In this document: positions 1 to 36,522 of the stretch, one piece after another
Layout: every line of letters starts with the position of its first letter
Position numbering within the stretch: position 1 is the first letter of the stretch
Assembly: GCA_026421245.1 (NCBI GenBank)
Contig: JAPKDJ010000039.1
Coordinates: 1 to 36,522, forward strand
DNA length: 36,522 nucleotides
Source: Akkermansiaceae bacterium
GTDB lineage: Bacteria; Verrucomicrobiota; Verrucomicrobiia; Verrucomicrobiales; Akkermansiaceae
Direction of reading: 5' to 3'
Notes under the pieces: generated by a model
Databases searched by the model: none
Seen by the model: only the letters and a program-made list of their open reading frames with translations
What the model was told of the DNA's origin: nothing
Translations under genes and position numbers: made by a program

Positions 1-273
1 GCGGGACTCTAGTGCCTACGGCCAACTTGTAAAGAGGGAGTTTTCACCAATCGACAGGCTTAGAATTGTTGAAGGACCAAGATATGAATCTGCCTACCGC
101 AATCATGGGAGGGCATTCAATACGATTCGGCTACCAAGACGCTGGCCGCCAAAATCTTCCAAAAGCAATATCTACAACGGCCTCCTCTGCGGAGCTAAAC
201 TGATCGATTCCCCTCCGCAACGCCCCCCGGGCTGGATCAACTCCTCGGCGACGAAAGACCAATCCTCACCAAA
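1..273. other. Left edge, no gene supported
   Basis: I see no gene I can support here. One plus-strand frame is open from about position 33 until it meets two consecutive stops near 274, but it has no convincing start and no recognisable motif. A second frame opens after the TAA at 196-198 and runs into the hypothetical ORF that follows. The stretch may be the end of a decayed gene whose beginning lies outside the window. Confidence 0.4.
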
Positions 274-276
274 GTG

Positions 277-687
277 ATGAACTACCAGGAAATCGTTTCG
301 GGGTCAGAGCCTCAAATCAAGAAGGCGCTCGCTCGAATCGAAAAAAATTCCACAGCTCTCAATCCACGGTTCGTTCAACGAAGCCCAAGCACTCCCATCC
401 CTCTTGCAACAAACACCATGATTGCAGGGAATTTTTGGCACTGCCCAACAGGGTCACCTCCCGACTCGGAGTTCCGTGTATATGGACTCGAGAAAGTCAA
501 ACCCAAAGCGGGCACCTGCAAACTCAGCTTTGTCTCCGATCATGCCAGGACTGTCGTCATCAATGATTACTGGTTTTTTTCCAGAGTTGGCATCGTTCTC
601 GAAAAAACCTCATCCATCGTGGCGGACTCCTTCACGAGTGATCAACCATTGAATTGGTGGATCGGAAAATCCCCGAGTAACCTCTAA
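277..687 (+). CDS. Hypothetical protein, doubtful gene
   Basis: This is an open frame of about 136 codons that I do not recognise. I chose the ATG at 277; a GTG at 274 is directly before it, and the frame is open back to the TAA at 196-198, so the true start could be earlier or lost. The C-terminal half has a plausible soluble-protein composition (a segment reading VVINDYWFFSRVGIVLE). No signal peptide, membrane segment or known motif is visible. It is convergent with panD and its stop overlaps the panD stop by a few bases. It could be a small real gene or a fragment of a degenerating one; the adjacent left edge looks decayed, which favours the second reading. Confidence 0.35.
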   Translation: MNYQEIVSGSEPQIKKALARIEKNSTALNPRFVQRSPSTPIPLATNTMIAGNFWHCPTGSPPDSEFRVYGLEKVKPKAGTCKLSFVSDHARTVVINDYWFFSRVGIVLEKTSSIVADSFTSDQPLNWWIGKSPSNL

Positions 688-1031
688 TTACTCGACTTAA
701 TAATCTTGTTATCCGTATTCAAAACGTGACGTGACGGAATGATTCGCTCTGCGGAAATCCCAAATGCCATGATGGTGACACACTCGTTCTTCTTAATTAA
801 ATGAGCGGCCCCTCCATTCATGATGATGTGACCGGTTCCTGGATCACCTGCTTGCACATAAGTCTCCAGCCGATTTCCTGACGTCATCGATGTCACGAGC
901 ACTCTCTCTCCTTCCCAAAGCCCCGCAGCCTCCATCAGATCAGAAGGGATTTCGATACTGCCCTCATAGTCGATATCTGCCTCCTTGATAATGGCACGAT
1001 GGAGCTTGGACTTCAGTTGAATGCGCTGCAT
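684..1031 (-). CDS. panD: Aspartate 1-decarboxylase (pyruvoyl enzyme)
   Basis: PanD decarboxylates L-aspartate to beta-alanine for pantothenate and coenzyme A synthesis in the cytoplasm. The 115-residue product is close to the family's usual length. The family's key residues fall at their standard numbers: Lys9, Tyr22, the Gly24-Ser25 self-cleavage site (YEGS) that gives the pyruvoyl group, Arg54, Thr57-Tyr58 and Asn72 in NGGAAH. The start is the ATG in MQRIQLKSK, matching the family N-terminus; no strong Shine-Dalgarno is visible. The C-terminal tail after about residue 96 is family-specific and less conserved. The gene stands alone on the minus strand, divergent from the CAP-domain gene, with no panB or panC nearby. 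The intact Gly-Ser and Thr57 suggest an active proenzyme. Confidence 0.95.
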   Translation of the reverse strand: MQRIQLKSKLHRAIIKEADIDYEGSIEIPSDLMEAAGLWEGERVLVTSMTSGNRLETYVQAGDPGTGHIIMNGGAAHLIKKNECVTIMAFGISAERIIPSRHVLNTDNKIIKSSN

Positions 1032-1126
1032 GGGGAGACGAAAGAAGGAATGAGCCTACCGGTCAAGCGATGAGAAATTCCGGCATTGAAAAAAAATATC
1101 CCTCCCCGTATCATATTACCGACACC

Positions 1127-2179
1127 ATGAAGATTTTAGTCCCCCTCATTTTCGGGTTGGCCGCGCCCCTTCTGTCTGCTCAGGAGATCGAGCCCGCAAT
1201 TCCTCCGCTGGCTCAAAAGAAAGCTCTTCAATGGATGCTCAATTCCGACCCTGAAAAGAGGGCCGCTGCCTACCGGACCTTCCAGCTCTTCGGCGATGAA
1301 GGAGGGTCCATCTACCGTCGAACCCTTGAAAAGGCCCGAGAACTCCACGGGAGCAAACTCGCCGACCTTCTCGACAACGAACGCACAAACCCATTCTCGG
1401 AGCTTCCTGAAATCTCCGAAGAACTCAAAACCGAGCGCGACCGAATCTACGTCCTCATCAAAACTGACTACAAAAAAGCGGCAGATAAAATCCAAATGCT
1501 CCACCGCGAAGTTGGCTCACTGAAAAAACTCAATCAAAAGGCACGGGAGATCGCAGGAAATGATCCTGAGACGCTCGACAAATCAGTCGAAATCATCGCC
1601 TCTTCTCTGGCCGAAATCATCCGCGAGATCAACATCATTGATGAGGTCGAAGTGGAACGAGAAAAACCCGACCTCGATGCCGCTCTCAAGGAAGTCTACG
1701 AAGGTGAAGTCTATCTCAAAAACCGCGATGCTGTTGGCAGGATTCGCAAGGAGATTGCAGCCCTCACATCGGCCCGCGCAGTCAATGATGCCGCCGAATG
1801 GGCAAACAGCTCACAGAAGTTTTTCACCCACCACCTCAACGAATTTCGCTCCCTCTTCGCTCTCACTCTACTTCGCTTGGAGGAAAAACTCTCAGACGCT
1901 GCCGTAGGGCACTCCCAGAACATGGCCGCCATGGGCTTCTTTGCACATCAGTCACCGGTCAAAGGAAAAAAATCTCCCGGCGACCGAGCCCGACTCGCCG
2001 GCTTCAAATACCGATGGTCCGGAGAAAACATCTTCATGGGCTCATCTTCACCGGTCGCAGCCTACAATGCTTGGTTTGGATCTGATGGTCATCGCTTCAT
2101 CATGTTCGCCAAAGGCCCAAACCTCATCGGCATCGGACCACACGGACAGCATTGGACCATGATGACCGGATCTAAATAA
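1127..2179 (+). CDS. Secreted CAP (SCP/YkwD-like) domain protein
   Basis: I place the start at the internal ATG at 1127 because it gives a clean signal peptide (MKILVPLIFGLAAPLLSAQ); the frame is open further upstream. The mature protein has a long charged helical region (about residues 40-240) likely to form coiled coil, then a C-terminal CAP/SCP domain of about 110 residues. That domain shows the family signature: HSQNMAAMGFFAHQSP with two histidines, GENIF with the conserved Glu, and a later GHRFIM histidine, which together form the putative CAP cavity. CAP proteins of this type are extracellular or periplasmic; their biochemical role in bacteria is mostly undefined, so I assign none. It is followed 9 bases later by rnc, so the two are probably co-transcribed. 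Confidence 0.8.
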   Translation: MKILVPLIFGLAAPLLSAQEIEPAIPPLAQKKALQWMLNSDPEKRAAAYRTFQLFGDEGGSIYRRTLEKARELHGSKLADLLDNERTNPFSELPEISEELKTERDRIYVLIKTDYKKAADKIQMLHREVGSLKKLNQKAREIAGNDPETLDKSVEIIASSLAEIIREINIIDEVEVEREKPDLDAALKEVYEGEVYLKNRDAVGRIRKEIAALTSARAVNDAAEWANSSQKFFTHHLNEFRSLFALTLLRLEEKLSDAAVGHSQNMAAMGFFAHQSPVKGKKSPGDRARLAGFKYRWSGENIFMGSSSPVAAYNAWFGSDGHRFIMFAKGPNLIGIGPHGQHWTMMTGSK

Positions 2180-2188
2180 ATACTACCA

Positions 2189-2866
2189 GTGAGTATCGAA
2201 AAACGGCTGAATTATCACTTCAAGAGCGAAGAGCTTTTGAAAGAGGCCCTCTCACACCCCAGCCTTTCCTCCGAGATCCGCCCGGCTCCTCCCGACAACC
2301 AGCGACTCGAATACCTCGGGGACGCCGTCCTCGAACTCACCATCAGCACCTACCTCTATCACCGGTTCCCTGACCTCAAAGAAGGAACCCTGACCAAGCT
2401 CCGTGCTTCCGTGGTTTCCAAACCCGCACTTGCCTTGGCCGCACGACAAGTTGACCTCGGTAATGCCCTCCTCATGAGCAACGGCGAAGACGGGAGTGGA
2501 GGGCGGGAACGTGACTCCAACTTGGCCGACGCCTTCGAATCCATCGCCGGAGCAATCTACCTTGATGCCGGTCTTGAAGCAGCCGCAGAAGTCATCCTCC
2601 AACTCCTCGCCAGCCAACTCGACGAACTCAATCCCTCCCACGCCCAAGGTAACTCCAAAGGAGAGCTTCAGGAAATCCTCCAGCAAATCACTCCCGAGTC
2701 ACCAGTTTATAAAGTGCTCCGGGAAGAAGGCCCGCCTCACAACCGGACCTTCATTTGCGTCGTCATCTGGAAAGACAAAGACCTTGGCCAAGGCACCGGC
2801 CTCAGTAAAAAAGCCGCAGAAGCCGAGGCTGCGCACGCAGCCCTTGAAGCGAGAATTTGGGAATAA
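2189..2866 (+). CDS. rnc: Ribonuclease III
   Basis: RNase III cleaves double-stranded RNA in rRNA and mRNA processing, acting as a dimer with Mg2+. The 225-residue product has the normal length and architecture. The endonuclease domain carries the signature NQRLEYLGDAVLEL at residues 37-50 (catalytic Glu41 and Asp45) and the second acidic pair in DAFESIAG (Asp114, Glu117). A double-stranded RNA-binding domain follows from about residue 155, ending in the GxGxSKKAAEAEAA helix. The start is a GTG at 2189, only 9 bases after the stop of the CAP-domain gene; no better start is seen. Rnc is more often linked to lepB, era or acpP, so pairing with a CAP gene is unusual. It converges with the DUF1501 gene with a gap of about 10 bases. 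Confidence 0.95.
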   Translation: MSIEKRLNYHFKSEELLKEALSHPSLSSEIRPAPPDNQRLEYLGDAVLELTISTYLYHRFPDLKEGTLTKLRASVVSKPALALAARQVDLGNALLMSNGEDGSGGRERDSNLADAFESIAGAIYLDAGLEAAAEVILQLLASQLDELNPSHAQGNSKGELQEILQQITPESPVYKVLREEGPPHNRTFICVVIWKDKDLGQGTGLSKKAAEAEAAHAALEARIWE

Positions 2867-2876
2867 TTCCCCGCTA

Positions 2877-4340
2877 TTAACGTAGAATTTTTTTGATCAC
2901 ATCCATCGGTTCCACCCCGGTAAGTCTCTGGTCCAGCCCTTGATATCGAAGCGACAACCGCTCGTGATCAATTCCCATACAGTGCAGCGCCGTCGCGTTG
3001 ATCTCGTTGATGTGAACCTTATCCTTAACCGGATTGTAGGAAAATTCGTCGGTCTCCCCGATCGTTGTTCCTCCTTTGATGCCACCACCGGCCATCCACA
3101 TGCAGAAGTTTTTTGGATGATGATCCCGCCCATATTGTTCTCTGGTCAACTTACCTTGAGAGTATACCGTCCGACCAAATTCCCCACCCCAGATTACCAG
3201 CGTTTCATCCAACATTCCCCGCTGTTTCAAGTCCTTAATCAGCGCCGCACACGCCTGATCCGTATCGAGACATTGGTTGCCCATTTCCTTCGGCAGGTTT
3301 CCGTGCGAGTCCCAACCACGATGCATAATTTGAACCATCCTTACTCCGCGTTCCACCAGACGGCGTGCCAACAACGCACTCGACGCAAAAGATCCCGGCG
3401 TATTCACTCGGTCCCCATACATCTCCAGTGTGGCAGGCTTCTCCTTGCTCAAATCCGTCAAATCCGGAACACTTGCCTGCATTCGAAAGGCCATTTCGTA
3501 TTGTGAAATACGGGTCTGGATATCGGGATCTCCAAACTTCTCAAAGCCGCGCTGATTGAGCTTCCCCAGGGCGTCGAGCATCGACCGTCGATCCTTTCGA
3601 TTCACTCCCGGAGGATTCTCGAGATACAACACCGGATCGTCTCCCGATCTTAAGACCACTCCGCTATGGCGACCCGGCAGGAAACCTGGTCCCCACATCC
3701 GGCTGAAAAGTGCCTGCGCATTCGATCCATTCGGGAAGTTCGGTGTTAAGGCCACAAAAGCAGGCAGGTTCTCGGTCTCAGCTCCCAATCCATATGAGAT
3801 CCAGGATCCCATGCTTGGCTTCCCGGAAACCTCGTTTCCAGTCATGACAAAAGTACACGCTGGATCATGGTTGATCGCATTGGTATGAACAGCCTTCACC
3901 ACCGCGATATCATCAACGATGCCCGCAGTGTGCGGAAGAAGTTCACTCACCCAACGACCACATTCACCGTGTTGGGAGAATTTAAACTTCGATGGGGCCA
4001 CCGGGAATCTCCCCTGCCCACTCGTCATCGTCGTGATCCGGTTTCCCAAAAAATCCTTCGGCAGATCCTTATTGAATTGCTTCGCCAATCCCGGTTTGTG
4101 GTCCCAGGTATCGAGCTGCGATGGCCCCCCGTTCATATGGAGGTATATGATCGCTTTCGCCTTCCCTGCGAAATGTGGCAATCCTGGCAGCGCAGGATGA
4201 ACATCCGAAGCCGCATGAGTGACACGCGGCGCCGCAATCATTGAAGCCAGAGCCGCGCCTCCAAGACGAATTCCCGTATCACCAAAGAACTGGCGACGCG
4301 TCTGTAAAAGTTGATGTTCAAAAAAAGGATTCATGGGCAT
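2877..4340 (-). CDS. DUF1501 (sulfatase-like fold) Tat-exported protein
   Basis: This belongs to the DUF1501 family, abundant in Planctomycetes and Verrucomicrobia and structurally related to alkaline phosphatase/sulfatase proteins; its reaction is not established. The N-terminus has a Tat-type motif ([10 protein letters not shown] at about residues 14-23) followed by a hydrophobic stretch and an Ala-rich cleavage region, indicating export of a folded protein. Typical DUF1501 blocks are visible: [43 protein letters not shown], and [10 protein letters not shown] followed by [17 protein letters not shown]. The start could be the first Met or Met3. It lies 6 bases downstream of the DUF1549/DUF1553 gene, and this pairing is a recurring two-gene module in these phyla, so the two products probably act together in the periplasm. 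Confidence 0.9.
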
Positions 4341-4346
4341 TAAAAT

Positions 4347-7300
4347 TCAGTTACGGACGATTGCTTCGTCCATGTTCAAAACAAGGTTGGCCACCAACGA
4401 CCACGCCGCCAGCTCGGCGGGATCAAGATCCACTGCCGGTTTCGATTCTCCAAACTGGATCGCCTTCTTTGCCTCTTCCGGCGCGGCGCGATATTTCGCC
4501 AGGTGACTGTCAAAGAGCCCCTTCACGATCTTCAGTTCTTCCTCTCCGGGAAATCGGGCCAACACCGACAGGAAAACAAAATTGATCCGTTCTTTAAGCG
4601 CCGTTCTCTCTTTCATCGCCCTTTGGGCCAAGCCACGCGCCGCCTCAAAATGCTGCACATCATTCATCAATTGCAGGGCCTGCAGTGGCGTATTGCTCCG
4701 CTCTCGTTTTAGACAAAATTGCTCGCGCGCCGGCGCATCAAAATTCGCAAACATCGGATGCGGCGCCGTTCGTTTAAAGAAGGTATAAACCGACCTCCGA
4801 TATAGATCAGCCCCCTTCCCTTGCTTGTAGGATCGAGTATTCGAACCACCAAATGCCACCGGCTCCCAGATATTGGGAGGCTGATATGGCATCGCCCCTC
4901 TTCCACCCATTTTAAGATCCATCAAACCACTCACAAAGAGGGCTTGATCACGAAGCTGTTCGGCATCAAGACGGAATCTGGGGCCCCGAGCCAGTCGGCG
5001 ATTCTCGGGATCTGCATCCCAACGCGGACTCGCTGCGGCACTTTCCTGACGGAAGGTTTGCGTCATCACAAAGCCCTTAATTAATCCTTTCACATCCCAC
5101 TTCTGCTCTTGGAAACGCACCGCCAAAAAATCAAGTAATTCCGGATGACTCGGCAAGTCCCCCTGCGTTCCAAAATCGTGACTCGTTTTGACCAGTCCCA
5201 TCCCAAAAATCTGCTGCCAGAACCGATTCACCGCCACCCTCGCGGTGAGTGGATTTTCTGGAGAAACCAACCACCTTGCCAGGTCGAGCCGATTGGCCCG
5301 TTCGCCTGCTTTTTTAAGCGGAGGAAGCACCGCCGGAGTCATCGGCTCCACCTTTTCACCCGGTTGATCATACTCACCTCGCTTCATCACATAACTCTGT
5401 CTCGGCTTGGGGAGATCGCGAAAGACAAAGGTCGAGGGGAAGCTCCCGTCATAGGTCTTTCGCTCCTGTTTGATCTTTGCCAATGCCTCTCTCTGGGAAA
5501 TGATTTCCTTCCCCAAAGTCAGGCACACATTCTCAAGGTAGTAGTCTGTTAATCGTACCAATTCCTCCGGCTTCCTTTCCTTCTCCGGCCCTTCTTTAAG
5601 CCATTGATTCAGCGGTGCGGGAATCCCCGGAGCAGGCTTTCCTTTCTGCAATTTTCTCCAAGCGATGAAGGAAGCCTTTGGATCACTCGCAAGATCCTTG
5701 CGACCCAATACCCCGAACTTATCGAAGTGAGCGGTCCCCCCATGAACAGTAAACGCAAAGCCAACCACCTCCATCCCCGCCTTAAGTCCCATCTGTTCTC
5801 CTGACACCTCTAACCTCACCCACTTGCCGGCTTCTGGAAGCGGTCCCGCCACGAAGCGTTCCGGTGTCCCCTTCTGCCCAAACTCAATAATATCAGCTCC
5901 CCAAATCCCACGATGACTCCATCCAGTCGTGTGAAACTGAATCATCACCTCTTCCGGAGCATCCTTCGGATCCAAATAAACATGAACGAAAAATTTCGCC
6001 TGCGGCGGCACTGTCAGCGCTGCTGCCCCCGTTTGATAATAATCCTGCGCCATCTCCTTCCCTCCCCGCTTCAGCGATTTTCCACCGCTAAAAACCGGGT
6101 CATTCACCAAAGTCAACAAGTGCCCCGAAACCCCAGACTTGGCACCCTCAGGAAAGCCATCCTCGAACCAAACCTCTTCAGTCGCAGAAATCACCTCTGG
6201 CTCGGGGGATCCCGCTGGATCACTATAAATTTCCCTCTGCAGTAACTCTTTCATCTCCATCCGGATCGAATTCGCCATCCGGTCAAACTCCACCATCCTC
6301 TCGTCATACCCCTTCGGCTTTACTTTGAGCACCGGAGCGGTGAGAAGTTTATTTCCATCCATCGCCGGATCTGCATTGGAATGGAAAAACGCATAAAGGG
6401 AATAAAAGTCCTTCTGCGTAACCGGGTCATACTTGTGATCATGACACACCGCGCACTGTGCCGTCAGTCCCAACCAAACCTGAGCTGTCGTGCTCGCCCG
6501 TTCCACCGCATATCGGAACACGAACTCCTCCGCAATACTTCCGCCCTCTCCAGTGGTCACGTTGCAGCGATTGAAACCAGTCGCCACAATTTGATCCTGC
6601 CTGACCTCCGGCAAAAGATCTCCCGCCAGCTGATCAATGGTAAACTGATCGTAGGGAAGGTTCCGGTTAAAGGCCTCGATCACCCAATCCCGATAGGCCC
6701 ACATTTGCCGCTCATTATCCAAATGCATCCCGTGGGTATCACCGTATCGGGCCGCATCCAGCCAATACCGCGCCATCTCCTCACCATGCCTGGGCGACGC
6801 CAAATACCGATCCACCATCCGTTCATAAGCCCCCTCTGCTTTGTCCGCCAAAAAATCATCCACCTCCTGAATCGTCGGCGGCAAGCCGCTCAGCGCAAAA
6901 CTCACTCGGCGAATCAAAGTTTCCCGATCCGCTTCGGAAGAAAATCCCCAGCCATCCTTCTTCAACGCGGCTTCCACAAAGCGATCAATTTCGCTTCCCG
7001 ATCCCACAGGCACCTCCGGCTTTACAGGAGCTTCAAAAGCCCAGTGCTTCTGATAAATCGCCCCCTCTTCAATCCATCGCTTGATGAGCACCTTCTCTTC
7101 ATCGTTTAACGATTTGTGTGAATCCGGAGGAGGCATCACCTCTTCTTCGTCATTCGAAGTTATTCTTAGCCACGAGCCGCTCTCCCCAGGTTTTCCCGGA
7201 ACAATTGCTGACTTGCCCCGCTTCTTCTTTCGAAAGGCTCCCTCGGGCGTATCCAACCGCAACTTCGCCTCCCGCGTTTCCTCGTCAAATCCATGACACG

Positions 7301-7427
7301 CAAAACACTTGTCCGAAAGAATCGGCCGAATATCCCTGTTGAAACTAAGGGGATCTTCGGCCTGCGCACCGAGGCTCGTGATCACAAAAAGGCAGCCTAT
7401 AGAAAATCGCACTCGCATCGTTACCAA
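4347..7427 (-). CDS. PSD1/DUF1549/DUF1553 protein with cytochrome c domain
   Basis: This is a large secreted protein of the planctomycetal PSD1 type. After a signal peptide (residues about 1-23) there is a cytochrome-c-like domain with the heme motif CFACH (about residues 41-45), PFNRDIRP-like context (LSFNRDIRPILSDKC) and a distal MPPP (possible axial Met). A DUF1549 domain covers about residues 143-355, and a DUF1553 domain about 709-980 (starting RLDLARWLVSPENPLTARV and NRFWQQIFGMGLVKT). Between them, at about residues 417-570, is a beta-rich module resembling a carbohydrate-binding or LamG-like sandwich. The family is abundant in polysaccharide-degrading Planctomycetes and Verrucomicrobia, but its reaction is unknown. 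It is the first gene of a unit with DUF1501. Start alternatives are Met1 and Met4. Confidence 0.9.
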   Translation of the reverse strand: MVTMRVRFSIGCLFVITSLGAQAEDPLSFNRDIRPILSDKCFACHGFDEETREAKLRLDTPEGAFRKKKRGKSAIVPGKPGESGSWLRITSNDEEEVMPPPDSHKSLNDEEKVLIKRWIEEGAIYQKHWAFEAPVKPEVPVGSGSEIDRFVEAALKKDGWGFSSEADRETLIRRVSFALSGLPPTIQEVDDFLADKAEGAYERMVDRYLASPRHGEEMARYWLDAARYGDTHGMHLDNERQMWAYRDWVIEAFNRNLPYDQFTIDQLAGDLLPEVRQDQIVATGFNRCNVTTGEGGSIAEEFVFRYAVERASTTAQVWLGLTAQCAVCHDHKYDPVTQKDFYSLYAFFHSNADPAMDGNKLLTAPVLKVKPKGYDERMVEFDRMANSIRMEMKELLQREIYSDPAGSPEPEVISATEEVWFEDGFPEGAKSGVSGHLLTLVNDPVFSGGKSLKRGGKEMAQDYYQTGAAALTVPPQAKFFVHVYLDPKDAPEEVMIQFHTTGWSHRGIWGADIIEFGQKGTPERFVAGPLPEAGKWVRLEVSGEQMGLKAGMEVVGFAFTVHGGTAHFDKFGVLGRKDLASDPKASFIAWRKLQKGKPAPGIPAPLNQWLKEGPEKERKPEELVRLTDYYLENVCLTLGKEIISQREALAKIKQERKTYDGSFPSTFVFRDLPKPRQSYVMKRGEYDQPGEKVEPMTPAVLPPLKKAGERANRLDLARWLVSPENPLTARVAVNRFWQQIFGMGLVKTSHDFGTQGDLPSHPELLDFLAVRFQEQKWDVKGLIKGFVMTQTFRQESAAASPRWDADPENRRLARGPRFRLDAEQLRDQALFVSGLMDLKMGGRGAMPYQPPNIWEPVAFGGSNTRSYKQGKGADLYRRSVYTFFKRTAPHPMFANFDAPAREQFCLKRERSNTPLQALQLMNDVQHFEAARGLAQRAMKERTALKERINFVFLSVLARFPGEEELKIVKGLFDSHLAKYRAAPEEAKKAIQFGESKPAVDLDPAELAAWSLVANLVLNMDEAIVRN

Positions 7428-7470
7428 AAATCAGTCCTTTAGAAAACCTCCTTTCCGCCATTTTTCTGTC

Positions 7471-8072
7471 ATGAAACTAGCTCTTATTTTTATCGCTCTT
7501 TTCTCGTCTGTCCTTCCGGCCAGGGAAATCGGTTCCTCGAACCGGAACCTGGCACCGACCTCTCCGATCTCATCTCAAAAACCGAGTTTACCACACTCGA
7601 CCTCGCCTTAGCTTAGGAAAGGATCTCCACTCCTTTACCAAGCCCATCAAGCTCCGGAATCTTTCAAAGATCACCTTTCGCGCAAAACCCGGCACCCGCC
7701 GCTGTCATCAGCGGAGGTCAAAGAATCACCGGTTGGCAACCCATCAAAAACAACCTCTGGAAAACCACCATTCCTGAATGGTCAAATCAATGGACCTTCC
7801 GGGAACTCTTTCCCGATAGACAGGTCCGGAAACGAGCTGAAAAACCTCCCATCCCCCAGCATCTCTTTCGACTGGCGCCGGAGTCCCATTCCCACGTCCT
7901 CTCGAAATCACCTTATCGTTGCCAACCACATCATGCAAAAACTCTCAGACGGGGTGGCATCGACACCCTCTCCCGGAAAAACGAGTCCCCCCATCTCCGC
8001 TTCAACAATACTCCTGAGAAAAACATCACCGGCGAGAATACCAAATCCCCAGTCGGTAAAGGTCCGAAGTAA
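7471..8072 (+). pseudogene. Decayed secreted right-handed beta-helix protein
   Basis: The ATG at 7471 opens a good signal peptide (MKLALIFIALFSSVLPAREI), but the frame then breaks. Coding sense continues in a second frame (GTDLSDLISKTEFTTLDLA), reaches an in-frame TAG near 7614, moves to a third frame (KPIKLRNLSKITFRAKPGT), and returns to the second frame with VISGGQRITGWQP and WTFRELFPDRQVRKRAE. The last two segments match the start of parallel beta-helix/polysaccharide-lyase-like secreted proteins, which have a 'V(I)SGG-x-x-ITGW ... W-x-FRxL(F/W)' pattern. The recognisable coding trace ends near a TAA at 8070-8072, well short of a full-length beta-helix, so the 3' part has been deleted. It is divergent from the DUF1553 gene. 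Family assignment rests on short motifs, so it is moderate. Confidence 0.65.
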
Positions 8073-8084
8073 GAAAATCGATAG

Positions 8085-8849
8085 TCAAAGCACCCGAATC
8101 TCACTGGCCTGCAACACCTTCTCCAATCCCCCTTGCGTTCTCAGCATCAATTCACCCTGAGAAGAAACGCCCTCAACTCGACCCGTCTTCAAAGCGCCCC
8201 CCGCATCCAGTCTGACATCGTTTCCGGTCAACACACACCGCGTCGACCACTCATCCAAAAGATCTCCAAACCCAACGCCAATCTGATCAAGTCGCAGATG
8301 CAATCTCCGCAGACACGAAACGAGCACCTCCTCGCGCGAGCACCTCTCCCCCAACTCCAACGCCAGCGAGGTTGCTGGATGATCCAACCCTTCCGGAAAC
8401 TCCGTCACATTGACATTCAGCCCCACTCCCACCACCACAAACTCCGCGTCCGCTTCCACCAAAACTCCACAAATTTTCTTCCCCGCCACCCAAACGTCAT
8501 TGGGCCACTTCACCCCCGCCGACATTCCAAACGAATCAAGCCCCTCTGCCACGGCCAACCCCGACGCCAGCGCAAATCGTGACCACAATGCCGCCGGCTC
8601 CTGTGGTCTCAAAATCATCGAGAATGCCAAACCTTCACCCGGCTGACACTCCCACCGCTGCCCCCTCCGCCCCCTTCCCGCCGTCTGGTTTCCCGTCAAT
8701 ACCACACTCAAGTCCGGCGCTCCCTTGATCGCCAAACGCCGGGCCTCGTCATTGGTTGATCCACATTCGGGCAAGAAAATCACACGCTCCGCCCACTCGG
8801 GAGAAATCTCCCTCAATGCAACTCCGTCCCATTCGTTTTCAGCCGTCAT
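8085..8849 (-). CDS. birA: Biotin--[acetyl-CoA-carboxylase] ligase
   Basis: BirA activates biotin with ATP and transfers it to the lysine of the biotin carboxyl carrier protein. The 254-residue product has the catalytic domain only, without the N-terminal DNA-binding domain of E. coli BirA, so it is a monofunctional (class I) ligase and not a repressor. The signatures are clear: STNDEARR at about 31-38, the biotinyl-AMP loop GRGRRGQRW from residue 58, KWPND at 114-118, the biotin-contacting lysine in GKKICGVLVE (about Lys125), and GVGLNVN. A C-terminal SH3-like domain follows (GRVEGVSSQGELMLRT). Its start overlaps the end of nadC by 11 bases, so the two are translated from one transcript. Confidence 0.93.
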   Translation of the reverse strand: MTAENEWDGVALREISPEWAERVIFLPECGSTNDEARRLAIKGAPDLSVVLTGNQTAGRGRRGQRWECQPGEGLAFSMILRPQEPAALWSRFALASGLAVAEGLDSFGMSAGVKWPNDVWVAGKKICGVLVEADAEFVVVGVGLNVNVTEFPEGLDHPATSLALELGERCSREEVLVSCLRRLHLRLDQIGVGFGDLLDEWSTRCVLTGNDVRLDAGGALKTGRVEGVSSQGELMLRTQGGLEKVLQASEIRVL

Positions 8850-9696
8850 TCGAGACCTCCAAAAACTCTAGGGAAAGATCCAACGCCACCGCCGAGTGTG
8901 TCACCGCACCAACCGAAATAAAATTTACCCCCGTCTTCGCAATATCGGTCACCGTCGTCAAATTCACCCCGCCACTCGCTTCCAGAAATGGACCTTTCCC
9001 ATCCCTCATATCGACCGCCTTGCGCAGCGACTCATTATCCATGTTATCGAGTAAAATGTAATCAACCCCTTCCAACTTTAAAAAATCCTCAACCTGATCA
9101 AGCCGATCCGCTTCCAGCTCCACTTCGACCTCAGGCTGATCAGCCCGAAGGCGATGAATCGCATCCTGCAATGCCCCTAACCCTCCCTCCGCCACCAAAT
9201 GATTGTCCTTCACCATTGCCCGGTCATAAAGGCCCATCCTGTGGTTCATTCCCCCACCTGCCACCACAGCCGCCTTCTCCAGAGATCGCCATCCCGGCGT
9301 CGTCTTGCGCGTATCCAAAATCCTTACCCCTGTTCCTTCCGTCAACTCGACAAACTGACGGGTCTTCGTCGCCACGCCTGACAGGCGCTGCAAAAAATTC
9401 AAAGCCACTCGCTCGGCAGTCAGCAGCGAACGTGCTTTCCCCTTCACCTCCATCACATAGGCACGCGGACTCACATGATTCCCACTTTCCAGCAAGACCT
9501 TCACCATCGTGTCTTCATCGACCCGTCGAAAAACTTCTTCCGCAATTTCCACCCCCGCCACCACCCCATCCGCTTTCGCCACAATCAATCCCCGCGCTTC
9601 CCGGTCCTTAGGCACAAAATAATTCGAAGTCACATCGCCAGATCCAAGATCCTCGGCCAGCGCCAGGTCAATCAAGGTAGAGGTCGTTTCATCCAC
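8839..9696 (-). CDS. nadC: Nicotinate-nucleotide pyrophosphorylase (carboxylating)
   Basis: NadC (quinolinate phosphoribosyltransferase) converts quinolinate and PRPP to nicotinate mononucleotide, CO2 and PPi in de novo NAD synthesis. The 285-residue product matches the usual length. Visible motifs in order: LAEDLGSGDVTS near the N-terminus, ALNFLQRLSGVAT, ILDTRKTTPGWR (substrate-binding Arg and Lys), GGGMNHRMGLYDRAMVKDNH, VEVELEA, LLDNM and the phosphate-binding EASGGV loop. The ATG start gives the family N-terminus. It is upstream of and overlaps birA; nadC-birA adjacency recurs in bacteria, both being cofactor genes. No nadA or nadB is in the window. The 96-base gap to the divergent efflux gene at 9793 should hold both promoters. 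Confidence 0.95.
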   Translation of the reverse strand: MDETTSTLIDLALAEDLGSGDVTSNYFVPKDREARGLIVAKADGVVAGVEIAEEVFRRVDEDTMVKVLLESGNHVSPRAYVMEVKGKARSLLTAERVALNFLQRLSGVATKTRQFVELTEGTGVRILDTRKTTPGWRSLEKAAVVAGGGMNHRMGLYDRAMVKDNHLVAEGGLGALQDAIHRLRADQPEVEVELEADRLDQVEDFLKLEGVDYILLDNMDNESLRKAVDMRDGKGPFLEASGGVNLTTVTDIAKTGVNFISVGAVTHSAVALDLSLEFLEVSNDG

Positions 9697-9792
9697 TGCA
9701 ATACCATAGAGTCCTCGCTTTCGTGAAGCGAGCGCTTTTGCTCACTCCGGAATTTCATTTCCCGACTGGCATCCTTCGGTATTCGGGGCAGA

Positions 9793-11208
9793 ATGTCGGC
9801 CATTCTCATGCCATTCCGTCTCTCGTCAAAGCGCGCCATCGCTCTCATCACCGGCTTGTCCGCAGCCCTCATGTCCTGTCAGGCACTCAAAGGCCCTCAG
9901 CCCGTTGCTACCTCGACCATTAGTAGGCCAAAAGCTTTCGCCGCCGCACGTTCCAATCAAAACAACAAAATCAGCACCGGCTGGCTGCGCGAATTTCGCG
10001 ACCCACGCATGACCAAGCTCGTCAAAGAAGCTCTAACCTACAACCAGGGGCTCAAAGCCGCAGCCCAACGCCTCCGCGCCGCCAAACAAGGAACCATCAT
10101 CGGTCGCGCCGCCCGCCTGCCTTCCGTCAGCTCCGCCACCGGATACCGCCGTAGCGATGGCAGAAACACCGCAACAAGCGAAAACTACTCCATCTCCCTC
10201 AATGCGAGCTGGGAAGCGGATCTCTGGGGCAGACTCCGCAGTCTCGACCTTTCTTCTCAAGCGAACTACGCCGCCTCCGTAGCCGACTTCCGCGGCGCCC
10301 GCCTCTCTCTCTCCGCCAACACTGCCCAGTCCTGGTGCAACCTCATCACTGCTGAACAACAACTCGCCCTCGCCATCAAGACAGTCGGCTCCTACAAGCA
10401 AGCCCTCCCCGTCGTGGAGCGCCGATACAAGGCCAACACTCTCCGCGCCGTCGATGTCCAGTTTGCCCGCAACAACGTAGCTTCGGCCGAGCGTTCCCTC
10501 CGCGTCCGCAAACTCAATCGTGACAATGCTGCCCGCTCTCTCGAAATCTTTCTCGGCCGTTACCCCTCCGCCACCGTTTCATCCTCCACCGACCTCCCCT
10601 TTCTCTCGGGAAAAATCCCCGTCGGTCTCCCATCCCAACTCGTAGAGCGACGTCCCGATCTCGTCGCCGCGCGCGCTGACCTCTTTGCTTCCGCACAGAC
10701 TGCCGAGGCCACCCGCAAAAACCTCCTCCCCTCTCTCCGTCTTACCGGCGGAGCGTCCAACGGAGCCATTAACATCAGTCGCGCCTTCGATCCGAACTAC
10801 CTCGTCTACAGCATTGCCGCCTCCCTCGCTCAAACCATTTATCAGGGAGGCGCCCTCTCCGCCCGCGCCCGCGCTGCCCTCGATCGCAATCGAGCCGCTA
10901 TCGAGGACTATGCCCGCGTCGCCCTCCTCGCCTTCCGCGAAGTCGAATCCGCCATCGCTGCCGATCGTTCCCTCACAGAACAGCAGGTCTTTTTAGAAAA
11001 GGAAGTGAAGCAGACCAAACTCGCCGAAAAACGTGCTCTCAGCGACATCACCCTTGGAATCGACGGCGCTTCCTTCCTTGAATACCTCGAAGCCCAACGC
11101 CGCTCCGAAAACGCAGGCATCTCACTCATTCGGCTCAAAAATGAACGGCTTCAAAACCGCATCGATCTCCATCTCGCCCTCGGCGGAGACTACGCGACCA
11201 AGGGCTAG
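9793..11208 (+). CDS. Outer-membrane efflux lipoprotein, TolC/OprM (NodT) family
   Basis: This is the outer-membrane channel subunit of an RND-type or related tripartite exporter. The N-terminus is a lipoprotein signal with a lipobox-like LSAALMSC and Cys29 as the predicted lipidation site (start at Met1 or Met6). The 471-residue product contains the two repeated outer-membrane efflux (OEP) domains: WLREFRDPRMTKLVKEALTYN opening the first, the characteristic SWEADLWGR near residue 140, and LVERRPDLVAARADL opening the second, ending in ALGGDY. No inner-membrane pump or adaptor gene is adjacent; the only adaptor in the window is at 28.7 kb. It is transcribed divergently from nadC. Confidence 0.9.
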   Translation: MSAILMPFRLSSKRAIALITGLSAALMSCQALKGPQPVATSTISRPKAFAAARSNQNNKISTGWLREFRDPRMTKLVKEALTYNQGLKAAAQRLRAAKQGTIIGRAARLPSVSSATGYRRSDGRNTATSENYSISLNASWEADLWGRLRSLDLSSQANYAASVADFRGARLSLSANTAQSWCNLITAEQQLALAIKTVGSYKQALPVVERRYKANTLRAVDVQFARNNVASAERSLRVRKLNRDNAARSLEIFLGRYPSATVSSSTDLPFLSGKIPVGLPSQLVERRPDLVAARADLFASAQTAEATRKNLLPSLRLTGGASNGAINISRAFDPNYLVYSIAASLAQTIYQGGALSARARAALDRNRAAIEDYARVALLAFREVESAIAADRSLTEQQVFLEKEVKQTKLAEKRALSDITLGIDGASFLEYLEAQRRSENAGISLIRLKNERLQNRIDLHLALGGDYATKG

Positions 11209-11326
11209 GACTCGCTACTTCTCGCAAGCTCCCAAACCCCGCACAAAGCACGATCTCTCCAACCATCCTCGAGAACACTTCCACTTCTCAAATCGCCCGT
11301 TCTCCTCCTTGACACCCCGCCCGATT

Positions 11327-11345
11327 AACGCAACTTACTTGCATT
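11327..11345 (+). promoter_or_regulatory. Palindromic candidate operator before the His-rich barrel gene
   Basis: The 19-bp element AACGCAACTTACTTGCATT is an imperfect inverted repeat (AA.GCAA.T / A.TTGC.TT) that ends one base before the ATG of the next gene. A TTGACA matching a -35 box lies at 11309-11314, so a repressor here would block transcription or initiation. Its place before a histidine-rich outer-membrane protein suggests a metal-responsive regulator such as Zur, but the sequence is not a match to any Zur box I can name with certainty. Confidence 0.4.
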
Positions 11346-11346
11346 T

Positions 11347-12483
11347 ATGAAAGTCCTCTTCTTTCTCGCCCTCACCACCTCCCTCTCCCTTGCCGACATC
11401 GACCTCTCTCCCACTCTTCACTTCAACGGACTCATCGGCGACACCTCTGCCTCTTCCTTCGAAGATACCGGAGGTCACGCTCACGATCCAAACGCAAACT
11501 TCGCCCTCCAGGGTCTCGATCTCGGTCTCAACCTCCGGGTCGATGATTGGTTTGCAGCCTTCGTCAACCGCAACCTGTTCACCACTTCGGGCCATCGAGT
11601 CGACTCCGAGTTGGAAGAAGCGTTTGTCAAATTCAAGAACTTTCCCGGTGGCTTCGAAATCCGTGGAGGACGTTTTCTGAACCGCCTCGGCCTCCAAAAT
11701 AATCGTCACCTTCATAGCTGGAATTTCGTCAACGCCAACCTCTCCACCTCTCAAATGCTGGGAGAAGAAGGACTCATCACCGAAGGCATCGAGCTCACCT
11801 GGCAGCAAGAGTTTGACCAATCCTTTCTCGCCCTCACCGCCAGCTACGGAAAGGCCGCCGAGCACCCACACGACGAAGATCACAATGGCCATGACCACAA
11901 GTCCTCCGACAACGCCCGGTTCTCTGACGATCTCATCACCGCCCGCGCACTCTTTGGCTACAACCATACTGATTTCCAGCAACACCGCCTCGGCCTGAAC
12001 GCGGCATCGGGCGACAATGGCTACCATCGCGACTCCTCGCTCCACTCCATCGATTACACCTACACCTGGCGCGAAAACGGACTCGAATCCGGCGGACGTT
12101 CCTTTTCAGTCGGCGCCGAATACTTTCATCGCGATGTTCAGTGGTCCCACCCCGAAAATCCAGCCAACCGTGGGTCCTCCGCGCAAAACGGATTGATGGC
12201 CTTTGCCAGCTATCGCTTTACCGATCAATGGATCGCTGACCTCCGCTACGAACACCTCCAGGGCCGCTCAGCCGGTTCCGAAATCGACATGGGCGAAGTC
12301 GAGTATGCCTTCGCATCCGCTACCCGCGACCGCTTCTCCGTCGCCCTCTCCCGTGAGTTTGAATACAAGGAGCTTTTCTCCCACATCCGTCTCCAATACT
12401 CCCACGACGATACCAAAGAGGGAAAAGACGATTCCATCTGGCTTCAGTTCGGCTTCGACTTCGGCCAGGGCGAAGTCCGCTAG
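11347..12483 (+). CDS. Histidine-rich outer-membrane beta-barrel, putative metal-related porin
   Basis: The 378-residue product has a short signal peptide (MKVLFFLALTTSLSLAD) and then a pattern of alternating hydrophobic/polar strands with aromatic girdles (for example FEIRGGRFLNRLGLQNNR, HSIDYTYTWRENG, LMAFASYRFTDQWIADLRYEHL), ending in IWLQFGFDFGQGEVR, consistent with a porin-like outer-membrane barrel. It has histidine-rich segments likely to be extracellular or periplasmic loops: GGHAHDP at about 43-48 and EHPHDEDHNGHDH at about 172-184. Such His/Asp clusters are typical of zinc-related outer-membrane proteins, so a role in Zn (or Cu/Ni) passage is inferred, not shown. A palindrome sits immediately before the start. 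No ZnuABC or Zur gene is in the window. The product is shorter than TonB-dependent receptors and has no plug domain. Confidence 0.7.
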   Translation: MKVLFFLALTTSLSLADIDLSPTLHFNGLIGDTSASSFEDTGGHAHDPNANFALQGLDLGLNLRVDDWFAAFVNRNLFTTSGHRVDSELEEAFVKFKNFPGGFEIRGGRFLNRLGLQNNRHLHSWNFVNANLSTSQMLGEEGLITEGIELTWQQEFDQSFLALTASYGKAAEHPHDEDHNGHDHKSSDNARFSDDLITARALFGYNHTDFQQHRLGLNAASGDNGYHRDSSLHSIDYTYTWRENGLESGGRSFSVGAEYFHRDVQWSHPENPANRGSSAQNGLMAFASYRFTDQWIADLRYEHLQGRSAGSEIDMGEVEYAFASATRDRFSVALSREFEYKELFSHIRLQYSHDDTKEGKDDSIWLQFGFDFGQGEVR

Positions 12484-13046
12484 TTCCAGCGCGATCAAGC
12501 GAGGGAGACCGCCACATAGCGTGGTGTTTTATCGGATTTAAAGAGGCACACCTTATCTCGTAGATGCAGACTGGCCGGATCCCCAGACCTCCTCATGAAA
12601 TCGACGACTCCGGTCGCCTCCGGGACCGCTTTGAAGCCTTTCTCTTCATCGTTGTGACCGGCGTTCTTTACGGGATGAACCGGTTTGCCGATTTCAAAGA
12701 TGTTCTGCAACGAAGACCTCGATTAGTTTCGAGAGTGGATCGAAATCCCCAACGGAGTTCCCCGCGCTCTGGTCCTTGACGACACCTGACTGACGGTCAA
12801 CTGCTCGACACAAACCAGGGCACCTAGGTTTTCACCCGATGCCTCGGAATCTGTAAACTCCCCTTTCTCAGCCCCGAGAAAGGGGATCTTTTTTCCAAAA
12901 AGGGAACCTCCCAGCCAAACGACGGAGCGCACTCATAAATCGCACATGCCACGAACCTCTCTCTCGCTTGATCGCCCTGCCACCAGTTCCGCTCTTCCAT
13001 CCTTCCCCTCTCCTCCACGAAACGCTAAGGGACTGACTCCACACCT
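12484..13046. other. 563-base gap without a convincing gene
   Basis: No ORF here looks like a real gene. A minus-strand frame (about 12495-12710) has locally plausible composition, and nearby minus-strand frames carry short coding-like patches separated by stops, so this may be an eroded gene. I recognise no family. The only clear element is the intrinsic terminator at 12860-12894. The last 130 bases should include the promoter of the moxR cluster, but I cannot point to a good -10/-35 pair. Confidence 0.45.
12860..12894 (+). terminator. Strong intrinsic (rho-independent) terminator
   Basis: A perfect 10-bp inverted repeat (CCCCTTTCTC / GAGAAAGGGG) with a 6-base AGCCCC loop is followed by ATCTTTTTT on the plus strand. 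There is no comparable T-run on the minus strand. It lies about 375 bases after the stop of the His-rich barrel gene and about 150 bases before moxR, so it ends either a long 3' UTR or a separate transcript in this gap. Confidence 0.85.
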
Positions 13047-14039
13047 ATGAAAAGCACATCCGAATCGCTTGGGGACACCGCCGCCTACCTCCAAAACATC
13101 CGCGAACGCGTTGGCCAAATCATCGTCGGACAGGATGTCGTCGTCGAACGAACGATCATCGCCCTCCTCACCTCAGGCCACCTCCTTTTGGAGGGCATGC
13201 CTGGGCTGGCCAAAACCCTCCTCGTCAACACCATTTCGAAGGCCCTCCATCTGGACTTCCGCCGCGTCCAATTCACCATCGATCTTCTCCCTTCCGACAT
13301 CCTCGGCAGCGAGATCCTCGACGAAAAGTCAGGCGAGTTTCGTACTCACAAAGGGCCCATCTTTACCAACCTCCTCCTCACCGACGAGATCAACCGGGCT
13401 GCCCCAAAGGTTCAAGGAGCTCTCCTCGAATCCATGCAAGAGCGCAAGGTCACCCTCGGCAACGAAACCTTCTCCCTCCCCACCCCCTTTCTTGTCATCG
13501 CGACCCAGAACCCCATCGAACAATCCGGCACTTTTGAACTCCCCGAAGCCCAGCTCGATCGCTTCATGCTCTGTCATCGCCTCAGCTACCCCACCCCCGA
13601 GGAAGAGGAGGAAATCCTCCGCCGCAACCTCAAGCTCGGCGTTGAGAAAAAAGGCGAAGGCGCCGTCGCCCGCACTGAGTTCGATCTTGTCACCGACGAC
13701 GCCGTCGGCACCCCGCAGGATCTCATCGATGCCATGGAAGCCACCCACAAAATCCACGTCAGCGAAGTCTTACTCAAACACGTTGTCGACATCGTCGAAC
13801 GGACCCGCCAACACCCGGATCTTGAACTTGGTTGTTCCCCCCGTGCCGGAATCTCTCTCCTCAAAGCCTCCCGCGCCCGCGCCCTCATCCACGGCCGCAA
13901 CTACGCTATCCCCGAAGACCTTTTCGCCCTCGCCGAAGACGTCTGCCTCCACCGCATCCGCCTCTCCTACGAAGCCCTCGCCGAAGGAAAAACCCCACAA
14001 GGAATCCTCCAACAAATCCTCAACGATTCGATTTCATAG
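13047..14039 (+). CDS. MoxR-family AAA+ ATPase
   Basis: MoxR ATPases are chaperone-like AAA+ proteins that work with VWA-domain partners to mature or remodel envelope complexes. The 330-residue product has the family length. Visible: IIVGQDVVVER at about 25-35, Walker A GMPGLAKT (residues 50-57), Walker B LLLTDE (109-114), sensor-1 region IATQNPIEQSGTFELPEAQLDRF (151-173) including the conserved Asn and an Arg-finger candidate, and a C-terminal lid domain with GCSPRAGISLLKASRARA. It heads a plus-strand cluster with DUF58 and two VWA genes, the standard MoxR/Bat arrangement. It is separated from the DUF58 gene by about 150 bases containing a repeat, which is unusual since these genes normally overlap or nearly touch. 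Confidence 0.95.
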   Translation: MKSTSESLGDTAAYLQNIRERVGQIIVGQDVVVERTIIALLTSGHLLLEGMPGLAKTLLVNTISKALHLDFRRVQFTIDLLPSDILGSEILDEKSGEFRTHKGPIFTNLLLTDEINRAAPKVQGALLESMQERKVTLGNETFSLPTPFLVIATQNPIEQSGTFELPEAQLDRFMLCHRLSYPTPEEEEEILRRNLKLGVEKKGEGAVARTEFDLVTDDAVGTPQDLIDAMEATHKIHVSEVLLKHVVDIVERTRQHPDLELGCSPRAGISLLKASRARALIHGRNYAIPEDLFALAEDVCLHRIRLSYEALAEGKTPQGILQQILNDSIS

Positions 14040-14120
14040 CCACCAATATCAAAGAGGCGCCTACACCACCTCGCAATTGGCTTTGAGTTTTGCGCTTTGA
14101 GCTCGCTCTCCGAATCGGCC

Positions 14121-14183
14121 TCCATAGTTCCTCAACCAAGCATTCAAAATTCAACATTAGACGTTCAGCGCTCGACGTCCCCT
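14121..14183 (+). repeat. Candidate interspersed intergenic repeat
   Basis: Between moxR and DUF58 is a stretch made of short degenerate units resembling ATTCAAAATT, CAACATTAGACGTT and CAGCGCTCGACGTC. Such low-complexity 'ATTCAAAATTCAACATT...GACGTT' stretches are, as I recall, seen as dispersed intergenic repeats in some Verrucomicrobia and Planctomycetes genomes. It is open in the DUF58 frame, so an automatic caller may start DUF58 at the TTG at 14097 and include it in the protein. Confidence 0.45.
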
Positions 14184-14186
14184 CCC

Positions 14187-15041
14187 ATGCCGCTCCTCAC
14201 CGACCAACAAACCAAGCCACTCGACTCACGCCAATTCCTTCTCGCGGTCAAGCGGCTTGCTGATTCCCTTTCTTATGGAACGGATCGCTCCCCCTTCCTC
14301 GGCCAGGGTTTGGAATACGTCCAATCCCGCCACTACGTGCCCGGCGACCCCGTCAAAGCCATCGACTGGCGCGTCACCGCCCGCACCGGCAAGGTCCACG
14401 TCAAACAATACGAGTCCCCAAAATCTCTTCCCGTCTGGTTCGTCGTCGATACCTCCGCTTCCATGACTCTCTCCTCTACGAAGGTTTCAAAATACCAAAT
14501 CGCCACCCAAATTGCCGGCGGTCTTGCCCTCGCCTCCCTCGACCGAGTCTCCCCTGTCGGAATCCTCGGAGCCGGCTCTCGGGACCTCAACATCAAGCCC
14601 TCCCTCTCCCGCGAAACCATCCTCCAATGGCTCCACCAACTTCGCACCTACGATTTCCACGAACCCACCCGCCTCGGCCAAAAACTTCTCTCCCTCAATC
14701 CTTCTCTTCCCGAACGCGCCCTCATTTTTATCCTCTCGGACCTCCACGATCCAGACGCCATCCCAGCCCTCAAACTCCTCGGTCACCGTCACGATCTCGT
14801 CGTCCTCCCTCTTCGCGACCCCGCCGAAGACCACCTTCCGGGAGCCGGAATTATCCGCTCCCGCGAAGTCGAAACCGGCCGCGAAACCACCCTCACCGCG
14901 AAAAAAAAGTTCACCTCCCTAAAGGATCTGACCTCTGCTCTCAAAAAGGCCTCCCTTGACCACTTTCCCATTCACACCGACCGCCCCTTCCTCGCCTCCC
15001 TCCGCCTCTACCTCCAGTCCCGCAACCTCCTCGCCCGATGA
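14187..15041 (+). CDS. DUF58 domain protein (MoxR cluster)
   Basis: DUF58 proteins are VWA-like partners of MoxR ATPases. I chose the ATG at 14187, which gives MPLLTDQQTKPLDSRQFL; the frame is open back to a TTG at 14097, but those extra 30 codons derive from a repeat-like stretch and carry no family similarity. The family core is clear: LADSLSYGTDRSPFLGQGLEY, then RHYVPGDPVKAIDWRVTARTG, then KVHVKQYE, then a VWA-type metal site WFVVDTSASM with a downstream FILSDLHDP. The product is about 284 residues, normal for the family, and no membrane segment is evident. It overlaps the next gene by ATGA, so translation is coupled. Confidence 0.92.
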   Translation: MPLLTDQQTKPLDSRQFLLAVKRLADSLSYGTDRSPFLGQGLEYVQSRHYVPGDPVKAIDWRVTARTGKVHVKQYESPKSLPVWFVVDTSASMTLSSTKVSKYQIATQIAGGLALASLDRVSPVGILGAGSRDLNIKPSLSRETILQWLHQLRTYDFHEPTRLGQKLLSLNPSLPERALIFILSDLHDPDAIPALKLLGHRHDLVVLPLRDPAEDHLPGAGIIRSREVETGRETTLTAKKKFTSLKDLTSALKKASLDHFPIHTDRPFLASLRLYLQSRNLLAR

Positions 15042-15820
15042 TCAGACTCCTCCTCTTCATCCTTCTCTCCCTCCACGCTCACGGTTCAAAACTCAGTTTT
15101 GAAAGATCATCTCCCCTCGGCCTCCCCACCACCATCACGGACTACTACATCCCCGGCTCCAAAGTCGAAGTCATCCCGCGCAAAAACAGCGATTCCTCCC
15201 TCGTCATCCGCATCCTCCAAACCAAACCCGCCGCCGACGGCTTTCGCTACGACCTCGAAGTCTACGGACTCGACCCCGGAACGCACAAGCTCTCCGACTT
15301 CCTCCGCTACGTTGACACGAAATCTCCCATCTCCCATCTCCCCGCCACCTTCCAGATCACCACGCAATATCCCCTCGAGACCCTCCCGAAACCTTCCGAA
15401 CTGGAAACCGTGTCTCCCGAAAAACTCGGAGGCTACAAAAAACTCGTCATCGCGCTGGGCCTCTTCTGGCTCGTAATCCTCCTTCTCATCATCTTCTACC
15501 GCAAAAAACAAATCGCTGATTTTACCGCCCCCCCCCCTCCCCCCTCCCTTCACGAAAAGCTCCATGTCCTGGTCACCAACGCTTCTCGTGGCAACCTCAC
15601 CGATCATGAAAGAGCCAATCTTGAACGACTTGTTCTCGGCCACTGGAAAGAAAAAATTCCCGCTCTCGAAAAACTCCCACCGGCTCGCGCCCTGGTCCAA
15701 CTCCGGGCCCACCCCGAAGCCTCCCCCCTCATCCTGAAACTCGAAGAGTGGCTCCATGCCCCCAAGACCACCCTCTCTCAAAACGACATCTCCACCCTCC
15801 TCATCCCCTTTCGAAAGTAG
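15038..15820 (+). CDS. Single-pass membrane protein of the MoxR/VWA cluster
   Basis: This 260-residue protein has a signal peptide (MIRLLLFILLSLHAHGS), a periplasmic beta-rich domain of about 115 residues, one membrane helix (about 135-157, IALGLFWLVILLLIIFYRKK) and a cytoplasmic tail. The tail begins with a short polyproline run encoded by a C-rich tract near 15528-15548. I do not recognise a named family; by position and topology it resembles the DUF4381/BatD-type small membrane proteins that occur between DUF58 and VWA genes. It overlaps the DUF58 stop by ATGA. The C-terminal segment (HERANLERLVLGHWKEKI) looks like an adaptor helix pair. Confidence 0.75.
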   Translation: MIRLLLFILLSLHAHGSKLSFERSSPLGLPTTITDYYIPGSKVEVIPRKNSDSSLVIRILQTKPAADGFRYDLEVYGLDPGTHKLSDFLRYVDTKSPISHLPATFQITTQYPLETLPKPSELETVSPEKLGGYKKLVIALGLFWLVILLLIIFYRKKQIADFTAPPPPPSLHEKLHVLVTNASRGNLTDHERANLERLVLGHWKEKIPALEKLPPARALVQLRAHPEASPLILKLEEWLHAPKTTLSQNDISTLLIPFRK

Positions 15821-15909
15821 TCGAAAACTCCACTTTTTGACCCCCTTACCCAAGTCCCCCAGCCAAGCCCAATCGTCTTTTCTGCAATCGTTCAATCGTC
15901 CATTCCAAA

Positions 15910-16827
15910 GTGTCTTTCGCCCACCCCATTGTCCTCCTCGCTCTCGCCATTCCGGTCCTCCTGATCGTTTTCCAATGGATGACCCGCGCCCGCGCCCTCC
16001 CCCTTCCCTTTGACCACCAAAAGTCCCCCCACCGCAAGTGGCTCGCCCTACTCCTCAACCTCGTCAACACCCTCCCCTATCTCGTCCTCGCCACTCTTAT
16101 CCTCATCGCCGCTGGCCCTCGAACCTTCGAACGGCCCAAAAGCGAACGCGAGCTCACCAACATCATGTTTTGTCTCGATGTCTCCGGCTCCATGACGGCC
16201 TCCTTTGGCCCGGGTGACCGATACGATTCCGCCATGGAATCTCTCAACGAATTCCTCGACTACCGAAAAGGAGATGCCTTTTCCCTCATGGTCTTTGGGG
16301 GCGACAACCTCCGCTGGGTCCCCCTCACCACCGATGTCTCGGCCTTCCGCCACGCCCCTCCCTTCCTTCACCCAAGCAAACTCCCCAAATGGTTCAACGG
16401 TGGAACTTTTATTGGCAAGGCGCTCAAGCAGGCTGAAAAAGAACTCCTCACCACCGAGACGGGCGACCGCTTGATCATCCTCCTTTCCGATGGCGCCAGC
16501 TTCGACCTCTCCGATGGCAACGACGTTAAAATCGCTCGTAGTCTCGCAGACAACAATATCACGGTTTTTGCCATCCACATTGGAGGCGGCGCCCCTCCCG
16601 CCGAAGTCTCCGTCATTTCTTCCATCACCGGCGGAGAAACTTTCGCAGCCGGTGATCCCAACGCCCTGAAGGCCGTCTTCCAACGAATCGACGCAATGGC
16701 CCAAGCGTCCCTCGTCCGACTCACCCCAGATCCGGTCGACTACTTCCGCCCCTACCTCATCACCGCTTTCTCGCTCGCCGGCACCTATCTCCTCACCTTG
16801 TTTGGTCTTCGCTACACCCCTTGGTAA
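15910..16827 (+). CDS. VWA-domain membrane protein, BatA-like
   Basis: The 305-residue product has two N-terminal membrane helices (about 5-24 and 45-68), a von Willebrand factor A domain and a C-terminal helix (about 276-297), the BatA topology. The metal-ion adhesion site DVSGSM is at residues 90-95, with the second Thr in GGTFIGKAL and the third Asp in IILLSDGASF, so the MIDAS looks complete. The start is a GTG at 15910 giving MSFAHPIVLLALAIPVLL, which fits the family. In BatA proteins the VWA domain faces the periplasm and is thought to be acted on by MoxR; the substrate is unknown. The gap before it carries three CAATCGT units. Its stop overlaps the next start (TAATG). Confidence 0.92.
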   Translation: MSFAHPIVLLALAIPVLLIVFQWMTRARALPLPFDHQKSPHRKWLALLLNLVNTLPYLVLATLILIAAGPRTFERPKSERELTNIMFCLDVSGSMTASFGPGDRYDSAMESLNEFLDYRKGDAFSLMVFGGDNLRWVPLTTDVSAFRHAPPFLHPSKLPKWFNGGTFIGKALKQAEKELLTTETGDRLIILLSDGASFDLSDGNDVKIARSLADNNITVFAIHIGGGAPPAEVSVISSITGGETFAAGDPNALKAVFQRIDAMAQASLVRLTPDPVDYFRPYLITAFSLAGTYLLTLFGLRYTPW

Positions 16828-17792
16828 TGTTCATCCCCATCCTCGTCGCCACCACCACCGCAGTTCTCGCCTGCGGTGCAGAAGCATTGCACACCCGTCG
16901 CATCGCCAAGGTCCGCCATCTTGCCTTCGGCCCCGATGGCCACTTCTCCGCCCTCACCATCCTCGCCCCCATTCTTCGGGTTCTCTTCCTCTCCGCCCTT
17001 GCCTGGGCCCTCACCACCCTCTTCCTAATCGAACCGAAAGCCCACCGTTCCCAGGTCAAGGAAGTCGAGCCCAACGAGCGTCGGCACCTTCTCCTTGTCG
17101 TCGATGTTTCTCCCTCCATGCGCCTTCAGGACTCCGGGGAAAACGAGGGACTCTCGCGCACCAAGCGCGCCTCCAAACTCGTGCAATCCCTCCTCAAACG
17201 CGTGACCGATGAGAAACTCCACATCACCATGGTCGCCGTCTACAATGGAGCGAAACCCGTCGTTCAGGAAAGCCGCGATGCCGAAGTCATCCTCAACTTC
17301 CTCGACGGACTTCCTCTCTCCTCCGTTTTTCCCGTGGGCAAAACCCGTCTTTTCGATGGCCTCGAAGAAGCGGCGAAAATCGCCCGCGACTGGCCACCTA
17401 ACTCCGCCACCCTCCTCCTCGTGAGCGATGGCGATACCGTCCCCGCCACCGGCATGCCCAAAATGCCTCCCTCCATCAATGGAGCCCTCATCATGGGAGT
17501 TGGCAACCCCACCAAAGGTTCCCTGATCGATGGTCGACAATCCCGCCAAGACGTCGGAGCCCTCCAGCAAATTGCCACCCGCCTCGGAGGACAATATCAT
17601 GATGGCAACGTCCGTCACGTTCCCACCTCTGTCCTCAACGAACTCGGCTCGCTCAAAACCGATCAGGACAGTCTCAAACTCACCCTTCGGGAATATGCCC
17701 TCATCGCCGGAGTCACTTCCGCTCTTGGTCTCGCTCTCCTTCCGGTCTTCCTCTACTTCTTCGCCTCTCCTTTCAAGCCGGGATCTGCGTAG
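16827..17792 (+). CDS. VWA-domain membrane protein, BatB-like
   Basis: I chose the ATG at 16827, which overlaps the previous stop as TAATG, over the TTG at 16821. The protein is 321 residues: an N-terminal hydrophobic helix, a second helix (about 45-69), a VWA domain and a C-terminal helix (YALIAGVTSALGLALLPVFLYFF). The MIDAS reads DVSPSM (about 93-98), with TLLLVSDGDT supplying the third acidic position. A Pro replaces the usual Gly within DxSxS, which should still bind metal. It lacks the C-terminal TPR region of classical BatB; a separate TPR gene lies downstream at 24164. Together with the preceding VWA protein it probably forms the periplasmic face of the MoxR system. Confidence 0.9.
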   Translation: MFIPILVATTTAVLACGAEALHTRRIAKVRHLAFGPDGHFSALTILAPILRVLFLSALAWALTTLFLIEPKAHRSQVKEVEPNERRHLLLVVDVSPSMRLQDSGENEGLSRTKRASKLVQSLLKRVTDEKLHITMVAVYNGAKPVVQESRDAEVILNFLDGLPLSSVFPVGKTRLFDGLEEAAKIARDWPPNSATLLLVSDGDTVPATGMPKMPPSINGALIMGVGNPTKGSLIDGRQSRQDVGALQQIATRLGGQYHDGNVRHVPTSVLNELGSLKTDQDSLKLTLREYALIAGVTSALGLALLPVFLYFFASPFKPGSA

Positions 17793-17812
17793 GCACACCC
17801 TCGACCTTCTCC

Positions 17813-20800
17813 ATGAAATTCCTTCCTCTTTTTACCGCTCTCGTCCTTCCGCTTACCGCAGTCGACAGCGTCGTCACCTTTAACGAAATCCACTACAACC
17901 CGAAAGGGACTGCAGAGAGCGGAGAGTGGATCGAAGTTCACAACCAGATGGCCATCAATGTCGATCTCTCGGGCTGGAAATTGACCGGCGGGGTTGATTT
18001 CATTTTTCCGGAAAGAACGACCATTCCCGGCGGAGGATATTATCTCATCGCAAAAGATCCCACCAATCCCGCCCTCGCAGGTTTCAACGTAACTGGCCCG
18101 TTCGAGGGCAATCTCTCAAACAACGGCGAAACCCTCCGACTCCGCAGCCGGTCCGCCCGCCTCATGGATGAGGTCGATTACGCCGACTCCGGACAATGGC
18201 CCGTCGGCCCTGATGGCTCGGGAGCCACCCTCACAAAAATCGAAGGCTCTCTTCTCTCGGGTAAAAGTTCGTCATGGCGAACCAGCACTCAAATCGGAGG
18301 CACCCCTGGAGCGGCTAACTTTCCCCAGGCCAATGTTCCTGTCCCCCATGTCTTCGTCGCCAATGATGCTTCATGGAAATTCGATGACTCTGGTAACACC
18401 CCGGCCGCAAGCTGGAACTCCACCGCCTTTAACGACAGCACCTGGAGCAACGGACAAAATCTCTTTGGCACCGAAGCTGGCGATGGCCCGTCCATTCTCA
18501 CTGTCACCGAACACCTTGTGGAACGATTCCGCGCCAGTGATCTCACCTTGAACAATGGTCAAACCGTCACTTCCTGGCCAGACACCGCCACCTCCGATGG
18601 CCAAACCCAAACCGCCACTTCCGGAGGCAATCCCACCTTTGCCACCAATGCCACCCCGTCCGGCGAACCGGCCGTCCGCTTTGATGGCAACGCCCAACTC
18701 CGCACCTCCACTGCTCCCGGCATCGGCAGCACCTCAGGCTTCGTCTACTTCGCCGTCGTCAAGGCCAACTCCACTCCCGGAAATGGCGGCGTCGCGAACG
18801 GATCTCCCCCCTACATTTGGGATCGTGACAGCAGTGTTTCAGATCCTCCCCTCACCTCCCTCAAATCAGATGGCGGACGCTTCGCTTTCCAAAAACGTCA
18901 CAACAACGGCTCCGGCCTCGGAGGACCCGTTTCCTCGACTTCCATTTCCACCAGTGACTATCAAATCGTCGCGATCCGGCGCAATCGAACCGCAAACCAA
19001 TTCGAACTCTGGGTCGATGGCGTTCGCGAAGCCACTAATAGCGACAGCGGCTCTGCTCTTAGCCCCCAGCCCATTGTCATTGGCAACCACTCGGGCGGCT
19101 CCGGAGGCTTCGATGGCGACATCGCCGAACTTCTCATCTACGAGGACGAATTGACCCATACTGAATTCGAAGCAGTCGGCGCCTACCTCGAATCACGCTA
19201 CGGACTCGACACCGCCTTTCCCGGTTCCGCCGTCACCACTCCGATCACTGTGAACGGTTCAACCACATATTTTCGACAAGCTTTCACTTTTAATGGAACA
19301 CCCAGCAACACCTCGATTCGGCTAAACCATCTCATCGCCGACGGTGCCGCGGTCTATCTCAACGGCGTCGAAATTCAGCGCACCAACATGCCCGCTGGAA
19401 CGATCTCTCATAGTTCAAAAGCTCTCAGCGATATTTCTTCGCCAACTTCATCAGACTTCATCACGATACCCGGCACCTCGCTTCAGAACGGGAATAATAT
19501 CCTCGCGATCTCACTCCACCCCTCCTCCGGCAATACCTCGACTTCCTTCGCCGCCACTCTCGAAGGCACCGAAACGCCTCCCGATCCCAGTAGCTTTTCC
19601 GGCTTGGTTTTAAATGAAACCTCACCCGCCGGCGACCCAAACTTCTTTGTCGAAGTCACCAACCCTGGAAACATTCCCGTCAGCACCAGTGGCTACCTTC
19701 TCGAAATCAGTGGCAACGCCCCCGCCCTCATTAATCTCCCTGACACCACTCTCAACCCGGGCGACATCCTTCTCCTTGATCAGGCAACACTTGGACAAAT
19801 CCCTTCGGATGCTGACACGCTTTTTCTCCTCACCGGCACCATTCTCACTGACGCTCGGCAAGTGACCAATCGCCTTCGTGGCCTTAGCCCCGCCTACCCC
19901 GGCCAGTGGATCTTCCCAAACACCGCCACTCCCGGCGTCACAAACTCCTTCGCCCTCAACACCAACATTGTCATCAACGAAATCTGCTACAACCCACCCA
20001 TCATCGATGCCGTCCAAGCCACCATCGTCACGGCTTCCCTCATCGATCGTGGATCAGTGTGGCGCTACAACGAGAAGGGCGACACTCTCGCCGGCGACTG
20101 GGCCTCACAGCCCCACTCCATTGGAGGCAACTGGGAGTTCGGCACAGCCACTCTCGCCTACGATGCCGGCCTCGGCATCACAAACCTCACTAGGCCATCA
20201 AGTAACTTCCCCTCGGTGGTGACCTACTACTTTGAAAGCGATTTTATCCTCACCGCCCAGGAAGCCGCCGATCTGAATAATCTCACTCTAAACCATCGTA
20301 TCGATGATGGTTCCATCTTCTACCTCAATGGCGTTGAACTCGATCGTTACAACATGCCGGCTGGCGAAATCACATCGAGCACCTTCGCCAGTCCCTCGGT
20401 CGGCAATGCCGATTGGGTCGGCGACTACACCGTGCCCGCCCCAAGAGGACTCGCCGTAGAGGGTCTCAACCGCTTCTCAATCGAGGTTCACCAAAATTCC
20501 CTCGGCAGCAGTGACATCACTTTTGACTTTGAGGCCAGGGCGGAGTTTCTCATCAATCCCGCCAGTCCCGCCCGTTCCGGTGACACCCAATGGATCGAAC
20601 TCCACAACCGCGGCACCAAAACCATCGACCTCTCCGCTTGGGACTTCGGCGAGGGAATCAACTACACTTTTCCCGCCGAAACAAGCCTCGCACCGGGAGG
20701 CTATCTCGTCGTTACCAATACCCCCGCCACTCTCGCCAGCCAGCATCCTGGCATCGTAATCCTCGGACCATTTGGAGGAAGTCTCAGCCGACGCAGTGAA

Positions 20801-23800
20801 ACGATTTCCCTCCGAGACCAATTCAACAATCCCGTCGATAATCTCCGCTACTTCGACGGAGGGAAATGGCCCTCCAAGGCCGATGCCGGAGGATCAACCA
20901 TCGAGCTGATTGACCCCGATGCCGATAATTCCCTCCCCGCTGCCTGGGCTGACAGCGATGAACTTTCCCGCACTTCCTGGCAGACCTACACCTTCCGCTC
21001 CACCGCCGCCGCAAGCCCGGTGGGCCGCGACAGCCAATGGCGCGAGTTCATCTTTGGCATGCTCGAGGCAGGAGAGATTCTCATCGACGACCTCACCGTT
21101 ACCGAAAACCCAGACGACTCCGCCGTTGCTATGATCAGCAACGGAGATTTCGAAAGCGCAAACCTCACGACTTGGCGTGCCCTCGGAAGCCATAAAGATG
21201 TCGCCATCGTCCCCGACCCCGATGGTGGAGGAAATGTCCTCTATCTAAATGCCACCGGCTCGACCGAGCACCAACATAACCACCTCGAAACCACCCTCGC
21301 CAACGGCGAAACCGTCGTCAATGGCCGCGAATACGAAGTGTCATTCCGGGCCCGCTGGTTGAGTGGCAATCACCTCCTCCACACCCGCCTCTATTTTAAC
21401 CGCATCCCTCACACCTTCGATCTCGAACGCCCCGATATTTATGGCACTCCGGGGGCTCCCAACTCCACCCTAGTTCCCAACGCGGGCCCCACCACCCAGA
21501 ACCTCGCCCACTCCCCCATTATCCCCGCTGCCGGAGAATCCGTCACCGTGAGCATTGAGGCCAATGACCCCGATGGCCTCGAAACCATCACTTTGCACTA
21601 CCGTGTCGAAGGTGGAGCTTTTTCCACCACGACCATGTCCCAACTCGGAAGCAGTTCGACATGGCAGGGCAACATTCCCGGACAAAGTTCAGGAAATGTC
21701 GTCCAATTCTACCTCACCGCCAGCGACACCCTTGGCGCGAGTTCCTTCATCCCGGCAGATGGCCCGGATTCCCGCGCCATGTTTGAGGTCGAAGACGGTC
21801 GCGCTGCCACCACGGCTTGCATCAATAACTTCCGAATCATCATGGATCCCGCAGATGACTCATGGATGCATACCCCGCGCAATCTCATGAGCAATGGTCG
21901 CATTCCTTGCACCGTCATCGATCGTGAAGGTAGGGCTTACTACAATACCGGCGTCCGCATCAAGGGCTCCCAACGTGCCCGTGCCCAAAGGAACCGCGTG
22001 GGATTCAACGTCGGGTTCCCCTCCGATCAACTCTTTCGAAACGTTCATCGCTCAGTCGCCATCGACCGCTCCGAAGGCCAGGTCGTTGGTCAAAGGGAAC
22101 TTTTGTTCGACCTCATGGCAACCTCCTCGGGAGGCATCCCCGGTGAGTTCAACGACCTCGCCTATGTCATCTCTCCCCAGTCTGCTCATACCAGTCCCGC
22201 CATCCTTCAAATGGCACGCTTTGGCTCCGTCTTCCTCGAGGATCAGTTCGAAAATGGCAGTGACGGCACCGTCTACGAATACGAACTCGTTTACTACCCC
22301 ACTTCAACCGATGCCGGGGGATACAAAATCCCGGAACCCGACCGAGTCATCGGCCGCGACATCAATAACATGGGAGACAACCCCGAGGCCTATCGCTGGA
22401 CCTACCTTATCAAAAACAACCAAGAGTTCGACGACTACCAACCCGCGATGGCTCTTGGAAAACAATTTAGCAAATCTACGGTCGAGTTTAATTCCAGCGT
22501 TGCCGAGGTCCTCGATGTCGATCAATGGCTCCGTGCGCTGGCCTACTCCTGTGCTTCAGGTTCAGGAGACTCCTTCTATCCCAACTCCAATCACAACGGT
22601 CAATTCTACGGCCGCCCCGATGGAAAAGTTCTCTACTTCCCCCACGACATTGACTTCGCCTTCAATTCCACCCGCGGAATTTTTGAGAATTCAGAACTCA
22701 ATCGTATCATCACCAATCAAACCTACCGTCGGGCCTATCTCGCCCATCTCTACGACATCTGCACCACGGTATACAATCAAGCCTGGATGGAGCCATGGAC
22801 AAGCCACTTTGATCAATGTGTCCCCGGCAGAAATGTCTTCTCCAACGATCTCAGCTACATCAACACGCGGTCCAACTACATCCTTGGTCAGATCAATTCC
22901 CAAGTCTCCTCCGTCAACTTCGCCATCACCACCAATGGCGGCAACAACTTCACGACAGCCGACACCCCGGTTACCTTGGCCGGCACCGGCTGGGTCGATG
23001 TCCATGAAATCCGCCTCTCCACCGGTTCTCCTCTCACCCACACCTGGACCACCACCGACGACTGGGAACTTTCCCTCGCCCTCGGACAGGGGGTCCACTC
23101 CATCACCCTCGAGGCTTATGACCGATTGGGGAACCTCCATGGGGTTGATAGCATCACCATCACACGCGACGGTGGCTCTGATACTCCGAACATGACTAAT
23201 CTCGTCGTTTCGGAAATCTACTACAATCCATCCGGACAGGACGAATCAACCGAGTTCATCGAACTCCTCAACGTTGGAAACAGTTCCCTCGATCTTAGCG
23301 GCACGCGCTTCACCGCAGGAGTCGATTTCACCTTCCCCGAAGGAACTACCCTCGCTTCAAATGAACGCGTTCTCGTCGTAGCCAATCGCACTTCCTTCGA
23401 AACCGCCTTCGGCCTCGGCTTGAATATTGCCGGCGAGTTTGAGAACGGAACGGTTCTCAGCAACGGCGGAGAACTCATCACCCTTCTGAACACTACTGGA
23501 GGGATAGTACGATCCTTCACCTATGACGACAGCACTCCATGGCCCAAGCAAACGGATGGAGATGACTTCAGCCTCGTTCTTCTCAACCCGGCGGACCTAC
23601 CCGACCACAAGCTTGCTACCAGTTGGAGGGCAAGTTCCCATCCGGGAGGAAACCCCGGCACCTCCGATATCTGTCCTGCCTTCGCCGGCGATATTAACGC
23701 CGACAGCGATCATGATGGAATTCCAGCTCTCATCGAACATTTCCTCGGCACCTCCGACGGAGCCTCAGACGATACCCGCAATGTCTTCCAGGTTGGTTCT

Positions 23801-24043
23801 ATATCCGATGGCGGACAAACCTATCCTACCTTTGAAGTGACCTACAAAGTTGGGACAGACGACGTCCAGGCCTCCGCTTATCGTTCGCCCAATCTTCAAA
23901 GCTGGTCGAACACCCCCGATGACATCGTTGTCCAAAGTCACACCTCCAATGAGGATGGCACCGCCACCATCATCTGGCGAAGCACGGAGACAATTTTCGA
24001 AACACCACGCCAGTTCTTCCAACTCCGTGCCACGACACCGTAG
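17813..24043 (+). CDS. Giant secreted lamin-tail/LamG/CotH protein
   Basis: This 2076-residue protein has a signal peptide (MKFLPLFTALVLPLTAVDS) and many modules. In order, with rough residues: lamin-tail domain (LTD) 1 (20-166); half of a beta jelly roll (178-226); a LamG/concanavalin-like domain (230-467); the other half of the jelly roll (475-590, YFRQAFTF, DGAAVYLNGVEIQRTNMPAG); LTD2 (596-716); the first strand of LTD3 (NIVINEICYNPP, about 718) split from its remainder (926-1050) by a second jelly roll (745-913); a carbohydrate-binding-like module (1050-1215); an Ig/FN-like domain (1223-1330); a CotH spore-coat-kinase-like domain (1337-1693, with FPHDIDFAF near 1609); a Chitobiase_C-like domain (1700-1790); LTD4 (1793-1955); and a tail with a Ca-binding DINADSDHDG repeat near 1960. 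CotH enzymes phosphorylate secreted proteins; activity here is unproven. It starts 20 bases after the BatB-like gene. Confidence 0.9.
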   Translation: MKFLPLFTALVLPLTAVDSVVTFNEIHYNPKGTAESGEWIEVHNQMAINVDLSGWKLTGGVDFIFPERTTIPGGGYYLIAKDPTNPALAGFNVTGPFEGNLSNNGETLRLRSRSARLMDEVDYADSGQWPVGPDGSGATLTKIEGSLLSGKSSSWRTSTQIGGTPGAANFPQANVPVPHVFVANDASWKFDDSGNTPAASWNSTAFNDSTWSNGQNLFGTEAGDGPSILTVTEHLVERFRASDLTLNNGQTVTSWPDTATSDGQTQTATSGGNPTFATNATPSGEPAVRFDGNAQLRTSTAPGIGSTSGFVYFAVVKANSTPGNGGVANGSPPYIWDRDSSVSDPPLTSLKSDGGRFAFQKRHNNGSGLGGPVSSTSISTSDYQIVAIRRNRTANQFELWVDGVREATNSDSGSALSPQPIVIGNHSGGSGGFDGDIAELLIYEDELTHTEFEAVGAYLESRYGLDTAFPGSAVTTPITVNGSTTYFRQAFTFNGTPSNTSIRLNHLIADGAAVYLNGVEIQRTNMPAGTISHSSKALSDISSPTSSDFITIPGTSLQNGNNILAISLHPSSGNTSTSFAATLEGTETPPDPSSFSGLVLNETSPAGDPNFFVEVTNPGNIPVSTSGYLLEISGNAPALINLPDTTLNPGDILLLDQATLGQIPSDADTLFLLTGTILTDARQVTNRLRGLSPAYPGQWIFPNTATPGVTNSFALNTNIVINEICYNPPIIDAVQATIVTASLIDRGSVWRYNEKGDTLAGDWASQPHSIGGNWEFGTATLAYDAGLGITNLTRPSSNFPSVVTYYFESDFILTAQEAADLNNLTLNHRIDDGSIFYLNGVELDRYNMPAGEITSSTFASPSVGNADWVGDYTVPAPRGLAVEGLNRFSIEVHQNSLGSSDITFDFEARAEFLINPASPARSGDTQWIELHNRGTKTIDLSAWDFGEGINYTFPAETSLAPGGYLVVTNTPATLASQHPGIVILGPFGGSLSRRSETISLRDQFNNPVDNLRYFDGGKWPSKADAGGSTIELIDPDADNSLPAAWADSDELSRTSWQTYTFRSTAAASPVGRDSQWREFIFGMLEAGEILIDDLTVTENPDDSAVAMISNGDFESANLTTWRALGSHKDVAIVPDPDGGGNVLYLNATGSTEHQHNHLETTLANGETVVNGREYEVSFRARWLSGNHLLHTRLYFNRIPHTFDLERPDIYGTPGAPNSTLVPNAGPTTQNLAHSPIIPAAGESVTVSIEANDPDGLETITLHYRVEGGAFSTTTMSQLGSSSTWQGNIPGQSSGNVVQFYLTASDTLGASSFIPADGPDSRAMFEVEDGRAATTACINNFRIIMDPADDSWMHTPRNLMSNGRIPCTVIDREGRAYYNTGVRIKGSQRARAQRNRVGFNVGFPSDQLFRNVHRSVAIDRSEGQVVGQRELLFDLMATSSGGIPGEFNDLAYVISPQSAHTSPAILQMARFGSVFLEDQFENGSDGTVYEYELVYYPTSTDAGGYKIPEPDRVIGRDINNMGDNPEAYRWTYLIKNNQEFDDYQPAMALGKQFSKSTVEFNSSVAEVLDVDQWLRALAYSCASGSGDSFYPNSNHNGQFYGRPDGKVLYFPHDIDFAFNSTRGIFENSELNRIITNQTYRRAYLAHLYDICTTVYNQAWMEPWTSHFDQCVPGRNVFSNDLSYINTRSNYILGQINSQVSSVNFAITTNGGNNFTTADTPVTLAGTGWVDVHEIRLSTGSPLTHTWTTTDDWELSLALGQGVHSITLEAYDRLGNLHGVDSITITRDGGSDTPNMTNLVVSEIYYNPSGQDESTEFIELLNVGNSSLDLSGTRFTAGVDFTFPEGTTLASNERVLVVANRTSFETAFGLGLNIAGEFENGTVLSNGGELITLLNTTGGIVRSFTYDDSTPWPKQTDGDDFSLVLLNPADLPDHKLATSWRASSHPGGNPGTSDICPAFAGDINADSDHDGIPALIEHFLGTSDGASDDTRNVFQVGSISDGGQTYPTFEVTYKVGTDDVQASAYRSPNLQSWSNTPDDIVVQSHTSNEDGTATIIWRSTETIFETPRQFFQLRATTP

Positions 24044-24163
24044 CACCGATCCCTACGATCCATTTCCCGATAACCGGTTTCCCCTTCCCACTTTAGAAAA
24101 GCTTCCTTAGAACTCGTCCTTTCTTGCTCTATCCTGTAGAACAACTCTCAACCTTCAGAATTC

Positions 24164-24739
24164 ATGCGTATTATTCTTGCCACACTTTGGCTCCTCGTCC
24201 CCCTCGGTTTCGCTGCCTACCATTTCGGTCCCGGACAGGAACTGGTCAAACTCGATGACACCGAAGCTCTCCTCTCAGACGCCCGCGCCGCTGCTGCCGA
24301 TGAAAATTGGCCCTCCGCCATCGAGTCTTACCAAAAGGCCCTCGCCAAACTCCCCAAGGAAAAGAAAGAAACTTCGGTTCGCATTCAGCTCGAAATCTCC
24401 AAAGCCAAAATGCAAAGCTCCCGGCTCCCCGAGGCTCGCGAGGACCTTGCTGAGCTCGTTTCCCAACTCAATGACGACTCATCCACTCCTTCGGAACTGA
24501 AGGAAGAAGCCATTTCCGCTCTCGCCAATGCCCGCTACTACATGACCTACCTCATGAAGTTGGAAGGCCTTCCTGCCGAAGAGTGGGAGCCTGAAATCGA
24601 AGCTGCCCGCCAAGAATACAAGTTCCTCGCCCAAACCGGCTCCAACAAGGAAAAGCATCTTGCCGACCTCGAATCAGCCATTCGCCTGGCACGCGCCGAG
24701 CCAACCGAGCTCTACGGCCTCCCCATCCCCAGCCAATGA
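24164..24739 (+). CDS. Small TPR protein, BatC-like; possible Sec/readthrough extension
   Basis: The conventional product is 191 residues: an N-terminal hydrophobic anchor or signal (MRIILATLWLLVPLGFAAYHF) and a helical TPR region (NWPSAIESYQKALAKLPKE, then SRLPEAREDLAELVSQL). TPR proteins occupy this place in Bat operons (BatC/BatE) and act as assembly scaffolds. The stop at 24737-24739 is TGA, and the same frame then stays open for 36 codons to a TAG at 24848-24850. That extension begins QGCSSGGRPKK and is rich in Lys, Pro, Gly and Ser, like the disordered tails of BatC-type proteins. A hairpin follows the TGA at SECIS-like spacing. So the gene may end at 24850 with selenocysteine at codon 192, may be a full-length gene with a recent nonsense mutation, or may simply end at 24739. 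The extended form would leave 35 bases before the next gene. Confidence 0.8.
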   Translation: MRIILATLWLLVPLGFAAYHFGPGQELVKLDDTEALLSDARAAAADENWPSAIESYQKALAKLPKEKKETSVRIQLEISKAKMQSSRLPEAREDLAELVSQLNDDSSTPSELKEEAISALANARYYMTYLMKLEGLPAEEWEPEIEAARQEYKFLAQTGSNKEKHLADLESAIRLARAEPTELYGLPIPSQ

Positions 24740-24767
24740 CAAGGTTGCAGCTCGGGCGGTCGCCCGA
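24737..24767 (+). promoter_or_regulatory. Candidate bacterial SECIS element after in-frame TGA
   Basis: The TGA is followed 12 bases later by a 6-bp perfect stem (TCGGGC at 24752-24757 with GCCCGA at 24762-24767) capped by the tetraloop GGTC. The loop starts 18 bases after the TGA, the same spacing and the same GGUC loop start as in the E. coli fdhF SECIS as I know it. The stem lacks the bulged U of the E. coli element, which is not strictly conserved between species. The sequence is GC-rich, so a short hairpin by chance is possible. Confidence 0.4.
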
Positions 24768-24885
24768 AGAAAAGTGCCAAGCCAGGGAAGAAGCCCGGCG
24801 ATTCACGCGGTGCTGGAGAAGGTCCTCCTGCTGATGGCTCCGGATCCTAGCCTATCCCTCTCGCCCACCTCACGATCCCATCTTC

Positions 24886-27800
24886 ATGAAACTTAGGAAT
24901 TTCCTACCGCTTTCGCTTACCCTGATCTCAGCATCAGCCCAGCAATCAAAACTCCTCCAAATCGAAAAGATTCCCGCCGGCGTCATCATCACGGAAAGCA
25001 ATGTTTCCGCCGTTCCCAGTAACCTCCCTCCCTCCGCCCAGCCACGCGGCCCCCAGACGCCCAAGCAACAGCGTTCACGCATGTTGCAAACCATGGCCAT
25101 CGACCGCTCCCCCTCCGGAATACTCGCTGCCCGGCTTGCCGAAAAAAACGAAGCCACCAAGCCTCCCGTCCCTGAGCCTCCCGTCGATCCTAGCATCGAA
25201 CCACCCGCTGTCAGCCCCCAGATCCTCAAGCAACGTGAAAACCAAGCGAAAGCTGTCGCTTTCAAAAAAGACTTCGAAATATTCCGACGCGACGTCGTTC
25301 TCGGCCGCTGGGACCAGGTCAAGACCTACCTCGAAGCACTCCCAGACAACGACTCCACCACTGCCTTCCGCCAACTCGTCACCCAACTGAATTCGCCTGT
25401 CACCATCCGGCCCCGCAAGGAACTCACCGGTCTCGGTGCCAAACAGCATAAGCAACCGCAATATCTTCGGCCCGCCGAATTCCTCGCCCTCACCGACGCC
25501 GCTAAAAAAGCCCCCAACACCCAACTCCTCACCCAACTCGCCGGGCTCATCAAAGGAGAAAAAAAACCTCCCCGCGAATTCTTCGCCACCCTTGCCAAAG
25601 GCACCCGCTACTTCGGAAGTCAGAACGAAGAGGCCAAAGCCCGCTCCGCTCGCCTTCTCATCGAAGCTGGGCACCTTGAAGAAGTTTCACCTTTTCTCCC
25701 CGATCCCGAAACAGCCCGCACTTCTAAAAACCACAGCTCCCTCAACCTCCTCGCCCGCTACCACGCTGAATCCCACACCGCAGATCGGGGCAAGGAACAC
25801 CTTCAAAAGGCCTGGGACCTTTCCCTCGGCATCATCCGGGAAAAAGAAGCTCCCCTCAACGAACGCGCCGAAGCCCTCTACCGCGCCCTCGCCCTCGTCC
25901 CCGATCTCGAAGACGGGACCGGTCGCCAGTGGCTCACCAAAACCTTCGCCGAGGCCTCGGCCGAAGGCTTCGAAATCCTCGCCACCGTCGGCACCCTTGC
26001 CGCACAGCTTCGCGAACACCGCTCACCCGATTTCCGCCTCGAGCAACTCAAACTTCAATCCGCTGCGGTCGCCGCCCTCACCGACAACAACGACATCGAC
26101 CTCGCCCCCTGGCAGGAAATTCTCACCCTCTATGTCCTCAACTGGAATACCGAAGCCGAACGCTCCTACCGCCTCGACTCTTCCAATTCCATGCGTCCCC
26201 AGGCCCAGGTTGATCCCTTCGGAAATATCTTCTACTCCCGCTATCGTCAGCCCGTTCAGCCAACCAACTCTCGTGTGACCCCGGCCATCTCCTCGGGCGA
26301 ACTCCTCCGCACAAGGCCCGACGAAAAATGGCTGGCCCGAATCGATCCGCCCGTGCGTATCGAAAATCTCACCAACGCCGCCAAACTCTATCTCAAAGTC
26401 AAAGAAGAGGAAAAGGCCTTCCCCATCTTAAAGGAACTCGCTTCCTCACGCCCCAAGGACACAAAGGAGCTCGTTCGCGAAATGATCCGCGTCTGGGGAG
26501 AAAACCATAACCCCAACCAACAATCCCGTTACCGCTCCAGCTACTCGTATTTCTACGGATACAACCAACGCGCCGAAACCATCCCCCTTACCCGCTCAAA
26601 GCAGGAACGAAACCTCAAGCTTCTTGCCAAAATGGTTCAGGAGGTCCGCGGCCTCGGCCTCGACGAAGATTTTCAGGAGGAATTTGCCGACGCCTTCATT
26701 GCGGCCCACTCGCAAGCCGAAGTTTGGCGCGTCGAAGCTCTCGCCGCAGTCTTCGGGGAAACCTCCAAACTCGACCCAAAAACCACCACCTCCCTTCTTC
26801 GCCGCATGCGCGGAAATCTTGCCCGCCTCTGGCCGAATCCCAAGGTTCAAGAGCAGGCCAAAACCAACCGCAAGGACAAGGAACTCGAAGCCCAAATTTT
26901 CAAAGGTTACTCCGCTGCCAAAAACCTCACCCTCGACGCTCTCGATCAGCATCCCAACAGCTGGGCGCTGAAAGTCCAGCTGGCCTCGCTGAAATACGAG
27001 GAATCTAACTACAAGTCCGGCCTGGCTTCCAACCCCGAACACTCGACCACCAAGGGCTTCGCGCTTGAGGATCTCGAAGCCGCCGCTGCCGAATACATCA
27101 CCACCCTCCCACTCGAGGACGAAAAGAACGAATCCACCGAGACCTTTACGACTTGGTTTTACGCCGCCCTCGGCTCCCCCAATCTCGCCACGCTTAAGGC
27201 CGAACATCAACCCATTCCCGCGGAATACCCCAAAATCAAGGCCTCCCTTGCGAGCATTCCCGAACTTGCACAAAAACGCCATCTCGATGACTTCGCCAAA
27301 ACAATCAACGCCCGCCTCGCCAATGTCTCCGCCGACCTGAAATATCGCTTCCTCGAAGCCGCCCTCCAAATCACAGGGCCCCATGAACAGGTCGACGAAG
27401 CCTCCCGCGTCTTCCAATATTACCAGGATCTCGTCACCGAGATCGAACTCGATGTTCACCTCGATGGGCCCGACCGCATCAACGCATCCGAACCCTTCGG
27501 GCTTTTCGTCAACCTCCGCCACACCAAAGAAATCGAACGAGAATCAGGTGGCTTCCAACGTTACCTCATCAACCAGAATAATGCCCCATATTCCTATAAT
27601 TATGGCCGCCCCACCGAAGATTACCGCGACAAATTTGAAAAAGCTGCCCGCTCTGTTCTCGAAGAGCACTTCGAAGTGACCTCCCTCACCTTCCACAACT
27701 CTAAGGTGATCAGCCGAACCGACTCCCGTGAAGGTTGGACTCTCACCCCCTATGCCTACTTCCTCCTCAAGCCCAAGGGGCCCGAAGTCGACAGCATCCC

Positions 27801-28632
27801 TCCGCTCAAGATCGACCTCGATTTCCTCGACACCTCGGGCTACGTCGTCCTCCCCATCTCTTCCGCCGCCATCCCCATCGATGCCAGCAAGGCAACTGCC
27901 GCCCGGCCCTATCGTGATCTCTCACTTACCATGATTCTTGATCAACGTGAGGCCGAAAAAGAAGGCCACCTCGCCCTCGAAATCCGCGCCTCCGGCCACG
28001 GGCTTGTTCCCCCGCTCGATGAACTCATCGAACTCCCCCTCGATGGCTTCGAAATCACCTCCACCGACGACCGCGAATTGCAGGTCGACGAGCTCGACGC
28101 CCGCACCGACGACGGAGCCCCCGTCTCGACCCATGAATGGCGCTTCATCCTAGAGCCCAAAAATGGCAAACTCCCTTCCAAATTCGCCTTCCCCCCTGTC
28201 CTCGCCACTCTTTCCACGAAGAAAGACGAAGGTCTCACTCTTCAAAAATACGATGACGTTGACCTCGTTTCGGTCGAAGAAACCACCGCCCTCGCCGCCG
28301 GATCGGACTCACCCTCCATGCTTCTCTGGCTCGTTCCAGTGGCGCTCCTCGCCGGCATCGCCGCCTTCTTCCTCTTCCGCAAAAAGGCTCCGGTTGAACA
28401 GCTCGCCCAAGGTCCCAACCTCCCCACCACCCTCACTCCCGTGAGCGTCCTCGCTTTCCTCGAAAACCTCCAGCGCAACGGCCAACTCTCTGAAAAAGAA
28501 GGCCTCGCCCTCTCCGCCTCAATCAAATCCCTCAAGGACCGTTCCTTCGGTCCCAGCCGGGATGTCCCCGACACCGAGGAACTTCAAGAGATGGCCACCC
28601 GCCATATTACTCCTCTGCAAAAGGCCGGATAG
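24886..28632 (+). CDS. Large membrane-anchored protein in BatD position
   Basis: The 1248-residue product has a signal peptide (MKLRNFLPLSLTLISASAQQ), a very large extracytoplasmic region, one membrane helix near the C-terminus (about 1144-1165, MLLWLVPVALLAGIAAFFLF) and a cytoplasmic tail of about 80 residues. The N-terminal two thirds looks helical and repeat-like (TPR-type solenoid, for example AGHLEEVSPFLPDPE and ELASSRPKDTKELVREMI). From about residue 850 a beta-sandwich-like part begins (EIELDVHLDGPDRINASEPF). That is the topology of BatD (beta domains, late membrane helix, cytoplasmic tail), but about twice the length. I do not recognise a specific family. It follows the TPR gene closely, supporting membership of the MoxR/VWA machine. 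Confidence 0.75.
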   Translation: MKLRNFLPLSLTLISASAQQSKLLQIEKIPAGVIITESNVSAVPSNLPPSAQPRGPQTPKQQRSRMLQTMAIDRSPSGILAARLAEKNEATKPPVPEPPVDPSIEPPAVSPQILKQRENQAKAVAFKKDFEIFRRDVVLGRWDQVKTYLEALPDNDSTTAFRQLVTQLNSPVTIRPRKELTGLGAKQHKQPQYLRPAEFLALTDAAKKAPNTQLLTQLAGLIKGEKKPPREFFATLAKGTRYFGSQNEEAKARSARLLIEAGHLEEVSPFLPDPETARTSKNHSSLNLLARYHAESHTADRGKEHLQKAWDLSLGIIREKEAPLNERAEALYRALALVPDLEDGTGRQWLTKTFAEASAEGFEILATVGTLAAQLREHRSPDFRLEQLKLQSAAVAALTDNNDIDLAPWQEILTLYVLNWNTEAERSYRLDSSNSMRPQAQVDPFGNIFYSRYRQPVQPTNSRVTPAISSGELLRTRPDEKWLARIDPPVRIENLTNAAKLYLKVKEEEKAFPILKELASSRPKDTKELVREMIRVWGENHNPNQQSRYRSSYSYFYGYNQRAETIPLTRSKQERNLKLLAKMVQEVRGLGLDEDFQEEFADAFIAAHSQAEVWRVEALAAVFGETSKLDPKTTTSLLRRMRGNLARLWPNPKVQEQAKTNRKDKELEAQIFKGYSAAKNLTLDALDQHPNSWALKVQLASLKYEESNYKSGLASNPEHSTTKGFALEDLEAAAAEYITTLPLEDEKNESTETFTTWFYAALGSPNLATLKAEHQPIPAEYPKIKASLASIPELAQKRHLDDFAKTINARLANVSADLKYRFLEAALQITGPHEQVDEASRVFQYYQDLVTEIELDVHLDGPDRINASEPFGLFVNLRHTKEIERESGGFQRYLINQNNAPYSYNYGRPTEDYRDKFEKAARSVLEEHFEVTSLTFHNSKVISRTDSREGWTLTPYAYFLLKPKGPEVDSIPPLKIDLDFLDTSGYVVLPISSAAIPIDASKATAARPYRDLSLTMILDQREAEKEGHLALEIRASGHGLVPPLDELIELPLDGFEITSTDDRELQVDELDARTDDGAPVSTHEWRFILEPKNGKLPSKFAFPPVLATLSTKKDEGLTLQKYDDVDLVSVEETTALAAGSDSPSMLLWLVPVALLAGIAAFFLFRKKAPVEQLAQGPNLPTTLTPVSVLAFLENLQRNGQLSEKEGLALSASIKSLKDRSFGPSRDVPDTEELQEMATRHITPLQKAG

Positions 28633-28692
28633 TCGATCCGGTGTTAGACCTGTCTCGCTTTTTGCGTATCCGACCCTAGATTACCGCACCGC

Positions 28693-29898
28693 ATGGACAA
28701 ACTTCTCCGTCTCATCCTCCCCGTCATCGTCGTGGCACTTGGCTATCTGGGATACACGTCCCTTTCGGGAAAAGAAGAAAAGAAGAGTCCCCGTCGCCCG
28801 CCTCCTGTCATGATTGAGGCCGAGACCGACATCCTCAAACGCACGGACTATCGCGTCATTTTGCAGTCCCAGGGGATCGTTCAACCCCACAACCAAACGT
28901 CTCTCACTCCCCGCGTCAGCGGTCGCGTCATCAATATTTCACCCAATTTTGAGAGTGGCTCCTTCTTCGAGAAAGACGACGTTCTTCTGGAACTCGACTC
29001 CAGCGATTTTATCGCGGCCCAAACCTCCGCCGAAGCCCGACTCGCCCGCGCCGAAGCCACCCTCGCCCAGGAAGAAGCACGCGCCAAACAAGCCCTTCTC
29101 GATTGGCAGGACCTCGGATACACCACTCCTCCCACTGAACTCGTTCTCCGCAAACCCCAGCTCAAAGAGGCCAAGGCCAACGTCAAAGCGGCCATCGCTG
29201 ATCTCTCTGATGCCACCCGGGATCTCGAGCGCACCAAGGTCCTCGCCCCCTATGCCGGCCGGGTCAAGGAACGCCTCGTCGGACTTGGCCAATCCATTAG
29301 TCCGGGTACGACCATCGGTGAGATCTTTTCCACCGACTTCGCCGAAGTCCGCCTCTCTCTCTCCGCGCGTGAACTCATCCACGTCAAACTCCCCAACAAC
29401 CCGGACGACCCACCCGTCCCCGTCAAACTTACTGACGCCCTCACCGAGGAATCCCTTCAATCCTGGAACGGCTTCATCGTTCGCACGGAAGGCACTCTCG
29501 ATGAAAAATCACGCAAACTCTTCGTCATCGCCCGCGTAGACGACCCCTTCGGCCTGCATAAGGAGGTCGATGCCCCCCTCCGTATTGGTCAACCCGTTCG
29601 CGCCACTCTGGAAGGAGCCCTCATTTCCCAGGTCTTCGTCATCCCACGCAAGACCCTTCGCCGTCCTAACGAAATCCTTCTCATCAACCCCGAGGACACC
29701 ACCCTCCTTCGCCAAAAAATTAACCCCATCTGGAGCGACGAAGAAAACCTCGTCGTGACCGATGATCTCATAGAAGGCTGGCACATTGTCACCAACCGAC
29801 TCGCCACCGCCCCAAATGGAGCCAAGGTTAAGATCGTCGAACCGGAAGAGGAAGGCACCAAAGCCGTCTCAAAAGACGAAACAAAGCCTACTGCTTAG
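28693..29898 (+). CDS. RND/HlyD-type periplasmic adaptor (membrane fusion protein)
   Basis: This is the adaptor subunit of a tripartite efflux system. The 401-residue protein has an N-terminal membrane anchor (about 6-24, ILPVIVVALGYLGYTSL), then the family order: a barrel-sandwich strand ILQSQGIVQPHNQTSLTPRVSGRV, a coiled-coil hairpin of about 80 residues rich in Ala/Glu/Arg (AEARLARAEATLAQEEARAK onward), the second sandwich half RTKVLAPYAGRVKE, a beta-barrel domain and a C-terminal membrane-proximal domain. No RND pump gene is adjacent in this window and none follows; the only outer-membrane partner is at 9793. It is 61 bases after the BatD-position gene and may be in the same transcript, though the function differs. 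Confidence 0.88.
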   Translation: MDKLLRLILPVIVVALGYLGYTSLSGKEEKKSPRRPPPVMIEAETDILKRTDYRVILQSQGIVQPHNQTSLTPRVSGRVINISPNFESGSFFEKDDVLLELDSSDFIAAQTSAEARLARAEATLAQEEARAKQALLDWQDLGYTTPPTELVLRKPQLKEAKANVKAAIADLSDATRDLERTKVLAPYAGRVKERLVGLGQSISPGTTIGEIFSTDFAEVRLSLSARELIHVKLPNNPDDPPVPVKLTDALTEESLQSWNGFIVRTEGTLDEKSRKLFVIARVDDPFGLHKEVDAPLRIGQPVRATLEGALISQVFVIPRKTLRRPNEILLINPEDTTLLRQKINPIWSDEENLVVTDDLIEGWHIVTNRLATAPNGAKVKIVEPEEEGTKAVSKDETKPTA

Positions 29899-29943
29899 AC
29901 TTTCTTAGATTGCCTCTTAGGGACGTTCCGTCATCCTCTTGCC

Positions 29944-31623
29944 ATGGCCGTTCCCGCATCCGACCAGCAGCTCATTGACCAATGGAAAGACGAGCCCGCT
30001 CCTCTCCTTCCACTGCTTCATGCCTTTCATGATCGCGACGGCTACTTGTCCCATGACGCCCTCCGTTCAGTTTCCGATGGCTTGAAAACGCCTCTCGCTG
30101 ATCTCTACGGCACCGTCACTTTCTACCACCACTTTTCCCGCACCCCCGGCGGCCTCGAAGCCCCACGCGTTTGCACCGGAAACATCTGTTGCCTGCGTGG
30201 AGGAAACGAAATCCTCGAAACTCTCAAATCCCAGGGGCAACCCGCCACCGAAATGCCCTGCTCGGGCCGTTGCGACGCTCCCATCCCTGTCCTCACCGGG
30301 CACACCACTCTCGCCGGAGCCACCGCTGCCGAGCTCAAACCCACACCATCTCCTCTCCCTCCCGTCAATCCCGGAGGCATCGAAGAAGCCCTCTTTGCCA
30401 ACATCCGCAAAGAAGGCCACAACACCCTCGCAGGCTACCGCGCCAATGGCGGGCTCTTTGCCCTTAAGTCGATCCTCACCGGCACACCCGTGGCAGTGGT
30501 CGAAACGATCACCGACTCCAAACTCGCGGGCCGTGGAGGAGCCGGATTCCCCACCGGACTTAAATGGAAAGCCGTCGCCGAGTGCGACCGCCATCCCAAG
30601 TCCATCGTCTGCAATGCCGACGAAGGAGAACCGGGGTGTTTCAAAGACCGCGCCCTCATGGATTATGATCCCTTCGCCCTCATCGAAGGAATGATCATCG
30701 CGGGATATGCCACCGGCGCGCCCCGCGGATTCATTTACCTTCGCTACGAGTATCCCGAAACCAATCTCCTCCTCGAAAAGTGCCTCGCCGAAGCACGGGA
30801 AGCCGGCCTTCTCGGCAATAATATCCTCGGAACCGGCTTCGAATTCCACCTCTACGTCCGACGCGGTGCCGGTGCCTACATCTGTGGAGAGGAAGGCTCG
30901 CTGCTCAACTCGCTCGAAGGGAAACATCCCTTCCCCCGCAACAAGCCCCCCTTTCCCGTCACGCACGGATTCGAAGACAAACCCACCGTCGTCAACAACG
31001 TCGAAACTCTCTGCGCCGTCCCCCACATCATCGTAAAAGGAGCCGAGTGGTATCAATCGCTCGGCCTAGGTGAACACGTCGGAACCAAGCTGATTTCTCT
31101 TTCGGGTGACATCCAACGTCCCGGCAACTACGAAATTCCCTTCGGCCTCCCTCTCAAAACCCTCCTCTATGATTGGGCCGGCGGTCCTCTCGAAGGACGA
31201 TCCATTCAAGCAGTGACCATGGCCGGACTTTCCGGGGGCTTTCTCGGGCATCAAATCCTCGACGATCTCACTCTCGATGATCCCTGCATTCGTTCGCACG
31301 GTTCTTTCCTCGGAGCCGGAGGCATCATGGTTTTCGACGACACCCGTGACATGGTGAAAGCCGCCCACGATGCCATGGCTTTCTTTGCCCACGAGTCCTG
31401 CGGCAAGTGCTTCCCCTGCCGCATTGGCACCCAGCGTCTCACCGAGCGGCTTAATGGCGATGCCAGGAATCTCTCCACCGAGGCTTGGACCGAGGAAGTG
31501 AACGACATCAACGAAGCAATGAAAGCCACCTCCGCCTGTGGCCTCGGAATGGCCGCTCCTCACGTCACCGAATCGTTGATGAAATACTTCCCCGAACAGG
31601 TTGAGGCTGCGACACAAGGCTGA
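29944..31623 (+). CDS. Fused NuoE-NuoF-type NAD(H)-diaphorase subunit
   Basis: One 559-residue protein combines a thioredoxin-like [2Fe-2S] domain (NuoE/FdsG/HoxE type, residues 1-125) with a 51-kDa-type flavin subunit (NuoF/FdsB/HoxF type). The first domain keeps all four cluster ligands: Cys77 and Cys82 in VCTGNICC, Cys106 and Cys110 in CSGRC. The second has the FMN loop GRGGAGFPTG (197-206), the NAD-site segment GAGAYICGEE, an SLBB-like domain and the [4Fe-4S] ligands Cys486, Cys489, Cys492 and Cys532. It should oxidise NADH or reduce NAD+ with electrons passed to a partner. No other complex I, formate dehydrogenase or hydrogenase subunit is next to it, so the partner is unknown; formate dehydrogenase is a reasonable candidate. 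It is the last plus-strand gene of the block. Confidence 0.92.
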   Translation: MAVPASDQQLIDQWKDEPAPLLPLLHAFHDRDGYLSHDALRSVSDGLKTPLADLYGTVTFYHHFSRTPGGLEAPRVCTGNICCLRGGNEILETLKSQGQPATEMPCSGRCDAPIPVLTGHTTLAGATAAELKPTPSPLPPVNPGGIEEALFANIRKEGHNTLAGYRANGGLFALKSILTGTPVAVVETITDSKLAGRGGAGFPTGLKWKAVAECDRHPKSIVCNADEGEPGCFKDRALMDYDPFALIEGMIIAGYATGAPRGFIYLRYEYPETNLLLEKCLAEAREAGLLGNNILGTGFEFHLYVRRGAGAYICGEEGSLLNSLEGKHPFPRNKPPFPVTHGFEDKPTVVNNVETLCAVPHIIVKGAEWYQSLGLGEHVGTKLISLSGDIQRPGNYEIPFGLPLKTLLYDWAGGPLEGRSIQAVTMAGLSGGFLGHQILDDLTLDDPCIRSHGSFLGAGGIMVFDDTRDMVKAAHDAMAFFAHESCGKCFPCRIGTQRLTERLNGDARNLSTEAWTEEVNDINEAMKATSACGLGMAAPHVTESLMKYFPEQVEAATQG

Positions 31624-31684
31624 AGCAGCCTCCCGGCCCCCGCCGCCCGGAAAAAGTCAAGAAAAAGCACTCACTAAAAAGAAC

Positions 31685-31704
31685 GAAAAGTTTGGAAACT
31701 TTTC
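31685..31704. repeat. Perfect 20-bp palindrome between convergent genes
   Basis: GAAAAGTTTGGAAACTTTTC has two 9-base arms and a GG centre, with no mismatch. The near-zero loop and lack of a T-run argue against a terminator; it resembles a binding site for a dimeric regulator (TetR type, for example). Yet it lies between the 3' ends of the fused NuoE-F gene and the minus-strand hypothetical gene, where an operator is not expected. A second inverted repeat (AACGAGA / TCTCGTT) occurs about 40 bases downstream. Confidence 0.7.
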
Positions 31705-31840
31705 CTGTGATTGGAGCCAACTTCCTGCATAAATGGGGGCTGAACGAGAAATTAATCCATCTCGTTTCTCAAAGCGTCCCGGGCGGTCCATGTTTTCGCA
31801 GGCATTTCGTCCGGGGCGCATTTTTTTGCACTGGAGAAAC

Positions 31841-33157
31841 TTACCGGGACTTCGGCTTCGCAAAGATGCTCTCCACCTGATCGACATATTTGATGAGGGG
31901 ATCATTCAAAACACTTTCTCCCCGCCGCAAATTTTCCTTCACCCGCAGGTAGTCTTCAAACTCACCGCTCTCCTCCTTCACACTCGAGAGGTGATACCAA
32001 TCCATCAGGTCAACGAGTTGGGCATGCCGCTGAACCTCGGCATTTCGAAACGTCTGAAGATTCTCCATCATGGTGATGGCCTTCTTGGTCTTGCCTTCGA
32101 CAATCTCGGAAAGGATCTGAATGTATCCTCCGATCACCGGCCGATAAGTCGGGAAACAGCGGAAACTGAGGTGAGCCAGTGAATTGGAAGCCGGGCGAAG
32201 CGCCTCAATTCGCTCCTCCTTTGTTTCAAGCGCTGCCACTTCCGCCCACGATTCCAACCCAACAGTATAAGCACGTCCCTTGGGGTCATTAAGATAGAAT
32301 TTAAAACATTTGACTAATCGACTCTCAGTCTCCGGAACCGTCATCGCAGAAGTCAAACGCTGCTCGGACATCGCCGCAACTTGTAACATCCACCAACGCT
32401 CCAGGCCCTTCGGCCCGAGGTTCACCTGGGGAAAGTGAGTTCGTAACAGAGTGAGGGACTCTCCCTCAAAAGTCGCAACTCGACCCAAGAAATTGGACAT
32501 GCTCACTTGCCCCTGCGGTTGGGCCAATAGCGCCATCACCAAAGCCCCGGACGAGGCCCGGAAAAGCTCACGGCTCAGAACATTCAAGTCTCCGATCATC
32601 GTCCGATCAACCAACTTTTCCACCTCCACCCATCCCCCGCTATCAACCAGGGAAGCATACATACGCCGGTCCCCTTTTCCCTTTTTCCAGAGAATCGCTT
32701 CAGCGAGTCCATCAAGAAGCCACGGGCGAATCTCAACCCGGTCCGCCTCGACCCCCTCCGGAAGTGACCGCAGAGTCCGCTCGATCAGCAGCATCTCCAA
32801 AAGAACGCGATCGAGCTCATCCTGGTGAAAGGAATTCCCTCGACCCAGACGCAGATCGATCCGAAGTTGATATTGCTGTTCCGCGATTTCCAGCTTCTGA
32901 AATTCCCTGCCAATGCGCGACGCCTTGCCCGGATCTTCCGCATAAAGCTGAAGCACAATGGGGAATGGTTTTCCGTTGAGTTCACCTACCAGGAGGTCCA
33001 GGTCTTTAATCAGGATCTCGGCATCCTGAACCATCGCCACTCGAAGAGGCGCTGAGCCACCAAAAATGGACAACCGGCTTCCCACACTGCTGGTCGACTC
33101 CTGCTGGGCACAGAGCAGGACCGGCAGGAGGCAGACGATAGCTAGAAACACTTTCAT
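31841..33157 (-). CDS. Secreted hypothetical protein
   Basis: I do not recognise this family. I chose the Met at 33157 because it gives a clear signal peptide (MKVFLAIVCLLPVLLCAQQ); the frame is open upstream to 33277, but those codons run into the trpC promoter region. The mature protein is about 420 residues, soluble and mostly helical, with a segment resembling peptidase-associated or TPR-containing verrucomicrobial proteins (RPWLLDGLAEAILWKKGKGDRRM, WLLDG-A pattern). No HExxH or other catalytic motif is evident: the region where a gluzincin-like helix might sit reads FHQDELDRVLLEMLL. It is divergent from trpC with a 97-base gap. Confidence 0.75.
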   Translation of the reverse strand: MKVFLAIVCLLPVLLCAQQESTSSVGSRLSIFGGSAPLRVAMVQDAEILIKDLDLLVGELNGKPFPIVLQLYAEDPGKASRIGREFQKLEIAEQQYQLRIDLRLGRGNSFHQDELDRVLLEMLLIERTLRSLPEGVEADRVEIRPWLLDGLAEAILWKKGKGDRRMYASLVDSGGWVEVEKLVDRTMIGDLNVLSRELFRASSGALVMALLAQPQGQVSMSNFLGRVATFEGESLTLLRTHFPQVNLGPKGLERWWMLQVAAMSEQRLTSAMTVPETESRLVKCFKFYLNDPKGRAYTVGLESWAEVAALETKEERIEALRPASNSLAHLSFRCFPTYRPVIGGYIQILSEIVEGKTKKAITMMENLQTFRNAEVQRHAQLVDLMDWYHLSSVKEESGEFEDYLRVKENLRRGESVLNDPLIKYVDQVESIFAKPKSR

Positions 33158-33254
33158 CGGATGGAAAGCATTCCCCGTCCCGCCTTCGAGGACAAGAGTG
33201 GAATTGATCGCTTTCCTTTTTGGTGACTTGGCGTATTGGATAATACCGTCGCCT

Positions 33255-34046
33255 ATGAACAAGCTAGACGAAATCATCGCTTACAAAAAGCAGGAGATCG
33301 AACCTCTCATTCCCCTGACCCGCAAACTCCGTGCTTCCGCCCTGATGCGCAACGATTTTGGGGGATTCCGCTCCGCACTCGATCTGGGCCCGGACCGTCT
33401 CGGCGTGATTGCCGAAGTCAAAAAAGCCTCCCCTTCCGCCGGCATCATCGATCCCAACTTCGATCCTGTCCGCCAGGCCAAACGCTACATCGATGGCGAC
33501 GCGACCTGCATGTCCATTCTCACTGACGAGAAATACTTCCAGGGTCACCTTTCCTACCTGATGGAGATTTCCAAAATCTCTCCCATCCCTCTTCTCCGTA
33601 AAGACTTCACCGTTCACGAGTGCCAAATCTACGAAGCCAGCGTCTGCGGAGCCGATGCCATCCTCCTCATCGTCGCTGCGCTTGATGACGACCAACTTCG
33701 TAAACTCTATGATGCCGCCCGCGATGTGCAACTCGACGTCCTCGTCGAGGTCCACGATCTCCCCGAAATGGAACGCGCCCTCGACCTTGGCGCCGACCTC
33801 ATCGGTATCAACAACCGTAATTTGAAGACCTTTACCACCGACCTCATCGCCACCGAGCAACTCGCCGAAGAGGTTCCCCATGACGTCATCCTCGTCTCCG
33901 AATCCGGCCTCAAAAATACCAACGATGCTCAACGCGCCCTCGACTCAGGAGCCAGCGCCATCCTCATCGGCGAAACTCTCATGCGCCATCAGGACCCAAC
34001 CCGAGCCATCGAGGAATACCTCGCCCTTCGTATCACCGAAGCCTAG
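33255..34046 (+). CDS. trpC: Indole-3-glycerol phosphate synthase
   Basis: TrpC converts carboxyphenylamino-deoxyribulose phosphate to indole-3-glycerol phosphate in tryptophan synthesis. The ATG at 33255 (MNKLDEIIAYKKQEIE) matches the family N-terminus; the frame is open further upstream but without family similarity. The 263-residue TIM barrel shows VIAEVKKASPSAGII (catalytic Lys in the first strand), SILTDEKYFQGH, PLLRKDFTVHECQIYEA (second catalytic Lys), GADAILLIVAAL, VEVHD, IGINNRNLKTF and the phosphate-binding VSESGLK ... AILIGETLM. No other trp gene is in the window, so the pathway genes are dispersed. A GGATAATAC near 33238 could be a -10 box, but the -35 is poor. Confidence 0.96.
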   Translation: MNKLDEIIAYKKQEIEPLIPLTRKLRASALMRNDFGGFRSALDLGPDRLGVIAEVKKASPSAGIIDPNFDPVRQAKRYIDGDATCMSILTDEKYFQGHLSYLMEISKISPIPLLRKDFTVHECQIYEASVCGADAILLIVAALDDDQLRKLYDAARDVQLDVLVEVHDLPEMERALDLGADLIGINNRNLKTFTTDLIATEQLAEEVPHDVILVSESGLKNTNDAQRALDSGASAILIGETLMRHQDPTRAIEEYLALRITEA

Positions 34047-34288
34047 CCCCCGAGGAAGGACGCTCCGCGACTCTGCCTGAGACACCAAAAGATCACCCGC
34101 ATACCATCACCACACCGTGGAGTAGCAACCCCACGAGGCCGCCAATCATACCACTGACGAGCAACCTCTTCGGGAGTCAAAAAGCTCTTCCTAACAAAAG
34201 ATGCGACGGCAGCACCAATGCCTTCTTTTTTCCTTCGAACAATCGTGACGTGAGGAATGGGCAAACCAAACGGATGCCGAAAGAGTGA
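34047..34288. other. Start of a debris region after trpC
   Basis: No supported gene. A minus-strand frame (about 34043-34306) is open with a locally plausible segment (SFLTPEEVARQWYDWRP) but has no recognisable family and runs into the recombinase remnant on the other strand. It may be another fragment. Confidence 0.35.
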
Positions 34289-34388
34289 CGATGTCTCCAC
34301 CACCATGATCTACCTGCACCTCATCGACAAAAAAGGAGCCGGAGCCCCCAGCCCCCTGGATTTACCCCCTCCTACCCAGCAACCGTAG
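34289..34388 (+). pseudogene. C-terminal remnant of a tyrosine recombinase/integron-type integrase
   Basis: A short plus-strand frame ending in TAG at 34386-34388 reads DVSTTMIYLHLIDKKGAGAP and then SPLD. This is the characteristic end of tyrosine recombinases, especially integron integrases, where a 'GH-x-DV-x-TTMIYTH' motif carries the catalytic Tyr and is followed by a G-x-x-SPxD tail. The Arg-His-x-x-Arg boxes and everything upstream are missing: the match begins abruptly at about 34289. So this is a truncated fragment, not an active gene. No attC-like cassette sites were identified. Confidence 0.7.
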
Positions 34389-34739
34389 TCGAAAGTTGCG
34401 CTTTTGATCCCTCCAGGAATCGCGTGGGGCGAAAGCCCTTTACGCGATCAAACTTCCTCAACCCCGTAGGAGAGACTTCTCGCCTCTCCACCCGATGAGG
34501 GATGGAAGTGACCACCCACAGACTTCTTTTTGCGCGAAGCGGGGATGCTGACATGAAGAAAGGTTGCCCCTGAACACTGCCCGCTCTCCCCGCCAACATA
34601 GCAACACGTCATTCCCCCACTCCGAAGTGGCGTTTCGGCAAGGTCTGGATCATGGTGATTTGGGTTAGCGAACTGCCGGACGTCGAAGGATAAACCGGAT
34701 GAAGGCAGCGTGCGTGAACTCGAGGCAAATGTTACCATC
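34389..34739. other. Non-coding debris with repeat-like sequence
   Basis: No gene is supported. Several overlapping minus-strand frames are open by chance. The stretch contains an imperfect palindromic repeat unit (34469-34489) and short motifs such as GGCGAAAGCCC and GCGATC near TACGCGATC that could be further repeat arms. Its position directly after a recombinase tail suggests leftover mobile-element or integron sequence. Confidence 0.4.
34469..34489. repeat. REP-like palindromic unit
   Basis: GGAGAG and CTCTCC arms enclose ACTTCTCGC, giving a 6-bp hairpin with a second internal pairing option (GAGA with TCTC). On the opposite strand it reads as a 'GGAGAGGCGAGAAGTCTCTCC'-type unit (21 bases, paired arms at the ends), a form I associate with dispersed intergenic repeats in this kind of genome. 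Only one clear copy is in the window. Confidence 0.4.
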
Positions 34740-35173
34740 GACCACCGAGGACGCGAACCAAAACCCAGTTACCCATGCTTTGATCCTGGAAATCCGGGAA
34801 ATGAACATTTGCTTGCCGCTTGTATTGTAATTCTTTCTGGAAAGTTAAATATCGAATTCCCCATTTCCTTGATGAATTTTGGAGTTTTCCCGCTAATTCT
34901 AAATTTAGCGCCCGACGTTTTCCTTTTATCCTGTCGAGTTTTCCATTCGGCATAGTCATCGAACACATCGCTCGATCCTGTAGTAATCATGAAACATGGG
35001 TGAATCGTAACCGAAAACATTGCCCTAAATTCTCTGGTCTGATTCCACGCCTGCCGCTTTGTCAATCTTCTTCAATTCCTTCCAAAAGGAAATAAAGTCT
35101 TCAACACCTTCCTTTTTAACTTAGCTCCTCAGTGGCCGGACTTTCGGGACCACCTCAGTCCACCTCAATAGTT
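34740..35173. other. AT-rich patch, possibly an eroded foreign gene
   Basis: From about 34,790 to 35,130 the sequence is clearly richer in A and T than the rest of the window. Minus-strand frames carry coding-like patches in different frames (EGVEDFISFWKELKKIDKAA near 35,110-35,050, then GNVFGYDSPMFHDYY near 35,020), separated by stops. A 98-codon minus-strand ORF (34769-35065) starts inside this and is probably not genuine. The pattern suggests a horizontally acquired gene that has decayed. No family is recognised. Confidence 0.45.
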
Positions 35174-35281
35174 ATGAAAACACTTTTAGCGTTATTGGTT
35201 TTTGCGTTCTTCTCTTCATTGCAGGCTGTCGTCGCACTTATGCGTAAGAAGATTGTGGACTGCCCCCTACTAGATGGCTAA
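35174..35281 (+). CDS. Short signal-peptide ORF, probable truncated gene
   Basis: This 35-codon frame encodes a good signal peptide (MKTLLALLVFAFFSSLQA) followed by only about 17 residues (ending VDCPLLDG) before a TAA. It is either a tiny secreted peptide or, more likely, the 5' end of a secreted-protein gene whose remainder has been lost, in keeping with the debris around it. No downstream frame restores a recognisable protein. Confidence 0.35.
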   Translation: MKTLLALLVFAFFSSLQAVVALMRKKIVDCPLLDG

Positions 35282-35489
35282 TGCCCCATCTGATGTAGTC
35301 TCCGATGACCTCTTACAGTCCATTTTGGAGACTCCCTGCGTAGAAGTGCTTGCTCCAATACCTTTGTGTAGCACGGGTTTACAGCGTCAGCAAAGAAGCC
35401 CCCAGCAAGAGATTGGGCTCCCCTAAACCACCTGTATCAAAGGCCCACAACACCTACCGCGGCCCTTCTGCTCCCTCTCCACGCCAGAA
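35282..35489. other. Gap between remnant and esterase gene
   Basis: No gene is supported. A weak minus-strand hairpin (AGCCC / GGGCT with a loop of about 15 bases, followed by TCTTT) lies near 35,391-35,420 and could end the esterase transcript, but it is too weak to call. Confidence 0.4.
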
Positions 35490-36275
35490 TCACTTCTTCT
35501 TTTTCTGCGAAAACAGCCACTCCCACATCTCCTCAGACTTCCAGGTGGGAGACCACGCCCCGTGCCCGACCCCCTTGAGTTCGGTATACTTCGGAGTGCC
35601 TCCGGCAGCCTTGATCGCCGCGATCATGTCCCGGGAGCGGCTCGCGTTGATGACGTTGTCCTTGTCCCCATGCCATGCCCAGATCGGGAGCTGCGCGATC
35701 ACTTTCCCCATCGACTTGTCCCCACCACCACAAATCGGAACCGCCGCTGCAAACAAATCCGGCTTCCGTTGGATCGCATCCCAGGTCCCGTAACCTCCCA
35801 TCGACAAGCCCATCGCATAAATGCGCTTCGTATCGATCTGGTTCTTTTCGTCCCCAAGAAACTTGTCCAGCACGTCAAACATCAGCCGCATCGAGGTCGA
35901 AGCTGCAGGCATCTTATGCTCGAGAGTCGACCAAGGAACATCCACCCAAAGCTTCCCCTTGGGAACTTGGCCCGCGATCACGTATGCGCCCCGGTCCGTG
36001 AACACGCCGGCAGCGTCAAATGCCTTGATCGCACCTGCGTCCCGAATCTGACCCAGGTTGTCGTCTCCCCGCCCCCCCGCACCGTGGTAAAACACAATCA
36101 ACGGATACTTCTTCCCTAGCTCCACCTTATCGGGTGCACGGAAACGATAATTCAGTTCTTCACCTTCGGAGTTTTTCCAAACCATCGGAGTGTATGTTTC
36201 AGGATCTGCACCCTGTCCCAAGCCCAATGAGGAACAAGCGAACAAGGTAATCAACGTTGTGGATAGTAGTTTCAT
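35490..36275 (-). CDS. Secreted alpha/beta-hydrolase (esterase/phospholipase-like)
   Basis: The 261-residue product has a signal peptide (MKLLSTTLITLFACSSLGLGQG; a Cys at 14 is not in a clear lipobox) and an alpha/beta-hydrolase fold. Visible: oxyanion-region PLIVFYHGAGGRGDDN, the nucleophile elbow GLSMGGYGTWD with Ser158, the acid region WAWHGDKDNVI (Asp204 or Asp206) and the base GVGHGAW with His238. This is the pattern of PHB-depolymerase/feruloyl-esterase-like and dienelactone-hydrolase-like secreted enzymes common in Verrucomicrobia, often attached to carbohydrate esterase functions. The substrate is not predictable. It ends in a run of lysines. No partner gene is adjacent. Confidence 0.88.
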   Translation of the reverse strand: MKLLSTTLITLFACSSLGLGQGADPETYTPMVWKNSEGEELNYRFRAPDKVELGKKYPLIVFYHGAGGRGDDNLGQIRDAGAIKAFDAAGVFTDRGAYVIAGQVPKGKLWVDVPWSTLEHKMPAASTSMRLMFDVLDKFLGDEKNQIDTKRIYAMGLSMGGYGTWDAIQRKPDLFAAAVPICGGGDKSMGKVIAQLPIWAWHGDKDNVINASRSRDMIAAIKAAGGTPKYTELKGVGHGAWSPTWKSEEMWEWLFSQKKKK

Positions 36276-36522
36276 CTAATGAGCGCGGGTAATCTGCGAC
36301 CCGAAAACTAGGGCTCATCACCCCGCCCTGACGAGAAGAATCCCAATGAAATCAAAGGAGATGGGGTGAAAGTGCTCACGCTCGCTGATATGACCGCAAG
36401 GCGGAAATACGGTAAGTCTTTCAACTTCAATGAAGGAAGTTGGCTCCGGCGCCTGGGATCGAACCAATCCGCTATCGCTCCCACCATGGCCGCTTCGGGA
36501 AATTCTCTCAGCCAGGGCCAGA
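36276..36522. other. Right edge, unresolved
   Basis: Two minus-strand frames are open from the window edge to stops near 36318 and 36308 and could be the 3' end of a gene that begins outside the window; I cannot choose between them. On the minus strand the sequence also contains GGTTCGATCCC (36455-36465 complement), like a tRNA T-arm, but the rest of a cloverleaf does not form. The 36276-36320 part should contain the esterase promoter. Confidence 0.3.

Follow-up and report, generated by a model that had tools for sequence, protein, structure and literature searches.

Does the TGA within a small TPR-like gene of this DNA end the protein, or does it encode selenocysteine (Sec)? The gene lies in the stretch of 36,522 nucleotides analysed here (the window), where it starts with the ATG at 24164 and, past the TGA, stays open for 36 codons to a TAG at 24848-24850, leaving a gap of 35 bases to the next gene's ATG at 24886. 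The original prediction had read this TGA as Sec, followed by a SECIS-like hairpin; its positions for the TGA (24737-24739) and the TAG, its 36-codon extension and its 35-base gap were all recovered. We are highly confident that the best explanation is Sec at codon 192 of a 228-residue TPR-like Bat/MoxR-VWA subunit with a U-x-x-C arm, probably redox-active. The reading turns on the following features.

24164..24850, + strand: predicted gene for a TPR-like selenoprotein of 228 residues, with Sec at 192 and a TAG stop at 24848-24850
24737..24739, + strand: Sec codon TGA, residue 192; in-frame TGA in 63 counted loci, TGC/TGT in 24 read relatives
24737..24748, + strand: U-Q-G-C motif, Sec192 and Cys195, the sole Sec/Cys of the window protein
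24740..24847, + strand: disordered tail after Sec, rich in Gly, Pro and Lys (alignment, selection, model pLDDT)
24800-24847, + strand: conserved tail end D-S-R-G-A-G-x-G-P-P-x-D-G-S-G-S, recurring in aligned Sec/Cys forms
24752..24767, + strand: SECIS-type hairpin TCGGGC[GGTC]GCCCGA, 6-bp stem, GGTC loop at 24758-24761, 18 bases after the TGA

Given the local base composition, an open run of 36 codons would arise by chance with a probability of about 0.37. The hairpin (6 bp, GGTC, 18 nt, -10.2 kcal/mol) agrees with a published SECIS model that asks for a loop of 3-9 nt, a stem of 4-16 bp, G in the first two loop positions, a distance of 16-37 nt from the UGA and an energy of -7.5 kcal/mol or lower (PMC13188914 section 5). 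The predicted likeness to E. coli K-12 fdhF (NC_000913.3, L086) also stands, as GGTC begins 18 bases past the Sec TGA in both. When the downstream codons of relatives were reshuffled synonymously, a generic SECIS-like hairpin appeared in 54% of the products. Since open frames of this length and generic hairpins are both common, the evidence from the window alone is weak, and it is the comparative evidence that is decisive, and strong.

Searching 260 genomes of the window's family gave a match in 52, with an in-frame TGA in 24 of the 52; within this search, TGA at the homologous codon was seen in L001-L023 and L059/L096. Public genome contigs, scanned as well, yielded 35 loci, of which six carry titles of Planctomyces or Planctomycetota kin, and 57 genomes of a 392-genome Planctomycetota sample had a match, comprising 34 with TGA at the homologous codon, 14 other substantial matches and nine weak partial ones. 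After duplicate removal we counted 63 TGA loci, some of which share an identical hairpin sequence, and these span Verrucomicrobiota and Planctomycetota. Roseibacillus persicicus (L052) and Rubritalea profundi (L047) are among the carriers of the TGA form. Left out of the counts were the nine weak partial genomes, partial matches of about 20 bits, two loci flagged by script but with the TGA at the gene end (L180, L181), and L041. This last locus (NYTN01000073.1) is a TGA form of 83% identity; the short contig that carries it is recorded under the title Rhodobiaceae and is probably a misbinned verrucomicrobial one.

Cysteine takes the place of Sec in 24 read relatives, through TGC in 10 and through TGC or TGT in 14 more; distant homologues lack it. 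In an alignment of 35 rows, a chosen subset of the homologues, Sec/Cys occupy positions 192 and 195 without exception, in keeping with the U-x-x-C junction that had been proposed, and the tail end recurs there, in varied form, in Sec and Cys forms alike. The tail is conserved between close Sec and Cys forms. Close homologues thus run through codon 192 with TGA or a Cys codon and have the tail in common, which answers a check that the original prediction had suggested. It had also named two outcomes that would speak against it, namely the absence of selB/selC together with homologues ending near residue 191, and another sense codon at this position with no hairpin conservation; neither holds for the close homologues.

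Selection on the tail was assessed in eight gapless orthologues out of the 23 family loci L001-L023. Their dN/dS is 0.13 in the tail versus 0.09 upstream of the TGA, and pN exceeds pS in the other two frames of the tail, and across the 63 loci the in-frame UGA has conserved coding sequence on both sides. Synonymous change (pS) is 0.28 over the ten hairpin codons, as compared to 0.61 upstream and 0.72 further on. Low pS joined to low dN/dS is the signature of a segment under joint constraint on its protein and its RNA structure.

The hairpin itself was compared across loci. A GGTC-loop hairpin with at least four clean pairs is present in 31 of 32 TGA loci, the exception (L020) having a stem mismatch, and absent from all ten Cys loci tested. 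Five of those ten have some generic SECIS-like hairpin, and a bare GGTC string follows the Cys codon in one of 14 further Cys loci (L093; string match alone). Synonymous reshuffles yield a GGTC-loop hairpin in 2.1% of cases on average, and in 1.1% for the window gene. By a simple ungapped stem energy, -7.5 kcal/mol is reached by 20 of the 32 loci, and by the same measure fdhF itself reaches only -2.0. The loop is GGUC in 51 of the 63 TGA loci and GGUUC in the other 12. Spacings in the 51 are 18 (23 loci), 21 (19), 27 (4), 39 (3), 33 (1) and 24 (1); where the spacing is long (33 or 39), a second TGA precedes the loop by 21 bases, the hairpin of L155-L157 lying 39 nt from the first UGA and 21 nt from the second. 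All 12 GGUUC loops belong to one Planctomycetota group (L166-L177) and sit at spacing 18, with a mismatched stem in six. Within 32 distinct 7-pair stems, 87.1% of cells are paired versus 55.3% in shuffles, and the covariation score is 0.696 versus 0.181, with 0 of 500 shuffles as high, values that favor structure somewhat through the anchoring of stems on the loop and the choice of the best-pairing GGTC. At least one double (compensatory) change occurs in each of the seven stem pairs tested, and pairing is absent from the two outer positions of the stem in 13 and 12 of the 32 distinct sequences, respectively. Judged from these alignments, the hairpin is conserved with covariation across the TGA loci.

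These patterns bear on the possibility that the TGA is a true stop, with a functional protein of 191 residues and an open tail left over from a nonsense mutation or a decayed end. Such an origin would be in line with an open run that is not unusual in length (p ~0.37) and with the distant homologues that have no Cys pair, but it is scarcely credible given a TGA in 63 loci, a tail dN/dS of 0.13, covariation in the hairpin and Cys orthologues that translate the same tail. A recent nonsense mutation in particular, the main alternative in the original prediction, is ruled out, as the TGA recurs in 63 loci and purifying selection acts on the tail. We also rejected an altered genetic code, since UGA is an ordinary stop in the window, where it terminates five of the 18 listed ORFs, and in orthologues; some TGA-bearing orthologues (L019, L058, L064) themselves end at a TGA stop.

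The window's own genome (G000) has the genes for Sec insertion: selA, selB, selC and selD, which had been singled out for a check, are all over their cut-offs. Its tRNA-Sec, with a TCA anticodon (UCA), lies at G000:C152:11649-11737 and scores 55 bits against a cut-off of 47, and SelA and SelB both exceed theirs. The SelD gene (L089, C68:142009-142938) has its own in-frame TGA, in the motif SCGGUASK, and its product is likely a selenoprotein itself. No GGUC loop was seen in this SelD gene, whose best stem has the loop GTC at +33, unlike the SECIS of the TPR-like gene. Sub-cut-off matches to tRNA-Sec and SelB occurred in all 14 control genomes and presumably represent other tRNAs and elongation factors; we therefore restricted our counts to matches over the cut-off.

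On this basis SelA is present in 62 of the 63 TGA-form genomes versus 5 of the 43 genomes with a non-TGA homologue. By set, the counts are 24/24 (family search), 7/8 and 31/31 (further sets) for the TGA genomes and 0/27, 1/2 and 4/14 for the others. Fisher's test for TGA form versus SelA gives p = 4e-22, which ignores the kinship of the genomes and is only a guide because related genomes are not independent. The lone TGA genome short of SelA (L058) has a SelA fragment of 91.7 bits, and SelB is over its cut-off in 23 of 24 family TGA genomes, the exception (G229) being 65% complete. Four Planctomycetota genomes and the genome of L065 have the Cys form despite SelA. The 43 include G124, its sequence unread, and not G191, a 23-bit partial match in a SelA-positive genome; G450, G466, G557 and L041 stand outside the SelA tally. 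Leaky UGA codons exist, and the UGA might be read through by a suppressor or near-cognate tRNA (Trp or Cys, for example) without Sec machinery, with the hairpin as a possible read-through stimulator. That the TGA form tracks SelA (62/63 versus 5/43), that the homologues' residue is Cys and that the hairpin has the fdhF SECIS loop and spacing make such read-through highly improbable. Sec insertion at the UGA is, by comparison, strongly supported, and the 63 TGA loci, the Cys relatives, the hairpin covariation and the Sec genes of the genome together uphold the selenoprotein reading of the original prediction.

Several motifs occur besides UxGC: UQGU (L059), UQGCU (L018), USGNGTU (L155-L157), UDGSG, with no Cys (L160), and a C-U motif, GGCUQGSG or GACUQGTG, in the Planctomycetota group L166-L177. 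Sec is retained while its possible partner shifts, which fits Sec leading the chemistry. With two in-frame TGA codons each, L155-L157, L059 and L018 are double-Sec candidates. Many Cys forms have third or further cysteines, and clusters such as C-N-C-K-S-G-K-C and C-K-C-K-G-C-C-N-G-V-C resemble metal ligands in our judgement. The Sec/Cys arm might accordingly bind copper, zinc or a similar metal for the complex, in place of redox exchange. We consider this unlikely: the window protein has just U and one C, and neither L160 (U) nor L155-L157 (two U) has a Cys in the motif region, which would make a poor metal site and fits redox exchange.

The redox-type pair put forward in the original prediction is thus found in the close Sec/Cys forms, but distant homologues of the same family and phylum mostly lack it. 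Thirteen of these (L097-L109) have no Sec, with C-x-x-C in L101 alone, and L114-L116 have no Cys at the Sec/Cys position. Where the pair is missing, the tail is still present and ends similarly, and the five distant homologues with flanks read (L112-L116) adjoin BatA and BatB. The scaffold can therefore do without the pair, and the redox motif marks a subset of a wider family. Within a 60-row tree, unrooted and with several long branches, 12 of 14 Cys rows fall on one branch (100/100), with four label changes in all.

Sec might also be inserted at a UGA whose point is a selenium- or RF2-dependent switch of the arm, the residue itself mattering less. UGA recoding in E. coli is partial, at 30-40% in vivo according to the part of PMC4513850 available to us, so two products would be expected. 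A switch of this kind seems quite unlikely as the main role, however, for the position is Sec or Cys throughout the 35 aligned rows, further Sec/Cys residues near it change in the manner expected of redox partners, and the tail with its similar end is retained by distant homologues that have no pair.

The Sec reading places the residue within an arm that follows a helical scaffold. AlphaFold2, run on 29 aligned sequences, returned a model of mean pLDDT 82.8 with a helix at residues 2-21, seven more helices to residue 177, a short helix at 180-183 and then the disordered tail, where pLDDT falls below 50 at residues 204-221 and 225-228.

24167..24226, + strand: N-terminal hydrophobic helix, residues 2-21 (model; probable membrane anchor)
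24230..24712, + strand: TPR-like helical domain, residues 23-183 (model helices; TPR_19 below cut-off; fold matches)

The model may be read as about three TPR repeats. Pfam TPR_19 reaches 19.8 bits against a cut-off of 25, and the best Foldseek matches in the PDB, none of which has E <= 0.001, include TPR domains, for example Sgt2 (target TM-score 0.76) and Hop TPR2A. The N-terminal helix is probably an inner-membrane anchor and the TPR-like domain probably faces the periplasm, an anchoring and topology that we infer.

We then considered the genes around this one, which make up a Bat-type operon.

13047..14039, + strand: MoxR AAA+ ATPase (PF07726, PF17863)
14097..15041, + strand: DUF58 protein (PF01882)
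15038..15820, + strand: BatX (a label coined here), small predicted membrane protein; no Pfam match, conserved in relatives
15910..16827, + strand: BatA-like VWA protein (PF13519; NF047508 BatA match below cut-off; synteny)
16821..17792, + strand: BatB-like VWA protein (PF13519; synteny)
24886..28632, + strand: large protein with a hydrophobic C-terminal segment, called BatD-like for its position and layout; no family scored over its cut-off

The window thus contains MoxR, DUF58 and VWA genes in order together with the TPR-like gene and a BatD-like gene, the NCBIfam BatA and BatB matches being below their cut-offs; the relatives' pieces end short of MoxR. A BatD-like gene lies downstream in 21 of 22 named relatives, and the piece of the 22nd (L063) ends early. 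BatB lies at most 300 bases upstream in 15 of the 22 and further upstream in L042, L057 and L064; no BatB was found in L058 within the contig piece compared. When longer flanks were read for two CU-type loci, L183 had DUF58, BatX, BatA, BatB and BatD-like genes around the gene, and L182 had only the BatD-like gene. As BatA, BatB and BatD-like genes flank it in most relatives checked, we assign the gene to the Bat/VWA operon as its TPR-like subunit.

Other coding sequences of the neighborhood also deserve mention. Between BatB and the TPR-like gene, 17813-24043 encodes a protein of 2076 residues in which lamin-tail, lectin-like, CBM and CotH domains are combined. L032, L034 and L035 likewise have part of a lamin-tail/CotH protein on the upstream side, and none was seen there in the other 19 of the 22 relatives checked. 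A NuoF-like protein with a thioredoxin-like 2Fe-2S domain and an NADH_4Fe-4S region is encoded at 29944-31623, adjoining an HlyD-type protein. L185 (G237:C164), from the window's genus, is a second Bat-like group with BatB, TPR paralogue and BatD-like matches, and the matched part of its TPR paralogue contains no in-frame TGA.

Comparison supports the Sec codon, the SECIS, the Sec machinery, the conserved tail and the operon. The hairpin, which starts 12 bases past the TGA, would bind SelB, and SelB would bring Sec-tRNA-Sec to the ribosome at that codon; SelB-dependent Sec insertion is the best-supported step of the mechanism. After inserting Sec at codon 192 the ribosome would translate on as far as the TAG. 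The 228-residue product would consist of the N-terminal helix, the TPR-like domain and a flexible C-terminal arm with U-x-x-C. The window's BatX, BatA, BatB and BatD-like proteins have only two cysteines in total, so the arm is likely the redox centre; relatives' BatA and BatD-like segments have up to five and six cysteines, respectively, and the arm is therefore not always the sole thiol site. The arm would most likely carry out selenol/disulfide exchange (or react with peroxide) in the envelope and pass its redox state to the VWA/MoxR machine. Under low selenium, translation would stop at the UGA and yield an armless protein of 191 residues, and selenium supply may thus set the ratio of armed to bare scaffold. 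We infer this redox chemistry, the two products and the coupling to Bat. If the reading is true, the Sec centre would be borne by the flexible tail of a scaffold rather than by a catalytic fold. Gene calls under table 11 would cut such genes at the TGA (at residue 191 in the window), and the conserved end would be lost.

No selenoprotein family in Pfam, NCBIfam or the table of a 2026 catalogue accounts for the protein, and we rejected membership of any of these. Pfam returned no family at E 0.001 for the TPR-like protein, and the six matches in NCBIfam release 20 at E up to 0.1 were all below cut-off, the best at 17.3 bits against 80. No such protein is among the 119 prokaryotic selenoprotein families and subfamilies of PMC13188914 Table 1 (May 2026), which has no TPR, VWA or Bat entry; the words TPR, VWA, Verrucomicrob- and Planctomycet- are absent from the paper's text. 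No word beginning with TPR occurs in the available parts of PMC12013277, PMC2398784 and PMC9312934. The main text of PMC4807772 contains neither "TPR" nor "tetratricopeptide", and its Table S9, with selenoprotein candidates from two planctomycetes, may hold an earlier mention. Searches by title, abstract start and open-access full text gave no paper on a Sec-bearing Bat protein among the matches listed. We rate the locus as a Bat-system variant that bears Sec and, among selenoproteins, as a new family, a rating whose comparison does not take in GOS_A (from a 2008 ocean survey, with no model or accession) or PMC4807772 Table S9.

By its name, the Bat (Bacteroides aerotolerance) system is linked to oxygen tolerance. 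A periplasmic reducing role of Bat proteins is proposed, as unproven, in the portion of PMC5700661 available to us, and deletion of bat in Leptospira biflexa gave no oxidative-stress phenotype according to the accessible portion of PMC3557215. Neither portion mentions selenium, and the words "cysteine", "redox" and "thiol" are absent from the PMC5700661 text. A conserved Sec/Cys pair on the TPR-like subunit would offer a residue-level handle on a redox role, and a natural series of Sec, Cys, double Sec and none is available for tests. It is a tentative generalization, with a chance somewhat short of even, that in many Planctomycetota and Verrucomicrobiota the Bat system works as an envelope redox machine dependent on selenium, with a Sec arm on its TPR-like scaffold whose partner residues shift (UxxC, UxxU, UxxCU, CU or U alone) and with partial recoding that lets selenium tune the armed share.

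The closest known systems each resemble a part of this arrangement. Mammalian thioredoxin reductase carries Sec near its C-terminus in a flexible segment, as the window protein does, but the window chain has no catalytic domain for the Sec arm, as judged from the lack of a Pfam match and from the model. Selenoproteins of the E. coli fdhF type share with it the UGA, SelB-type machinery, a GGUC stem-loop after 18 bases and Cys homologues, while here Sec is located in a disordered tail after a TPR-like scaffold and not in an oxidoreductase fold. Bat/MoxR-VWA operons, which encode TPR-bearing proteins in Bacteroides, Leptospira and Borrelia, are matched in the window by MoxR, DUF58, two VWA membrane proteins, a TPR-like protein and a large BatD-like protein; what differs is that the window's TPR-like subunit bears Sec/Cys in a C-terminal arm.
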